The translations under genes were made by a program, and so were the position numbers. Of a stretch of DNA of 47,055 nucleotides, positions 1 to 47,055 are shown piece after piece (positions within the stretch are counted from its first letter, which is position 1; each line of letters opens with the position of its first letter). This DNA comes from a virus, in the IMG/VR virus record IMGVR_UViG_3300011116_000553, positions 1 through 47,055 of that record; one strand, 5' to 3'. The notes under the pieces were generated by a model. That model saw nothing but the letters and a program-made list of their open reading frames with translations. It had not been told where the DNA came from and made no database searches.

Positions 1-495
1 TACACCACTCATCACTTCTGGATCCTTGATGTAGTTGGCAAATGCCTGATAGTTTGCTCTACCAGTCAGTTGAATATAACCGGCACCTTTATATCTTTTA
101 CCATCACCAGATTGAGTATTTCCAAGATCATCACGACCTTCATAATCATTACCGGATGCTAGTTCTTCCTTATATCTTCCACCACCACTTTCGTGAGAAA
201 TCTGTGCAAGAAAGTGCCGAATACGAACAGGAGTAGTAATCTCAAAAGTCTTCAGGCACTTATTCAACTCAACAATCTCTATATCTTGAATAAGAGCAGT
301 ACTACAACCCCAGATGAATGCAAGTTCCTCTTTTGAAACAAGTTGCATACCATAAACTGGTGGTTTTGTTCTATAGAGTTTTGCAAACTCTTCCAGAATC
401 TCAGGTGCTACGTGCTTTTGAAGATACTCCCATGCTTTCAATTGCTCTGGAGTATTCTTATTATACTTAATCGCATCTAAAAAGTTAATAGTCAT
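1..495 (-). CDS. GH19 chitinase/lysozyme-type endolysin, 3' end outside window
   Basis: This minus-strand frame starts at ATG 495 and runs open to base 1, giving 165 codons. The C-terminal end lies outside the window. After an N-terminal segment of about 75 residues comes a glycoside hydrolase 19 fold: [11 protein letters not shown] carries the first catalytic Glu, [11 protein letters not shown] the second, and [16 protein letters not shown] is the substrate-cleft signature of phage GH19 endolysins. The enzyme should cleave the glycan strand of peptidoglycan. Its ATG overlaps the TGA of the upstream C39-like peptidase gene (ATGA), so the two are probably translated together. Domain assignment is by motif reading; the length of the missing part is unknown. 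Confidence 0.85.
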
Positions 496-1184
496 GAGAA
501 AATCCTACCCCATCCATCGTGTCCATTTGGACACCAACGAGCAACTAACTCAGACTTCTTATAGATAGCACCCTTACCGTTATAAACATCTCCAGTATAA
601 CCATCGTTGAGTGAACCATAAGGATCATTTACAACATAATCACCACCATCTGTCTTACCAACTACAACGACCATGTGGCCCCCAGTAGGATTAGACAAAG
701 AACCTCTATGGAGAATGCCAATAACCACAGGCCGTCCAGCAGACATCTCACGATCAAGATCTGCGAAAGACAGATTGTAACTAAACTCAGAACGGATACC
801 GTAGTCAGATAATGCCTTTGTTTGAACTTCGTGATCTGTTGTATCACCGATTGCAAAGACGTTGCGAATATACGCATCATCTCCTTGTGCTCCCTTTAGT
901 GTGCCTGGTTTAAAATACTGAAGACACATCGCACAACTAGAACTATTACAAGTGCGTGATGCATCTGTATAATTATCAGTCTGTGGATAATAAGGAACAT
1001 CTAAACGAATAGATGATTTTGGTTTTTCTATTTTGGTTCGGTAAATGCGAACCCAATTTGAATTATCTTCAAGCAGTGCCGCAGCATACTTTTCAATATT
1101 TGATTGAAGTTCAACTACTGCAGCAACGTGCTTTGGATTTTTTGCATCATAAAACTGAAAAAAGTTATGCAAGTCAATTTTCAT
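492..1184 (-). CDS. C39-like cysteine peptidase domain protein
   Basis: This 230-residue protein has a papain-like C39-type domain. [10 protein letters not shown] leads into a Cys-rich strand ([15 protein letters not shown], about residues 77-92) with the probable nucleophile. [11 protein letters not shown] near residue 168 supplies the His, and VNDPYG near 183 the Asp/Asn. An N-terminal helical segment of about 60 residues precedes it. No signal peptide is evident. It is coupled by ATGA to the GH19 endolysin gene, so it may be a virion or lysis enzyme acting on peptide bonds, but the substrate is unknown. An A/T-rich late-type element (AATAAATA) lies in the short divergent gap upstream. Confidence 0.75.
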
Positions 1185-1228
1185 ACAAATCTCTAATATA
1201 CCTTTTATTTATTATTTTCATTAAAAAA

Positions 1229-1236
1229 ATAAATAA
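1229..1236 (+). promoter_or_regulatory. possible T4-type late element
   Basis: ATAAATAA lies about 20 bp before the first plus-strand gene, in the short divergent gap. It resembles the T4 late -10 box TATAAATA, but the stretch is A/T-rich and the match could be chance. Confidence 0.3.
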
Positions 1237-1255
1237 TCAATAAAGTTAACAAAAA

Positions 1256-1606
1256 ATGTCTGCACCATATGTAAGCAATTTGATTATAGATAAAGGGACT
1301 GATTTTAGTCAAAAAATTTATATTAAAAGTTACAATAATCTTCCAATAAATTTGGTTGGTTATGCAGCTTCATCATCTATCAGAAAACATCCAGATTCAA
1401 TAAACAAAACTGCAGATTTTATTGTAAGTTTCACAGATAGAACAAACGGAATGATTCAAATTTCATTAGCATCATCTATCACAAATCAAATAAAACCAGG
1501 AAGATATTTGTATGATATTTTAATGACTGATAATGCAGGATTTAAAAAAATAGTAACAGAGGGATCTGTTTCAGTAAGACCAGGAATTTCAACCAACTTC
1601 TCATAA
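1256..1606 (+). CDS. putative virion/baseplate-type protein, paralog 1
   Basis: This 116-residue protein is one of the only two plus-strand genes in the window. It begins with SNLIIDKGTDFSQKIYI, continues with a beta-rich core (LVGYAASSSIRKH), and contains IKPGRYLYDILMTD near residue 82. The next gene repeats this plan (NLILYTGTDFEQTF, LKPGNYLYDIVLKD), so the two are tandem paralogs. The N-terminal motif and beta-strand pattern resemble small Ig-like domains of phage baseplate or fibre proteins. No Shine-Dalgarno sequence is visible. Function is inferred only from fold-like features and the switch of strand. Confidence 0.7.
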   Translation: MSAPYVSNLIIDKGTDFSQKIYIKSYNNLPINLVGYAASSSIRKHPDSINKTADFIVSFTDRTNGMIQISLASSITNQIKPGRYLYDILMTDNAGFKKIVTEGSVSVRPGISTNFS

Positions 1607-1616
1607 TTTATTTAAA

Positions 1617-1955
1617 ATGTCTATCTACACAACTAACTTAATTCTATATACAGGAACAGATTTTGAACAAACTTTTTCTCTGGCAGATGATGGAAATAAA
1701 CCATTAAACTTATCTGGTTATAATGGTTATTGTTATATGAAAAAATATGATTCGTCCTTATCTAACAACAACTCATTTCTTGTTTCTTTTTTAGATCCAA
1801 CACAAGGTATTTTAAAAGTATCTATGGGTTCTACTATGACAATACAGTTGAAACCAGGAAATTATCTTTATGATATAGTTTTAAAAGATGCCGAAAATAA
1901 AACAAAAAAAATTATTGAAGGAAATGTAACAATAAAAAAATCAATCACAAGATAA
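1617..1955 (+). CDS. putative virion/baseplate-type protein, paralog 2
   Basis: This 112-residue paralog follows the preceding gene after a 10-bp gap. Matching blocks are TNLILYTGTDFEQTFSL at the start, LNLSGYNGYCYMKK in the middle and LKPGNYLYDIVLKDAENKTK near the end. Sequence identity looks moderate, which suggests an old duplication. It converges on the minus-strand small-protein genes that end at 1963, and no clear terminator separates them. Likely a structural protein of the same particle substructure as its neighbour; the exact role is unknown. Confidence 0.7.
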   Translation: MSIYTTNLILYTGTDFEQTFSLADDGNKPLNLSGYNGYCYMKKYDSSLSNNNSFLVSFLDPTQGILKVSMGSTMTIQLKPGNYLYDIVLKDAENKTKKIIEGNVTIKKSITR

Positions 1956-1962
1956 ATTATTT

Positions 1963-2052
1963 TTACATATCTTGTTGGTTAAAATAGGCAACTCTTATAA
2001 TTATAATACTAACTCCAACAGCAAATAATGATAAAGTTGCTGTATAAAACAT
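1963..2052 (-). CDS. 29-residue single-pass membrane peptide
   Basis: ATG 2052 opens a 29-codon frame made almost entirely of one hydrophobic helix (ATLSLFAVGVSIIIIRVAYF) with a short polar tail, NQQDM. It starts 2 bp after the stop of the 54-residue gene upstream, so it is probably read from the same mRNA. The size and topology resemble small photosystem or cytochrome b6f subunits, but I cannot match it to any of them. The hydrophobic composition and tight spacing support it being real. Confidence 0.5.
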   Translation of the reverse strand: MFYTATLSLFAVGVSIIIIRVAYFNQQDM

Positions 2053-2054
2053 AT

Positions 2055-2219
2055 TTAGTATCCGAACTCGTTAATTTTATCCAAAACTTTATTCAAGTAT
2101 CTATGAGCAATTTGTTTTGGGTCTGTTGTATATTGTGCCAATTGTTCTTGGTGTAATTCATTTTTACATTTAAGGACCCAACATTTTATCTCGTCTTTTG
2201 TTAATTGATTACGAGGCAT
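2055..2219 (-). CDS. conserved-type small cyanophage protein, 54 aa
   Basis: ATG 2219 opens a 54-residue soluble frame starting MPRNQLTKDEIKCWVLKCKN. It is charged and helical, with two Cys residues spaced C-x5-C. Proteins with this opening are common near HLIP genes in cyanomyoviruses. No function is known to me. The start codon follows directly after the U-tract of the terminator hairpin that closes the HLIP gene, so expression may depend on read-through or on RNA processing at that hairpin. Confidence 0.7.
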   Translation of the reverse strand: MPRNQLTKDEIKCWVLKCKNELHQEQLAQYTTDPKQIAHRYLNKVLDKINEFGY

Positions 2220-2259
2220 AAAAAAATAGGATTCAATCTTATATAGATTGAATCCTATT
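2219..2259 (-). terminator. strong intrinsic terminator after HLIP
   Basis: A perfect 15-bp stem (2225-2239 with 2245-2259) and a 5-nt loop are followed on the minus strand by seven T residues. The last T abuts the ATG of the 54-residue gene. Confidence 0.9.
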
Positions 2260-2284
2260 TATGAAATTTTATTTTGTTAGGATT

Positions 2285-2494
2285 TCAGAATACTCCAAAA
2301 AAGAGTTTTCCAGTAATCGCATAAGACACTACTGCTGCTACAAATCCGAGCATCGCAAGCCTCCCATTCAAAATTTCTGCACGTTCGTTATGTGTTTCAT
2401 TTTCGTAACTCATCTTGTCTTCCTCCGTAATGTACATTTTAGGTTCTTTGGCGAACATATTTTGGCGTCCACCGTCTTCAGTTGTAATCGTCAT
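2285..2494 (-). CDS. hli: high-light-inducible protein (HLIP)
   Basis: The protein has 69 residues if it starts at ATG 2494; an upstream in-frame start at 2530 would add 12 residues, but these overlap the promoter region. The C-terminal half has the single-helix chlorophyll-binding signature ERAEILNGRLAMLGFVAAVV, with the Glu/Asn/Arg ligand pattern of the LHC superfamily, followed by a short aromatic tail. HLIPs bind chlorophyll in the thylakoid membrane and protect photosystem II during infection; phages acquired them from cyanobacteria. It has its own consensus promoter and a strong terminator, so it is a monocistronic or very short unit. Confidence 0.92.
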   Translation of the reverse strand: MTITTEDGGRQNMFAKEPKMYITEEDKMSYENETHNERAEILNGRLAMLGFVAAVVSYAITGKLFFGVF

Positions 2495-2518
2495 AGTAAT
2501 GTGAAGTTTTACAACAAT

Positions 2519-2547
2519 ATTATATAGCAATCATAAAGATCTGTCAA
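2519..2547 (-). promoter_or_regulatory. perfect sigma-70 promoter for HLIP
   Basis: Minus-strand TTGACA (2542-2547) and TATAAT (2519-2524) are separated by exactly 17 bp. The -35 box overlaps the TGA stop of the last glycan-operon gene. It lies about 25 bp before the HLIP start, so the transcript has a very short leader. Confidence 0.9.
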
Positions 2548-3338
2548 GCATTTTCTGGTTCTGGATTTTCTGTAATTCTTCCAAGATAAGGATCATAATC
2601 CATCAAATCTTTAATGTTTAGACCTGCACCACTTTGTTTCCAAAACTCAAGAAGTCCATCATGACTTGATTTGTGAAAGATATCCACATGCTCTGGATGA
2701 ATTGAAGACCCAAGTTGAATACGATAAAGTAGTAATGGAATACTATAAGTATTTCCAGAGTTATAAATCAAATCATCAGCAACCGCTCTTGGTTTACATC
2801 CATTGTCAAGCTTATACTTATCGCCTCGAATATGATACTTTAAAAGTTTTTCAGCATGATGACGAGTAATCATATAAGCAGCAGTTGAAAAATCATTCAC
2901 AAATCTTTTATGAAGTTTTACATGAAGAGGTCCAGTACAAATGATTGCAAGTTGTATTACATCCCAATCATAAGGAACCTGTGAATAAAAATCTTTCCAA
3001 GTAAAATCCCAATATCTAATTAACTCCAAATCAACATCATCTTCCATAAAAATAGCATATGGACTATCTGATGTTTCTATCCAATACTTAATTGCCTTTA
3101 AGTGAGATGTTGTACATCCAATTTCACCAGAAGACATATTATCTGGATATCTTCCTGAAATAATATCACTCAAATCATCATTCCTACCATCATAACCAGA
3201 AATACGAGTATGATTTTTAATTTCCCAATAAGAAAATTGTTCTTCTACATATTCTTTTCTTTCTGGTTGTCCATCAAGATTTAAATAATAAATTGGACCA
3301 ATACCTTGAAGTTTGTATGTTGATTTATTTTTATCCAT
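2544..3338 (-). CDS. glycosyltransferase family 25-type protein
   Basis: This 264-residue protein has the GT25 (LPS glycosyltransferase) pattern: IYYLNLDGQPERKEYVEEQF at the start, GEIGCTTSHLKAIKYW around residue 72, and YAIFMEDDVDLE near 93, where the acidic cluster is the metal and sugar-nucleotide site. GT25 enzymes usually transfer galactose or a related sugar. It is the last gene of the glycan operon and overlaps the preceding glycosyltransferase by 8 bp. The HLIP promoter starts inside its stop codon. Confidence 0.85.
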   Translation of the reverse strand: MDKNKSTYKLQGIGPIYYLNLDGQPERKEYVEEQFSYWEIKNHTRISGYDGRNDDLSDIISGRYPDNMSSGEIGCTTSHLKAIKYWIETSDSPYAIFMEDDVDLELIRYWDFTWKDFYSQVPYDWDVIQLAIICTGPLHVKLHKRFVNDFSTAAYMITRHHAEKLLKYHIRGDKYKLDNGCKPRAVADDLIYNSGNTYSIPLLLYRIQLGSSIHPEHVDIFHKSSHDGLLEFWKQSGAGLNIKDLMDYDPYLGRITENPEPENA

Positions 3339-4284
3339 TAGACTTTTGTATAACTTTTTTTACAGAAGGAATATAATAATCCACAATTTGTTTTTTCCAA
3401 GAAAATTGTTTTGAGTATTCTACTATCTCATTTCGTTTTTGTAAAGAAATCTTCCTATTTTCTTCAATCTTTGAAGAAATATATTCCAAATCAATAATTT
3501 TACTTTCTGGAATTACTGTAATAAAATCTCTATTTAAATCTAAATTAGCAGTTGCCCATTCGGAAATAACAAGACCTAATCCAGCAGCAAGTGCTTCCAT
3601 GCAAACAAGTGGGTGTGCTTCCCCATCAGATAATAAAATGAGATTTGCATAATCAGTTAAATTATAAAACAAATCTTCTTTTGACCATTCTCCAAGATAG
3701 TTATTATTTACAACAAATCCTTCATCTACAATATTACCAGCATAATAAATTGAAGGTATTGATTGAAACAAACATTGACGTTTTCTATAATCTACCTTTG
3801 CAAGATAAATTGATCTATCCGAAAATTTTGGAGAGTTGGTAAATCTAAAATTATTGTTTATAACTCCATTTGGAACAACATATAAATTATCTTCCGGTAT
3901 TCTCATTGAGTTTTGATAAACTTTTTTTATTCCTTCAGACAAAGCAAATACATTTGGTCTAATATTCGCAAATCCATTTGCTTTATATGAATATCCACCA
4001 TACATTTCCGGTCTTTCTAGATAACCATAATGTGTTGTGATTGCTTTTGGAAATTGAATATAAGGATATAAAAACACATAATCATCATAATGAACATGAA
4101 CAAAATCAGGATTAATTTGATTAATTGTTTTTAAGATTTCTTGTGGATCTGTAGTATTAATAATATCAACTTGATGGCCAAGTTCCTTTAAAGTATTTGC
4201 AGTGTCCCAAATTACAATCTCAACAGCACCCCAACCAACTGGAGGAATTTGTGAAAAACCGGGACCAATGATGCAGATTTTCAC
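3331..4284 (-). CDS. glycosyltransferase family 4-type protein
   Basis: This 317-residue GT-B protein starts MKICIIGPGFSQIPPVGWGA, the nucleotide-sugar enzyme N-terminus with the conserved W-GA-E segment. VVPNGVINNNF occurs near residue 138, and GEAHPLVCMEALAAGLGLV near 223 is the C-terminal donor-binding E-x7-E type motif. It is shorter than typical GT4 enzymes (350-400 residues), lacking part of the central region. It is clearly paralogous to the next gene upstream. The start overlaps that gene by ATGA. The donor sugar cannot be read from sequence. Confidence 0.82.
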   Translation of the reverse strand: MKICIIGPGFSQIPPVGWGAVEIVIWDTANTLKELGHQVDIINTTDPQEILKTINQINPDFVHVHYDDYVFLYPYIQFPKAITTHYGYLERPEMYGGYSYKANGFANIRPNVFALSEGIKKVYQNSMRIPEDNLYVVPNGVINNNFRFTNSPKFSDRSIYLAKVDYRKRQCLFQSIPSIYYAGNIVDEGFVVNNNYLGEWSKEDLFYNLTDYANLILLSDGEAHPLVCMEALAAGLGLVISEWATANLDLNRDFITVIPESKIIDLEYISSKIEENRKISLQKRNEIVEYSKQFSWKKQIVDYYIPSVKKVIQKSNG

Positions 4285-5258
4285 TGAGCACTCTCCAATT
4301 TTTCAATAGTTTGAATATAAGGTTTTACAATATTCTCCCAAGAAAAATTATCCACACCATATTCACGAATTTGTTGTCGCATGTTCATAGATACTTCACG
4401 ATTTTCTTTAATTGCACTACTCACATAATTCAAGTCATTTAATTTATCATCAGGAACAACTGTAATAAATGGAAGACTATGATCCAAATCATAAGCAGCA
4501 TACTTAGAACAAACCACACCGATACCAGAAACAAGTGCTTCTTTGATTACGAGCGGAGTCCCATTTTCACCATCAGAAAGAAGAAGTAAATTTGCATACT
4601 TGGTTACATTTTCATGTTTTTGTTCTGTCGTCCACTCTCCAATATAACTTTTGTGAAGTTTATCAAATGTAGTTGTGGGAGAATATCTACCAACAAACTC
4701 AATACTATCAATTGATTGATAGACCCATTGACGTTTTCTAACTTCAATTTTTGCTATATATAGGGTTTTATTTGGTTTTTCACATTCAACATTAAATTTA
4801 AAATTTTTATGTTGAGCACCAAGTCCAAGTCTCAAAAGTTTTGATTCGTCTGCTCCATCTCTTTTAAATGTTGCAAAATCTTTGTCAGACAAACAAAAAT
4901 TATAATGTTTTTTTTGTTCAATCAACCACTTATATGTTTTATCATATCCATCTCTTTGATGAAATTGAAATTGATCCACATAGGGATAAGCACTACTAAT
5001 CGCAGTTATAGATTTGGGACACAACCTTTTAATCTCATCCATAATTGGGTAAAAAACATCATAAAATAAATGAACGAAATCATACTCATCTTGTTGGACT
5101 GTTTTAATAATTTCATTCAAATTTGGATCATTAATAATTGTTCCACTATGACCCATTTCCCCAAGTTCACAAGCAATTTCCCAAATTAAAGATTCAACTG
5201 CTCCCCATCCATCGGGAGGAATGGGCATAATTCCAGGTCCAATAAATGCAATTTTCAT
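4281..5258 (-). CDS. glycosyltransferase family 4-type protein, paralog
   Basis: This 325-residue protein is a tandem paralog of the gene after it: MKIAFIGPGIMPIPPDGWGA at the start, YIGEWTTEQKHENVTKYANL in the middle and DGENGTPLVIKEALVSGIGV near residue 230 line up block by block. The catalytic architecture is GT-B. Divergence between the copies suggests they now act on different acceptors or make successive linkages. Its first base overlaps the end of the gene before it by one base. Confidence 0.8.
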   Translation of the reverse strand: MKIAFIGPGIMPIPPDGWGAVESLIWEIACELGEMGHSGTIINDPNLNEIIKTVQQDEYDFVHLFYDVFYPIMDEIKRLCPKSITAISSAYPYVDQFQFHQRDGYDKTYKWLIEQKKHYNFCLSDKDFATFKRDGADESKLLRLGLGAQHKNFKFNVECEKPNKTLYIAKIEVRKRQWVYQSIDSIEFVGRYSPTTTFDKLHKSYIGEWTTEQKHENVTKYANLLLLSDGENGTPLVIKEALVSGIGVVCSKYAAYDLDHSLPFITVVPDDKLNDLNYVSSAIKENREVSMNMRQQIREYGVDNFSWENIVKPYIQTIEKLESAQ

Positions 5259-5980
5259 CAGTATAATTCTTTATAAGCATGAACAAGAGTAAACTCACTG
5301 TCCCTAAAGTTTGGTGTTTTCCAAACTTCAGTTAAATTTGTATTAATTGAATAATGTTTACCAATTACAAAATAAGCAATTTGCATATAAAGATCCAACC
5401 AACCAAATCTATAATCCATATTTTCTAAAATGTTTTCAAAATCAAAATCAATAAAATCATAGATTTCATGATAGTTATTTAAAAATGTTTCAATATTATA
5501 AATGGATCCGCCACCAGCACCATACCAATTAACATTTGGTTTTGCATTATACTTTTCTTCAATAAACTTCAAAAGAGAAGGAGCAATTTTATTTCCAGGA
5601 ACATCAAATCCAGCACATTCCCAAGAAGGATCAATCTTAACTTCTCCTTGTGTAAGAACATCATCTTCCATCATAATCATATGAGTTCCACCATTTTCTT
5701 GTACATGTCTTGCTGCTTCACGAAAATGGTGAATCCAATGAAGACTTTCATCTTTTGTAAATCCATAAATTCCAGAAGAGTCTCCCCAATTCCTTCTACC
5801 AATACGCATATACGAATGAATATATTTGCAATTATATTTTTTTGCTAGATCAGAATAATCTACTCCACCATCACAAATTAATGTATAAGGTGCATCGGGA
5901 TAATACTTTCTAAACTCTTGCAAAATAAATTCTGTTGCCTTTTTATTTTCATATACTGTATGAAAACATCCAAATGTCAT
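5258..5980 (-). CDS. putative GT-A glycosyltransferase
   Basis: This 240-residue protein has a GT-A type layout. APYTLICDGGVDYSDLA is an early Rossmann strand with an acidic turn, and THMIMMEDDVLTQGE near residue 98 has a DD(V) metal-site motif. The rest is aromatic-rich, which fits sugar binding. I cannot place it in a CAZy family from sequence alone. It lies 2 bp after the upstream gene within the coupled operon, which supports a role in making the same glycan. Confidence 0.65.
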   Translation of the reverse strand: MTFGCFHTVYENKKATEFILQEFRKYYPDAPYTLICDGGVDYSDLAKKYNCKYIHSYMRIGRRNWGDSSGIYGFTKDESLHWIHHFREAARHVQENGGTHMIMMEDDVLTQGEVKIDPSWECAGFDVPGNKIAPSLLKFIEEKYNAKPNVNWYGAGGGSIYNIETFLNNYHEIYDFIDFDFENILENMDYRFGWLDLYMQIAYFVIGKHYSINTNLTEVWKTPNFRDSEFTLVHAYKELY

Positions 5981-5982
5981 AA

Positions 5983-6750
5983 TTACTCCTCTTTCCTGTA
6001 ATAAGGTTCAATGTCGTCTCGATATAACCAAAACCAGTAGGGCTCTCCAGGTAATGGCTGAATGTCTGGTTGCATTCCTTTGTGATTATAGCTAAATGGA
6101 GCATTATAAAAACTAAAACATTTTGGATTATTTAATCCAATCCATTTTTCAAAATTCATTCTTTGAATAGGACCAAAATCCCTACCATCATCAGGAAATC
6201 TATCTCTTATTGGATGAATTAAAGTTCTAATATAATCTGCTCGTGCCCACCAAAAATTACCACTCATATGTGGCCAAGGATCCAAACAATAGTTTACACC
6301 AGATACTTGATATTCGTCAAGTCTATTTACCGCTTCTTCCCAACGATCAATTATACCCCATTCCATTTGGTGTCTCCAACTATTCACTGCTCTGAACTTA
6401 CGATCAGAATAATGATCTCTTACTCCACACATATGACTAATTCCCTTCGTATGGAGATAAGCAACTGCTTTCAACTCTGGATTGAAGTGCGCTTCTTCAT
6501 ATGCTCGTTTAAGTGTATACCCTTCATATTCACTCTCATCGAGTGTAACATCAAGAACATTCAACCAATCATAAATGGAAACATATTCTGCAATGCGATG
6601 TGCTTGTGGTCCATTAATGGCACAATATATTGAAGCATTTTCCACAAGACCACTTCGATAGATTCTTTTAAGTTGTTCATCTACCATTAGCTTCCAGATA
6701 TTTGAACCACCTGGACTCCAAATGTGATAATAAACTGATAGATTTTTCAT
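5983..6750 (-). CDS. putative glycosyltransferase of the glycan operon
   Basis: This 255-residue protein is of a type found in polysaccharide loci. It has VAYLHTKGISHMCGVRDHY near residue 96, then SWRHQMEWGIIDRWEEAVN, then SGNFWWARADYIRTL near 162. The LHTKG, SGNFWWA and late W/Y-rich motifs are typical of a bacterial and phage family annotated as glycosyltransferase-like, but no classic DXD is evident. Context (last start 4 bp from the GT6 stop) supports glycan transfer. Donor and acceptor are unknown. Confidence 0.6.
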   Translation of the reverse strand: MKNLSVYYHIWSPGGSNIWKLMVDEQLKRIYRSGLVENASIYCAINGPQAHRIAEYVSIYDWLNVLDVTLDESEYEGYTLKRAYEEAHFNPELKAVAYLHTKGISHMCGVRDHYSDRKFRAVNSWRHQMEWGIIDRWEEAVNRLDEYQVSGVNYCLDPWPHMSGNFWWARADYIRTLIHPIRDRFPDDGRDFGPIQRMNFEKWIGLNNPKCFSFYNAPFSYNHKGMQPDIQPLPGEPYWFWLYRDDIEPYYRKEE

Positions 6751-6753
6751 AAA

Positions 6754-7470
6754 TTAAATATGATATTTTTTATTATTTTTTGATAAATGAACTATTTTTT
6801 CTTCAAATTCGCAATATTGTTTGAAATCTTCAGGAAAAGCAAAAGAAGGAGATAGAGTATTCACATTTTCTTTATTTTCAATAAAGAATTTATTCATATG
6901 ACTCTCATCATGCCAAATGGCAGTAATATTATTTTTCTCATCTTCTTTAATACGATAATCAAGTTCTTCCATCATTTCAAAAATTTTTGGAACCTTTCCG
7001 CCCCACAAACATCCCTGCCAGTAAGTGGAAGTATCATCTTCTTTAGTTATACTAGCAAGAGAAAGTGAATTTGTCTCAAATGCCCCTGGAAACTTATTAT
7101 GTGGTTGTAAATTTAGATAATGACAGGGATGATGAACTCCAATAAAATCTTTATCAGTAAATAAATCATCTTTATATACTTCAGAAACAACTTTCATATC
7201 AGCATCAATGAAAAGAACCCAATCATATTTTTGAAGTTGCTCTTTTGCTTTTAATATAGTATCAAAACGATAAAGAGTAACATAAGGCCAAGAAAAATGT
7301 TCTTGATTGTAAATGGTGATATTTTCTGGCGTATCAGAAATCAAACCATCAGTAAAAACAAAATATTGTTTTTCTATTTTTGTGCAAAGTTTTTTTTCGC
7401 AACATTCGTACCAAGAAGGAAGAAAATTTATATAATTCCCAGTTCCAATAAAAATAACAGCAAGTTTCAT
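6754..7470 (-). CDS. GT6 (ABO blood-group type) glycosyltransferase
   Basis: The start is taken as ATG 7470, which overlaps the upstream fucosyltransferase stop as ATGA; this gives 238 residues. Family 6 motifs are plain: QYFVFTDG, WPYVTLYRF, DWVLFIDADMKVV (a DXD at about 89-91), TYWQGCLWGGKV near 150, and IWHDESHMNKFF near 185, nearly identical to the WHDESHLNKY block of human ABO and alpha-1,3-galactosyltransferases. Known members add alpha-1,3-linked Gal or GalNAc, in ABO to a fucosylated acceptor. Most bacterial homologs have NXN instead of DXD; this one keeps DXD, so metal dependence is likely. No membrane anchor is present. Confidence 0.92.
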   Translation of the reverse strand: MKLAVIFIGTGNYINFLPSWYECCEKKLCTKIEKQYFVFTDGLISDTPENITIYNQEHFSWPYVTLYRFDTILKAKEQLQKYDWVLFIDADMKVVSEVYKDDLFTDKDFIGVHHPCHYLNLQPHNKFPGAFETNSLSLASITKEDDTSTYWQGCLWGGKVPKIFEMMEELDYRIKEDEKNNITAIWHDESHMNKFFIENKENVNTLSPSFAFPEDFKQYCEFEEKIVHLSKNNKKYHI

Positions 7471-8309
7471 AATATTTTCCAACTTTTACAGTAAATATCT
7501 TTTGTATCATTTTGAGCATAAGAAGAACCAAACCACATCTTAGGAGCAATTACCTTTTTATTTGGATTTTGAATTAACCAAGCACCCCACCAACTCATAG
7601 AACTATTAGCAATAATAGCATGAGAACACAAAGACATCAAGCATAAATCAACATAAGGAACTAAAGCACCGTCAGAATACTTATCTTCTGGTTCAGAAAA
7701 CATAAATCTATCTGGTTGAAAAAATTCTTGTTCCTTGCACCATTCAATTGAATCTGAAAAAACAAGAACTGGTATATCATCAGAAAATTCCTGAAGGGCA
7801 CTTTCATAATAATCTAATGGTTGTACAGGATGTTGGTCTGAACAATTCACATATGCCCATTTAAATCCACGACGGTCTACAAGATTTGGATCACCACGAC
7901 GAACATGAAGAAATATAATTTCTTCACCTCCAAATTGATCAATAAAATCTTTACAAGGTTCGAAAATATCTTTTTTGAAAGTAAAATCTTTTCGAATTTG
8001 ATTTTCAATTTCTTCAAAATACTTTTCTGATTGAAAATACCCAACAAGAGTTACATTGTCTGGACAGTTATTATGAAATTCTTCACTATAATGAAAATGT
8101 GGTTCTCCTACAGAAGAAAGATTCAAAACTCCATGAGGAGATTCGATATCAAAAGCATCTCCAAGTCCATAATTATCGATTCCTTGAGAGTCAAAAGGAG
8201 GAATGCAGTAGTCAAATCCCCTACGATGTGCAATACCCCTTAAAGCAGCGTATTGAAACATCTGATTGCCAAGTCTTCCATTATTTCCAAGTTGATTACA
8301 AGCTAGCAT
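7467..8309 (-). CDS. GT11 alpha-1,2-fucosyltransferase-type enzyme
   Basis: The start is placed at ATG 8309, preceded by GGAGAAAG; this gives 280 residues. GT11 motifs are present in order: GRLGNQMFQYAALRGIAH near the N terminus, FLHVRRGDPNL (the HxRRGD GDP-fucose site) near residue 145, and ANSSMSWWGAWLI near 245. Members transfer L-fucose, usually alpha-1,2, from GDP-fucose. A gmd gene upstream in the same operon can supply the precursor of GDP-fucose. The gene is coupled by ATGA to the GT6 gene. Confidence 0.9.
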   Translation of the reverse strand: MLACNQLGNNGRLGNQMFQYAALRGIAHRRGFDYCIPPFDSQGIDNYGLGDAFDIESPHGVLNLSSVGEPHFHYSEEFHNNCPDNVTLVGYFQSEKYFEEIENQIRKDFTFKKDIFEPCKDFIDQFGGEEIIFLHVRRGDPNLVDRRGFKWAYVNCSDQHPVQPLDYYESALQEFSDDIPVLVFSDSIEWCKEQEFFQPDRFMFSEPEDKYSDGALVPYVDLCLMSLCSHAIIANSSMSWWGAWLIQNPNKKVIAPKMWFGSSYAQNDTKDIYCKSWKIL

Positions 8310-9153
8310 AGTCTTTCTCCATATCTTTAAAAATCTTTTCAATCCCTTTATCTATTGTTGTTTTGGGTAACCACCATTTAGTAATAAATGTATTTGGTTG
8401 ATTTCTTTTATCCAGTTGAACACTATCTTTTTGTTCAGATGGAGATATAGAAACATCATATTTACCAATCAAATTAAACTGACCTTTTATAATTGAAGCA
8501 ATATCAATAATTTTTGTCGAATGAAAACTTGTAATATGCAAATCATCACCAGAATGAAACTCTTTATAATTATTCATCACAGACTCAAGTGCTTCACAGC
8601 AGTCTTCAGCATAAAGAAACTCACGTTCTTCTTGACCATCGGTGAGCATATCAATCACACCAGTTTCAAATCCTTTACGAATAAAATCAGTAATAACATG
8701 GGATTTTTCACGATCATTTTCTACACCATAGACATTCCAAAATTTTACAATCAATCCATTAAGTGATTTTGTATAAAGTTCTCCAACATTTTTTAAAACT
8801 CCATATGGAGAGTAACTCATATTACTCATCTGAGATGATGCAAAGATAAACCTCTTATTATGCTTTTGAAGCAATCCAAAAGAATTTGCCATCAAACGAG
8901 TATTGTTATCAATGAACTGGAAAGTATGTTGATACTTATTTAGATAACGTGATCCACCCACATCAAATGCAAGGAAGAACACAAAATCAGAATCTCTAAT
9001 TTTCATTTCAAGATATTGATTAGGAATCACAGTCATATCCTGTGAGGGTCCATTAACTACATCAAACTCTTCAACTACATGCCCTTTTTTACGCAGATAC
9101 TCGGTGAGATAGACACCGATCTGTCCACTGGAACCTAAAATTGTGATTTTCAT
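8296..9153 (-). CDS. extended SDR NAD(P)-dependent epimerase/dehydratase/reductase
   Basis: The start at ATG 9153 overlaps the upstream stop as ATGA and gives 285 residues. [20 protein letters not shown] has the GxxGxxG dinucleotide motif. The catalytic Ser/Tyr/Lys set is visible in ASSQMSNMSY and SPYGVLKNVG, and DGQEEREFLYAEDCCEAL is the extended-SDR C-terminal block. Lying downstream of gmd, it could be the reductase that completes GDP-fucose or a related 6-deoxy sugar, but it does not closely resemble GDP-fucose synthase and its substrate is uncertain. Confidence 0.82.
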   Translation of the reverse strand: MKITILGSSGQIGVYLTEYLRKKGHVVEEFDVVNGPSQDMTVIPNQYLEMKIRDSDFVFFLAFDVGGSRYLNKYQHTFQFIDNNTRLMANSFGLLQKHNKRFIFASSQMSNMSYSPYGVLKNVGELYTKSLNGLIVKFWNVYGVENDREKSHVITDFIRKGFETGVIDMLTDGQEEREFLYAEDCCEALESVMNNYKEFHSGDDLHITSFHSTKIIDIASIIKGQFNLIGKYDVSISPSEQKDSVQLDKRNQPNTFITKWWLPKTTIDKGIEKIFKDMEKDYASL

Positions 9154-10079
9154 TTTATATTTTCTACGATTTGAAGAATGCCTTTGCACCTATTTAAATA
9201 AGTATGATCTTTTTTTATAATTTCCATTTGATGTACAATTAAATCTTTATTATACTGATTTTTCATTCCAAGATCAAATATTTCTTGGGCATCTTCAGAA
9301 ACCAACAGACTGTCATCAATAAAGTGTTTAAGATAGAAAGAATCAGAAACAGTAAGACAACCATAACTAATTGCCTTCAAAACACGACATGAAACATACC
9401 AATTATCTTTTTGTTCTTGCGGTCTAAAATCTGGAACAAACATCGATTCTTGAAGAATCCTAATATGTTCCTGATCAGTCGCAGGATTAATATTAGGATT
9501 ATAATGATTAAATGCAATATTTTTATTTTTTACAATATCAATAAAATCTTGATGAAGAGGTTTGGATTTTGGACGAGGAGAATGAATAGTACCAACAAAA
9601 TTATATTCGTTATTTCTCTGTCTATTGGCCCAATTAAAATCAATTTCATCAGGAAGCAAATTAGTTGCCCAACTAAAATAAACAACATTATAAGGTTCTG
9701 GTGCCTGAGTGTCAAAAGTGACTCCTTTTTCGACTTCAATATACCTATCACCATCTGGAATTGGTTTTTTGAATTCAGCAACTCGATAATTCACAAGACA
9801 CTTGACCTTATCAAGATACTTATCCAGATTTGTGAATTTATCATAAGAAAAATAAATTCCACTATCAATAATAGGAACATTCCAATCAAGTGGACCTTGA
9901 TTATCTACAAAAAAAATACAATCTGAGTAATCAAACTCCAATTTGGAAGGATAATTAGAATCACTAAACCAATATGTTTCACAACCCAATCTTTCAAATG
10001 CTTTTTTCATTCCAGCATAGATGTAAGAAAAAGTTTGATATGGTTTATTTTCTACCCAAAATACAATCTTTTTCTTCAC
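9150..10079 (-). CDS. putative glycosyltransferase (GT-B-like)
   Basis: This 309-residue protein has an N-terminal Rossmann-like half ([20 protein letters not shown]) and a C-terminal signature, [20 protein letters not shown], near residue 236. The latter resembles the donor-binding region of spore-maturation-type GT-B transferases, in which a conserved segment before a GC(L/F)xV turn binds the nucleotide sugar. [13 protein letters not shown] just before it is typical too. The gene overlaps its neighbours by ATGA on both sides. Sugar specificity is unknown. Confidence 0.6.
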
Positions 10080-11101
10080 TTTGTTGCCTCCAAATCACTA
10101 TCGCACATTTCCTTTACGAGATCAGAAAAAGAGTATCTAGGAGTCCAACCAATTCTGCTTTTAGTATAACTAGAATCACCAACAAGAGAATCAACTTCAG
10201 CAGGACGATAAAATTCTGAATTAACTTTTACAAGAACATTATTTGTATTTTTAAAGACTGCTACCTCCTCTATTCCCTCTCCTTTCCACTCAATATCAAA
10301 TCCAAAATGTTTACAGGCAATCTCAACAAATTCACGAACAGAATGCTGTTCACCCATTGCAACAACATAATCATCTGGTTTATTGTATTGAAGCATCAAC
10401 CACATTGCCTCCACATAATCTTTTGCATGACCCCAATCACGTTTTGCATCCATATTACCAAGTTCCAATGGTAGACTACGTTTACCATTCTTGATCTCTG
10501 CAAGAGTTTTAGTAATCTTACGAGTCACAAAAGTTTCTCCACGACGAGGACTTTCGTGATTAAAAAGAATTCCGTTACATCCAAATAAACCATATGCTTC
10601 ACGATAGTTTTTAGTAATCCAATGAGCATAAAGTTTTGCTACACCATAAGGAGATCTTGGATGAAATTTTGTACCTTCACGTTGGGGAATTTCTTGAACA
10701 AGACCATACATTTCTGAAGTGCTTGCCTGATAAAACTTGGTCGTATTAATCATGCCAAGAATTCGTAGTGCTTCAAGAATACGACAAACACCTAAAGCAT
10801 CTACATCAGCAGTATAAAGTGCATTGGAAAAAGATACTTTTACATGACTTTGTGCTGCAAGATTATAGATCTCATCAGGACGAGTTTCTTGAATGATAGA
10901 TGTAATATTTGAGAAATCAGTTAGATCTCCGTAATGTAAAGTGATTTTAGGATTTCCTAAAAGATAATTAATTCTATCAGTACAATCTGATGTTGAATTT
11001 CTACGAATAATTCCATGAACTTGATATCCTTTACACAAAAGGAGGTCTGCAAGATAAGATCCATCTTGACCAGTAATTCCAGTAATAAGTGCTTTCTTCA
11101 T
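10076..11101 (-). CDS. gmd: GDP-mannose 4,6-dehydratase
   Basis: The full length of 341 residues matches the family. [20 protein letters not shown] is the NADP site, and IIRRNSTSD follows it. [14 protein letters not shown] near residue 125 has the catalytic Thr/Glu, and [13 protein letters not shown] near 152 the Tyr/Lys pair. [18 protein letters not shown] near 186 is nearly invariant in Gmd. It converts GDP-D-mannose to GDP-4-keto-6-deoxymannose, the branch point to GDP-fucose, rhamnose or perosamine. Found in many cyanophages; here it supplies the operon's fucosyltransferase. Confidence 0.95.
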
Positions 11102-11102
11102 G

Positions 11103-11843
11103 TTAATAGTGAACTTGATAGTCTATAGGATTTGTTTTGATTTTATTATTTTTGATATGATGTTTAAGAAGAAGTTCATTGCACCAATATCCATCAACTT
11201 CATTTGATTGTCGGATGAGTTGGCCTATTTGATTGTATACGCCACAAAAAACATTCATTGTATTTGTTGATCCCATACCAAACCAATCACTAATCATACC
11301 ATCAGGTTGATATAGATCCTGATATATTAGTGTACAATCATCTATTGAAATCTCATTCAATTTTAGCACTACATGAGGAGAATAGTCAATTCTATTTCGA
11401 ATTACTAAATCATATTCAATTCCAATTTCTGTTGAATATTGCTCCTTCAAAAGATTTGACATCATAATACTATAAAACATACTATTTGTAGTATCACAAA
11501 TATAATCTTTTGCTGCTTCCAATCCTGTAGGAACTTCAAGTGCCCAAGTATGCGAATGTGTGAAAACCTTATCAGGAAACTCATATCTCTTTGACCATTT
11601 TTTTGGTTTCTCAACCATAATGCGTTTTGGTTGATAATAATGAACCAATTTATCAATTGCTTGAGGATCTAACCTATGAGATTCTCTGCCAGGAATAACA
11701 GAATTTGTACTAAGATTTTCAGAATCAAACCAAGTATGAATGAACACATCAACATCATTGTGCTGAAGAATTGATTGGCTTAGTTTCTGAAATCCAATAT
11801 CAACTACTCTTGGTTGACCAGATAAACATAATGCTACTTTCAT
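11103..11843 (-). CDS. putative glycosyltransferase-like protein of polysaccharide loci
   Basis: This 246-residue protein starts [20 protein letters not shown] and has [13 protein letters not shown] near residue 31, [13 protein letters not shown], and [13 protein letters not shown] near 144. This S-GQ-R / HTW / VIR-R-D pattern is a recurring family in capsule and O-antigen loci and in cyanophage sugar clusters. It is usually considered GT-A-like, with the late acidic motif in the metal site. No activity has been proved for it to my knowledge. It lies 1 bp before gmd and is coupled to the methyltransferase upstream. Confidence 0.6.
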
Positions 11844-12451
11844 AATTCTCGTTTATTTATAAAAACGACATCACTCAAATCTGATTTATTCCAAGATTCA
11901 ACATTAGTATCGTATTCATAAAAAAATTCAAAATTTATAGAATTAAAATATTCAATACAATCTTTTTTAATATATTCGCCACCATATCTTGGAATTTTAT
12001 TTGGACATTCTATTGCAATAAATTTTGTTCTATTTAAATTTTGTTTTGATAAAGATTTTACAATAGACAAATCCTTTCCTTCTGCATCTATTTTAATAAA
12101 ATGTATAATTTCTTCTGGCAAATCAACATCAATAATGCTATTGATATTTAAAATATCAACGAACCCCATTTTTTCACCTTTGAAAGAAAAAAGTGAGGAG
12201 GATTGATCATCATTATAAAACATTTGCCTTTGAGGAGTTTTAACGTCATCTAGACAAACACGATAAAACTTATCATAATGAGATTCTACTCCATAATCAA
12301 TTGGGTCAATTCCTATAGCATAAACATCTTTTAGATCAAAGAATTTTTCCAATTCTACCAAAAAAGATGCTCTTGCAGATCCAACATCTATAACGTTAAT
12401 CTTATCATATTGTTTTAATTCCTTAAATACTGGGGAAATTGTAGATGTCAT
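11840..12451 (-). CDS. FkbM-type SAM methyltransferase
   Basis: This 203-residue class I methyltransferase has NVIDVGSARASFLVELEKFF (the SAM motif I region), AIGIDPIDYG (motif II), and HFIKIDAEGKDLSIVKSL near residue 135. The I-K-IDxEG-x(3)-VxxG/S block is the hallmark of FkbM proteins. Members O-methylate sugars or polyketides. In this operon it may methylate a sugar hydroxyl as a terminal cap. The gene overlaps both neighbours by ATGA. Confidence 0.82.
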   Translation of the reverse strand: MTSTISPVFKELKQYDKINVIDVGSARASFLVELEKFFDLKDVYAIGIDPIDYGVESHYDKFYRVCLDDVKTPQRQMFYNDDQSSSLFSFKGEKMGFVDILNINSIIDVDLPEEIIHFIKIDAEGKDLSIVKSLSKQNLNRTKFIAIECPNKIPRYGGEYIKKDCIEYFNSINFEFFYEYDTNVESWNKSDLSDVVFINKREL

Positions 12452-12921
12452 TTAAATTTTTCCACATAATCACTACATATAGCAAAAGATTTTTTGCTAT
12501 ATGTTATTTTATCATTATCTTGAAAATTTGGCAAATCAAATAATTCTGGCATTACAATAACAGAATTATTTCCAAATAATTGCCCAGGATAAGTCCAAAT
12601 ATAACCTTTACTAGTCAAAGTATACTTATCGTTTTCATGCCAAAAAAAGTTAAAATCTATTGGGATATTAGAAAAAATATCCAAAGATTTAAAATCTTTA
12701 CAATGAATCCAAAGTTTATCTTTTCTTTTAACTAACCAAGTCATAGGAACATAATATTGTGGTTCATCATGTCCCAAATATATTCTATCATCAAATCGAT
12801 CATATCTTATATCGAGTTCAACATCAAAACCTTGCTTAATTGCTTCTTCAATATATTCTGGGCGATTTTCTTCTAATGGTTTTGGTCCATCAATATTACC
12901 ACGATGTGCAATTAACCTCAT
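12448..12921 (-). CDS. short glycerophosphodiester phosphodiesterase-like protein
   Basis: MRLIAHRGNIDGPKPLEENR and EAIKQGFDVELDIRYDR reproduce the start of the GDPD TIM barrel: the catalytic HRG, the E-N pair and the ExD metal ligands. IYLGHDEPQYYVP supplies the second His. The protein has only 157 residues against 230-250 for usual family members, so the barrel is shortened; similar short forms occur in polysaccharide loci. It might cleave or transfer a phosphodiester in the glycan, but activity is uncertain. Confidence 0.7.
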   Translation of the reverse strand: MRLIAHRGNIDGPKPLEENRPEYIEEAIKQGFDVELDIRYDRFDDRIYLGHDEPQYYVPMTWLVKRKDKLWIHCKDFKSLDIFSNIPIDFNFFWHENDKYTLTSKGYIWTYPGQLFGNNSVIVMPELFDLPNFQDNDKITYSKKSFAICSDYVEKFK

Positions 12922-13238
12922 ACAGAATACTTATCAGAAGGAATAGAAGGCCATCTTACTACTATCAAATTAACATCCGTCAAAAATTCAACATCTGATA
13001 TTTCATTTGGTTCATAAATCCACATATCACCAGATTTTAAATGTTTTTTAGAAACTATTAATTCTCCACTTACAATATAATTTAGTTCATTTGTAACTTT
13101 ATGATAATGGGGAAAAGTTTCTTGTCCTTTTATATGTTGATGATGGGCAACTTCAAAAAATGGATTTTTAAAAATAGAAGGATTAAAATCACCCACAAAC
13201 CATCCATTTGTAAATTGTAAAATATTTGCTTCTTTCAT
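12918..13238 (-). CDS. cupin-domain protein
   Basis: This 106-residue single-domain cupin has FPHYHKVTNELNYIVSGELI near residue 42 with the HxH...E metal-binding motif, and GDMWIYEPNEISDVEF as the second motif, although its usual His is missing. Small cupins in sugar loci act as sugar isomerases, epimerases or binding proteins. It is coupled by ATGA on both sides. I cannot choose a substrate; loss of one ligand may mean altered metal binding. Confidence 0.75.
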   Translation of the reverse strand: MKEANILQFTNGWFVGDFNPSIFKNPFFEVAHHQHIKGQETFPHYHKVTNELNYIVSGELIVSKKHLKSGDMWIYEPNEISDVEFLTDVNLIVVRWPSIPSDKYSV

Positions 13239-14389
13239 TCTAGTTCCTGAATACGAACTTGATGTCTTCCCCCATCAAAAGTATGATTAGTACAAAGTTC
13301 AAGATAGTTATCCATTCTTTCAAATGTAAAATCTTTTGCTGGAATTGCAAAGAAATTAGCACAGTTATGACGAACTGCCATTTCCATTGAATATTCATCA
13401 TATATCAAAGCAGAACGAATACCTTTATATTTGTTTGCACAAATATTTACACCTTGTCCTGTTCTACAAAAACCAAATCCATAATTACAATCACGTTCGG
13501 AAATTGCCTTAACTGCCTGTGCGATATAATCTCTATAGTCACAGTCTTTATTAAGAATTGTACCAAAGTCGATATATTCAAGATTATGTTTTTCTAGAAT
13601 ATGTTTAAACTCTTCTTTTGCTTCGAATCCAGAATGATCTGAGCAAATTGCAATAGGTTTATCTCCAAGTTTACGGATTACATTTTCTTTATAGAAATGA
13701 AACTCATCAGGAGTCCCAAAGACATGCATTTTATCTACATCTGAAGTAACAATCTTCTTATCGTCATCAACAAGAAGATTATACAGTGGTGCAATGTAGA
13801 ACTCATTCTTAGTTCTAATATCCTTTATAATCATCTCCCTAGCATACTTGCAGAAATCAGATCCTTTCTTGAATCCATAAATTCCCACACAAGCATTAGA
13901 ACTAATTGCTTTCTTTTCAGCCGTTCTTTTTACATATCCATCATCATCCACATCAGCATAACTATAATTTGCTGAATTAGATTTAAATGTCAAGAGAAGT
14001 CCATCAGCATCTAAATCATTCATAGTATGCGGATCAAATACTGGACGAAATTCGATGTCCAGTGTATGAATCACAAGTGGTGCATCATTATCAATATACT
14101 CTTCAGCATAAAGACAACTACAGACAGATCCATCAGTAAGTTTATCGAGAACTACAATCTTAATATCATCACCAAACTTTTTCTTTAGAAGTTCATCGAT
14201 GTGAAAATTATATACAGTCTCATCTCTAACTACGAAGATGAGATTGCAATCTTCGTAGTTAAGACAATCGAGTGAGATATCAATCAGATGTTTATCCTTG
14301 ATATTGATTAATTGTTTTGGTACTTTAAACCCTTCTTTAATAAATCTACTACCAAGTCCCGCCATCGGAACAAGAATATTTGGTTTCAT
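13235..14389 (-). CDS. fusion: sugar-phosphate nucleotidyltransferase + RpiB-type isomerase
   Basis: This 384-residue protein has two domains. Residues 1 to about 235 are a nucleotidyltransferase: ILVPMAGLGSRFIKEGFKVP has the GxGxR pyrophosphorylase loop and the Lys-Pro-K segment, and LVIHTLDIEF is the metal site. From about 243 on it is an RpiB/LacA isomerase: AICSDHSGFEAKEEFKHILE, FCRTGQGVNICANKYKGIRS with the catalytic Cys, and EMAVRHNCANFFAIPA. The domain order suggests isomerisation of a sugar phosphate and later nucleotide activation by one polypeptide. The neighbouring kinase and phosphatase fit the steps between. The exact sugar is unknown. Confidence 0.85.
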   Translation of the reverse strand: MKPNILVPMAGLGSRFIKEGFKVPKQLINIKDKHLIDISLDCLNYEDCNLIFVVRDETVYNFHIDELLKKKFGDDIKIVVLDKLTDGSVCSCLYAEEYIDNDAPLVIHTLDIEFRPVFDPHTMNDLDADGLLLTFKSNSANYSYADVDDDGYVKRTAEKKAISSNACVGIYGFKKGSDFCKYAREMIIKDIRTKNEFYIAPLYNLLVDDDKKIVTSDVDKMHVFGTPDEFHFYKENVIRKLGDKPIAICSDHSGFEAKEEFKHILEKHNLEYIDFGTILNKDCDYRDYIAQAVKAISERDCNYGFGFCRTGQGVNICANKYKGIRSALIYDEYSMEMAVRHNCANFFAIPAKDFTFERMDNYLELCTNHTFDGGRHQVRIQELE

Positions 14390-15057
14390 ATCGAATTCCT
14401 AATAATTTCAGTTGTTTTTATGTGAGCAAATTCAATCCAGTTTTTAATATCTTGTTTTGATTCTCTCAATAATTTATAAAGAAAACAAGAAGCAAAAATA
14501 TCTCCTGCGCCAAGAACATTTACATTTTGAAGTATCATTTCTTTTGGTAAATGATACTCAAAATCATCAAATCCATTTGTAACAAAACTACTAGTTGAAC
14601 TATGAAGAATTATATAACCACGAATATGATTTTCTAATTCAACTAAATCGTCTACATCTTCATCAGAAATAAACAAATAATCAATATATTGAAGAAGATT
14701 TAAATTAAGTTTTTTCCCTGGACAAATATCTGCCGTGACAATTCCATCCAAATCTTTAATAAAGTCAGTATTAGTCATTTCATTAATATAAATCAAATGA
14801 TTAATTTTTGATGAAATTATTTTTGGCTGAAATGATTTAAGATTGAGTGTTGCTTTAGAATATCTTTGTGACTTTTCTTTATCAATATAAATTAATGCTT
14901 CTCCAATATCAATTGGAGATAATCCAATCTTTATAGAATTATCTATTTCCAATAAAGATTTCCAGACATTTGCCATAGATCCCAATGTTTGTACTTGTTT
15001 TGTATCCTCAAGAATTGTATCTATAGTCAAATGACCATATAAAGTCACATCTTTCAT
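14386..15057 (-). CDS. PfkB-family sugar kinase
   Basis: This 223-residue protein starts DVTLYGHLTIDTILEDTKQV and ends with VNVLGAGDIFASCFLYKLL near residue 180, which is the PfkB signature with the catalytic Asp of GAGD. It is shorter than typical PfkB kinases (about 300 residues), lacking part of the lid. Heptose kinases of the HldE type are in the same superfamily. It overlaps the isomerase-nucleotidyltransferase fusion by ATGA and the phosphatase by 1 bp, so the three are made together. Confidence 0.8.
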   Translation of the reverse strand: MKDVTLYGHLTIDTILEDTKQVQTLGSMANVWKSLLEIDNSIKIGLSPIDIGEALIYIDKEKSQRYSKATLNLKSFQPKIISSKINHLIYINEMTNTDFIKDLDGIVTADICPGKKLNLNLLQYIDYLFISDEDVDDLVELENHIRGYIILHSSTSSFVTNGFDDFEYHLPKEMILQNVNVLGAGDIFASCFLYKLLRESKQDIKNWIEFAHIKTTEIIRNSI

Positions 15058-15590
15058 TAGAACTTTTCCTTTAAATCTAATTCATAAATTTTATTCATAA
15101 TTTCATCATATGAAACCTTAGGAATTAAATTTTTCTTTTCTGCAAGTTCAAAAAATTTCATAATTACATTATCGCCACCATTGGTAGAAAGTTCTTTAGC
15201 ATATTTTTTAACCATTTTTGGAGAATTCTTTACACAAAAAGAATTTTTAATCATTTTCATGATTCCAACATCAAAAAGATCATCACCAATATAAGCTACT
15301 TCTTTAGCGGTGACATTATATTGATCTAAAATTTCTTGAAGAAAATTCTTTTTGTCTTTATGTGTCCCATTACTGCGATTTACAATCACTGAGAGATTTC
15401 TATTTTTAAGAATGCTTTCATTGTAAGTGTCTCCAGTAATAAAAACAACTTCCACACCTAAAGCACGAAATCTTTTAATTGCGGTCCAATCTTTATCACA
15501 AAAACTTTTAAGTACTACCTTACCTTCACGATCATAGTACTTTACTCCATCAGTAAGTACACCATCTACATCTAAGATTAAAACTTTCAT
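15057..15590 (-). CDS. HAD phosphatase, KdsC-like
   Basis: This 177-residue C0-type HAD protein has MKVLILDVDGVLTDGVKYYD (nucleophile DxD), VVFITGDTYNESILKNRNL (motif II Thr), HKDKKNFLQEIL (Lys) and VAYIGDDLFDVGIMK (motif IV DD). Its size and lack of a cap match KDO-8-phosphate phosphatase and related enzymes that act as tetramers. In this operon it could remove a phosphate from the sugar bisphosphate made by the PfkB kinase before nucleotide transfer. Confidence 0.85.
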   Translation of the reverse strand: MKVLILDVDGVLTDGVKYYDREGKVVLKSFCDKDWTAIKRFRALGVEVVFITGDTYNESILKNRNLSVIVNRSNGTHKDKKNFLQEILDQYNVTAKEVAYIGDDLFDVGIMKMIKNSFCVKNSPKMVKKYAKELSTNGGDNVIMKFFELAEKKNLIPKVSYDEIMNKIYELDLKEKF

Positions 15591-15593
15591 AAT

Positions 15594-16691
15594 TTAAAAT
15601 AATAACAAGTTATTATTACATTCATCATCACAAAATTCAATTACTTTATTGTCCATTTGAGAATAAATCCATTCATAAGTGCTACGAATACCCTCTTCTA
15701 AAGTCATACTATAATCCCAACTAAGTTCTTTACGAACTATATCGTTATTGGAATTTCTTCCACGAACACCAAGAGGTGCATCTAACTTGTGCATTTTTTG
15801 CACATCTTTAGTGGCAACTTTTGCAGCAGTTTCTACAAGTTGATTGATAGTTACCATTTCTTCTGAACCAATATTGACTGGTCCAATAAAGTCAGAATTC
15901 ATCAATCTACGAGTTGCTTCAATGCATTCATCAATATAAAGGAATGAACGAGTTTGAAGTCCATCTCCCCATACTTCAATCGTTCCACCTACATCAGGAA
16001 GTTCTGCAACCTTTCTACAAATAGCAGCAGGTGCCTTTTCCCTTCCGCCAGTCCAAGTACCTTCTGGTCCAAAAATATTATGATAACGAGCAACTCTTAC
16101 TGGAATACCACAATTGCGATGATAAGCAAAGTACAGACGTTCTGAGAAAAGTTTCTCCCACCCATACTCAGAGTCTGGGGCAGCAGGGTAGGCAGAGTCC
16201 TCACGACAATCAGGATTATTAGGATCTAACTGATTGTGCTCTGGATACATGCAAGCTGAACTACTGTAGAACACCTTAGTCTTATTTACTCCACAATGTT
16301 CATTCAATTCCTTGATAGCACGAAGAACATTTAGATTAATTGATGCAGAGTTTTGCATCACATCAGCATCGTGCTCTCCTGTGAAGATATATCCTGCTCC
16401 ACCCATATCGGCAGCAAACTGATAAACTTCATCAAATGGTAAAATATATCTTGAAGGAACAAAATTATAAAAGTTTCCTAGATATCCTTTAAATTGAACT
16501 ACACGTTCGGTAAAGTAAAAATCAGTAAGATCTCCTTGAATAAACTCGTGTGCCTCTGTTTCCGAGAACTCAGGTCTTTTAATATCTACACCACGAACCC
16601 AATATCCTTCGGATCGTAGTCTCTTAACCATATGACTTCCAATAAAACCACCTGCACCAAGTACAAGTGCAGTTTTTTGATATTGACTCAT
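15594..16691 (-). CDS. GDP-mannose 3,5-epimerase-like SDR
   Basis: This 365-residue extended SDR has KTALVLGAGGFIGSHMVKRL (NAD site), QFAADMGGAGYIFTGEHDAD near residue 110 (the A-DMGG-G block of GDP-mannose 3,5-epimerases), FYSSSACMYPEHNQ and DSEYGWEKLFSERLYFAY with the catalytic Tyr/Lys, then SFLYIDECIEATRRLM. Related enzymes epimerise GDP-sugars and GDP-heptoses. It is the first gene of the glycan operon, directly behind the terminator-promoter near 16740. A 30-residue tail (IEFCDDECNNN) extends beyond the usual end. Confidence 0.88.
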   Translation of the reverse strand: MSQYQKTALVLGAGGFIGSHMVKRLRSEGYWVRGVDIKRPEFSETEAHEFIQGDLTDFYFTERVVQFKGYLGNFYNFVPSRYILPFDEVYQFAADMGGAGYIFTGEHDADVMQNSASINLNVLRAIKELNEHCGVNKTKVFYSSSACMYPEHNQLDPNNPDCREDSAYPAAPDSEYGWEKLFSERLYFAYHRNCGIPVRVARYHNIFGPEGTWTGGREKAPAAICRKVAELPDVGGTIEVWGDGLQTRSFLYIDECIEATRRLMNSDFIGPVNIGSEEMVTINQLVETAAKVATKDVQKMHKLDAPLGVRGRNSNNDIVRKELSWDYSMTLEEGIRSTYEWIYSQMDNKVIEFCDDECNNNLLLF

Positions 16692-16719
16692 AAACTAATG
16701 AAAAATGTCTGTAGTATAT

Positions 16720-16748
16720 ATTATACTAAAAAAGGAGAGTTTATGCAA
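16720..16748 (-). promoter_or_regulatory. sigma-70 promoter of the glycan operon, inside a terminator
   Basis: Minus-strand TTGCAT (16743-16748, 4 of 6 matches to TTGACA) and TATAAT (16720-16725) are 17 bp apart. The -35 box lies in the loop and one arm of the hairpin just upstream, and the terminator's T-tract is part of the spacer. The first gene starts about 28 bp downstream. Confidence 0.7.
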
Positions 16749-16755
16749 CTCTCCT
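16726..16755 (-). terminator. intrinsic terminator before the glycan operon
   Basis: A 9-bp perfect stem (16733-16741 with 16747-16755) with a 5-nt loop is followed on the minus strand by TTTTTTAG. It ends transcription from the small-gene/tRNA region. Confidence 0.85.
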
Positions 16756-16785
16756 AGTATGTAACTCAGGCTCGCCACCAATTCT

Positions 16786-16887
16786 TTATCTGGAAATTGG
16801 AAACCAGGCGGCAATATCCTCACCCGCACCAGTCGGCATATTTGAAGTCCATCCGACGAGGACATAGGGGGTCTTTGGATCCACCAC
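16786..16887 (-). CDS. possible 33-residue peptide
   Basis: A GTG at 16887 opens a frame encoding VDPKTPYVLVGWTSNMPTGA and then GEDIAAWFPISR. It fills most of the 210-bp gap between the 73-residue membrane protein and the terminator. No Shine-Dalgarno sequence is visible, so this is a tentative call. The stretch is richer in G and C than its surroundings. Confidence 0.35.
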   Translation of the reverse strand: MVDPKTPYVLVGWTSNMPTGAGEDIAAWFPISR

Positions 16888-16902
16888 TTAGTTTTTAGAA
16901 AA

Positions 16903-17124
16903 CTAAGAAAATAAATGAACTAACTTTGCTATCTCGTTTACGGTAAAAAATCCACATAAAACCAAAACATCATAGAGTTTAAGTTTCACTGCGAAAGGTA
17001 TTGTTAAAATACCACCAACGCATTTTACAAGTAATCCATATTTGAAATCTCCCCACAACATAGTCTGATAACCAACTATGAGGAAAATATTGCCTAAGTA
17101 ACGAAGTATACTTGTCTTAGACAT
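16903..17124 (-). CDS. small membrane protein, 73 aa
   Basis: This 73-residue protein has two or three hydrophobic segments: YLGNIFLIVGYQTMLWGDF, KCVGGILTIPFAVKLKLYD and VLVLCGFFTVNEIAKLVHLF. The pattern with charged short turns is that of a real integral membrane protein, not a chance frame. I do not recognise a function. A GATAAATA element follows the tRNA-like gene upstream (17172-17184), and a small bulged hairpin lies in the leader near 17135-17155. Confidence 0.65.
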   Translation of the reverse strand: MSKTSILRYLGNIFLIVGYQTMLWGDFKYGLLVKCVGGILTIPFAVKLKLYDVLVLCGFFTVNEIAKLVHLFS

Positions 17125-17171
17125 AAAGGGTTACACTCCCGACCAGGGTGAGTTTAGAGTCATCCCAAGAC

Positions 17172-17184
17172 TATTTATCCAATG
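17172..17184 (-). promoter_or_regulatory. late-type element next to tRNA-like gene
   Basis: Minus-strand CATTGGATAAATA begins at the 3' end of the tRNA-like gene and recurs exactly at 18416-18428 after tRNA-Met. GATAAATA differs by one base from the T4 late box TATAAATA. Confidence 0.4.
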
Positions 17185-17270
17185 CCCCTTGTCAGGATTG
17201 AACTGACCTCCATCGAACCAGTCTTACAGATCTTATGAGGATCGCGCTTTCGCCAGAGAGATAAAGGAGC
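17183..17270 (-). tRNA. tRNA-like gene, long variable region, anticodon CAT by fold
   Basis: The minus strand folds into a 7-bp acceptor (GCTCCTT with AAGGGGC, one G-U) and a 5-bp T arm (GTCAG-TTCAATC-CTGAC). The best anticodon arm is GATC-CTCATAA-GATC, giving CAT. About 20 nt lie between the anticodon arm and T arm, so the overall length is 88 nt, as in class II tRNAs, which do not normally read AUG. The D arm is poorly paired. CCA is not encoded. Treat the identity as open: Met/Ile-type by anticodon, Leu/Ser-type by shape. Confidence 0.5.
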
Positions 17271-17274
17271 ATTC

Positions 17275-17290
17275 GCTATTCGCAAATAGC
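17275..17290 (-). other. hairpin between two tRNA-like genes
   Basis: A perfect 6-bp stem GCTATT/AATAGC with a 4-nt loop fills the spacer between the two tRNA-like genes. It could guide RNA processing of a joint transcript. Confidence 0.4.
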
Positions 17291-17293
17291 AAA

Positions 17294-17381
17294 TACGAGT
17301 GCCTGGATTCGAACCAGGTCAAAGCCGCTAATCTGGCGGAAAGAGTTTATAAGACTCCTCTGACTACCAAGTCTCACTCGC
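17294..17381 (-). tRNA. tRNA-like gene with class II variable arm, anticodon TAT by fold
   Basis: There is a 7-bp acceptor (GCGAGTG with CACTCGT, first pair G-U) and a strong T arm (CCTGG-TTCGAAT-CCAGG). The anticodon arm GGAGT-CTTATAA-ACTCT gives TAT, which would read AUA. A long variable arm with a clean stem (CCGC-CAGATTA-GCGG) marks it as class II in shape. The D arm is compact (GACT-TGGT-AGTC) and base 8 is not T. CCA is not encoded. Because class II tRNAs normally carry Leu, Ser or Tyr, the charging identity cannot be settled by eye. Confidence 0.55.
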
Positions 17382-17405
17382 ACAATAACTTATCAACATT
17401 CTCCA

Positions 17406-17552
17406 TTACTTATTATTCCACATCTTTTCCATTGGGTCAACACCAGTTCTCATTACTTCACAAGCTCTCTTGTAGAACATGTTTTTAGTGTTTCCTGATG
17501 CCTCCATAGTATCCTTAATCTTTTGCCAATTCTCACGAGTTCTGTCGTCCAT
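17406..17552 (-). CDS. small soluble protein, 48 aa
   Basis: ATG 17552 opens a 48-residue frame, MDDRTRENWQKIKDTMEASG and onward to CEVMRTGVDPMEKMWNNK. Its ATG overlaps the TAA of the gene upstream by one base, a coupling typical of this phage. The sequence is charged and helical with no known domain. The overlap and the protein-like composition support the call; no function can be given. Confidence 0.6.
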   Translation of the reverse strand: MDDRTRENWQKIKDTMEASGNTKNMFYKRACEVMRTGVDPMEKMWNNK

Positions 17553-17707
17553 TAGTAGTTCTGCAAGTGGTCATTTAATCGTATTAATAGTTTTTCAACT
17601 TCAATCGTATCAATTCCATCTTTCTCAGCATAGTACATATAATCATCTAATGTAATTGTAAGCAATTCAATATCTTGCTTTGAAAGTTTTGGGATTTCCC
17701 AGTTCAT
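17552..17707 (-). CDS. small acidic helical protein, 51 aa
   Basis: ATG 17707 starts a frame reading MNWEIPKLSKQDIELLTITL, then DDYMYYAEKDGIDTIEVEKL. It overlaps the end of the 83-residue zinc-ribbon-like gene by 4 bp and the next small gene by 1 bp. The helical, acidic pattern resembles small phage regulatory or inhibitor proteins, but there is no specific match. Real gene likely on spacing and composition. Confidence 0.6.
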   Translation of the reverse strand: MNWEIPKLSKQDIELLTITLDDYMYYAEKDGIDTIEVEKLLIRLNDHLQNY

Positions 17708-17955
17708 CTAACCTCAAATTCTAGTTTACGGATTTTACGATTTGCTCTTGCCTGTTGCCAAGCAAGTTCTTCCTCTGTGAAGTAGGAAGTTTTTTGTTGT
17801 GGACGTGTTGAGTTTAGCATCACAACCTGTGTTAAGTCAACTGCTGTAATCTTTTCTCCAACAACAGTCGTCATATTCGTACATCCACAACATTGTGATT
17901 TTGACGAATTTCCTTTTATTTCTGTATTACAGAGTTTACAACGTACTTCGATCAT
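17704..17955 (-). CDS. small zinc-ribbon-like protein
   Basis: The start is placed at ATG 17955 because GGAGAAAAAA precedes it; a longer frame begins at 17994 inside the ferritin-like gene. The 83-residue product starts MIEVRCKLCNTEIKG and has C-x2-C followed by SQCCGCTNM, a likely zinc knuckle. Then come KITAVDLTQVVML and a charged C-terminal helix (ELAWQQARANRKIRKLEFEV). Similar small Cys-rich proteins are common in cyanomyoviruses. Role unknown. Confidence 0.7.
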   Translation of the reverse strand: MIEVRCKLCNTEIKGNSSKSQCCGCTNMTTVVGEKITAVDLTQVVMLNSTRPQQKTSYFTEEELAWQQARANRKIRKLEFEVR

Positions 17956-17966
17956 TTTTTTCTCCA

Positions 17967-18401
17967 TTATTCTAAAAAGGACCTTAACATCCAAACAAAT
18001 TTACCGTGTGTTTCCATAATAGTTTGAACCAAATTTGAAGTCGCATATAATTTTTGATTATCTGCTTCTTCTGATATATCAGTAAAAATATCAATTATTT
18101 TTTTATTATCATCACGCAGTTGTGTAACCATTTCTATAGCACCAATTGAACTATCTGCTTCTTTAATTGTAGATACTTCAACTGCTCTAGTCAAAGTGCT
18201 GACTGGTTTCATTCCCAAATATCTCATATGTTCTGTAAGAGTATCTATCTCTTCAAACATTGACTCATACTGCTCACCAAAAAGAGTATGAAATTGATGA
18301 AAATCTGGACCAACAACATCCCAATGATAAACCCAAGTTTTTTGAAAAAGAACAAAAAGTGATGCTTGAGCATCACTTAAATGTTTGAATAGTGTTTCCA
18401 T
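17967..18401 (-). CDS. Dps-like ferritin-superfamily protein
   Basis: This 144-residue protein fits Dps: KTWVYHWDVVGPDFHQFHTL (the W-x-H-W-x2-G-x2-F-x3-H block) followed by LFGEQYESMFEEIDTLTEHM, with Tyr/Asp/Glu at the spacing of the inter-subunit ferroxidase site. The remainder is four-helix-bundle-like and ends HGKFVWMLRSFLE. Dps assembles as a 12-mer, oxidises Fe(II) with peroxide and protects DNA. A phage copy could limit oxidative damage in an illuminated host. It is slightly short (usual length 150-180). The tRNA-Met gene lies 26 bp upstream. Confidence 0.82.
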   Translation of the reverse strand: METLFKHLSDAQASLFVLFQKTWVYHWDVVGPDFHQFHTLFGEQYESMFEEIDTLTEHMRYLGMKPVSTLTRAVEVSTIKEADSSIGAIEMVTQLRDDNKKIIDIFTDISEEADNQKLYATSNLVQTIMETHGKFVWMLRSFLE

Positions 18402-18415
18402 TATACTTTTTTCTT

Positions 18416-18428
18416 TATTTATCCAATG
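18416..18428 (-). promoter_or_regulatory. late-type element upstream of the Dps-like gene
   Basis: This is the second exact copy of CATTGGATAAATA on the minus strand. It starts at the tRNA-Met 3' end and ends about 15 bp before the Dps-like start codon. GATAAATA is one base from the T4 late box. Confidence 0.4.
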
Positions 18429-18498
18429 GCAGAGGTAGGATTTGCACCTACGACCTTCAGGGTATGAACCTGACGAACTACTACTGTTCTACTCTGCT
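18427..18498 (-). tRNA. tRNA-Met (CAT)
   Basis: A canonical class I cloverleaf of 72 nt: acceptor AGCAGAG with CTCTGCC (6 pairs plus a terminal A-C mismatch), D arm GAAC-AGTAGTA-GTTC, anticodon arm TCAGG-TTCATAC-CCTGA with CAT, a 5-nt variable loop, and T arm GTAGG-TGCAAAT-CCTAC. CCA is not encoded. The A-C first pair resembles the unpaired 1-72 of initiator tRNAs; it could also be Ile2 after C34 modification. Confidence 0.87.
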
Positions 18499-18503
18499 AT
18501 AAA

Positions 18504-18519
18504 TGCCCCCGAAGGGGCA
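18504..18519 (-). terminator. hairpin after the porin gene
   Basis: TGCCCC and GGGGCA pair around a TTCG tetraloop on the minus strand, 5 bp after the porin stop and just before tRNA-Met. The following T-run is short (ATTTATA), so it may serve as a weak terminator or tRNA processing signal. Confidence 0.6.
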
Positions 18520-18524
18520 AAATA

Positions 18525-19409
18525 TCAGAACTTGAAACCAAGTCCAACAGTGCCGGTTACATTGTAACCTTGACCACTGCCGTAGTTGTAGGTAGCCCTA
18601 CCAGCCCTGACAGATCCAAAGGTCTCAGCACCAGTGTTACTGAAAGGTATCTTGGCATCGGCAAACAGAACAATGTTCTTTGCTACGGATACTTCCGCAC
18701 CTGCAACACCGATACCAGCACCCTGATTGCCACCCACCTGACCACCAGCACCAACATAAATGTTAGCAGTAGATACTTTTGATCCATCAGCAAGAGTACG
18801 ACGGGCAACGGGAATATCAAGAGTAGCAAGGCCACCACCGAATACACCACCACTTACATAGTTAGGAGTAGAGGTGAGAGTCACATAAGGACGAGCAGAC
18901 ACGGCATACTGATTACCAAGATCAAATGCCTTTACACGACCTTGAAGAGTGATACCTGACTCATAAACACGAGCACCACGAGCAGTAGCACCAGGATAGT
19001 TAGCAGCATTACCAGCAAAGGCAATACCACCATAGTTACCAACACCGAGTTCACGACGTTGAGTTGCAGTCACAGCAGCAACTTCCAACTTGGTTACACG
19101 ATTGCTCACAGCACCGATTTGAGCACGAAGAGCAGCAGCCAACTTAGCATCTGCTTCAGTATAGAATGCAGTGATGTTGTCAAGGCAATGATTTGTCAGA
19201 GCAAAAACTTCATTGCGAGTTGCATCAACAGCAGGATTAAGAGTGCCGTTAGGATAACCAGCAAGACATCCATATCGTGAGTTAAGATTTTGAATTGCCT
19301 GATACGCCCAGTCGGTAGGTTGTAGATCCGAATAGGTAGCAGGAGCAGCAAGTACTGGAGCAGTGGTTGCAATAACAGCAGCACCAGCAAAAATTGAATT
19401 CAGTTTCAT
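18525..19409 (-). CDS. cyanobacterial-type SLH-domain outer-membrane porin-like protein
   Basis: This 294-residue protein has a signal peptide (MKLNSIFAGAAVIATTAPVL then AAPA). Next is an SLH domain at about 25-80 (YSDLQPTDWAYQAIQNL, YGCLAGYPNGTLNPAV, ATRNEVFALTNHCLDNI), the form seen in Synechococcus SomA/B porins. After a short coiled linker (AQIGAVSNRVTKLEVAAV) comes a Gly-rich, alternating beta-barrel region ending in GTVGLGFKF, with the terminal Phe of outer-membrane barrels. It is about half the length of host porins. G+C is visibly higher than in its neighbours, which suggests recent host origin. It has its own promoter and terminator. Confidence 0.87.
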   Translation of the reverse strand: MKLNSIFAGAAVIATTAPVLAAPATYSDLQPTDWAYQAIQNLNSRYGCLAGYPNGTLNPAVDATRNEVFALTNHCLDNITAFYTEADAKLAAALRAQIGAVSNRVTKLEVAAVTATQRRELGVGNYGGIAFAGNAANYPGATARGARVYESGITLQGRVKAFDLGNQYAVSARPYVTLTSTPNYVSGGVFGGGLATLDIPVARRTLADGSKVSTANIYVGAGGQVGGNQGAGIGVAGAEVSVAKNIVLFADAKIPFSNTGAETFGSVRAGRATYNYGSGQGYNVTGTVGLGFKF

Positions 19410-19450
19410 ATAGAAATTGTTAAGTAATAAAACTACAAAGTTTATTTAGT

Positions 19451-19471
19451 TGCCCCAAGAGTTATGGGGCA
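19451..19471 (-). promoter_or_regulatory. 5'-terminal hairpin of the porin mRNA
   Basis: TGCCCCA and TGGGGCA pair (7 bp, 7-nt loop) starting about where the promoter predicts the transcript start. Such a 5' stem-loop would protect the message from decay. It is not followed by a T-run. Confidence 0.55.
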
Positions 19472-19477
19472 GTTAGT

Positions 19478-19506
19478 ATTATAGAGGACTATTGAAGGTT
19501 TGTCAA
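19478..19506 (-). promoter_or_regulatory. perfect sigma-70 promoter for the porin gene
   Basis: TTGACA (19501-19506) and TATAAT (19478-19483) lie 17 bp apart on the minus strand. The start codon is about 70 bp downstream. Confidence 0.9.
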
Positions 19507-19567
19507 GGGGTGAGACAAAGATAATACCGTTAGAAAAAGATGTATATTATTGGGAATAATATTTAAA

Positions 19568-19639
19568 AGCGTCCGGGGGTAGTCGAAACCCCGACTTCTG
19601 GGTGGAAACCAGAGATTTGTGCCACTAAACTACGAACGC
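19568..19639 (-). tRNA. tRNA-Gly (TCC)
   Basis: A 72-nt class I cloverleaf: acceptor GCGTTCG with CGGACGC (one T-G), D arm GTTT-AGTGGCAC-AAAT, anticodon arm TCTGG-TTTCCAC-CCAGA with TCC, and T arm GGGGT-TTCGACT-ACCCC. CCA is not encoded. It reads GGA/GGG codons and lies one base after the stop of the upstream membrane protein gene. Confidence 0.9.
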
Positions 19640-19640
19640 A

Positions 19641-20051
19641 TTATTGGATTTGATTTTCTTTTGGACAATCAGGAACCCAAGAACCACATATTCTCATTTC
19701 ACCACCTAATAGTTTTTGAGCATTGCTATTATCAGGTGCTTTCTCTGAAAAATATGATGGACTTATTCTAACACTCCCATCGTCCCCTGTCAAGTCTTCA
19801 TAATCTTTGATTGCCTTGTCTACATCTCTATGAACTCTGCGGTCCAAGAGCACCGGATCATTGATAATATAATCATTCAAAGGTTTTCCAGGTAGTTTTC
19901 TCTGAACCTCATCAATAAAATCATAAATGTTTTCTTCTGGAATATGAGTACATTGCGATACTCCCGTCACCAAAGAAGTGAATACAACTCCTATTACGGC
20001 ATATCTAAAAATACTTGATTTCTTTTTACCAAACTGAAAATCAAACTTCAC
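19641..20051 (-). CDS. membrane-anchored small cyanophage protein
   Basis: I place the start at GTG 20051 (136 residues), preceded by GGAGAGAAAG and overlapping the upstream stop; an ATG at 20075 is possible. FRYAVIGVVFTSLVTGVSQC is a single membrane segment near residue 15. It is followed by a soluble domain with RDVDKAIKDYEDLTGDDGSV and a Cys-containing tail, GGEMRICGSWVPDCPKE. Proteins of this kind recur in cyanomyoviruses near lysis genes. A spanin-like role is possible but not shown, since there is no coiled coil. Confidence 0.65.
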   Translation of the reverse strand: MKFDFQFGKKKSSIFRYAVIGVVFTSLVTGVSQCTHIPEENIYDFIDEVQRKLPGKPLNDYIINDPVLLDRRVHRDVDKAIKDYEDLTGDDGSVRISPSYFSEKAPDNSNAQKLLGGEMRICGSWVPDCPKENQIQ

Positions 20052-20391
20052 AAATACTTTCTCTCCAATCTTCACTCATATTCACCATAATACTTTCTGC
20101 TGCTTCTACAGTTTCAGCATATCCTTCATCAAGGAGGTGTGAAAGAATGAGGTCGTAGAGGTCATAACTTTCAGGAACCACTTTACTATCTCTTGTTCCT
20201 GTTATTTGACTTGCTCTTGAAATAAGTTTTCCTGCTTCGGGACTTCCGGGTTTTGATTTTAAAAATTTTGATTTCAATTCATTTGCTTTTGCGTCCATCC
20301 TTCCAACAGGAAGAGGTTTCTTTTCTTCATCTAACTCATAATAAACATCTAAATATGCTTCTTGAAGATTGCGAAAGTCTTGTGAGTTCAT
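20041..20391 (-). CDS. small protein with shared C-terminal module
   Basis: This 116-residue soluble protein starts MNSQDFRNLQEAYLDVYYEL. A basic middle (ANELKSKFLKSKPGSPEAGK) follows, then a C-terminal segment at about 75-116, ESYDLYDLILSHLLDEGYAE and AESIMVNMSEDWRESI. This segment recurs at the end of the 22022-22735 protein, and its first part resembles the middle of the 22770-23936 protein. It is driven by a late-type promoter fused to a terminator, which suggests a virion or head-associated protein. No enzymatic motif is seen. Confidence 0.7.
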   Translation of the reverse strand: MNSQDFRNLQEAYLDVYYELDEEKKPLPVGRMDAKANELKSKFLKSKPGSPEAGKLISRASQITGTRDSKVVPESYDLYDLILSHLLDEGYAETVEAAESIMVNMSEDWRESICEV

Positions 20392-20411
20392 CTTACAACT
20401 ACTTTTTTAGT

Positions 20412-20419
20412 TATTTATA
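20412..20419 (-). promoter_or_regulatory. T4-type late promoter
   Basis: A perfect TATAAATA on the minus strand lies 20 bp before the 116-residue gene. It starts inside the T-tract of the terminator at 20420-20443. Confidence 0.75.
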
Positions 20420-20443
20420 AAAAAGGGAGGCAATGAACCTCCC
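20420..20443 (-). terminator. intrinsic terminator after the lysozyme gene
   Basis: GGGAGG and CCTCCC pair around a 7-nt loop, followed on the minus strand by TTTTTTATAAATA. It closes the lysozyme transcript. Confidence 0.85.
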
Positions 20444-20450
20444 ATATTTA

Positions 20451-21122
20451 TCAACTATCTAGATACATTTTATTTGAATATCGATAGGCAAAATCGGTTC
20501 GAGCACCATGAATGCCCCATCCAATCCAACGATATGCAAGGTTCATATATCCATCAATACTCCTACCGGGAGTTTTCATTTGATATTCAATCTGTTTCCA
20601 TTGTGGTTCAGACATCATAAATTGAAGTTGTCCCTCAATTGAAGATGGACTTGTTCCAATACTACGGGCAACTCTTCCGAGACCATAATATCTTTCACTG
20701 GAAGTCCATTGAATTAATCCATAACCAGCACCACAAGATTCATAATCAGTTCTTGCTCCACCCTCGCAAATATTAGGAATAAAGTTTGATTCCTGTTTGA
20801 TATTTCCAAGAATAGTAGCAAGTGCGTTCTTATCCTTGATTCCCTTCTTTTGAAGATACTCTAAAGTATAAGATTCTTGTTGATTACACCCTTTACATTT
20901 CCAAATCTTTTCCTTTTTTTCGACCTCTGTTTGAGCAGTATGCTCCTTAGTATTCAATTGTTTAGATTTGGTCTCGGATTGCTTCTTATAATCTTGAATA
21001 GTCAGTTCTAGAGTATCTGTTGATATATCCGGAACCGACGGAGCATAAACTGGAAGAAGCAAAGGTGAACTGAAGGCAGATGCCACAGTAAATGAAAGAG
21101 ATGTAACTGTTTGTAATAGCAT
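20451..21122 (-). CDS. phage tail-lysozyme-type muralytic protein with signal-like N terminus
   Basis: The longer frame (to 21209) runs through a structured leader, so I start at ATG 21122; this gives 223 residues. MLLQTVTSLSFTVASAFSSP looks like a signal peptide or anchor. A charged linker with KCKGCNQ follows. Then comes a lysozyme-like domain at about 95-223: DKNALATILGNIKQESNFIP with the catalytic Glu, CGAGYGLIQWTSSERYYGLG, and GYMNLAYRWIGWGIHG. This matches the phage tail lysozyme family. It has a perfect promoter about 130 bp upstream and its own terminator. No strong Shine-Dalgarno sequence is present. Confidence 0.75.
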   Translation of the reverse strand: MLLQTVTSLSFTVASAFSSPLLLPVYAPSVPDISTDTLELTIQDYKKQSETKSKQLNTKEHTAQTEVEKKEKIWKCKGCNQQESYTLEYLQKKGIKDKNALATILGNIKQESNFIPNICEGGARTDYESCGAGYGLIQWTSSERYYGLGRVARSIGTSPSSIEGQLQFMMSEPQWKQIEYQMKTPGRSIDGYMNLAYRWIGWGIHGARTDFAYRYSNKMYLDS

Positions 21123-21140
21123 TAATTTTAATAGAATTCG

Positions 21141-21200
21141 GCATCCGTATAGGTAAAGGAGAATTTCCACACCCTCTCGGGAGGCATTACCCACGGCTCT
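21141..21200 (-). ncRNA. structured 5' leader of the lysozyme gene (candidate cis-RNA)
   Basis: On the minus strand CCGT (21093 side, plus 21193-21196) pairs with ACGG (21145-21148), and GGTAA (21187-21191) with TTACC (21152-21156), forming a two-part closing helix. Inside it, CCTC-CCGA-GAGG and GGA-AATTC-TCC can form two arms, giving a three-way junction. The region lies between a perfect promoter (21250-21278) and the start codon and is more G+C-rich than its surroundings. I do not recognise a known riboswitch core. Confidence 0.45.
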
Positions 21201-21249
21201 AAGTCGCACTCAAAATCTCATAATAAAGACACTTTAATCGTGCCTTAAC

Positions 21250-21278
21250 ATTATAAGTGATTATTTATCTTATGTCAA
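21250..21278 (-). promoter_or_regulatory. perfect sigma-70 promoter for leader and lysozyme
   Basis: TTGACA (21273-21278) and TATAAT (21250-21255) are 17 bp apart on the minus strand. The spacer itself contains GATAAATAAT, a late-type variant. A possible hairpin (AAGGCAC/GTGTCTT) lies at the predicted transcript start. Confidence 0.88.
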
Positions 21279-21280
21279 CA

Positions 21281-21472
21281 TTATCTCATAAAAGGTTCAA
21301 TATGATTTAAAAAGAATACATCACAATTATCTTTTTGTATAATCCATTCTCGTATCTCTCTATGTAAACTTTCTGCTTCCTTTCTTCTTCCATATTTAAT
21401 GTGAGTATTCATCATTTCAAGATAATAATCAATAATATTATCACATAGATTTTTCATTTCTGATTTGTTCAT
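21281..21472 (-). CDS. small helical protein after a GIY-YIG gene
   Basis: ATG 21472, preceded by GGAAAG, gives 63 residues: MNKSEMKNLCDNIIDYYLEM, then KYGRRKEAESLHREIREWII and a short acidic tail. It overlaps the end of the GIY-YIG gene by 32 bp in another frame. The helical, amphipathic composition is protein-like. There is no recognised family; it may be a passenger of the mobile gene or an old phage gene. Confidence 0.5.
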   Translation of the reverse strand: MNKSEMKNLCDNIIDYYLEMMNTHIKYGRRKEAESLHREIREWIIQKDNCDVFFLNHIEPFMR

Positions 21473-21893
21473 TAAAATAATCTTTCCTATAATATCTTCC
21501 AAGAATATTACTATTGTAATACTTTGGCATTCCATCGTCAAGTGCTTCACTCAAAACATTATTCAAAAATAATTGTTTTGTTTCTTCAAAATTTGTCTTA
21601 CCTAATGTCTTATGAAGACTTATTATAGTTCTTTCAAACTTATCTTTTCCAAATACTTTTATATCTTCTTTGAGTTCTGGACAACTTCCATAGTAGTTTT
21701 TCCAATCACTTTCTCTTTTACTTTTTCTTTTTTTTCCTTTATCTTTTCTAAAAGACCAAAAATACTTTCTTCCAATATAACACCTAGTATTACAAGTATT
21801 TCGTATATGATATACAAACCCAAAGTAATCTTGGATATCATTTGTCTCAAAAGGTTCATTATTATATAACCAAGGATTATCGTATGTTGCCAA
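21441..21893 (-). CDS. GIY-YIG-like endonuclease (homing gene)
   Basis: This 150-residue protein probably starts at TTG 21893. GFVYHIRNTCNTRCYIGRKYF near residue 24 has the GxY-x(10)-YIG core. Then RKSKRESDWKNYYGSCPELK gives the catalytic-helix Arg/Lys segment, and TNFEETKQLFLNNVL near 112 the acidic residue and Asn. It fits phage GIY-YIG nucleases of the Seg/Hef type that act as free-standing homing endonucleases. A late promoter (21918-21925) and a terminator-embedded sigma-70 promoter lie just upstream. Confidence 0.75.
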   Translation of the reverse strand: MATYDNPWLYNNEPFETNDIQDYFGFVYHIRNTCNTRCYIGRKYFWSFRKDKGKKRKSKRESDWKNYYGSCPELKEDIKVFGKDKFERTIISLHKTLGKTNFEETKQLFLNNVLSEALDDGMPKYYNSNILGRYYRKDYFNEQIRNEKSM

Positions 21894-21917
21894 TAGGGTC
21901 TCTAAGTAAGCTTGATG

Positions 21918-21925
21918 TATTTATA
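21918..21925 (-). promoter_or_regulatory. T4-type late promoter before the GIY-YIG gene
   Basis: A perfect TATAAATA on the minus strand lies 25 bp before the TTG start. It sits in a small imperfect hairpin (CTTG...CAAG). Confidence 0.65.
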
Positions 21926-21957
21926 GATACAAGTATTTTCTCAAAACCCACAGAGTT

Positions 21958-21986
21958 ATTTTAGTCATAAAAAAGCACTCTGTCAA
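21958..21986 (-). promoter_or_regulatory. sigma-70 promoter whose -35 is a terminator loop
   Basis: TTGACA (21981-21986) is exactly the 6-nt loop of the terminator hairpin. TAAAAT (21958-21963, 5 of 6 matches) lies 17 bp downstream, and the terminator T-tract is the spacer. Confidence 0.6.
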
Positions 21987-21995
21987 GAGTGCTTT
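21966..21995 (-). terminator. intrinsic terminator after the 237-residue gene
   Basis: AAAGCACTC and GAGTGCTTT form a 9-bp stem with loop TTGACA, followed on the minus strand by a T-run. The loop doubles as a -35 box. Confidence 0.85.
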
Positions 21996-22021
21996 ATATA
22001 TTTTAATATTTGTATATCTTA

Positions 22022-22735
22022 TCAGTTAGTTTCTTCTTTTAGAATTTCGTTTAACCATTCCGAACTCATATTTTCAATCACAATATTTGCGTTATATTCA
22101 CTATCCACAAAACCACTTTCAAGCAAATGATTCAATACAACTTCATAAATCTCATATGCCTCTCTATTGAGTTGCTTTTTCTCTTTAGGGGTCAGTCTAC
22201 CTCTTTGTGCTCCTCTTGCTTTTTGTAGTTCTTTTACTTTCGGATCATCAGACCTGTATGCATAACCGTGAAGACCGGGATTTGAAGAAGTGGTGTCACG
22301 GAAATCTCCTCTTTGCTTTCTAGCAAGTTCCTCTCTACCTTTTTTCTTTTTACTATCACCATAAGTTTCTTTATCTGCTAAAGCAGTTGCTCTATCAGCA
22401 GCATCTCCACCTCTTGTGTTTCTAGCAATCCTATTACGAATTTCGGTTTCATCATGACCTCTCTTAGCCATCCGCGTTGCTTCATCTAGTCCATCTTTTT
22501 TGTTATAATCCTTATTCTTTACCTTCTTGATTGCTTCTTCACGAGACATACCAGAAGCAACCATTCGAGCAATCATATTATCGGCAAAGTCATTATCATT
22601 ATCCCCGTCTTGGTCCCTGGATGGTTCGTATTCCTTCTTCTCATAAACACTAGAATATGCTTCAGATATGTCACGAAGAGTTTTTGATGAAGCCCAAATT
22701 TTTGGATTGGAAGAACTAAAATCCTGTTCGTTCAT
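22022..22735 (-). CDS. putative virion-associated protein with shared C-terminal module
   Basis: This 237-residue hydrophilic protein starts MNEQDFSSSNPKIWASSKTL and then DISEAYSSVYEKK, similar to the N terminus of the 20041-20391 protein (QEAYLDVY). A basic, low-complexity middle (DSKKKKGREELARKQRGDF) is followed by the C-terminal segment YEIYEVVLNHLLESGFVDSE and VIENMSSEWLNEIL, matching the same protein. A GATAAATA late-type element lies about 27 bp upstream. I infer a head or internal virion protein; no enzyme motif is present. Confidence 0.7.
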   Translation of the reverse strand: MNEQDFSSSNPKIWASSKTLRDISEAYSSVYEKKEYEPSRDQDGDNDNDFADNMIARMVASGMSREEAIKKVKNKDYNKKDGLDEATRMAKRGHDETEIRNRIARNTRGGDAADRATALADKETYGDSKKKKGREELARKQRGDFRDTTSSNPGLHGYAYRSDDPKVKELQKARGAQRGRLTPKEKKQLNREAYEIYEVVLNHLLESGFVDSEYNANIVIENMSSEWLNEILKEETN

Positions 22736-22769
22736 TTTTTTTATTTTAAGTAGTTTTCCTAACTATTAT

Positions 22770-23936
22770 TTATCTTATAAATTCTTTCCAATACTCATAA
22801 GGTGTTATATCTACTTCTCTTAGTTCTTGTACATTATTAATTCCAAAATCAATATAACACTCTTCTTTTTGTGTTTCAGTTGCCCTAAAAGAACGTGCTC
22901 GTACTTCACCGGACTTTCCTCTTGGTTTTACCATATGAGTTTTGACCTCAACTCCTGGTGTATGTTGAACTGCTTTATGTACTTTTGCGGCATCATCATA
23001 CATATGGATTTTTTTATATCCGTGTTTTTGTGCTAAACCTTGAAGTGTATCTCTCTTCTTTACACCAACATCAGAACCTGGAAGATTTCCTGTGCGATGT
23101 ACGTGAACGTGTCCTTCTTTCTTTCCGCCCTCTCCTGGTTTGATATTAACGCCATACTTAGAAAGATGTTTCGCAAATGCTTCCTTATCGTCCATATCAG
23201 AACGAGCAGTCACAATATGAACATCGTGTCCTCTTGCCTGCTTATTTTTCAAATGCTTAATCATCTTATTCAAAGGTTTTGCTGACTTTTTGAAAACCTC
23301 CGAACTTCTGAATTCATCAAAGTTATAAGAATGACCCTTTGGAAGTTTGTGAGTATTGAATTCTTGATTGCTCAAACTTTGAACTCTCTCTCCCTTTTCA
23401 TTATGGACATGTACCTTGACCTTTGAATGATCATGACCAAACAAGGTCTCATCCATATCATATGCGTGTGCTGTGGTCTTCTTTCTAGTTCCTCTTGCTT
23501 TTTCTTCAATATACTCTTCAAAAATGAATTCAACAAACTCTTCACTCAAACCATCAAACATATTATCTGCCGCATCATAATCTTCGGCAAAACCAAACTC
23601 AACGAGTGCTTCGCCCATTGCTTGCTTACGTATGGTCGCAAAATATACCTGCTTTCCTTTCTCTGGTCCATACTGCTTTATCATACTTGCCTTCATACCA
23701 GAAGGGTCATATTTCTTCTTTAATTGTGTTTCTTTGTTCTTGTTGGATTTGGTCATCTCTTCTTCAGATAACTCAAACTCTTCTTTCCTTAAAAATCCAG
23801 GAAGTTGTGGTCCTGCTTTCTTTACTCTTTCTTGTCTTCTTCTTTGAAGTTCTTGATCTGCTCTTTTCTTGAACTCTGTTTGTCCAGCAACATCAGGGTG
23901 GTCAGATGCCTTTCCTTCCGTGTAAAATTTAGACAT
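22770..23936 (-). CDS. HAD-domain protein of the late gene group
   Basis: This 388-residue protein has a hydrophilic N-terminal part (residues 1-150). It includes YDPSGMKASMIKQYGPEKGK with KQVYFATIRKQA and FGFAEDYDAADNMFDGLSEE, which is like the module in its neighbours. Then a HAD hydrolase domain runs over about 155-310: TAHAYDMDETLFGHDH (DxDET nucleophile), HDVHIVTARSDMDDK (motif II) and KIHMYDDAAKVHKAV (motif IV). It could be a phosphatase carried in the virion. A perfect late promoter lies 22 bp upstream. Confidence 0.75.
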   Translation of the reverse strand: MSKFYTEGKASDHPDVAGQTEFKKRADQELQRRRQERVKKAGPQLPGFLRKEEFELSEEEMTKSNKNKETQLKKKYDPSGMKASMIKQYGPEKGKQVYFATIRKQAMGEALVEFGFAEDYDAADNMFDGLSEEFVEFIFEEYIEEKARGTRKKTTAHAYDMDETLFGHDHSKVKVHVHNEKGERVQSLSNQEFNTHKLPKGHSYNFDEFRSSEVFKKSAKPLNKMIKHLKNKQARGHDVHIVTARSDMDDKEAFAKHLSKYGVNIKPGEGGKKEGHVHVHRTGNLPGSDVGVKKRDTLQGLAQKHGYKKIHMYDDAAKVHKAVQHTPGVEVKTHMVKPRGKSGEVRARSFRATETQKEECYIDFGINNVQELREVDITPYEYWKEFIR

Positions 23937-23957
23937 ACTATTTTTATGGTTTTTATT

Positions 23958-23965
23958 TATTTATA
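23958..23965 (-). promoter_or_regulatory. T4-type late promoter
   Basis: A perfect TATAAATA on the minus strand starts within the T-tract of the terminator at 23964-23988 and lies 22 bp before the HAD-domain gene. Confidence 0.75.
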
Positions 23966-23988
23966 AAAAAAGGGGGCATTTGCCCCCT
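23964..23988 (-). terminator. intrinsic terminator
   Basis: AGGGGGCA and TGCCCCCT form an 8-bp stem with a 2-nt loop, followed by TTTTTTT on the minus strand. It closes the 134-residue gene. Confidence 0.88.
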
Positions 23989-23993
23989 AAATC

Positions 23994-24398
23994 TTATAAC
24001 ACATTCATTCCAATATTTAATATTACATACTCATACCCATCATACAAAATACCAGAGTAATATTCTACAGTATTCAAAACAGAAAATATATTATATTCTC
24101 TTCCATCATCAAATGGTGTTATATCTATCAAATCACCATAAGTGTTTTTCCAAATACTATGATATATCGCACATCCATAATTATCATTATCAACGTCCGT
24201 AATTAGATAATATCCACTTATCTTTTCTCCACCATAAGTATTCACATAATGATTTACATTATTGTGGCAGTTTGCGTCGGCACATAGAGGTTTAGATACT
24301 ACAGGAATTTTTAATAAAGTAGAAGAGAATTCGCAATACTTTTGAAGTTTTATTACACATTTATCTTCTGGTAGTGATATTCTAAACTTTCTTTTCAT
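23994..24398 (-). CDS. hypothetical protein with Cys/His motif
   Basis: The start at ATG 24398 gives 134 residues; a longer frame to 24419 lies inside the GIY-YIG gene. PLCADANCHNNVNHYVNTYG near residue 37 carries a C-x4-CH-x2-N motif, followed by GEKISGYYLITD and DLIDITPFDDGREYN. This C-H-N-V-Y-GG-GY pattern recurs in phage and bacterial proteins of unknown role. It overlaps the homing gene by 17 bp and ends at a strong terminator. Confidence 0.65.
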   Translation of the reverse strand: MKRKFRISLPEDKCVIKLQKYCEFSSTLLKIPVVSKPLCADANCHNNVNHYVNTYGGEKISGYYLITDVDNDNYGCAIYHSIWKNTYGDLIDITPFDDGREYNIFSVLNTVEYYSGILYDGYEYVILNIGMNVL

Positions 24399-24918
24399 TT
24401 TTTCTTTTTTCCCAGGCAAGTTTCATTTTTTCTCTTGTTTCTGAAGAATGTTTTTTACCATAAAAATGATTTTTTTCTCCCTTATGGGATTCACTTAATT
24501 TTTGTCTGGTTTCTTGCGAGATTATTTTATTATAAGTAGGATGATTTTTACCTTTTTTTGATTCACTCATTTTTCTTTTGGTTTCTTCTGTGAGGATTTT
24601 GCCTTTGTTTATTTCACTTAATTTTCTTCTAGTTTCCTCACTTCTAATAATACCAGAAGAACCTTCTCCACCATTAGTTTTATTATGAAGAATACCAGTT
24701 CCTAAATCTTTTCTACCAAACACGGCAATCATATAGATTTCGTGCTTGAATGCCTCTTCTTCTGTTAGGTTTTGTTTGAGAAAAATTATTCTGGTTTTAT
24801 CTTTAGGTGGTTGCATTTCACCTTTACACTTAAAGTATGCTCTATATTCCTTACCTTTACCAATATAATAGGGAGTCCTATCTTTACGCAAATAAGCGTA
24901 AGTATAATATTCGTTCAT
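24382..24918 (-). CDS. GIY-YIG homing endonuclease with NUMOD3 repeats
   Basis: This 178-residue protein has a GIY-YIG domain at 1-90: YTYAYLRKDRTPYYIGKGKE, then LTEEEAFKHEIYMIAVFG with the catalytic Glu, and NKTNGGEGSSG with the Asn. Four NUMOD3 DNA-binding repeats follow: SEETRRKLSEINKGK, TEETKRKMSESKKGK, SQETRQKLSESHKG and SSETREKMKLAWEKR. NUMOD3 is typical of I-TevI-like homing enzymes. It lies directly after nrdB, a common homing target region. Its start codon closes an inverted repeat with a late promoter in the loop. Confidence 0.9.
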   Translation of the reverse strand: MNEYYTYAYLRKDRTPYYIGKGKEYRAYFKCKGEMQPPKDKTRIIFLKQNLTEEEAFKHEIYMIAVFGRKDLGTGILHNKTNGGEGSSGIIRSEETRRKLSEINKGKILTEETKRKMSESKKGKNHPTYNKIISQETRQKLSESHKGEKNHFYGKKHSSETREKMKLAWEKRKNEKKV

Positions 24919-24993
24919 TGTGTCTTGGCGTTGACTTACTATTATTTATAGTAAAAAAGTGGGACTTACGCAACTATATCCGCCAAGACACAA
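24918..24993 (-). repeat. 13-bp inverted repeat enclosing a late promoter, ending at the homing-gene start
   Basis: TTGTGTCTTGGCG (24918-24930) and CGCCAAGACACAA (24981-24993) are perfect inverted copies 50 nt apart. On the minus strand the 3' arm ends at the ATG of the GIY-YIG gene. A read-through mRNA would form the hairpin; an mRNA from the enclosed late promoter would lack the 5' arm. Confidence 0.85.
24943..24950 (-). promoter_or_regulatory. T4-type late promoter inside hairpin loop
   Basis: A perfect TATAAATA on the minus strand lies in the 50-nt loop of the inverted repeat, 25 bp before the start codon of the GIY-YIG/NUMOD3 gene. Confidence 0.75.
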
Positions 24994-25036
24994 GTTGCTG
25001 CCCAATATAATATACAACTTCGGTCTCAAAAATCAA

Positions 25037-26221
25037 TTAAAGTTTAAACCCAGTAAAACTATCGTTTTTCATATCTTGTTTAATTCCACCAACCAAATAA
25101 CTTGAAATTTGAGTTTGTTGTGGTGCAACTTGAACTGATTTAGAATTAATCCAATGTTCAGTCCAAGGAAGTGGATTGTTCTTTGATGCAATATCATATT
25201 CAGGTTTCAACCCAATTGCTTTCATTCTACGATTTGCAATCCACTCAACATAATTTCCAAGTAGTTTATCATTTAAACCTATCATAGAACCATCTTTGAA
25301 CAAATATTCTGCCCATAGTTTTTCTTCATTTACACAAGTTATAAATGCGTGTCTTACCCATTCTTGTTCCTCCTTAGCAATCTTCTGCATCTCTGGATCA
25401 TCCCCATCATTCCATTTGTTGATGATATTTTGAGTGATGACAAGATGCTGATTTTCATCTCTTGCGATAAGAGAGATAATTTTGGCAGATCCCTCCATGA
25501 GTTTAAGTTCCCCAAACGCAAAAGAACACGCAAACGAGACATAAAATCTAATCCCCTCTAAAATGTTTACATTCGCAACTGCACGATATAGTTTTCGTTT
25601 TAATTCAATTCTTGCATCAGTTCCATAAGGAACACCTTCATTTGCAAATTCCCAATCATTGGAAGTTCCATAAGAATGTGCAGAATTAATAAAGTCATCA
25701 TAAGCACCAGTAACTGATGCTGCTCTTTCTAATATCTTTTCATTATTTAGAATAGTATCAAAAACTTCTGATGGATCAGAATAAACATTCTTAATAATAT
25801 AAGTATAAGATCTAGAATGTATCATTTCCATAAATTGCCATACCGTCATACATGCCTCAAGTTCTGGAAGTGAACAGTAAGGTGTAAATGCCATTCCAGG
25901 TCCACGACCTTGAACAGAGTCCAACATAATTTGATACTTCAAATTAGAAGTGAAAATATGTTTTTGTTCTGGTCTTAGTGTTTGATAATCTCCACGATCT
26001 TTTTGTAACGAGATTTCTTCTGGTCTCCAAAAGAAACCAAGTTGTTGTTGAGTTAACTTATCAAAAATTGGATACTTATAAGAATCGTATCTTTGAATTC
26101 CTAGAGGTTTTCCAAAAAACATTTGTTGCTTTTTAAAATCAACGTCATTAGTGTTAAAGACGGTTATTCCTTTGAGCATTTTTGGTGTTTGCGAGTGAAC
26201 TCTAAATTTTGCAACTTTCAC
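25037..26221 (-). CDS. nrdB: ribonucleotide reductase class I beta subunit
   Basis: With GTG 26221 as start (GGAGAAG lies 7 bp before it) the protein has 394 residues; ATG 26179 is an alternative used by many relatives. It has the R2 di-iron and radical site: IMLDSVQGRGP (Asp), LPELEACMTVWQFMEMIHSR with E-x2-H, SYTYI with the radical Tyr four residues on, then ILEGIRFYVSFACSFAF and ISLIARDENQHLVITQ with the second E...E-x2-H set. It generates the tyrosyl radical used by NrdA. It overlaps the nrdA 3' part by 20 bp. The C-terminal tail needed for NrdA binding is present. Confidence 0.95.
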   Translation of the reverse strand: MKVAKFRVHSQTPKMLKGITVFNTNDVDFKKQQMFFGKPLGIQRYDSYKYPIFDKLTQQQLGFFWRPEEISLQKDRGDYQTLRPEQKHIFTSNLKYQIMLDSVQGRGPGMAFTPYCSLPELEACMTVWQFMEMIHSRSYTYIIKNVYSDPSEVFDTILNNEKILERAASVTGAYDDFINSAHSYGTSNDWEFANEGVPYGTDARIELKRKLYRAVANVNILEGIRFYVSFACSFAFGELKLMEGSAKIISLIARDENQHLVITQNIINKWNDGDDPEMQKIAKEEQEWVRHAFITCVNEEKLWAEYLFKDGSMIGLNDKLLGNYVEWIANRRMKAIGLKPEYDIASKNNPLPWTEHWINSKSVQVAPQQTQISSYLVGGIKQDMKNDSFTGFKL

Positions 26222-27302
26222 AATCTTCTTCTCCTGAACTTAAAATTTCATTTACTAAGTCACTAATATTATTTACCTTTTCTTCTTTTGCATCATCCGT
26301 CTTCCCATCATAGGTGTTTTGATAATAAGAGGTCTTCCAACCTAATTTATATGTGGTGAGAAAATCATTTGCCATTACACTTACAGGAACTTCGTTGTCT
26401 GGATAATTTTCTGGATTATAAGACCAATTTCCCGATATTGCCTGGTCAAAAAACTTCTGCATCACGGCAACAATATTAATATATCCACGATTAGATTTCA
26501 TATCCCAAAGTAAAGTATAGTTATTTTTCAGAGTTGTGTACTGGGGAACAATTTGTTTGAGTGGTCCCTTTTTAGATTGTTTTACCGACAAATATCCACG
26601 AGGAGGTTCAATACCATTTGTTGCGTTTGATGTTACGCTACTACTTTCTGAGGGCATCTGAGCAGATAATGTGGAGTGTCTCAATCCATATTGAGATATG
26701 GATGCTCGCAGTGCTTCCCAGTCGTGTTGAAGGGGAATGTTACCAATCTCATCTACATCTTTTTTATAAGTATCAATCGGAAGAATTCCATCAGAATATT
26801 TGGTGCGTCCGAAGTATTCACAATATCCTTTTTCTTGAGCAATCTTATTAGATGCCTTAAGAAGAAAATATTGAAATGATTCCGAAAGTCCGTGAACTGC
26901 ATCCCATGCCTCTTGTGAATCATAGGCAAATCCAAGTTTGGCAAGATAATGTGCAAGACCAATAAATCCCACACCTAATGCTCTACGACGTTTTGTAAAG
27001 TTTTCTGCTGCCTTGACTGGATAATGTTGATAATCAATCAGTTCTTCAAGTCCTCTAACAACAAGGTCACAGAGTTCTTCAAGTTCTTCATCTGATTTGA
27101 TTTTACCAACATTCAATGCACTCAAAATGCAAGTTGCGATTTCTTCTGGTCCATCGTCATCAATATGCTGAAACGGTATTGTTGGAAGTGTGATTTCCAT
27201 ACAATTATGAACCAAAATATCATTTGCAAAGAAATTGTGAGTTCCTTCTACAGTTATATCATAAACTGGTATTTCTTCTTCAAGATATTCAATCTTTAAC
27301 AT
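26202..27302 (-). CDS. nrdA: split intein C-part + NrdA C-terminal part
   Basis: This 366-residue protein starts at ATG 27302, preceded by AGGAG. Residues 1-33 are an intein C-terminal fragment: IPVYDITVEGTHNFFANDIL (block F) then VHN (block G, penultimate His and last Asn). Residue 34 is the +1 Cys and begins the R1 sequence CMEITLPTIPF, equivalent to E. coli Cys439, the thiyl-radical residue. Later motifs match R1: the Cys462 equivalent (EEIATCILSALNVG), STLSAQMPSESSSVTSN, NGIEPPRGYLSVK, and the C-terminal redox pair CESCKI. It cannot work alone; protein trans-splicing with the 28025-29692 product should rebuild a 767-residue enzyme. Confidence 0.95.
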   Translation of the reverse strand: MLKIEYLEEEIPVYDITVEGTHNFFANDILVHNCMEITLPTIPFQHIDDDGPEEIATCILSALNVGKIKSDEELEELCDLVVRGLEELIDYQHYPVKAAENFTKRRRALGVGFIGLAHYLAKLGFAYDSQEAWDAVHGLSESFQYFLLKASNKIAQEKGYCEYFGRTKYSDGILPIDTYKKDVDEIGNIPLQHDWEALRASISQYGLRHSTLSAQMPSESSSVTSNATNGIEPPRGYLSVKQSKKGPLKQIVPQYTTLKNNYTLLWDMKSNRGYINIVAVMQKFFDQAISGNWSYNPENYPDNEVPVSVMANDFLTTYKLGWKTSYYQNTYDGKTDDAKEEKVNNISDLVNEILSSGEEDCESCKI

Positions 27303-27970
27303 TTTTTTCTCCTGTTTTGTTCTAAAAGTTTTCTAGCAAGTTGTCTTTGAGATTCGTCCCTGTAATAAGGATTATACACCAATTCAGTTTTTTCTTCAAT
27401 AAATTTATAATAGTTTTGGTGGTTTCCTTCAAATCTATTTTTGGAAAAACTTTTGGGAAATTTTACACCTAATTCATTAATAGCAAAATCAACTATTCTT
27501 TTTCTTCCAGCAATAAACCCATATTTTTTAGCAAACTTTACTCCAATTTCTATAAGTTGCTCGTCAGTATAACCAGAATGATTTGGATTACCGGAACCAG
27601 TATTTCTAATTATAACACCATTTCTCCACTCATCCTGGACCTCTTGAGAGCATCTTGGGAGCATCCAACCACCCGTTCCACCTGAAGTGGCATTATATCC
27701 TTTTTTAGTATCACTTTCAAAAAGGTTAATAAAATGAGATTCTTTTTCGTTGATAAGATTTTCATCTTCTGTTTGATAAGTTTCAATCACAGATAAGTCC
27801 CAACAATCTTCACCATATTTTCTAATAGCAGAATGAAATCTAAATTTAGAACCATTTTTTGCCGATGATAAATGACGATGCCAACGATGTTCCAAAGAAT
27901 ATTCAGTTTTTCCTATGTAAGGTTTTCCGTTTTTTGTATTGGTGATTTTATACACAATATATGTTTTCAT
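27296..27970 (-). CDS. GIY-YIG homing endonuclease between the two nrdA halves
   Basis: This 224-residue protein has YIVYKITNTKNGKPYIGKT (the GIY-YIG core, YKI...YIG), LEHRWHRHLSSAK with the catalytic Arg, LINEKESHFINLF with the catalytic Glu, and GYNATSGGTGG with the Asn. The C-terminal 120 residues (EQLIEIGVKFAKKYG, RKRIVDFAINELG) look like a helix-turn-helix DNA-recognition region. It sits where an endonuclease domain would be in an unsplit intein and overlaps the intein-C gene by 7 bp. A late promoter in a 14-bp stem loop lies just upstream. Confidence 0.92.
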   Translation of the reverse strand: MKTYIVYKITNTKNGKPYIGKTEYSLEHRWHRHLSSAKNGSKFRFHSAIRKYGEDCWDLSVIETYQTEDENLINEKESHFINLFESDTKKGYNATSGGTGGWMLPRCSQEVQDEWRNGVIIRNTGSGNPNHSGYTDEQLIEIGVKFAKKYGFIAGRKRIVDFAINELGVKFPKSFSKNRFEGNHQNYYKFIEEKTELVYNPYYRDESQRQLARKLLEQNRRKKC

Positions 27971-27971
27971 A

Positions 27972-28025
27972 ATAGGAAGTGTAATCTCATAACTATTTAT
28001 AAGATATAGACATTACACTCCCTAT
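27972..28025 (-). repeat. 14-bp inverted repeat enclosing a late promoter, ending at the homing-gene start
   Basis: ATAGGAAGTGTAAT (27972-27985) and ATTACACTCCCTAT (28012-28025) pair along 14 positions, with one G-U pair in the minus-strand RNA. The 5' arm touches the nrdA-N stop and the 3' arm ends 1 nt before the ATG of the homing gene. The 26-nt loop holds TATAAATA. Confidence 0.85.
27994..28001 (-). promoter_or_regulatory. T4-type late promoter inside hairpin loop
   Basis: A perfect TATAAATA on the minus strand lies between the two arms of the inverted repeat, 24 bp before the GIY-YIG start codon. Confidence 0.75.
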
Positions 28026-29692
28026 CAATTAATTACCAACTCATCAGTTTCAGTTAGGTCTTTTGCCAGTACATATCCACGATTTTTCGTAAATACTTTG
28101 TGTTCTGGTGTGACTACAATACTTTTACCACTTTCTTCATCAGTAATTTTCATTACCTTTGCTTTTGGTGATGTTTCTGCAAATGCAGTTATTGGTGCCC
28201 ATTTATTCTCACCAGTTTCAATATCATATGAAAGAACTTCAAGATTTTTAACAAATAAATTATTCACATATTCGTCCAAATCTTTAATTTTAATTTCAGT
28301 CATTTTATCATTACAATCACCGACAATAGTATTGTCCGAATAATCATCAAGATTATGTTTGATCCAAATCAAAGTGTTTCCGGAAACACAAAGATTACTC
28401 ATATTTACCGTATCCTTAAAGGAACTATGAGAGTTACAATGATCTATATTCATAATATAAATACGACCGGTTTCTGCTCTTTCTTTGAGAAGATTGAGAA
28501 TAAGTTCTTGTGCTTTTATTGTTTTCTTCGGAATAGATTGGTTATTTTCATACTCAATGTATAGAGAGTCAAACTTGTCTGTTCCGAAAGAATCATATAG
28601 TCCAGGTACATCGTGCGGGGAGAAAAGCGTAATCTCACCATCTTGAATAAATCTTTCATAAAATAACTTACTCAATTGAATACCATAATCTAGTTTACGA
28701 ACACGATTATCTTCTGTCCCTTTGTTATTTTTAAGAACTAATATATCTTCTATTTCCTGATGCCATATTGGAAAAAATATTGTCGAACTCCCACCTCGAA
28801 TTCCATTTTGAGTACAACACCTAACAGTTGATTCAAACTTTTTGAGGAAAGGGATAACACCTGTATGAGAAACTTCTCCTCCTCTAATCTTACTGTTGAT
28901 GCCACGAATGCGACCTGCATTGATACCTATACCAGCCCTTTGTGATACATACCTGCCAATAGCCATATCACTGCTAAAGATGCTATCTAGGGTGTCATCA
29001 ACATCAACCAGAACACAAGATGCAAATTGACGAAGTGGGGTTCTGACCCCTGCCATAATGGGGGTTGGAATGTTGATTCGGTGTCTTGAGATTGCATTAT
29101 AGTATTTACGGATGTAATCTAAACGAGTCTCTTTTGGATATTTAGAGAAGATTGTTGCCGCAATCATCATATACATAAACTGCGGAGTTTCATATACCTT
29201 TGAATTGCTGCGATCTTGTACCAAATACTTATCAACTACCTGACGGAGACCGGCATAAGTAAATAGATAATCTCTACTATGTTTAATAAAAGAACCAAGA
29301 CGATTGAGTTCTTCTTCTGTATATAATGATAAAATTTCAGAATCATAAACTCCAAGATTTACACAAGACTGAATATGTGTAAAAAAGTCTGGATGCTCTT
29401 GAATTTTTCCATATAAAGATTTACGAACAGAAAATAAAAGAAGTCTAGCAGCAACATATTGATAGTTTGGATTTTCTAAATCAATTAAATCTGATGCGGA
29501 ACGAATTAAAATCTCTTGTATTTCGGCAGTCGTAATTCCATCATAAAACTGAATTCCTGATTGTATTTCTACTTGAGATGCAGAAACACCTGCAAGGTCT
29601 CTACATGCTTCTTCAACCATGATATGAAGTTTGTCGAGATCAAGATGTTCAATCTTGCCACCTCTTTTGATAACATTTGTATTGTTGCTCAT
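28025..29692 (-). CDS. nrdA: NrdA N-terminal part + split intein N-part
   Basis: ATG 29692 overlaps the primase stop (ATGA) and gives 555 residues; a start at 29704 is possible. Residues 1-90 are an ATP-cone (KRGGKIEHLDLDKLHIMVEE) for allosteric control. The R1 barrel follows with TPLRQFASCVLVDVDDTL (Cys225 equivalent) and RIYIMNIDHCNSHSSF. After NMSNL at residue 434 the intein N-part (121 residues) begins: CVSGNTLIWI (block A) and SIVVTPEHKVFTKNRGYVLA (block B with TxxH), stopping after DELVIN. No endonuclease domain is present. The intein sits exactly before the radical cysteine. Confidence 0.95.
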   Translation of the reverse strand: MSNNTNVIKRGGKIEHLDLDKLHIMVEEACRDLAGVSASQVEIQSGIQFYDGITTAEIQEILIRSASDLIDLENPNYQYVAARLLLFSVRKSLYGKIQEHPDFFTHIQSCVNLGVYDSEILSLYTEEELNRLGSFIKHSRDYLFTYAGLRQVVDKYLVQDRSNSKVYETPQFMYMMIAATIFSKYPKETRLDYIRKYYNAISRHRINIPTPIMAGVRTPLRQFASCVLVDVDDTLDSIFSSDMAIGRYVSQRAGIGINAGRIRGINSKIRGGEVSHTGVIPFLKKFESTVRCCTQNGIRGGSSTIFFPIWHQEIEDILVLKNNKGTEDNRVRKLDYGIQLSKLFYERFIQDGEITLFSPHDVPGLYDSFGTDKFDSLYIEYENNQSIPKKTIKAQELILNLLKERAETGRIYIMNIDHCNSHSSFKDTVNMSNLCVSGNTLIWIKHNLDDYSDNTIVGDCNDKMTEIKIKDLDEYVNNLFVKNLEVLSYDIETGENKWAPITAFAETSPKAKVMKITDEESGKSIVVTPEHKVFTKNRGYVLAKDLTETDELVIN

Positions 29693-30690
29693 ACTCGTTT
29701 CCATCCGATAAGTTTTGCCTTTGCTTCTAATCCCATAAAAGTATTCCCCTTTATGATTTTTTCTACATCAAGTCCTTCTAATATCATATCATTAATATCC
29801 TTATATTTCAAGTCTTGTGGCCAAATCACCACGGGAAATTTCATATCAATTGTCTTTTCGACTCTTGCTATCATTTCTTTATTTCTTTTTTCATTATCAT
29901 AAACAAATACGAATTCAACATCATAATTTTGAATAAAAAACATATAATCCATATCAGCACCAACCATAGCAATAGCATTATTCAAAAACATACTATCAAA
30001 AGGTCCTTCAACAATATAAACTGTTCTATTCCAATCAATTGTATCCCAACCAAATACTTTTGGTTGATGTTCATCCAAAATAATTGTAATGTATTTGACC
30101 TTTGATGATTTACTTAAACTTCTACCTTGATATCCAAAGATTTCACCATCCTTTATTAAAGGAATAATAATTCTAGGTTCATCATATTGAACTGAGTTAA
30201 AGGTCTGTTTTTGTGTATTTGTCCATTCTTTAAATTTTTCACAATAATACAGTTCACGTAGAAATTTTTCTGGTATTTGTCTTTTTTCTAAATATGCTCT
30301 TGCTGGATGTTCTGTATTTAGTTCTGCTATAGTTTGAAGATTTAGACTTTTTTTCTTGAACGAAGGTTTTTCAAACTTAATATCTGGTTCTGGAGTATTT
30401 GATCTTTTTCCAGTCAAACCACTCTTATACCTTTCCATCACATACTGATCATAAAGAACAGTATCAATATCTTTTAAAAAATTAGTAAAAGTTCGTGATA
30501 CGCCACAGTTATGACACTTAAAGTTATAATCATTCTTTATTTGATATAAGTATCCACGAGCTTTGCTCTTTTGTTTTTCAGAGTCACCGCAATAGTTACA
30601 ACGGAAATTATATAAACCTGATTTTTTCTTTGTAAATTTTTGAAGCCTGGATGAAACTAATGAAATGTATTTTTCATCAATAAAACTCAT
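29689..30690 (-). CDS. 61: DNA primase, T4 gp61-type
   Basis: This 333-residue primase has an N-terminal zinc site (YNFRCNYCGDSEKQKSKARG and NDYNFKCHNCGVSRTFTNFL, i.e. C-x2-C ... C-x2-C). A linker follows, then a TOPRIM domain: GYQGRSLSKSSKVKY, VYIVEGPFDSMFLNN with the catalytic Glu, and FVFVYDNEKRNKEMI with DxD-like acids. It makes RNA primers with the gp41 helicase for lagging-strand synthesis. Its stop overlaps the nrdA start, so replication and nucleotide supply genes are co-expressed. It overlaps the upstream small gene by ATGA. Confidence 0.93.
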   Translation of the reverse strand: MSFIDEKYISLVSSRLQKFTKKKSGLYNFRCNYCGDSEKQKSKARGYLYQIKNDYNFKCHNCGVSRTFTNFLKDIDTVLYDQYVMERYKSGLTGKRSNTPEPDIKFEKPSFKKKSLNLQTIAELNTEHPARAYLEKRQIPEKFLRELYYCEKFKEWTNTQKQTFNSVQYDEPRIIIPLIKDGEIFGYQGRSLSKSSKVKYITIILDEHQPKVFGWDTIDWNRTVYIVEGPFDSMFLNNAIAMVGADMDYMFFIQNYDVEFVFVYDNEKRNKEMIARVEKTIDMKFPVVIWPQDLKYKDINDMILEGLDVEKIIKGNTFMGLEAKAKLIGWKRV

Positions 30691-31163
30691 TTTGTAATAT
30701 TTTCGGGAGATGGAACATATCTGTGCTCCATCTTAATGCCCATTTCACTTGGTGTCAAGAGACCAGAAGCTAGTGTAGAAATTGCACCAGCAATTACAGC
30801 AGCAAATAATCCAACACCAACAGTCATCCATTTAATTTTTTTTATTTCTTCAACTTTTTTATCAATAGTATCCATCCTATCGTGACTTTTTTCTACAATT
30901 TCATCAATTCTATCACTCAAATCTACATCTTCTGCTTCTACTGTTTTTTTGAGATCATCAATCATTTTAATGATCACTTCGTCAGATCTTATGCCTTGCT
31001 CTAACCTTTCTTCATGTATTGCAAGCATTTTAGAAATGCCTTGACTTGTTTCGCTAATGGCAAAAATTGCATCTTCGATTTTTCTCATCATCTGCTCATA
31101 AATAGAAACTTTTTCTTCAAGGACTGCAACTTTAGTGTCAGTCGATGCTCCTTGGTTAAACAT
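30687..31163 (-). CDS. coiled-coil membrane protein
   Basis: This 158-residue protein has a long heptad-rich region at about 10-110 (KVAVLEEKVSIYEQMMRKIE, DRIDEIVEKSHDRMDTIDKK), one membrane helix (MTVGVGLFAAVIAGAISTLA near 113-132) and a short outside tail, EHRYVPSPENI. This layout is typical of a conserved cyanophage family of unknown function and is compatible with a holin- or tail-type membrane protein. It overlaps primase by ATGA and the small protein upstream by 8 bp. Confidence 0.7.
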   Translation of the reverse strand: MFNQGASTDTKVAVLEEKVSIYEQMMRKIEDAIFAISETSQGISKMLAIHEERLEQGIRSDEVIIKMIDDLKKTVEAEDVDLSDRIDEIVEKSHDRMDTIDKKVEEIKKIKWMTVGVGLFAAVIAGAISTLASGLLTPSEMGIKMEHRYVPSPENITK

Positions 31164-31368
31164 TTTTCTTTCTCCTAAAAATGTCTTTGTATAAAAATGG
31201 TAATCTTTTATATTTTTTTTTTCTTAAATCAACTGGTGGTTGATCTGGTGGTAAACCTGCAATATTTCCACTAGATGCATTATTAGTTGGAACTCCAGCT
31301 GCTGCAATTCCTTCTTCACGAAGATTACGAATAATTTCAATAATTTTTAAAAGATTTTCTTCTTGCAT
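31156..31368 (-). CDS. small cyanophage protein, 70 aa
   Basis: I start at ATG 31368, which overlaps the TAA of the gene upstream by one base (TAATG); a longer frame begins at 31395. The 70-residue product has a helix (MQEENLLKIIEIIRNLREEG), a flexible part (VPTNNASSGNIAGLPPDQPP) and a basic tail (RKKKYKRLPFLYKDIFRRKK). This layout recurs in cyanomyoviruses, usually beside the coiled-coil membrane protein. No function is known. Confidence 0.7.
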   Translation of the reverse strand: MQEENLLKIIEIIRNLREEGIAAAGVPTNNASSGNIAGLPPDQPPVDLRKKKYKRLPFLYKDIFRRKKNV

Positions 31369-31739
31369 TAGATTTGATTTAATGTTTTGAGACATTCAAT
31401 ATCAATTGGAATATCGTGTATTGTAGATTTTGGGTATTCAGGTAATCTTCCCAAATACATAACAAACGTTTTTAAAACACCCCAAAGGTCTTTATTGATT
31501 TTATAAAACAATAAAGGTGTTGTAGCTTCACCAAATACATTATAAAGAACCATGAAATGATTAATAATCAAATGATTATTCAATTCGCCAGTATTCTTAT
31601 ATTTGTTTAAAAGTCGTTTAATCCATTTAAATCTTTTCATATCCTCAAAAAAATCCTCTTGCGTAACTGCTTGAGGATTTTCATAATGTTTAATTGCAAA
31701 GATTATATAATTCTCTTCATTCAATTCATCAAATTTCAT
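31368..31739 (-). CDS. conserved hypothetical phage protein, 123 aa
   Basis: This 123-residue all-helical protein begins MKFDELNEENYIIFAIKHYE and contains RFKWIKRLLNKYKNTGELNN and LILNHF-like NHLIINHFMVLYNVFGEATT near residues 50-70. The motif of a helix with NHLIxNHFxxLYNxFG is widespread in T4-like marine phages as a protein of unknown function. It sits between the structural gene at 31748 and the small-protein/primase group. Confidence 0.75.
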   Translation of the reverse strand: MKFDELNEENYIIFAIKHYENPQAVTQEDFFEDMKRFKWIKRLLNKYKNTGELNNHLIINHFMVLYNVFGEATTPLLFYKINKDLWGVLKTFVMYLGRLPEYPKSTIHDIPIDIECLKTLNQI

Positions 31740-31747
31740 GTTGTATA

Positions 31748-32782
31748 TTATTTAACTGTTAATGTAGTTGTTCCAAGACCAACAGCAGTTACTCCATCTT
31801 TCTGTACAGAAAGATAAGTTCCAGCACCACCTACTTGACGAATAAGATCAGAAGTAAATGAACTTACAATACCAATGCCAGTTGCACCATCAGTACCAAC
31901 ACCAATAAATCCTCTGCTCATATCAATAAACATCTTTGTAGCATTTGTTCTTGTGCTGAATGTAACTCCAAGTCCTGCAGTAATTGTTGAAGCAATTGTA
32001 CTTGCTGTTCCAATTTGAACAGAAGTAGTTCCAACAGCAACAACAGAAACATTTGTAAGTTTACCTGCTACGGTAAGGGAACTTCCAATAGAAACACCCG
32101 TTACTGAGTCAACAAAGATATTAGTTCCACCAATCGCAACAGTTTGTCCTGCTGTAGTTACTGATGTTGTGAATGGAACGTTTGCAGTCAAAACAGTACT
32201 TGGTGTAGTGAATGCAAATGCTATTCTGTTGGTGATTTGTCCGTTGTAATTTGTAAAAGCAGTTAATCCTCTGTCATTTACATAATTAACAACTGCTACT
32301 CCAGGTGAAACTGATGCTGCTGTTGCAACAATTGCAGTGCTTTCATTTACATTATTAGCATCAAAGGTACGAATTCTAACTGTTGCTCCGGCAGAAACAT
32401 AAACCAATTCATTATAAACAAGATGAACGTATCCACTAGTATTAGTAGCAATACCAGTAGTTCCACCACCACCAACAGAGATTGGTGATGCCTTATTTGG
32501 ATCTTCGAAGAAAACTGCTACTGGAGTAGAATTTCCGTGTCCTTTAGTACCTGCACCACTACCAGCAGTATTCAGACCAGCAACAGGAACTAAAACCTCA
32601 TCATAATACCTGGTGCTAATTCCAGAGTTTTCAGAACTCTTGTAGTGTCTGTGTATCCATCCTCTACCATCAGCAAAAACATTATGCCCTGTAATGTTTT
32701 TGTCAACGATGTGCATAAACTTTGGAATGTTATAATTATTTGCCGCAGTTTCGGTTGTTGTTGAAATGCCCCAGAGTGCCAT
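31748..32782 (-). CDS. putative virion structural protein
   Basis: This 344-residue protein starts MALWGISTTTETAANNYNIP, then DGRGWIHRHYKSSENSGIST and RYYDEVLVPVAGLNTAGSGA. The rest is rich in Gly, Thr, Val and Ala with alternating beta strands (VGGGGTTGIATNTSGYVHLV; TAGQTVAIGGTNIFVDSVTG), like phage decoration or fibre-type domains, and few charged residues. A perfect late promoter fused to a terminator lies 29 bp upstream, in keeping with a virion role. No catalytic motif is seen. Confidence 0.8.
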   Translation of the reverse strand: MALWGISTTTETAANNYNIPKFMHIVDKNITGHNVFADGRGWIHRHYKSSENSGISTRYYDEVLVPVAGLNTAGSGAGTKGHGNSTPVAVFFEDPNKASPISVGGGGTTGIATNTSGYVHLVYNELVYVSAGATVRIRTFDANNVNESTAIVATAASVSPGVAVVNYVNDRGLTAFTNYNGQITNRIAFAFTTPSTVLTANVPFTTSVTTAGQTVAIGGTNIFVDSVTGVSIGSSLTVAGKLTNVSVVAVGTTSVQIGTASTIASTITAGLGVTFSTRTNATKMFIDMSRGFIGVGTDGATGIGIVSSFTSDLIRQVGGAGTYLSVQKDGVTAVGLGTTTLTVK

Positions 32783-32810
32783 TCTTTTCTTCCGTAAGTT
32801 TTCCTAAAAG

Positions 32811-32818
32811 TATTTATA
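32811..32818 (-). promoter_or_regulatory. T4-type late promoter
   Basis: A perfect TATAAATA on the minus strand, 29 bp before the structural gene start, overlaps the T-tract of the terminator at 32819-32844. Confidence 0.78.
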
Positions 32819-32844
32819 AAAAATGGGGAGTTGTTTACTCCCCA
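32819..32844 (-). terminator. intrinsic terminator after the small-gene pair
   Basis: TGGGGAG and CTCCCCA form a 7-bp stem with a 7-nt loop, followed on the minus strand by TTTTTT that runs into a late promoter. Confidence 0.85.
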
Positions 32845-32850
32845 ATAAAA

Positions 32851-33015
32851 CTATTTTTTATTGAGTGAATGTCGTAAAAAGTTGATTATAACTTCATAAA
32901 TAGCGGATTGTTTTATTTTTTTATTAGCACCCAACCATTCAGAAATGGCAAGGCAAATGGCTAAAAAAAGAGTAAATCCGTAATTATAAAAAACACAAGC
33001 TATTGCGGCTGTCAC
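32851..33015 (-). CDS. small membrane protein, 54 aa, GTG start
   Basis: GTG 33015 overlaps the TGA of the gene before it (GTGA) and opens 54 codons: TAAIACVFYNYGFTLFLAIC with one membrane helix, then LAISEWLGANKKIKQSAIYE and a basic amphipathic tail (VIINFLRHSLNKK). The start is set by the coupling overlap. The topology would fit a holin-like or pore-associated protein, but no family is recognised. Confidence 0.6.
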   Translation of the reverse strand: MTAAIACVFYNYGFTLFLAICLAISEWLGANKKIKQSAIYEVIINFLRHSLNKK

Positions 33016-33176
33016 TTAAGAAGAGCAGCTTTAACTGTTGCAAAAATCACATTATCAATATCATTATCAGTTGCTTTTACATATCTTTCTATTAATTGAA
33101 CTACGAGTTCTTTAACTTGACGTGATTGAGCAGCCTGAAGAATAATAGGCTTTACAACAGATACTAGAAATTTCAT
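33012..33176 (-). CDS. small helical protein, 54 aa
   Basis: ATG 33176, preceded by GGAGAT, opens a 54-codon frame: MKFLVSVVKPIILQAAQSRQ, then VKELVVQLIERYVKATDNDI and DNVIFATVKAALLK. The amphipathic helices look like a regular small cyanophage protein. A perfect late promoter lies 30 bp upstream and the next small gene is coupled by GTGA. Function unknown. Confidence 0.65.
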   Translation of the reverse strand: MKFLVSVVKPIILQAAQSRQVKELVVQLIERYVKATDNDIDNVIFATVKAALLK

Positions 33177-33205
33177 TTTTTTATCTCCGTGTTTGTGTCC
33201 TGGAT

Positions 33206-33213
33206 TATTTATA
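33206..33213 (-). promoter_or_regulatory. T4-type late promoter
   Basis: A perfect TATAAATA on the minus strand lies 30 bp before the 54-residue gene, in the gap after the DUF6321-like gene. Confidence 0.72.
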
Positions 33214-33227
33214 AAATTTTGATATTT

Positions 33228-34565
33228 TTAACACTTCCAACGTCTTCTTGCTGCTAATCCTCTTTCGCCCTTCCAACTTCTACTACGGGAGCAGAAGTTT
33301 TTGCGACGTTTTGCTGCCTTACTTCCTGGTTTTACATCACCAGTTACAGGTGCTTGAAGATGAGCACCAGTAGCACGATTGTATTTATCCCTACCTTTTT
33401 TAGTAAGTCCACCACCTCTTTCTACTGAAAGTTTTTCCCCTCTTCCAACCGATAATACAGGACCTTCTTCTTTTAGTTTAGTTTCACTTGCCATATAATC
33501 AGCAGCAGTATCAATATAATCTGTTGCCTTTGAGATTTTAGATTGAACCCAGGCAGGAAGTTGTTGATTTGGTGCCTTTATTTTTTTACGAAGTGATTTG
33601 ATTGCTCTTTCCATCGTGGAAAGTTCATTATGAGCCATTCCACCTTCCTCATCTTTATATGCTTCTTTAATTGAAGTTTCATTTGGATTGATGTCAATTT
33701 TATTTGTTGCATCTTTTGGCATCACATCAACAATTTTTTTCTTTTCTATTTTCCCCTTATTATCCTCAACTTCAATAATAAGTTCCTCTCTCCAGTTGGA
33801 ATATTCTTCTTCTGATAAGGTCTTATCAATTGCCCTAGTAATAGGTGTTTTTATCCCTCGGGACCCCGGCATCGACCTGGCATCACGAGGGGGGTGATTG
33901 GCAGTGAAGATTTTCCTGGCTTGCTGGGTAATAGGATAATTCCACTTCCCTATGGTCGGCATTTTTGCAACAGGTTTTGAGAACACTGATGATGCTTGTG
34001 GGTTTGGTGCAGTTCCAGAAGTTCCAGAAGTTCCTGGTGTTGGTGGTTTAGGTGTAGTTCCAGAAGTTCCTGGTGTTGGTGGTTTAGGTGCAGTAGGTCT
34101 TCCTGCTGTTTGTCTTTCTTTCTTTTCTGGTTGATTGCCTTCTGCTGCCTTTGCTTCTGCATCTGCTTTTCTTTTTGCTGCTAATGCTTTTACACCGTGA
34201 ACAACAGCACCACCAACTCCAGCAGCAGCAGAACCTACATTTCCAAGTGCCTTTGCGTAAGCAGTACCCTCTTTATCCTTATCAGAAATCTGTTGTGTTT
34301 TAATTCCCGAAATCGATGAATTTGCGGCATCTACGTTCTTCTTGACATTTCCTTTTTTTAATCTGTTAAGTTGTGCTTTCTTTTGATCCTCATATTTTTG
34401 CCTTTTAAAGGCAAGTTGTCTTTCCAAGTAATCTTGATAAGAAGATTTGCCTTTTTGTGTCTTTTCTTCTTTATTCTTTTTTCTTTCATCTCGTAATGCT
34501 GCTTCTCCTGCTCTTCTGATTTCAGCAGCAGTTGCTTCTTTTATAACTTCCTTCCAAGTTCTCAT
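33228..34565 (-). CDS. putative internal virion protein with capsid-targeting-like N terminus and DUF6321-like tail
   Basis: This 445-residue protein starts MRTWKEVIKEATAAE, which parallels the T4 capsid-targeting peptide MKTYQEFIAEA position by position, with Ile8 and Glu10 before a likely gp21 cleavage. A basic helical segment and a Pro/Gly/Thr-rich repeat linker (about 160-190) follow. Then comes a helical domain, EEGGMAHNELSTMERAIKSL and LPAWVQSKISKATDYIDTAA. The C-terminal block (TKKGRDKYNRATGAHLQAPV, GSKAAKRRKNFCSRSRSWKG, AARRRWKC) matches the phage family known as DUF6321. The strong basicity fits DNA-side packaging in the head. Confidence 0.75.
   Translation of the reverse strand: MRTWKEVIKEATAAEIRRAGEAALRDERKKNKEEKTQKGKSSYQDYLERQLAFKRQKYEDQKKAQLNRLKKGNVKKNVDAANSSISGIKTQQISDKDKEGTAYAKALGNVGSAAAGVGGAVVHGVKALAAKRKADAEAKAAEGNQPEKKERQTAGRPTAPKPPTPGTSGTTPKPPTPGTSGTSGTAPNPQASSVFSKPVAKMPTIGKWNYPITQQARKIFTANHPPRDARSMPGSRGIKTPITRAIDKTLSEEEYSNWREELIIEVEDNKGKIEKKKIVDVMPKDATNKIDINPNETSIKEAYKDEEGGMAHNELSTMERAIKSLRKKIKAPNQQLPAWVQSKISKATDYIDTAADYMASETKLKEEGPVLSVGRGEKLSVERGGGLTKKGRDKYNRATGAHLQAPVTGDVKPGSKAAKRRKNFCSRSRSWKGERGLAARRRWKC
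34029..34100 (-). repeat. 36-bp tandem repeat coding for a Pro-Gly-Thr linker
   Basis: Two near-identical 36-bp copies (34029-34064 and 34065-34100, the second degenerate at its end) encode the repeated PKPPTPGTSGT segment of the DUF6321-like protein. Copy number may vary between phages. Confidence 0.75.
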
Positions 34566-35761
34566 TTTACTTTTGATACTTTATTCCTACTGGTATTTAT
34601 GTTTTTCTTTGGTATAGTCGGTTTAATCTCTACATCCGTATATGAAACTACTGGTTGTCCAGGTGTCATAGATTGTGCGTGTGCTCTATAAGAACAAGTG
34701 CCAATCTCTTGTACTTCTCTCAAATCCTTTAACCAACTCTTAAACATTACTCCCTCATTCGTTACACATATCAAATGATTTGCTCCACGACGAAGTATTC
34801 TTCCAACCAATCCAGTATTTAAGTTTTCTACCAAACAACCAACATCAAATAAACCATTATTTTTATATTCCCACCTTAATCCATTAAAATCAAGTTCAGG
34901 AGCAATTTTCCAAAGTTCAGTATCTTCAGAAACCTTCATAGATTTCATTACAGTATTAAACATTTCTTGTTTTTCACTTATTCTCATCGATGGTGGCAAT
35001 CCAGTTGAAAACTTTTCATAATCACCCATCGCAGCAGCAGTTCTCATCATCGCGGAAGAACCAGCACCTTCTATATCACTATCTGGGTCTTTTATTCCAG
35101 AAGAAACAACTTCAATACTATTGAACTGATAATCCTGACCTTCACCCTTATGTGCTAAACTTTGAAACTCTCCAAGCCTATCTTGTCCGACTACAATCAC
35201 TACATCAGTATATCCATCATTATAAACAGAACCTAAAACATCAAAAATAGTTCGTATCTCATCACTATCCACAATATAATCAGCATACTTAGAAAACATC
35301 GATTTCATATAAGAAATCTTTAGTTGCGGATTGAGTGGATCTGAACTTCCATCTTGAATACGACTTGGATAAATGCGATATTCATATCCTCTTCTTGTTG
35401 CTTGACTATAACCTGCTCTTAATAATGCTTCGTGATTTTTAGATGGTGGATTAAATCTTCCAAGTAAAATAACAATACCATTTGGTTGCTGCTCTTGTTG
35501 TTGGTCTTGTGCTACTTGTGTTTGTTGTTGTGGTATTGTTTGCTGCTGTGATGCTAACGACTGTTGTGATGCCGTTGTTTGTTGTGTATCAGCACCACCT
35601 TGCCCAAAGTACTTTAACTTTCCGCCAACTGTTTTTGCTATTAACTTCCCCTGCTTATCATACCAATCCCCGTGCCCATCACCCACAAGACCCCTATTCT
35701 TTGCTTCGGTAGATGCAAGGGTTTCTGTGGCTTCTTTGATGAACTGGACAAATGTCTTCAT
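34562..35761 (-). CDS. nucleotidyltransferase with T4-like capsid-targeting N terminus
   Basis: This 399-residue protein starts MKTFVQFIKEATE, matching the T4 internal-protein targeting peptide MKTYQEFIAEA with the same Ile8-x-Glu10-Ala11 cleavage pattern. Residues 55-95 are a Gln-rich linker. A cytidylyltransferase-like fold follows: NGIVILLGRFNPPSKNHEAL (the H-x-H variant NPPxxxH), DVVIVVGQDRLGEF, and EGAGSSAMMRTAA (the ISSTxxR-type loop). A C-terminal SH3-like domain (GCLVENLNTGLVGRILRRGA) ends the protein. It may be packed in the head and injected; the substrate is unknown. Confidence 0.8.
   Translation of the reverse strand: MKTFVQFIKEATETLASTEAKNRGLVGDGHGDWYDKQGKLIAKTVGGKLKYFGQGGADTQQTTASQQSLASQQQTIPQQQTQVAQDQQQEQQPNGIVILLGRFNPPSKNHEALLRAGYSQATRRGYEYRIYPSRIQDGSSDPLNPQLKISYMKSMFSKYADYIVDSDEIRTIFDVLGSVYNDGYTDVVIVVGQDRLGEFQSLAHKGEGQDYQFNSIEVVSSGIKDPDSDIEGAGSSAMMRTAAAMGDYEKFSTGLPPSMRISEKQEMFNTVMKSMKVSEDTELWKIAPELDFNGLRWEYKNNGLFDVGCLVENLNTGLVGRILRRGANHLICVTNEGVMFKSWLKDLREVQEIGTCSYRAHAQSMTPGQPVVSYTDVEIKPTIPKKNINTSRNKVSKVK
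34594..34601 (-). promoter_or_regulatory. late-type element variant
   Basis: CATAAATA on the minus strand, one base from TATAAATA, lies 29 bp before the DUF6321-like gene, inside the 3' end of the nucleotidyltransferase gene. Confidence 0.45.
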
Positions 35762-35779
35762 TTATGTAGTATTTTTAGT

Positions 35780-35787
35780 TATTTATT
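35780..35787 (-). promoter_or_regulatory. late-type element variant
   Basis: AATAAATA on the minus strand lies 19 bp before the nucleotidyltransferase gene. It differs by one base from the late consensus. Confidence 0.4.
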
Positions 35788-35795
35788 CTTATTAT

Positions 35796-37028
35796 TCAGT
35801 AAAGTTTTCCGTGAGGTCCAAATTTTGGACCTTTTCTAATAGACAACCAAAACATATCAGTCCAAAATTCTTCATATTTTTGATTTGGTTTTAATGTAAG
35901 GACCTGATAAATAAAATTCAATTGCATCAATTTACTATTTGCTAAATGTATATTCTGTTTAGATGAAGAAAATAAACTTTCAAATGTTAAAATAAAATCA
36001 TCTTTTGTTCTAATATTAGTAGTACATAATGTTTTAATTTTTTCAAACATCAAAGCATATTCATCTTTTGATTTTTTAAATTCTTCCAGGTTTTTTGGAT
36101 AGTTTTGATGTTTATTATCAAAATTCAATCCATTACTTTTTAATAAATCTATAACTTTATCGACTTGTGCCTTTCCACCTCTCGCAGAAGATCCTGGTAT
36201 ACTTCCTTCAAACTTTAAATTGCTAAACCGAGAAGGTCCACTATTACTTTTAATTTGAAATATATATTTTGTTCCAAGAGTAATATATAAATCTTTTGTA
36301 CCCAGTGCAATTTGTCCTCCTTTTTTCAAAGATAAATCTAATTTAAGTTTAGTGTTAGATTTTGAAGTTGTGTATTGTTTTTTTGCTTTTTTTAATATTC
36401 TTTGATTTCCAATTCTAATATTAACTTCTTCAAATACAGCTTTTTTGCCTGATACTTTCTTTAAGGATATACCAACAACTCTTTTTTCTTTAAATAATTG
36501 CCTCAATATATCATTCAATTGGTCTATTGTCTGTCCACCAGTAATTCCATTTTTTCCAATATGTTGATTTATTTCATCTTCTACTTTTTGTTTATCTTTA
36601 ACTAACCAAATATCAACAGGAGACCAATCTGCAATTTTTGTTATTCCCAAACTTTTTACTTTATCTTCAATAAAATTTCTAAAAGTTCCAGAACCTCTAT
36701 ATTCAAATACATCCCATTCTGGACTTGCGTATATATTAAAAATTTTTTCTTGTTGTTTTAAATATGATTGCAACCAATCATATGGAATATCTCCCCCAAA
36801 TATTTTTTTTAACTCACCATAATCTTTATCATTTTTAATACCATCTACTGTTGTATATACTTTACTTCTATCGGTATTTCTTACAACTTTATTAAAAATC
36901 CAAACAGATGCTTTTTCTTGTTGAGATGCTGATGGATCTGCATTTAATGAACCTCTCTTTTCTTTTATTAAATCTATATTTTTATCATAACCAGCAGACA
37001 TTCTTTCAGAAACATTTGCATTTTCCAT
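35796..37028 (-). CDS. hypothetical protein, possible PD-(D/E)XK-like fold
   Basis: This 410-residue protein has no family I can name. In the middle WSPVDIWLVKDKQKVEDEIN (about 140-160) and KRVVGISLKKVSGKKAVFEE (about 183-202) give D-I-W ... G-I-S-L-K-K, a spacing seen in restriction-type PD-(D/E)XK nucleases. This is suggestive only. Other visible parts are PYDWLQSYLKQQEKIFNIYA and a C-terminal NFIYQVLTLKPNQKYEEFW. Its Shine-Dalgarno sequence (GGGGG) lies in the 3' arm of a hairpin at 37038-37064. The gene is A/T-rich and Lys-rich. Confidence 0.65.
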   Translation of the reverse strand: MENANVSERMSAGYDKNIDLIKEKRGSLNADPSASQQEKASVWIFNKVVRNTDRSKVYTTVDGIKNDKDYGELKKIFGGDIPYDWLQSYLKQQEKIFNIYASPEWDVFEYRGSGTFRNFIEDKVKSLGITKIADWSPVDIWLVKDKQKVEDEINQHIGKNGITGGQTIDQLNDILRQLFKEKRVVGISLKKVSGKKAVFEEVNIRIGNQRILKKAKKQYTTSKSNTKLKLDLSLKKGGQIALGTKDLYITLGTKYIFQIKSNSGPSRFSNLKFEGSIPGSSARGGKAQVDKVIDLLKSNGLNFDNKHQNYPKNLEEFKKSKDEYALMFEKIKTLCTTNIRTKDDFILTFESLFSSSKQNIHLANSKLMQLNFIYQVLTLKPNQKYEEFWTDMFWLSIRKGPKFGPHGKLY

Positions 37029-37037
37029 ATAATAAGT

Positions 37038-37064
37038 CCCCCTTTCTTATATTTAGAAAGGGGG
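37038..37064 (-). promoter_or_regulatory. hairpin sequestering the ribosome binding site
   Basis: CCCCCTTTC and GAAAGGGGG form a 9-bp perfect stem with a 9-nt loop on the minus strand. The G-rich 3' arm is the only Shine-Dalgarno candidate for the 410-residue gene, ending 9 nt before its ATG. No T-run follows, so it is not a typical terminator. Confidence 0.7.
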
Positions 37065-37074
37065 AATATATCTA

Positions 37075-37230
37075 TTATAGATTTCTTATCTTTTCTTGGA
37101 CGGATTCTGATGTTGCTTTAACTCTATACTCAACTTCATCCCTTCTGGAAAGTTCTGTAAGTATTTCAGCAGCAATATCCCATAGTTCCGAAGAATGTCT
37201 ATGATTATAAGGCCAGGTTGCTGTATTCAC
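37075..37230 (-). CDS. small protein coupled to MazG, 51 aa
   Basis: GTG 37230 overlaps the TGA of mazG and has AAGGAG 5 bp before it. The 51-residue product reads VNTATWPYNHRHSSELWDIA, then AEILTELSRRDEVEYRVKAT and SESVQEKIRNL. The strong ribosome binding site and coupling overlap make it credible. It is helical and charged, and its role is unknown; because it is made with MazG, a partner role in nucleotide signalling is a guess only. Confidence 0.65.
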   Translation of the reverse strand: MNTATWPYNHRHSSELWDIAAEILTELSRRDEVEYRVKATSESVQEKIRNL

Positions 37231-37637
37231 AAATCTCCTTCCTTACGATTTTCACTTCTATAAACATCAAATGTTCCTTCTGGATATCTTGTCGATAACT
37301 TTTGATAGTTGATTTCCATTAGTTCTTCAAATGTAGTATCTAAAGCAATACATACCTGCGACATATACCATAAAATATCTCCTGCTTCCTTCTTCATATG
37401 AATGATATTGTCTTCATTGTAAGGTTTACCTTGAAGAAACATTTTCTTCACAATTTCAGTAAATTCCCCTGCTTCGGCACTTATACCAAATGCAGCAGTC
37501 AAAAGACGAGGAACATCAGCACCCAATGTTCCTAATTCGTCCAAACGAGCAGTAAGACTGGAATACTTACTACTTGCTTCACTAGTAGTCTGCTTTACAA
37601 ACTCAATATACTTACTTGGTTCAATATTATTAGACAT
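37227..37637 (-). CDS. mazG: MazG-type nucleotide pyrophosphohydrolase
   Basis: This 136-residue all-alpha NTP-PPase has LLTAAFGISAEAGEFTEIVK (the E-x-G-E helix) and MKKEAGDILWYMSQVCIALD (E-x2-D metal ligands), in the right order and spacing for the MazG superfamily. Cyanophage MazG is a known auxiliary gene thought to modulate host nucleotide pools or (p)ppGpp; its preferred substrate is still debated. It is coupled to gp41 by overlap and followed by the 51-residue gene. Confidence 0.93.
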   Translation of the reverse strand: MSNNIEPSKYIEFVKQTTSEASSKYSSLTARLDELGTLGADVPRLLTAAFGISAEAGEFTEIVKKMFLQGKPYNEDNIIHMKKEAGDILWYMSQVCIALDTTFEELMEINYQKLSTRYPEGTFDVYRSENRKEGDL

Positions 37638-39013
37638 TAGAATTTAAATCCTGAAAATTTACTTTGGTTTTGGTTTTCATCATAAGTATACTCTTCTTCT
37701 TTTCCAGAGTCAAGTATATCTTTTTGAGCATTTTGTTCTACATCATATAGTCTCATTTTTGACCTGTCTATTCCAACAACAAATCTCTTATTGACTGATA
37801 CATCATTATCTCTATTTTTAATTTGCTTAAACATCACTTGATTTAATTGATCCAACTCATCAGTTCTTATCATACCAATCATAGTGTCGGCAGTCGCAGG
37901 GAGTCCAAAACTTTCCGAAGTATCAGACATATCCGGATCAGAACTATTATAACCACTACGAGTAAGTTGTGTGGCAGTCCATAATGGAAAATTGTGTTCT
38001 ACTGCCAAACCACGAAGTTCTTCGGCAATAGATTTAACAATAGTATATGAGTTCGCAGAATAATTTTTACTATAACGACTAGATGTACATATATTCAAAT
38101 AATCCACAAATAACACATCAGGAACAAAAGATTGCTTTAATGAAAGTTCATTCAGTAAAGTTCGAAAATGACCAGAATGAGCAGATGAAGTTGGATATTC
38201 TTTAATAATTAATCTTCCCATTGTTTTTTTCATTAAAGATTTAACTTTATTTTCAAACATTAATTTAGGAAGTCCAGATATATCCCCAATATTTACATTT
38301 AATAAATTAGCATCTATTCGTTGGGCAATTTTCTCTTCCGACATTTCAAGAGTAATATAAAGAACATTCTTTCCTTGAAGTAAAAACGATGATGCTAAAT
38401 GAGTAAGTGTTAAACTTTTACCCACATTTGGTCCAGCAAGTATCACATTCAAAGTTTTCTTTGATGTTCCACCTCCAGTAATTTTATTAAAATACTCTAA
38501 ATCAAAAGGTAATTTTTCCTCCTTTCGGTTGTAAAAATCAAATCGTTTTTCAAAATCATTTAGATAATCGTGTCCAATATTATTATCAAAACCAACTGCC
38601 AATGCTTCTTGAAGAATACTTGGAATAGCATCTCTGTTTTTCTTTTCATCTTGACCATCAGCAATTTTGATACTTTCCATCAAAGCAAGATAAATTGCTC
38701 TATCACGACACCATTTTTCGGTAGTATCAGTTACCCATTCTAAATCTGCGTGTCCATCATCAAGTTTAGAAACATAATCACAAATAGTTTTATAGGTATC
38801 TTCTGTAATATCAGTTCTTTTTTCAGTTTCAATTAGAAGAACTTCTTTTGTAGCAAGTTCTTCATAAGCAACAATAAACTTACAAATCTCTTCAAAAACT
38901 ACTTTCTCGTGAAGATTTTCAAAATACTCAGATTTAATAAAAGGCAATACTTTTCTGCAATATTCATTATTAAAAAGAAGATTACGAAGAATAGTAGTTT
39001 CAATTTTTTCCAT
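37637..39013 (-). CDS. 41: replicative DNA helicase, T4 gp41-type
   Basis: This 458-residue DnaB-like helicase has an N-terminal helical domain (TTILRNLLFNNEYCRKVLPF). The RecA-like domain contains LNVILAGPNVGKSLTLTHLA (Walker A) near 195, KNVLYITLEMSEEKIAQRID (H1a with catalytic Glu), DVLFVDYLNICTSSRYSKN (Walker B) and LWTATQLTRSGYNSSDPDMS (H3 Gln). It moves 5'-3' on the lagging strand and recruits primase gp61. It overlaps the oxygenase gene upstream and MazG downstream by single bases. Many phage relatives of this gene carry split inteins; this copy is intact. Confidence 0.95.
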   Translation of the reverse strand: MEKIETTILRNLLFNNEYCRKVLPFIKSEYFENLHEKVVFEEICKFIVAYEELATKEVLLIETEKRTDITEDTYKTICDYVSKLDDGHADLEWVTDTTEKWCRDRAIYLALMESIKIADGQDEKKNRDAIPSILQEALAVGFDNNIGHDYLNDFEKRFDFYNRKEEKLPFDLEYFNKITGGGTSKKTLNVILAGPNVGKSLTLTHLASSFLLQGKNVLYITLEMSEEKIAQRIDANLLNVNIGDISGLPKLMFENKVKSLMKKTMGRLIIKEYPTSSAHSGHFRTLLNELSLKQSFVPDVLFVDYLNICTSSRYSKNYSANSYTIVKSIAEELRGLAVEHNFPLWTATQLTRSGYNSSDPDMSDTSESFGLPATADTMIGMIRTDELDQLNQVMFKQIKNRDNDVSVNKRFVVGIDRSKMRLYDVEQNAQKDILDSGKEEEYTYDENQNQSKFSGFKF

Positions 39014-39570
39014 TACTTATAGTGTAGATATGTACTAATAATATATTTTGGGGAACTAATTGGAATTAGTCCAGCATGTGGGAACATCCAGAGGGGAGGA
39101 AATACAAGAAGATTTCCTTTCTTTGGTTTAATCATCATATCAACAAATTGTGTTTCCCCCCCAACCTCGACATCATTAAGATACCACAAAAAAGATAAAA
39201 ATCTTCTTGATGTTTCATAATCAGTTACATCAACATGAGTATCAAATAAATCATTTCCATCATTATTATATCGTTTAATACGAAATTGCTCAAATGCATG
39301 TTGTTCTGGAAATACTCTACCATCTACCATTTCATAATATTGATTACGATAATCAAATGTTTTTTGGATAAGATGATTATGAACTTGAGTTACTTCCTCA
39401 TTAAGATTACAATTTTCCGTAAGATTAAATTGAGTGAAGTTTGGTTTTCTTTCATTATCTACCCGTTGTTGTTTTTCTGGAACTTGTTCGAATAGATTAA
39501 TTAAAAAATCACATATATTTTCTTCAAGCACATTATCATAAACTTGAATTAAATTACTAAGCGTTGCCAT
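39013..39570 (-). CDS. 2-oxoglutarate/Fe(II) dioxygenase
   Basis: The start is ATG 39570, overlapping the uvsX end by 14 bp; this gives 185 residues. The double-stranded beta-helix core shows LFDTHVDVTDYETSRRFLSF (HxD iron ligands), FLWYLNDVEVGGETQFVDM and VFPPLWMFPHAGLIPISSPK (distal His and a Lys/Arg for 2-oxoglutarate). This is the prolyl-4-hydroxylase-like group common in cyanomyoviruses. The target (protein, DNA base or small molecule) is unknown. Insertion between uvsX and gp41 places it under replication-gene control. Confidence 0.88.
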   Translation of the reverse strand: MATLSNLIQVYDNVLEENICDFLINLFEQVPEKQQRVDNERKPNFTQFNLTENCNLNEEVTQVHNHLIQKTFDYRNQYYEMVDGRVFPEQHAFEQFRIKRYNNDGNDLFDTHVDVTDYETSRRFLSFLWYLNDVEVGGETQFVDMMIKPKKGNLLVFPPLWMFPHAGLIPISSPKYIISTYLHYK

Positions 39571-40561
39571 AACTAAATTCCTTTTTGGCTGTTTCATCAA
39601 GTGCCTGCATTATTTCTGGCGTAAAGTATTTCTCTGGATTTTTTAGTATCTCCTTTGCATAAAGTTTCTTACCATCAATTTCATAACGACCTGCTACATT
39701 CTTCCAAAGACCCCCAATCTCTCCAAGTTCTAGAAGTCCATAATATCTGTCCAATCCACGTTCGTCATAAAATAAGCGAATTTCAACTTGCTTATTTTCT
39801 TTACTTAATCTTGATTTTTTTGTTGTTGCTTTAATAATATTTCCAATAACTTCTGTTCCATCCTTTTCTTTTGACTTGGATAAGTATATGATTGTAGATG
39901 AGGAATACATCAGCCCAGAGCCACCTGACATTTGCTTACCACCATAAAGACTCATACTATCATAGGTGTGATTGGTAACTATCATAGGAATATTTGCCTG
40001 ACCCAACTTAAGAGTCAGCATACGAAACGCACCCTTAATCAGTTGTGCCTTGGTCATATCACGAGTATCTTTCTCGGCAAGTGTATCTGTGATTTCTTTA
40101 TTAGTAGAAAGCATACCCAAAGAGTCGAGTACAAACATACAAGGTCGTCTTTCATCTTTAGATTTTTTTAGATATAAATCAACTGCCTTCAAAGTCTTAT
40201 TACGGAAATCTTCAATCGTGACTACATTGACAACCACCAGGCGAGTTGTGTCAATTCCCCTGCTTTCCAAAATGGATTTTGTGATTGCTGCTTCAGTATC
40301 AAAATACAAACAATATCCAGTAGGATTATTGATAAGGAAATTCTTAACGACGGCAAGACTGAAGAAAGTTTTTCCAGTAGAAGTTTCCCCTGCGATTGCA
40401 GTAATCTTGTTCCCAGAAACACCACCAAAGATGCTACCAGATACAAGAGCGTTAAAAATGTAGCTGCCAGTATCCACATATGTTTCAGTTTCGTCAATTT
40501 CTGATGCCAGTTGTGTGTATTCTCCACCAATCTCTTTTACAATTTCTTTTAAAAAGTCCAT
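39557..40561 (-). CDS. uvsX: UvsX RecA-like recombinase
   Basis: This 334-residue protein has IFGGVSGNKITAIAGETSTG followed by KTFFSLAVVKN (Walker A) near 60, CLYFDTEAAITKSILESRGI (catalytic Glu), RPCMFVLDSLGMLSTNKEIT (Walker B) and QANIPMIVTNHTYDSMSLYG (the RecA Q/loop region), then MSGGSGLMYSSSTIIYLSKS. It forms filaments on single-stranded DNA and starts recombination-dependent replication. It follows gp43 by 2 bp and is close to T4 UvsX in length. Confidence 0.95.
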   Translation of the reverse strand: MDFLKEIVKEIGGEYTQLASEIDETETYVDTGSYIFNALVSGSIFGGVSGNKITAIAGETSTGKTFFSLAVVKNFLINNPTGYCLYFDTEAAITKSILESRGIDTTRLVVVNVVTIEDFRNKTLKAVDLYLKKSKDERRPCMFVLDSLGMLSTNKEITDTLAEKDTRDMTKAQLIKGAFRMLTLKLGQANIPMIVTNHTYDSMSLYGGKQMSGGSGLMYSSSTIIYLSKSKEKDGTEVIGNIIKATTKKSRLSKENKQVEIRLFYDERGLDRYYGLLELGEIGGLWKNVAGRYEIDGKKLYAKEILKNPEKYFTPEIMQALDETAKKEFSYGNA

Positions 40562-40563
40562 AG

Positions 40564-43059
40564 TTATACAAAAAATAATTCCAAGTTAACTGTTTTTTTC
40601 ACATTCCATCCAATTGCATCCAAGATAACTTTCATTGGATCAAGGAAACCTTTATTGAATTGTAGTTCATAATCAATATATTTGTCCAGTCCCAATTCTT
40701 TTGGAAACATTTGAATGAATGCAATTACGTTCTCACGAATTGGATTTGGAAGTTTAAGATAACAAAATTTGATCTTTTCACCATTTTGAATGAGTGCATA
40801 TTTTTTATCCAATCCTTTCTCCTTAATCATATAATTGTATATCAAAGCACCTCTTGCATGAATTGGAGTCCCCTTACCATAAAGAGTAGAAACTGCTTTA
40901 TGTTTATTTACATCCGAAACCATACGAGGAAAAGATATTTCTTCAGGAGAAAGACCATTAAAAGTTTCACGACAACTATCTATATAAGAAATCATTTCAT
41001 CTTCAGTTTTACTCATTACTATCTTCAGACCTTCCTTAATCATTTGACGACAAGGAGCAGGAGTAGAAGATTTAACTGCTTCAATTCCCATAATCTTAAG
41101 CTTTGGTTCATCATAACGAACACCTTCACTATCCCAAACATTTAGAATATAACGCTTCTTAGCAGTCCAGATACCACGATCAGCAATATTCTCACGCTTC
41201 ATTTGCATCTTCTGGGCATAAGCATTCACATAATCTGCCAGTTCTTGGTAGCAACCTTCAATATACTTCTCAAGTTCCACTTCACAGATCTTATCAAGGA
41301 ACGAAACAATGCCTTCAGTAGTTTTCTCTCTTCCCTTGTATACAGTTTCAACCAGAGGACCCATATGAAGGTAAATACTATCAGTATCAGAAGCAATAAC
41401 ATAGTCAACTCCATCTGTCTTTAGAAGTTTATTTAGATACAAATTCATCTTATTTTCAATCCAACGAATCGCAACTTGTCCTGATGTTGTGATTGCCTCA
41501 GCATTTGCTAACTTATAATAACGAAAATATTCATTTCCCACACTTCCGTAGGCAGAATTGAGAGAAATCTTTTTTGACATCTGAATATTATTACAACGAG
41601 CAATTTCTTTCTCTAATTTTTTAGTTGGAGTTTTTTCATATTGTTTCTTTGCCTCAAGCATCTTCTTTTTATAAATCACACGATCATTATACATTTTTTC
41701 CATTAGTTCTGGAAGAAATCCACGAATGTCTTTACGATACATTGCTCCATTAGGACATACCGCATAATCTTTATAATCTGAAAAATCAAGTTGCTTATTT
41801 AAAATTTTATCTACAGATACTGTAGGGTGCTTTTTGTCTAATAAAGTTTCTGGTGAAACATTATACCCCATTATTAAATGTGGATATAGACTATTCAAGT
41901 CAAAATTAACAACCCAGTCGTATATTCCTGGTTTTGGTTCTTTTACATAAGCACCAGCAAATTTATCACTTTTTATAGAACGATCTTTTTGTGGTATTAC
42001 AATGTTTCTTTTTTTTAAATAATTGTAAATAATTGCATCCCAAGTTCGCACTTGATAAAAAACATCTTGATAATTGACTTTTGCATCATAAGCCATCGTA
42101 AAACAAAGTTCAATCAACTTCATCTTATCTTCAAGCCTATCAACCAGTTCTACGTCTTTGATATTATAATCAATAAACTTTTGCCAATTTTGAGTATAAA
42201 AATCTTTAAAGGTTTCAAACTCAGAGTGATCCAACTTCTGTTGTCCCAGTTCTACGTTTGCAATATGATCAAGACGATAACTTTCCTGATTTGTATAAGT
42301 AAACTTTTTATATAAATCCAAATAATCAATTACAGAAACACCGGCAATACTATAAGAAATTTGTTCTCTTCCCTTAATAACAATTTCTTTTTTATGGATA
42401 TTTTTCCAAGGAGAAAGACGACGAGCATCTTTTTCTCCAAGTATTCTATCAATTCTTCCTGCAATATAAGGAATATCATAAAGTTCACAATTCCACCCAG
42501 TTACAACATCAGGTGTTTGTTCTTCCCAAAATGCTAAAAATCTATGAATTAAATCGATTTCATCACTACACTCTACATACATCACATCCTTACGGGTATT
42601 ATTATAAGGACGAGAACCAAAACAAATAATCTGTTTGGTTGCATAGTTTTGTAGAGTAATCGCAAGAAGTTCTTCGGCACAATCGAAAACATTCGGAAAT
42701 CCACCTTCAGAAGCAACCTCAATATCAATTGTTACTAGACGAATTTTCTTAATATCAAACTTGATTTCATCTTCTGGATATTTTTCTGAAATATATTGTG
42801 CCTTGTAATTATCATTTCCATAAATTGGAAATCCTTCTACCATCGCATATTTTGCAAAGAAATCTTTACATTCGGAAATCTTACCAGGTCGAATTGGTTC
42901 TACATCCAATCCATCTAAAGTTTTATACTTGCTTTTCTTTTTGGAAAGAACATAAAGAGTGGGATGAAACTCCTCTTCATATGAAAAGTAGTTTCCATCC
43001 TCATAACCCCTCACATAGATTTTATTGAATTTTTCATAAACATTTGTATAAAATCTCAT
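40564..43059 (-). CDS. 43: family B DNA polymerase, T4 gp43-type
   Basis: This 831-residue protein, slightly shorter than T4 gp43 (898), is uninterrupted. The 3'-5' exonuclease shows IRLVTIDIEVASEGGF (Exo I, DxE), DVVTGWNCELYDIPYIAGRI (Exo II) and FIDYNIKDVELVDRLEDKMK (Exo III, Y-x3-D). Polymerase motifs: VNFDLNSLYPHLIMGYNVS (A), KKISLNSAYGSVGNEYFRYY (B) and VDYVIASDTDSIYLHMGP (C). A C-terminal peptide binds the sliding clamp in this family. It is coupled by ATGA to the second LSm-like small gene. No intein or frameshift is seen. Confidence 0.97.
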   Translation of the reverse strand: MRFYTNVYEKFNKIYVRGYEDGNYFSYEEEFHPTLYVLSKKKSKYKTLDGLDVEPIRPGKISECKDFFAKYAMVEGFPIYGNDNYKAQYISEKYPEDEIKFDIKKIRLVTIDIEVASEGGFPNVFDCAEELLAITLQNYATKQIICFGSRPYNNTRKDVMYVECSDEIDLIHRFLAFWEEQTPDVVTGWNCELYDIPYIAGRIDRILGEKDARRLSPWKNIHKKEIVIKGREQISYSIAGVSVIDYLDLYKKFTYTNQESYRLDHIANVELGQQKLDHSEFETFKDFYTQNWQKFIDYNIKDVELVDRLEDKMKLIELCFTMAYDAKVNYQDVFYQVRTWDAIIYNYLKKRNIVIPQKDRSIKSDKFAGAYVKEPKPGIYDWVVNFDLNSLYPHLIMGYNVSPETLLDKKHPTVSVDKILNKQLDFSDYKDYAVCPNGAMYRKDIRGFLPELMEKMYNDRVIYKKKMLEAKKQYEKTPTKKLEKEIARCNNIQMSKKISLNSAYGSVGNEYFRYYKLANAEAITTSGQVAIRWIENKMNLYLNKLLKTDGVDYVIASDTDSIYLHMGPLVETVYKGREKTTEGIVSFLDKICEVELEKYIEGCYQELADYVNAYAQKMQMKRENIADRGIWTAKKRYILNVWDSEGVRYDEPKLKIMGIEAVKSSTPAPCRQMIKEGLKIVMSKTEDEMISYIDSCRETFNGLSPEEISFPRMVSDVNKHKAVSTLYGKGTPIHARGALIYNYMIKEKGLDKKYALIQNGEKIKFCYLKLPNPIRENVIAFIQMFPKELGLDKYIDYELQFNKGFLDPMKVILDAIGWNVKKTVNLELFFV

Positions 43060-43301
43060 TTAATTAATTTAAGATAGTTATCAAGCATTTTTCCTTTTGG
43101 TTCTACAAGAGTTAAAATTTTATCAGAACTCAACATAATTTCGGTCTTATCTGTATAATCACTCATCCAGGGAACCATTTCTTGGTCATCAAGAATAAGG
43201 TGAGGATTGATTAATCTACAATCAGGTTGTCCAATATCTGCTAATACTTCCTGTATTTCGCTAATTAAAATCAACTTGTTCGTTAAGACTAATACTTGTA
43301 T
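43056..43301 (-). CDS. LSm-like small protein, second paralog, start uncertain
   Basis: An open frame runs from ATG 43352, but paralogy to the upstream gene puts the true start at codon 43299-43301, an ATA preceded by GGAGGAG 6 nt before. From there the 81 residues read QVLVLTNKLILISEIQEVLA (first gene: ALLKSGEEVIADIKEIV), CRLINPHLILDDQEMVPWMS and ILTLVEPKGKMLDNYLKLIK, aligning along the full length. AUA initiation would be unusual; ATG 43328 and 43352 are alternatives that lie inside the upstream gene. The beta-barrel pattern suggests an RNA-binding or adaptor role. It is coupled to gp43 by ATGA. Confidence 0.6.
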   Translation of the reverse strand: MQVLVLTNKLILISEIQEVLADIGQPDCRLINPHLILDDQEMVPWMSDYTDKTEIMLSSDKILTLVEPKGKMLDNYLKLIK

Positions 43302-43641
43302 TGTTGTCTCCTCCACTTGCTCGTCCATCGGCAACGTCATTTCCTCTTCCATTCATTTTCTCCTCGTAAGATTTTTTTACCATTTCTACTGGTTCCACAA
43401 TTGAAACCACCCAATCTGTGCTTACCGCAATATCTTTTTCAGATGACAAAGGCATCCAAGAATGAAAAGAAACACTATATTCCTTTTCAGTTTCTTCCGT
43501 TAATATCTGTGGAACTATAAGTTTTACAGCATAAGGATTTGAAAATAAAAATGAAACTACTTTTTCATCTTCACTTACAATCTCCTTGATATCCGCAATT
43601 ACTTCTTCTCCAGATTTCAAAAGTGCTAATTTGATAGACAT
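43261..43641 (-). CDS. LSm-like small protein, first paralog
   Basis: This 126-residue protein starts MSIKLALLKSGEEVIADIKE, then VVSFLFSNPYAVKLIVPQIL, EYSVSFHSWMPLSSEKDIAV and WVVSIVEPVEMVKKSYEEKM. The five-strand pattern with LKSGEEVIADI and NPY matches an LSm-like family conserved in marine T4-like phages next to gp43. A flexible Gly/Asp/Asn tail ends it. It is the first gene after the promoter embedded in the Hsp20 terminator and overlaps its paralog by 41 bp. Confidence 0.75.
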   Translation of the reverse strand: MSIKLALLKSGEEVIADIKEIVSEDEKVVSFLFSNPYAVKLIVPQILTEETEKEYSVSFHSWMPLSSEKDIAVSTDWVVSIVEPVEMVKKSYEEKMNGRGNDVADGRASGGDNNTSISLNEQVDFN

Positions 43642-43662
43642 AAACCTTTCATACCTTTTTTT

Positions 43663-43691
43663 ATTATAAACAAAAAAATGGGAGGTGTCAA
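43663..43691 (-). promoter_or_regulatory. perfect sigma-70 promoter for the gp43 cluster, inside a terminator
   Basis: TTGACA (43686-43691) and TATAAT (43663-43668) are 17 bp apart on the minus strand. The -35 box lies within the terminator hairpin that ends the Hsp20 gene, and the T-tract is in the spacer. The first gene starts 22 bp downstream. Confidence 0.88.
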
Positions 43692-43715
43692 CTGGTTTTT
43701 GCCAGTTTACCTCCC
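43672..43715 (-). terminator. compound intrinsic terminator after Hsp20
   Basis: Outer stem GGGAGGT/ACCTCCC (43680-43686 with 43709-43715) and inner stem AACTGG/CCAGTT are separated by a small internal loop, followed on the minus strand by TTTTTTTG. Confidence 0.88.
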
Positions 43716-43744
43716 TGCGACAACGATAGTTAGCTCAATGTTAT

Positions 43745-44188
43745 TTAGTTAAGTTGATAGACCTTTTTCTTTTGATGTTCAGGAATAACCCTATTCAATT
43801 TAATTGTGAGCAATCCATCATCAAAGGCAACATCCTTAACAACGACATCATCAGATAAAGTCCAAGTACGAGTAAATGCTCTTTTTGCCAATCCCTGATG
43901 TAGGTATTCATCCTCACAATCATCTGCTTTCTTTGCTTGCACAAAGAGTTTATTCCATTCCGTGGTGACTTCGATATCTTTTCTTTTATACCCAGCAAGT
44001 GCAATTTCTAATCTAAAATCAACACTACTTTCTTTCACTAAATTGTATGGTGGATAATTAGTATGCGTCTCAAACGCAGTATCAAACCTTTTGAACCACT
44101 CATCCATTCCAATACTATTTTTTTGTATATCTATCAAATACTTTGTAGTTTCTGGTACTGAGAGTGTAATTGAACTTGTCCCAAACAT
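43745..44188 (-). CDS. hsp20: Hsp20 small heat-shock protein
   Basis: This 147-residue protein has an alpha-crystallin domain at about 50-140: YPPYNLVKESSVDFRLEIAL, AGYKRKDIEVTTEWNKLFVQ and LAKRAFTRTWTLSDDVVVKD, then FDDGLLTIKLNRVIPEHQKK (the G-L-L/I-x-I signature). It acts as an ATP-independent holdase. Cyanophages almost always carry it, and a role in head assembly or host stress has been proposed. A near-perfect Shine-Dalgarno sequence (AAGGAGG) lies 8 bp before ATG 44188. Terminators on both sides make it a separate unit. Confidence 0.95.
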   Translation of the reverse strand: MFGTSSITLSVPETTKYLIDIQKNSIGMDEWFKRFDTAFETHTNYPPYNLVKESSVDFRLEIALAGYKRKDIEVTTEWNKLFVQAKKADDCEDEYLHQGLAKRAFTRTWTLSDDVVVKDVAFDDGLLTIKLNRVIPEHQKKKVYQLN

Positions 44189-44261
44189 AATAGACCTCCT
44201 TAAAGCGTCTGTAAGTTAATAATGTCCCCGAAGGCAACATCATTAGTATATATTCAGAACA

Positions 44262-44288
44262 TAAAAAAAAACGGGATGTTGTTTCCCG
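44262..44288 (-). terminator. intrinsic terminator after regA
   Basis: CGGGA and TCCCG (44272-44276 with 44284-44288) pair around a 7-nt loop, followed on the minus strand by nine T residues. It is 8 bp after the regA stop. Confidence 0.8.
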
Positions 44289-44295
44289 CCCATTT

Positions 44296-44733
44296 TTATT
44301 CGGTTTCTTGGGGTTTTCCCTTCTTTCCGATATTATACTTTGTTTCCAAAATCCATTCGCCCTTTTCCTTGTAAGCAAGAACTTTAATTTGGTTCAACGG
44401 CGCGATATCAGTAATATTTTCTGGTTTTACGATTGTAACCAGACCCCAATCAGCAACTAACTGAACAATACGATTACGACGTTGAATATCATTTGCAGTT
44501 AGATTTGCGTGTTTACCATCAAGGGCAAACAATTCTTTAAAATGAACAAGATAATATCTACCTTGTTTATGAAGAATATGGCAGCTCTGATAGATTTTCT
44601 TTTCCTTGCGCGAAGCAACTCCGATACGAGTCAAAGTCTCACGAACTTTCAAGAAGTCGTCAGGTTCATTTAATAGAACCTCGACCATCATATCTGGTGT
44701 CCACTTTACTTCTGGTTCCTGTACAACACTCAT
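44296..44733 (-). CDS. regA: RegA translational repressor
   Basis: This 145-residue protein aligns with T4 RegA: DDFLKVRETLTRIGVASRKE, KKIYQSCHILHKQGRYYLVH, FKELFALDGKHANLTANDIQ, RRNRIVQLVADWGLVTIV and the ending WILETKYNIGKKG. RegA binds the initiation region of early phage mRNAs and blocks translation. It has about 12 extra residues at the N terminus (MSVVQEPEVKWT) compared with T4 (122). It is coupled to gp62 by ATGA, as in T4 where 62 and regA are adjacent. Confidence 0.95.
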   Translation of the reverse strand: MSVVQEPEVKWTPDMMVEVLLNEPDDFLKVRETLTRIGVASRKEKKIYQSCHILHKQGRYYLVHFKELFALDGKHANLTANDIQRRNRIVQLVADWGLVTIVKPENITDIAPLNQIKVLAYKEKGEWILETKYNIGKKGKPQETE

Positions 44734-45116
44734 TTTTTTCCTCCAGTCTCAAATTTGGATTTAATAAAGTTAATTTGTTCTTTTGTTAATATTCTCAGAG
44801 ATTGTTGTGCCTTTTCATTATTATAACCATAATAACGTTTGACATAATCAAGATCCTTGATCGTATCTTTACGAAGCCAAGGAGAAAATCTCTTCTTAGT
44901 TCTGATAATATTTATAAAAAAGTCGTATTGTAACTTTTTATCAATATGATGATTTATATTCATCTCATTTGAAAACATCAAAGAATCAATATGACCAGAA
45001 AAACATTTATTAATTATATAAGGTACATAATCTTTTACGCTATCTGGATTAGTGTCCATTATATTGGACTTTGTTTGATTAATTGAATTCAACCAGTCCT
45101 TCAGTTCGTAAGTCAT
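44730..45116 (-). CDS. 62: clamp-loader small subunit, T4 gp62-type
   Basis: This 128-residue protein, shorter than T4 gp62 (187), begins TYELKDWLNSINQTKSNIMD and contains YVPYIINKCFSGHIDSLMFS, HIDKKLQYDFFINIIRTKKR and FSPWLRKDTIKDLDYVKRYY. This is the standard cyanophage gp62 pattern. It joins gp44 to load the gp45 clamp. The first 38 bp overlap the end of the adenine methyltransferase gene. Position between gp44 and regA supports the call. Confidence 0.88.
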   Translation of the reverse strand: MTYELKDWLNSINQTKSNIMDTNPDSVKDYVPYIINKCFSGHIDSLMFSNEMNINHHIDKKLQYDFFINIIRTKKRFSPWLRKDTIKDLDYVKRYYGYNNEKAQQSLRILTKEQINFIKSKFETGGKK

Positions 45117-45954
45117 AATTTAGTAATAATAATTCCTTTCTTTCTTGTTGCTCTTTCATATAATCACCAACAGATCGCATAGTATAAGTTAAATCAAACT
45201 CATATGCTTTCCAGTCTTTTCCAGAAAAACGATCCTTTACAAGTTGATCTGAATTATAACTCACCATCATATTCATATTTGTGGTATTACAAACTTCAGC
45301 AAACTTATCATGATCAAAGTTTTTATGCATCTCACCCTTTCTACCATATAGATTGTCCTTAATATCATAAGGAGGATCCAAGTAAACAAAGGCACCACTA
45401 TGATTATCAGAAACTAACTCTTCATAAGAAAGATTTGTAATTCTCCAGTTTCGAATTATTTTTGAATATTCAGGAAGAAGATCAATACTTCTTTCTGTAA
45501 AATTATGATCGGATGCTTGTGGAGAAAAACTTGATGCTTCAGTAAGACCACTAAAGGAACACTTGTTTACAATATAAAAAGATATTGCTCGATCAAGATG
45601 AAACTGAGAACTTGTTGATTTTTTATGAGTAAGATATTCTTTTGACTCAAGAAACACAACCTTTGCTCTATCTGGAGTATTATATTTCTTTTTTATATTA
45701 AGAAGATCTTCAGAAAGTCTTTCTCCATCACTTTGAAGAATTTTCCAAAAATTAACTAATGGTTCATAAAGGTCATTTACCCAAATACTTAGATCTGGAT
45801 AAAGTTGAGTTACATCAAGAGCAACAGAACCTCCCCCAAGAAAAGGTTCACGAAATTCATCATAATTTTTTAAATCAGGAAAATATTGCTGCATCTTGAC
45901 GACAGCTCTACTTTTTCCACCAGGATAACGTAAGGGAGTTTTTAGTTTACTCAT
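45079..45954 (-). CDS. Dam-type DNA adenine-N6 methyltransferase
   Basis: This 291-residue D12-class methyltransferase has LKTPLRYPGGKSRAVVKMQQ (motif X), DEFREPFLGGGSVALDV (motif I), LSIWVNDLYEPLVNFWKIL (ND-x-E/D), CSFSGLTEASSFSPQASDHN and AFVYLDPPYDIKDNLYG (catalytic DPPY). All expected blocks are intact and of normal length, so it is probably active. Placement between gp44 and gp62, which are adjacent in T4, shows insertion into the replication operon. The recognition sequence (perhaps GATC) cannot be read from the protein by eye. Confidence 0.92.
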   Translation of the reverse strand: MSKLKTPLRYPGGKSRAVVKMQQYFPDLKNYDEFREPFLGGGSVALDVTQLYPDLSIWVNDLYEPLVNFWKILQSDGERLSEDLLNIKKKYNTPDRAKVVFLESKEYLTHKKSTSSQFHLDRAISFYIVNKCSFSGLTEASSFSPQASDHNFTERSIDLLPEYSKIIRNWRITNLSYEELVSDNHSGAFVYLDPPYDIKDNLYGRKGEMHKNFDHDKFAEVCNTTNMNMMVSYNSDQLVKDRFSGKDWKAYEFDLTYTMRSVGDYMKEQQERKELLLLNYDLRTEGLVEFN

Positions 45955-46150
45955 AATCGGGTTTATTATATTTTAGATACTCAAAAAAAGTTAGTTTCAT
46001 TTCCTTATTGGTCATTCCACAATGCCTTGCTGCTTGCGGAAGATTCCACTTAGACCGAAACAAATTTTCATTTGCTTCCTGAACATTTTGTGGAGTAGTT
46101 TTAACACTACCTTCTTTAAGATCTTGATAATTTGGTGGTTTATTTATCAT
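45947..46150 (-). CDS. small DNA-binding-like protein, 67 aa
   Basis: ATG 46150 overlaps the gp44 stop (ATGA). The 67-residue product has KTTPQNVQEANENLFRSKWN and LPQAARHCGMTNKEMKLTFF, whose second part looks like a helix-turn-helix (Q-A-A-R-HCGMTNKEM). The gene overlaps the methyltransferase by 8 bp. Members with this W-L-PxAARxCGM pattern are common between gp44 and gp62 in cyanophages. Exact role unknown. Confidence 0.72.
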   Translation of the reverse strand: MINKPPNYQDLKEGSVKTTPQNVQEANENLFRSKWNLPQAARHCGMTNKEMKLTFFEYLKYNKPDYE

Positions 46151-47055
46151 TTAAACTTTACCTCTATCATGATTTCAGTTAAAGCAGCAAGAAGATTTAT
46201 TTCTTGATCTGCTACAAAAACCGATTGATACTGATACTTCGCCACAACAAGTACACAAGCAGCGATACTGGGACCATCCAGATGTTCATATAAAGCATCA
46301 TACACCATACGAAGAATACTACTGGCATCATTATCAAGATTGGCAACAACCCATTTACGAACTTCCGGAAAGTTCTTTTCTTTGAGATGTTTAATGAGAT
46401 CATTTACTTTAACGTCAGAGAAAGTAGCAAGAATGGCAGAATCAATACTACCAGATACAGAATAACGTTGGCATTCATTTAAGACTCTCCTATAATCGGG
46501 AAAGTGCTTATTTATCAGTTGAACGAGAACCTTATCATCTGCCTCAACTTTTTCTTGATCCAAGATCTTTTTGAGCCTTTCAAAGAACTTTGCTGCGATT
46601 TTTGGTCGGTCTTTGGACTTAATACCAAATTCGACAACGGCACATCGGGAGTGAAGTGGTTCGATGATTTTGTTTTTGTAGTTGCAGGTGAAGATAAATC
46701 GGCAGTTACCATAAAATGCCTCAATATTTGCCCGTAAGAGGAGTTGTACATCGTTCCCTGTGTTATCACACTCGTCAATGATGATAACTTTGTGTTTGCC
46801 AGTTGCTTGAAGTGATACGGTCGAAGCAAAGTTCTTTGCCTGGTTCCGTACTGTGTCGAGAAATCTTCCCTCATCAGATCCATTAATGACATAAAAATCA
46901 ACTCCTAATTCATTACATAGTGCTTTGGCAACTGTTGTCTTACCAACCCCAGGAGGTCCGGCAAGTAACAGATTTGGTATTTGTCCTTGATCCACAAAAT
47001 CCTGAAATGTTTTTTTAATACTTTCAGGAAGAATACAATCTTCAATTTTCTTTGG
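46147..47055 (-). CDS. 44: clamp-loader ATPase, T4 gp44-type, 5' end outside window
   Basis: The frame is open to the right edge, so about 20 in-frame codons (PKKIEDCILPESIKKTFQDF) precede the internal GTG at 46995 and the true start lies outside. NLLLAGPPGVGKTTVAKALC is Walker A, HKVIIIDECDNTGNDVQLLL is Walker B with DExx, IFTCNYKNKIIEPLHSRCAV is sensor 1/SRC, and FPDYRRVLNECQRYSVSG is sensor 2. This matches T4 gp44, which loads the sliding clamp with gp62. It is the first visible gene of the replication operon. Confidence 0.95.
   Translation of the reverse strand, partial: PKKIEDCILPESIKKTFQDFVDQGQIPNLLLAGPPGVGKTTVAKALCNELGVDFYVINGSDEGRFLDTVRNQAKNFASTVSLQATGKHKVIIIDECDNTGNDVQLLLRANIEAFYGNCRFIFTCNYKNKIIEPLHSRCAVVEFGIKSKDRPKIAAKFFERLKKILDQEKVEADDKVLVQLINKHFPDYRRVLNECQRYSVSGSIDSAILATFSDVKVNDLIKHLKEKNFPEVRKWVVANLDNDASSILRMVYDALYEHLDGPSIAACVLVVAKYQYQSVFVADQEINLLAALTEIMIEVKFK

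Follow-up and report, generated by a model that had tools for sequence, protein, structure and literature searches.

A folded-RNA element, apparently undescribed, that precedes unrelated DNA-cutting genes in cyanobacterial viruses and probably keeps them off until late infection

The T4 genes for I-TevI, I-TevII and I-TevIII, T4 segB and mobE of phage Aeh1 are preceded by hairpins that sequester the ribosome-binding site and have a late promoter inside them (PMC2988022, fig. 5). These hairpins, which were described gene by gene, fold over the start of the gene in read-through RNA and hide the Shine-Dalgarno sequence, and the late RNA lacks their 5' arm. The precedent for such a switch in T4 is experimental (PMC2988022, PMC3014915). 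The leader of T4 gene e (lysozyme) is similar in that a long early RNA forms an inhibitory stem and the late promoter starts inside its 5' strand (PMC3014915), but this gene is not a homing gene, and the leader has no pseudoknot and is not reused across families. Among cyanophages, the CfrI antisense RNA of S-PM2, located between psbA and a homing endonuclease gene, is an example of RNA regulation of a homing gene, although it lies on the antisense strand, is about 225 nt long and is a single case (PMC2984593). The wcaG and manA motifs are structured cis elements in cyanophage 5' UTRs (PMC2864571).

Here we describe an element found next to nrdB in a 47,055-nt IMG/VR virus sequence, which we refer to as the window. 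It resembles the T4 and Aeh1 hairpins in having a late promoter between its arms, in a read-through RNA that would fold over the start codon, in a late RNA that would lack the 5' arm, and in its association with homing endonucleases. Unlike them it is a conserved family in which a second helix (P1) crosses the first and a GTAAG loop is invariant, it is found before unrelated nucleases, and most copies of the family to which the window copy belongs (family A) have no Shine-Dalgarno sequence. It differs from the wcaG and manA motifs in its sequence and its genes, and the window copy has no match among the Rfam 15 covariance models up to E = 10. We found no description of the element in Rfam 15 or in the open-access literature searched. 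The window also contains a wcaG RNA (positions 16764–16865, minus strand; Rfam RF01761, 64.7 bits) and two tRNA genes (18427–18498 and 19568–19639, both on the minus strand).

The features of the locus all lie on the minus strand, where the stop codon of nrdB (25037–26221; Pfam Ribonuc_red_sm, E = 2.7e-54) is followed by a 31-nt spacer, the element (25005–24918) and a free-standing homing endonuclease gene with an ATG start and 178 codons' worth of protein (24382–24918). This 178-aa protein is GIY-YIG-like with NUMOD3 (Pfam NUMOD3, E = 7.9e-29; PHROG 314 homing endonuclease, E = 6e-17); Pfam makes no call for the GIY-YIG domain, and a segment TYAYLR...YYIGKG resembles its motif. An initial annotation had pointed to a perfect 13-bp inverted repeat that encloses a late promoter and abuts the ATG of the NUMOD3 gene after nrdB, and this description is accurate. 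Positions 24918–24930 and 24981–24993 are 100% complementary (13/13) with 50 nt between them, TATAAATA lies between them at 24943–24950, and the 3' arm overlaps the ATG by one base, the A. Two things had been missed, namely a 10-bp helix (P1) that crosses the repeat (P2), and the remnant of another hairpin in the 5' flank (25006–25034). In the order of transcription, the element consists of the P1 5' strand (24994–25005; RNA TTGGG-CA-GCAAC, whose first base pair is unformed in the window copy, with swaps in other copies), the P2 5' arm TTGTGTCTTGGCG (24981–24993), a junction GATATA between P2a and P1b (24975–24980; 5–8 nt long in nearly all copies), the P1 3' strand GTTGC-GTAAGT-CCCAC (24959–24974), whose GTAAG internal loop corresponds to the invariant columns G39–G43 of the family A alignment, the late promoter core TATAAATA in the loop that separates P1b from P2b, and the P2 3' arm CGCCAAGACACAA (24918–24930), which abuts the start codon and covers its first base.

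Taken alone, a 13/13 repeat is only mildly unusual and proves little, because at least one with arms 3–70 nt apart is present in 7 of 60 Markov-1 random windows. These random windows favor the reading that the repeat is a chance or terminator-like structure with no role at the start codon, a reading that we consider very improbable in view of at least 69 distinct covarying copies with tight spacing, and of the cultured phage S-SRM01, described below, in which 9 of 9 copies precede nucleases. The window also has a longer perfect inverted repeat at 2224–2260 (AAATAGGATTCAATCT, 16-bp arms about 5 nt apart), which is unrelated to the element.

Identical arms occur at the identical position in 15 IMG/VR stretches, and with broader sequence patterns we collected the at least 69 distinct copies that make up family A. 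Copies entered this set of 69 only if they had the AAATA core of the promoter, and exact complementarity was part of how P2 was identified, so conservation in the pattern columns is partly by construction; compensatory changes elsewhere are exempt from this. Family A has two crossing helices: P2, which is the repeat, and P1, in which GTTGC-GTAAG-T-CCCAC on the loop side complements GTGGG-CA-GCAAC immediately upstream of the 5' arm. Both change in a compensatory manner between copies. In P1, some copies have GTCAA/TTGAC in place of GCAAC/GTTGC, and some have GGAGG/CCTCC or TGGGG/CCCCA in place of GTGGG/CCCAC; in P2, for example, GTCTTGGCG/CGCCAAGAC is replaced by GTCTGGGGA/TCCCCAGAC. Among 28 non-redundant copies, 92.7% of cells are paired and two-sided changes are seen in 16 of the 23 pairs, in P1 and P2 alike (9 of 13 pairs in P2). 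The covariation score of these copies is 0.343, compared to 0.126 in shuffled alignments (0 of 500 shuffles reach the observed value), and falls to 0.02–0.10 when the partners are slid by 1–3 columns. The check on covariation proposed with the initial annotation thus gave comparative evidence far beyond chance. Because P1 crosses P2, the element has pseudoknot topology. There is little steric room for a complete 13-bp P2 beside P1, and the two helices may be alternatives instead of coexisting.

G-U wobbles outnumber A-C mismatches on the messenger strand (10:4 in P2 and 6:0 in P1 of family A, and 21:4 in P2 of a second family, B), which points to pairing in RNA, not DNA. This bears on the possibility that the inverted repeat is a two-sided DNA site at which the endonuclease or a phage repressor occludes the late promoter, in the manner of I-TevI autorepression. 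I-TevI does bind an operator that overlaps its own late promoter, and the arms in family A flank the promoter at near-fixed spacing. A DNA operator is nevertheless improbable, as the pairs change compensatorily to unrelated sequences, the crossing helix covaries too, G-U wobbles outnumber A-C mismatches on one strand, and the same element stands before unrelated nucleases with different DNA-binding parts.

Three other structural proposals were rejected. P1 does not qualify as an intrinsic terminator in family A, since the window has a U tract after CCCAC but other copies, such as L163, have none. A pairing between GCGTAAGT in P1b (24964–24971) and ACTTACGC in codons 5–8 of the gene (24896–24903), which are 8/8 complementary, was not retained, since GTAAG is no less invariant in front of HNH genes without ACTTACGC; the complementarity probably arises by coincidence from the conserved TYA motif. 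An HDV-like ribozyme and group I intron P3/P7, weighed on topology alone, were discarded, there being no P3 hairpin and P1a and P2a being adjacent.

The geometry of promoter and start codon is similar from copy to copy. In every copy that we collected, of families A and B, the late promoter lies in the last loop. Its AAATA core is invariant in the 28 aligned A copies and the promoter is between the arms in 69 of 69 (the AAATA core being a selection criterion), 65 of 69 copies have it 9–13 nt before P2b, and in 60 of 67 the end of P2b lies −2 to +4 nt from the start codon. In T4, late RNA begins 6 nt after TATAAATA. With this T4 geometry the predicted late transcription start in the window is at 24937, giving a 19-nt 5' UTR, and the predicted late 5' UTR is 14–20 nt long in 64 of 64 A copies. 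The calculated cost of opening the start region averages 11.2 kcal/mol in read-through RNA vs 3.2 kcal/mol in late RNA (10.5 vs 2.2 kcal/mol for the window copy). There is no Shine-Dalgarno-like 4-mer in 53 of 67 A leaders, the window's included, and it is the start codon region that is covered instead. The missing Shine-Dalgarno sequence lowers strict membership in the T4-type class of hairpins, not the mechanism. For cyanophages, the documented late motif is NATAAATA (PMC2984593).

The initial annotation had read the layout as a temporal switch, and such a switch, for which T4 provides the precedent, fits all of this anatomy, with a fold over the start in read-through RNA and a late promoter in the loop. 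We propose, with a probability of about 0.72, that the element is the regulatory module at the 5' end of a mobile homing cassette and acts in cis as an RNA switch of the I-TevI type with the late promoter in its last loop. RNA reading through from the co-directional nrdB gene upstream would contain P1 and both arms of P2, and so could form the full structure. The 13 bp of P2 would lock the sequence up to the AUG and block translation, and P1, with a loop displaying P2a, would help or tune the folding of P2. Late in infection, the sigma factor gp55 would initiate RNA at TATAAATA, beyond both P1 and P2a. Because its short leader begins inside the loop and can form neither helix, the late mRNA would escape, and the endonuclease would be made late only. 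Promoter use, repression, timing and the joint formation of P1 and P2 are the steps that we infer in this proposal.

Simple sequestering does not account for everything, since the invariant GTAAG internal loop exceeds the needs of such a stem. A possible but rather unlikely reading is a two-state switch, in which P1 with its GTAAG loop competes with P2 and repression of the read-through RNA depends on a phage or host factor that binds to the internal loop of P1. If it were true, cyanophage homing genes of all folds would share one exchangeable, factor-responsive device, in two sequence families with the same topology.

Family B has the same topology as A plus a terminator-like hairpin, and precedes other members of the same NUMOD3 protein family. 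Its parts are P1 (CCTG/CAGG, GCTT/AAGC, GTCTGT/ACAGAC and others), a P2 of 7–14 bp, the terminator-like hairpin with a U tract, TATAAATA and P2b. We counted its helices element by element with a script, since the MAFFT alignment leaves P2a of family B unaligned, and a search of one B copy against Rfam 15 gave only chance-level matches, none of them near a gathering score. In 55 of the 64 copies tabulated, only 3–5 nt separate the promoter from P2b, which is therefore the very 5' end of the late mRNA. One mechanism may not cover both families, because P2 in B ends before the start codon (by about 10–15 nt) and the B leader has a terminator-like hairpin. A trans-acting alternative is that the leader (P1 with P2a in its loop, terminator-ended in B) is released as a small RNA, which would limit the dosage of endonuclease by pairing with the late mRNA at its 5' end (P2b). 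Such an RNA would make sense of the terminator-like hairpin and U tract that precede the late promoter in nearly all B copies, and of the covariation of P2a and P2b in B even though they may be on separate RNAs, and an antisense RNA to a homing gene is already known in S-PM2. The U tract after P1b is inconsistent in family A, however, and pairing in cis is sufficient for read-through RNA. We judge antisense action in trans to be unlikely, and treat it as a serious rival for family B.

The two families alternate within the NUMOD3 protein family. Of 131 gene starts in the loci examined, 59 scored as A and 65 as B, and at least two of the other 7 resemble A or B by eye. On the protein tree the A/B label changes 18 times with loose labels and 14 times with strict ones, and well supported branches force 5 (loose) or 2 (strict) of the changes. 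The nearest relatives of the window gene in this tree are B-type. Frequent swapping between A and B is likely, its number being unsure.

Elements of this kind precede genes for GIY-YIG, HNH, endonuclease-VII-like and probable PD-(D/E)XK proteins. Family A copies are found before NUMOD3/GIY-YIG genes, a second GIY-YIG type (L172 and L197), HNH genes (L284, L179, S-B05 and L266) and, tentatively, PD-(D/E)XK-like genes (L208, L314 and L217), the last assignment being based on a reading of motifs and a shared PHROG of unknown function. One type of HNH gene has an A element in L266 and a B element in S-SRM01. An unbiased scan of the whole genome of S-SRM01 found flanking repeats of at least 8 bp at 11 of 96 NATAAATA sites, where about 3.7 are expected by chance. 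Nine are proper elements (six B, one A and two simple hairpins), and all nine of these structured copies precede nuclease genes, the gene at 56033 being assigned by a weak PHROG match. The other two matches are short, one near a structural gene and one inside a gene. The simple hairpins of S-SRM01 at 126155 and 142284 (L443 and L444) enclose NATAAATA and have endonuclease VII-like genes behind them.

Two A elements are worth noting. In S-B05 a second one (155476–155552, 47.3 bits) stands before a 163-aa hypothetical protein (155561–156052), which matches no PHROG and may be the product of an unrecognised homing gene. L249 has an intact one (about 2369–2453, minus strand) with no long ORF behind it; only a fragment, SVECPGDNW, resembling the usual C-terminus of the homing proteins follows, so here the gene looks deleted and the element left.

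A structured, conserved RNA directly 5' of nuclease genes that moves with them could also be a functional partner of the nuclease, a guide or scaffold like the omega RNA of IscB, and not a regulator. The GIY-YIG, HNH, endonuclease-VII-like and PD-(D/E)XK-like proteins have no common RNA-binding part, though, the RNA has no guide-like variable segment and is split by the late promoter, and A and B alternate within one protein family. Omega RNA and HEARO elements go with a single nuclease family, and here several unrelated nuclease folds lie downstream. We find this idea hardly credible. In the cis-acting switch that we favor, the module would travel with endonuclease genes of unrelated families and be swapped among them.

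Comparison with phages that lack the window gene, which had also been proposed, shows that the repeat is part of the insert. The element has no significant match at 80 other nrdB loci and is absent from an empty site, L083 (NrdB 88% identical), where a terminator, a late promoter and the next gene come immediately after nrdB. The homing gene is polymorphic at a fixed site: it is present in L003–L007, absent in L083, and replaced by a different homing gene in L100, L124 and L146, which have a simple hairpin around TATAAATA at the same site. The window, L004 and L007 retain the 5' arm of this older hairpin up to GTATTATAT and then switch to P1a; in the window, the remnant (25006–25034, 5' arm and promoter stub) aligns with TTTAAGACTGAA...GTATTATAT of L146, L100 and L124. 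The homing protein of L007 keeps the RRNGWSIE tail of the older gene at its end. These junction remnants and the tail indicate that an older homing cassette gave way to the A element together with its gene in a single replacement, whose left junction is at P1a. A 141-aa ORF (23994–24419, minus strand) is shared with the older cassette at the nrdB site, with 77–83% identity to the ORFs that follow the unrelated homing genes of L100, L124 and L146.

The window has another hairpin with a late promoter, at 27972–28025 (minus strand). It is a simple hairpin (arms 88% complementary, z −4.2) with TATAAATA in its loop (27994–28001), before a GIY-YIG gene (27296–27970) within the split nrdA, and L090 has an almost identical hairpin before the same gene. 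As had been stated, its arms are unrelated in sequence to those of the element at nrdB. The conclusions that had been drawn from this, that the layout and not the sequence is shared and that a switch was selected independently in this phage, are not supported: the element at nrdB belongs to a sequence-conserved family that precedes many types of nuclease in other phages, and it arrived ready-made with its homing cassette. Independent origin is possible only between the classes, i.e. simple hairpin, pseudoknot A and pseudoknot B. The nrdA gene itself (26202–29704) is fractured and has a probable split intein, as the part at 28025–29704 ends in an N-terminal intein half and the part at 26202–27302 starts with a C-terminal half (Pfam Intein_splicing); the GIY-YIG gene sits between the two parts.

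Homing genes that are overlooked or wrongly named in protein searches can be sought by means of the element; the deposited cyanophages L423, L435 and L436, for example, have NUMOD3 homing genes under the annotation 'translation initiation factor 2'. In T4, individual hairpins had already revealed homing genes with late-only expression, and here one RNA family extends across unrelated nuclease superfamilies. Its reuse, and the nine copies of the layout in S-SRM01, suggest that a transferable "off until late" module, and not each gene, is the target of selection. Whether free-standing homing genes need to be silenced early in infection becomes testable in cultured S-SRM01.

What the first reader, a model, noticed from the sequence alone, without database searches (positions are those of the whole stretch)
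27972..28025. Late promoter enclosed by a hairpin that ends at the homing-gene start codon in nrdA
Seen: a 14-position inverted repeat (one G-U) spans from the nrdA-N stop to 1 nt before the GIY-YIG ATG, with TATAAATA in its loop. Known: T4 I-TevI and some T4 late genes are silenced in read-through early mRNA by such hairpins and expressed from a late promoter inside them. Inference: early nrdA transcripts would hide the homing-gene start, while late transcripts lack the 5' arm and free it. Here the regulated gene sits in a split-intein locus, not an intron.
Basis: partly seen in the sequence, partly recalled or inferred. Interest (0 to 1): 0.85.

Follow-up and report, generated by a model that had tools for sequence, protein, structure and literature searches.

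The report
Stage-timed silencing hairpin of homing gene
In an uncultured T4-like cyanophage a selfish DNA-cutting gene that sits inside a split ribonucleotide-reductase gene carries its own RNA hairpin and late promoter, which should keep it untranslated in long early messages and switch it on late; this is a known T4 strategy, here found in a new setting and shown by sequence comparison to recur, with changing but matching stem sequences, in front of many cyanophage homing genes.

Summary
On the minus strand a 14-pair stem (one G-U) runs from the last base of the nrdA-N stop codon (28025) to 1 nt before the GIY-YIG ATG (27970), with TATAAATA (28001-27994) in its loop (fold z -5.4). It is conserved: 41 of 42 distinct leaders of the same gene in IMG/VR keep stem and NATAAATA. 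Read-through RNA buries the start region (median opening cost 15.9 kcal/mol); a transcript from the predicted late start frees it (2.3). Covariation within this family is weak because sequence hardly varies. It is very strong in the family of the window's second homing-type gene (24382-24918), which has the same arrangement with an unrelated stem: 62 distinct arm pairs, own-arm pairing -22.2 against -10.8 kcal/mol for swapped arms. Mismatches are G-U rather than A-C on the sense strand (27:3 and 20:4; chance about 0.75:1), so selection acts on RNA. Late genes that are not homing genes mostly lack the feature. The mechanism is established for T4 I-TevI and for Aeh1 mobE, which also splits nrdA. 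This is a new member of that kind, in a split-intein locus, without a Shine-Dalgarno in the leader. Transcripts and protein timing are not shown.

The parts
28025..29704 (-). nrdA-N: ATP cone and N-terminal part of NrdA, followed by the N-half of a split intein (from residue C441, 28384-28028)
   Evidence: Pfam PF03477, PF00317, PF02867, Intein_splicing; NrdA part ends at T4 NrdA residue 438
28012..28025 (-). 5' arm of the hairpin, AUAGGGAGUGUAAU; its first base is the last base of the nrdA-N stop codon
27994..28001 (-). T4-type late promoter TATAAATA in the loop; predicted transcript start about 27988
   Evidence: sequence; NATAAATA is the published cyanophage late promoter (PMC2984593); start position inferred from T4 spacing
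27972..27985 (-). 3' arm of the hairpin, AUUACACUUCCUAU, ending 1 nt before the homing-gene ATG
   Evidence: 98.2% of stem cells pair over 41 distinct leaders
27296..27970 (-). GIY-YIG homing endonuclease (HEG1), 224 aa, no Shine-Dalgarno in its leader
   Evidence: PF01541 E 8.5e-11; PHROG 314 homing endonuclease E 2.9e-24; Y7, Y18, R29, E77, N93 invariant in 13 homologues
27309..27313 (-). Shine-Dalgarno AGGAG of nrdA-C, lying inside the 3' end of the homing gene
   Evidence: SD before intein-C in all 19 distinct junctions with a separate intein-C; none in the contiguous mini-inteins
26202..27302 (-). nrdA-C: C-half of the split intein (27302-27204) and the rest of NrdA; overlaps the homing-gene stop by 7 nt
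   Evidence: PF02867, Intein_splicing; resumes at T4 NrdA residue 437
24981..24993 (-). 5' arm of the second, unrelated hairpin, UUGUGUCUUGGCG
   Evidence: 13/13 complementary to 24918-24930
24943..24950 (-). late promoter TATAAATA inside the second hairpin
24918..24930 (-). 3' arm of the second hairpin, CGCCAAGACACAA, ending on the A of the ATG of the second homing-type gene
24382..24918 (-). second homing-type endonuclease (HEG2, NUMOD3 motifs) downstream of nrdB
   Evidence: PF07460 E 7.9e-29; PHROG 314 homing endonuclease E 6.2e-17

Best explanation
The leader is a stage-dependent translational switch that travels with a GIY-YIG homing-endonuclease cassette inserted into a mini-intein of nrdA. 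In read-through transcripts of the nrd operon both arms are present. The 14-bp stem closes the region from -2 to about -55 and keeps ribosomes off the endonuclease AUG, while nrdA-C, with its own AGGAG inside the end of the endonuclease gene, is still translated and trans-spliced to nrdA-N. Once the phage late sigma factor is active, transcription starts in the loop (about 27988). The late mRNA contains only the 3' arm and its start codon is open. Shown here: anatomy, conservation, predicted folding difference, RNA-type mismatches, covariation in the sister family, own SD for nrdA-C. Inferred: promoter use, early read-through, translation timing, intein splicing, homing activity.
For: (1) Fold z -5.37. 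(2) 41 of 42 distinct leaders keep stem plus NATAAATA; two of them have CATAAATA or GATAAATA, both fitting the published NATAAATA. (3) Leader identity 89.9%, against 79.3% at third codon positions of the gene and 42% in the adjoining flank. (4) Opening the start region costs 15.9 kcal/mol in read-through RNA and 2.3 in late RNA; other late genes 6.5 and 4.2. (5) HEG2 family: own arms -22.2 against swapped -10.8 kcal/mol; SegE-like genes -9.5/-9.1 and other late genes -10.2/-9.7. (6) Stem mismatches G-U:A-C = 27:3 and 20:4; in chance pairings 0.7-0.8. (7) Among genes behind exact TATAAATA, those outside the two families that rank highest for own-arm pairing are mostly endonuclease-like by domain search or by motif reading. 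(8) Same layout in Aeh1 mobE, where published work shows the hairpin lowers translation (PMC3014915). (9) nrdA-C has its own SD in every cassette-bearing junction.
Against: No transcript data for this phage; it is known only from metagenomes. No SD is visible in the late leader (GAGAUUACACUUCCUAUU), so efficient late translation is assumed. Covariation inside this family is thin: two compensated changes (L235 A-U to U-A, L230 A-U to G-C) against A-C mismatches in others. One leader (L210/L229) has lost both promoter and stem while the gene stays open. Arm pairs within a family are not phylogenetically independent.
Confidence: 0.83

Rival explanations
1. DNA-level operator: the inverted repeat is a binding site where the endonuclease or another protein represses the late promoter, as I-TevI does at its own operator.
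For: The repeat surrounds the promoter; I-TevI autorepression is published (PMC2988022).
Against: Mismatches are strongly G-U and rarely A-C on the sense strand (27:3, 20:4), which DNA recognition does not predict. In the HEG2 family the arm sequences differ among relatives while staying complementary. The leader shows no similarity to the insertion site in mini-intein or intein-free nrdA.
Confidence: 0.06
2. RNA processing or stability element: the hairpin protects the 3' end of nrdA-N mRNA or is an RNase site that separates nrdA-N from the downstream genes, and start-codon occlusion is secondary.
For: It begins on the nrdA-N stop codon; the Aeh1 mobE transcript is processed at an RNase E-like site (PMC2988022). 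Compatible with the main explanation as an extra role.
Against: It does not explain the late promoter kept in the loop nor the stem ending at the start codon. No U-tract follows, so it is not an intrinsic terminator.
Confidence: 0.08
3. Chance or hitch-hiking: AT-rich sequence and a common 8-mer in a recently spread cassette.
For: TATAAATA alone is near chance in the window; HEG1 leaders are closely related.
Against: Fold z -5.4; leader more conserved than silent sites; the same layout with unrelated stems in HEG2, other endonucleases, T4 and Aeh1.
Confidence: 0.02

Closest known systems
Aeromonas phage Aeh1 mobE (HNH homing endonuclease in nrdA)
   Same: Endonuclease gene between two nrdA pieces; 13-bp hairpin (AUUUGCACCCUCU/AGAGGGUGCAAAU) ending at the AUG; late-promoter-like TCTAAATA in the 5' arm/loop; downstream nrdA-B with its own AGGAG and overlapping the endonuclease end; split at T4 NrdA about 444-452 against 437/438 here.
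   Different: HNH not GIY-YIG; no intein (nrdA pieces assemble as separate chains); its 3' arm holds an SD-like AGAGGG, absent here; promoter overlaps the 5' arm, here it lies wholly in the loop.
T4 I-TevI leader in the td intron (also I-TevII, I-TevIII, segB)
   Same: GIY-YIG endonuclease (I-TevI); hairpin in read-through RNA; late promoter placed so that late RNA lacks the 5' arm (PMC2988022; fold).
   Different: Group I intron, RBS sequestered, promoter overlaps the 5' arm; known autorepression by the protein, no sign of it here.
Fractured genes: split inteins with a free-standing endonuclease in between (Dassa et al. 2009)
   Same: Conserved enzyme gene broken by a split intein with an endonuclease gene between; nrdA with inteins is cited from that study (PMC3653736).
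   Different: The paper could not be read here; from memory its abstract mentions control elements brought in with the endonuclease. Whether this hairpin was described is not known to me.
T4 lysozyme gene e and soc leaders
   Same: Inhibitory hairpin over the start in early read-through RNA; for gene e late promoters lie in the 5' part of the structure (PMC3014915).
   Different: Phage structural or lysis genes, not mobile endonucleases.

Membership tests
Hairpin/late-promoter-controlled T4-type homing endonuclease genes | Gene encodes a homing-type endonuclease | tested here: met
   GIY-YIG Pfam E 8.5e-11, PHROG homing endonuclease E 2.9e-24; cleavage not testable
Hairpin/late-promoter-controlled T4-type homing endonuclease genes | RNA stem covers the translation start in upstream-initiated RNA | tested here: met
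   (prediction)
Hairpin/late-promoter-controlled T4-type homing endonuclease genes | Late promoter placed so that late RNA lacks the 5' arm | tested here: met
   TATAAATA in the loop; promoter activity itself not testable
Hairpin/late-promoter-controlled T4-type homing endonuclease genes | A consensus Shine-Dalgarno is sequestered by the stem (T4 intron endonucleases) | tested here: not met
   No SD close to the ATG in the leader; the AUG-proximal region is covered instead. Described for the T4 intron endonucleases; for T4 mRNAs in general the review says SD and/or AUG, so this is not taken as excluding membership
Hairpin/late-promoter-controlled T4-type homing endonuclease genes | Gene embedded in an early or middle transcription unit | tested here: inconclusive
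   lies between nrdA-N and nrdA-C/nrdB, all on the minus strand; expression timing not testable
Hairpin/late-promoter-controlled T4-type homing endonuclease genes | Hairpin shown to lower translation, 5' end mapped | not testable with these tools
   needs experiment
Fractured split-intein gene with inserted endonuclease | Intein halves on separate ORFs flanking a free-standing endonuclease | tested here: met
   Intein_splicing matches at 467-557 of nrdA-N and 3-33 of nrdA-C (each below the Pfam cut-off alone), endonuclease between; contiguous mini-inteins at the same site in L165, L204, L226

The most novel reading that the evidence does not exclude
Cyanophage homing endonucleases as a class carry a portable self-silencing leader whose stem sequence is free to drift as long as the arms match. 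In the HEG2 relatives it comes in an elaborated form: an outer stem encloses an intrinsic terminator directly followed by the late promoter, so read-through RNA is first terminated and, if it escapes, is folded shut. Such leaders were apparently built many times around unrelated stem sequences, and could be used to find mobile genes by structure alone.
Probability: 0.55. Interest if true: 0.62.

Novelty: new member of a known kind. Interest (0 to 1): 0.48.

Why it matters
It extends a classic T4 regulatory design, so far described from a handful of coliphage and Aeromonas phage genes, to abundant cyanophages and to a split-intein gene. It gives strong comparative evidence that the design is selected at RNA level. 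It also suggests how a selfish gene can sit inside an essential early enzyme gene: it hides itself early and supplies a ribosome site for the half-gene behind it. The sister family offers about 60 natural stem variants for testing the mechanism.

Tried and rejected
Covariation within the HEG1 family alone: only one pair position with two-sided changes, 174 of 500 shuffles as good, so not usable as proof. Intrinsic terminator: no U-tract, not in the scan. Rfam: no relevant match. Operator similar to the insertion site: none. Bacterial genome collection: no relative. Annotated phages: no close relative of the endonuclease (identity of the top-ranked hit 35%, all below 60%) or of the leader. The SegE-like gene 21441-21893 as a third example: its stem is weak and relatives show no own-arm excess, rejected. 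Strong 'stems' around GATAAATA within nrdA coding sequence are false positives. Dassa 2009 and a Gibb and Edgell paper are not held, so these are known only through citing reviews or memory.

Full report
WHAT IS THERE. The window is a 47-kb IMG/VR virus record of a T4-like cyanophage; its closest named relatives at nrdA are Synechococcus phages. On the minus strand the order is primase, nrdA-N, GIY-YIG gene, nrdA-C, nrdB, second endonuclease gene. nrdA-N ends with the first half of an intein and nrdA-C starts with the second half.

IS IT MORE THAN CHANCE. The sense RNA folds with z -5.37, none of 200 shuffles as good. About 100 stretches of IMG/VR encode relatives of the GIY-YIG protein, and every one whose upstream context was read lies in the same split-intein nrdA. 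Of 42 distinct leaders, 41 keep the stem and NATAAATA; the sole exception (L210/L229) lost both. The leader is 89.9% identical on average, against 79.3% at third codon positions of the gene and 42% in the DNA just upstream (the flank aligned without gaps), so it is constrained and begins close to the edge of the cassette. A 41-base pattern of the leader found 55 stretches in the collection; by contig name nearly all were already known to carry this gene, and the few new ones were not examined.

WHAT THE STEM WOULD DO. Opening -15 to +10 costs a median 15.9 kcal/mol in read-through RNA and 2.3 in RNA starting 6 nt after the promoter. For the HEG2 family it is 12.7 and 3.4, for SegE-like genes 9.4 and 4.8, for other late genes 6.5 and 4.2. 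The predicted late leader is GAGAUUACACUUCCUAUU: only the 3' arm remains. It has no Shine-Dalgarno near the ATG. By contrast nrdA-C has AGGAG six bases before its ATG, inside the end of the endonuclease gene. All 19 distinct junctions with a separate intein-C have such a site and the contiguous mini-inteins have none. So one early message can yield NrdA-N and NrdA-C without the endonuclease between them; that step is inference.

RNA OR DNA. Counted with a strand-symmetric alignment, mismatches within the stems are G-U 27 against A-C 3 for this family and 20 against 4 for the HEG2 family. Chance complementarity between mismatched loci gives 0.7 to 0.8. Selection therefore appears to see RNA of the coding strand. 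The counts are not phylogenetically independent, above all in the first family.

COVARIATION. Within the first family the stem is 98.2% paired but so conserved that covariation is weak. The second endonuclease gene of the window (24382-24918, NUMOD3 type, behind nrdB) has a 13/13 stem of unrelated sequence that encloses TATAAATA and ends on its ATG. Its relatives supply 62 distinct arm pairs such as CTGATTTGACCGCA/TGCGGTCAAATTAG, GTGTCTTGGCG/CGCCAAGACAC and TTATGTGTTGCA/TGCAACACATAA. Pairing of own arms averages -22.2 kcal/mol, of swapped arms -10.8; for SegE-like genes -9.5 and -9.1, for other late-promoter genes -10.2 and -9.7. Among genes behind an exact TATAAATA, ranked by own-arm excess and outside the two families, the top ten look like endonucleases. 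Pfam or PHROGs support most of those tested (PHROG 314 homing endonuclease, HNH, GIY-YIG); the rest go by motif reading only. Some HNH-like genes behind TATAAATA lack the stem, so the rule is not universal. Many HEG2 relatives nest what looks like an intrinsic terminator and the promoter inside the outer stem, which then ends about 5-16 nt before the ATG.

HOW THE CASSETTE CAME AND GOES. Unsplit mini-inteins at the same nrdA site exist (L165, L204, L226), and intein-free nrdA in S-SRM01. L225 has lost the endonuclease but keeps the 5' arm TATAGGAAGTGTAATTTCTA as a scar directly before an AGGAG and intein-C. These states bracket insertion and loss.

COMPARISON. T4 I-TevI, I-TevII, I-TevIII, segB and Aeh1 mobE are reviewed as hairpin plus promoter systems (PMC2988022), T4 gene e likewise (PMC3014915). 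I folded Aeh1 mobE: a 13-bp stem ends at the ATG, TCTAAATA lies in it, and nrdA-B behind it has its own AGGAG. The Aeh1 split is at T4 NrdA 444-452, the present one at 437/438. So layout, host gene and almost the insertion point recur with a different endonuclease family and with an intein added. The locus works like these systems and meets the testable defining features except sequestration of a Shine-Dalgarno.

VERDICT. Observation confirmed, interpretation supported at sequence level. Known kind, new setting. The added value is the family-wide covariation and the RNA-type mismatch bias. No expression data exist for it here.

Noticed in passing
24918-24993 (minus): Second homing-type gene behind nrdB has the same leader design with an unrelated 13/13 stem around TATAAATA.
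   Followed up: yes
L088, L095, L159 just before position 3001 and relatives: Outer stem encloses what looks like an intrinsic terminator whose T-run touches the late promoter: terminator and translational lock combined in one leader.
   Followed up: partly
L225:4400-4440: Endonuclease deleted from the split intein; the 5' arm of the hairpin remains as a scar before the Shine-Dalgarno of intein-C.
   Followed up: partly
L210:3563-3600 (same contig as L229): Only leader without promoter and long stem; a short hairpin TTTCATA-ACTAGC-TATGAAA now holds the ATG.
   Followed up: partly
26202-27302 and Aeh1 (L404): Two unrelated endonucleases split nrdA within about 15 residues of each other in different phages; possible insertion hot spot.
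   Followed up: partly
27296-27970 and homologues: The same GIY-YIG half is joined to two different C-terminal halves (FIGGRKRIVEF... and FIPGLKRLIKF... types), suggesting swapping of the DNA-binding part.
   Followed up: no
L390 (MW015081 62515-63273): HEG2-type endonuclease in Synechococcus phage S-SRM01 is annotated 'translation initiation factor 2', apparently a misannotation; annotated starts may also lie upstream of the late promoter.
   Followed up: partly
No self-silencing stem.
   Followed up: partly
2544-16691 (minus): Long island of sugar-nucleotide, glycosyltransferase-like and methyltransferase-like ORFs in a T4-like cyanophage, read from ORF translations only.
   Followed up: no
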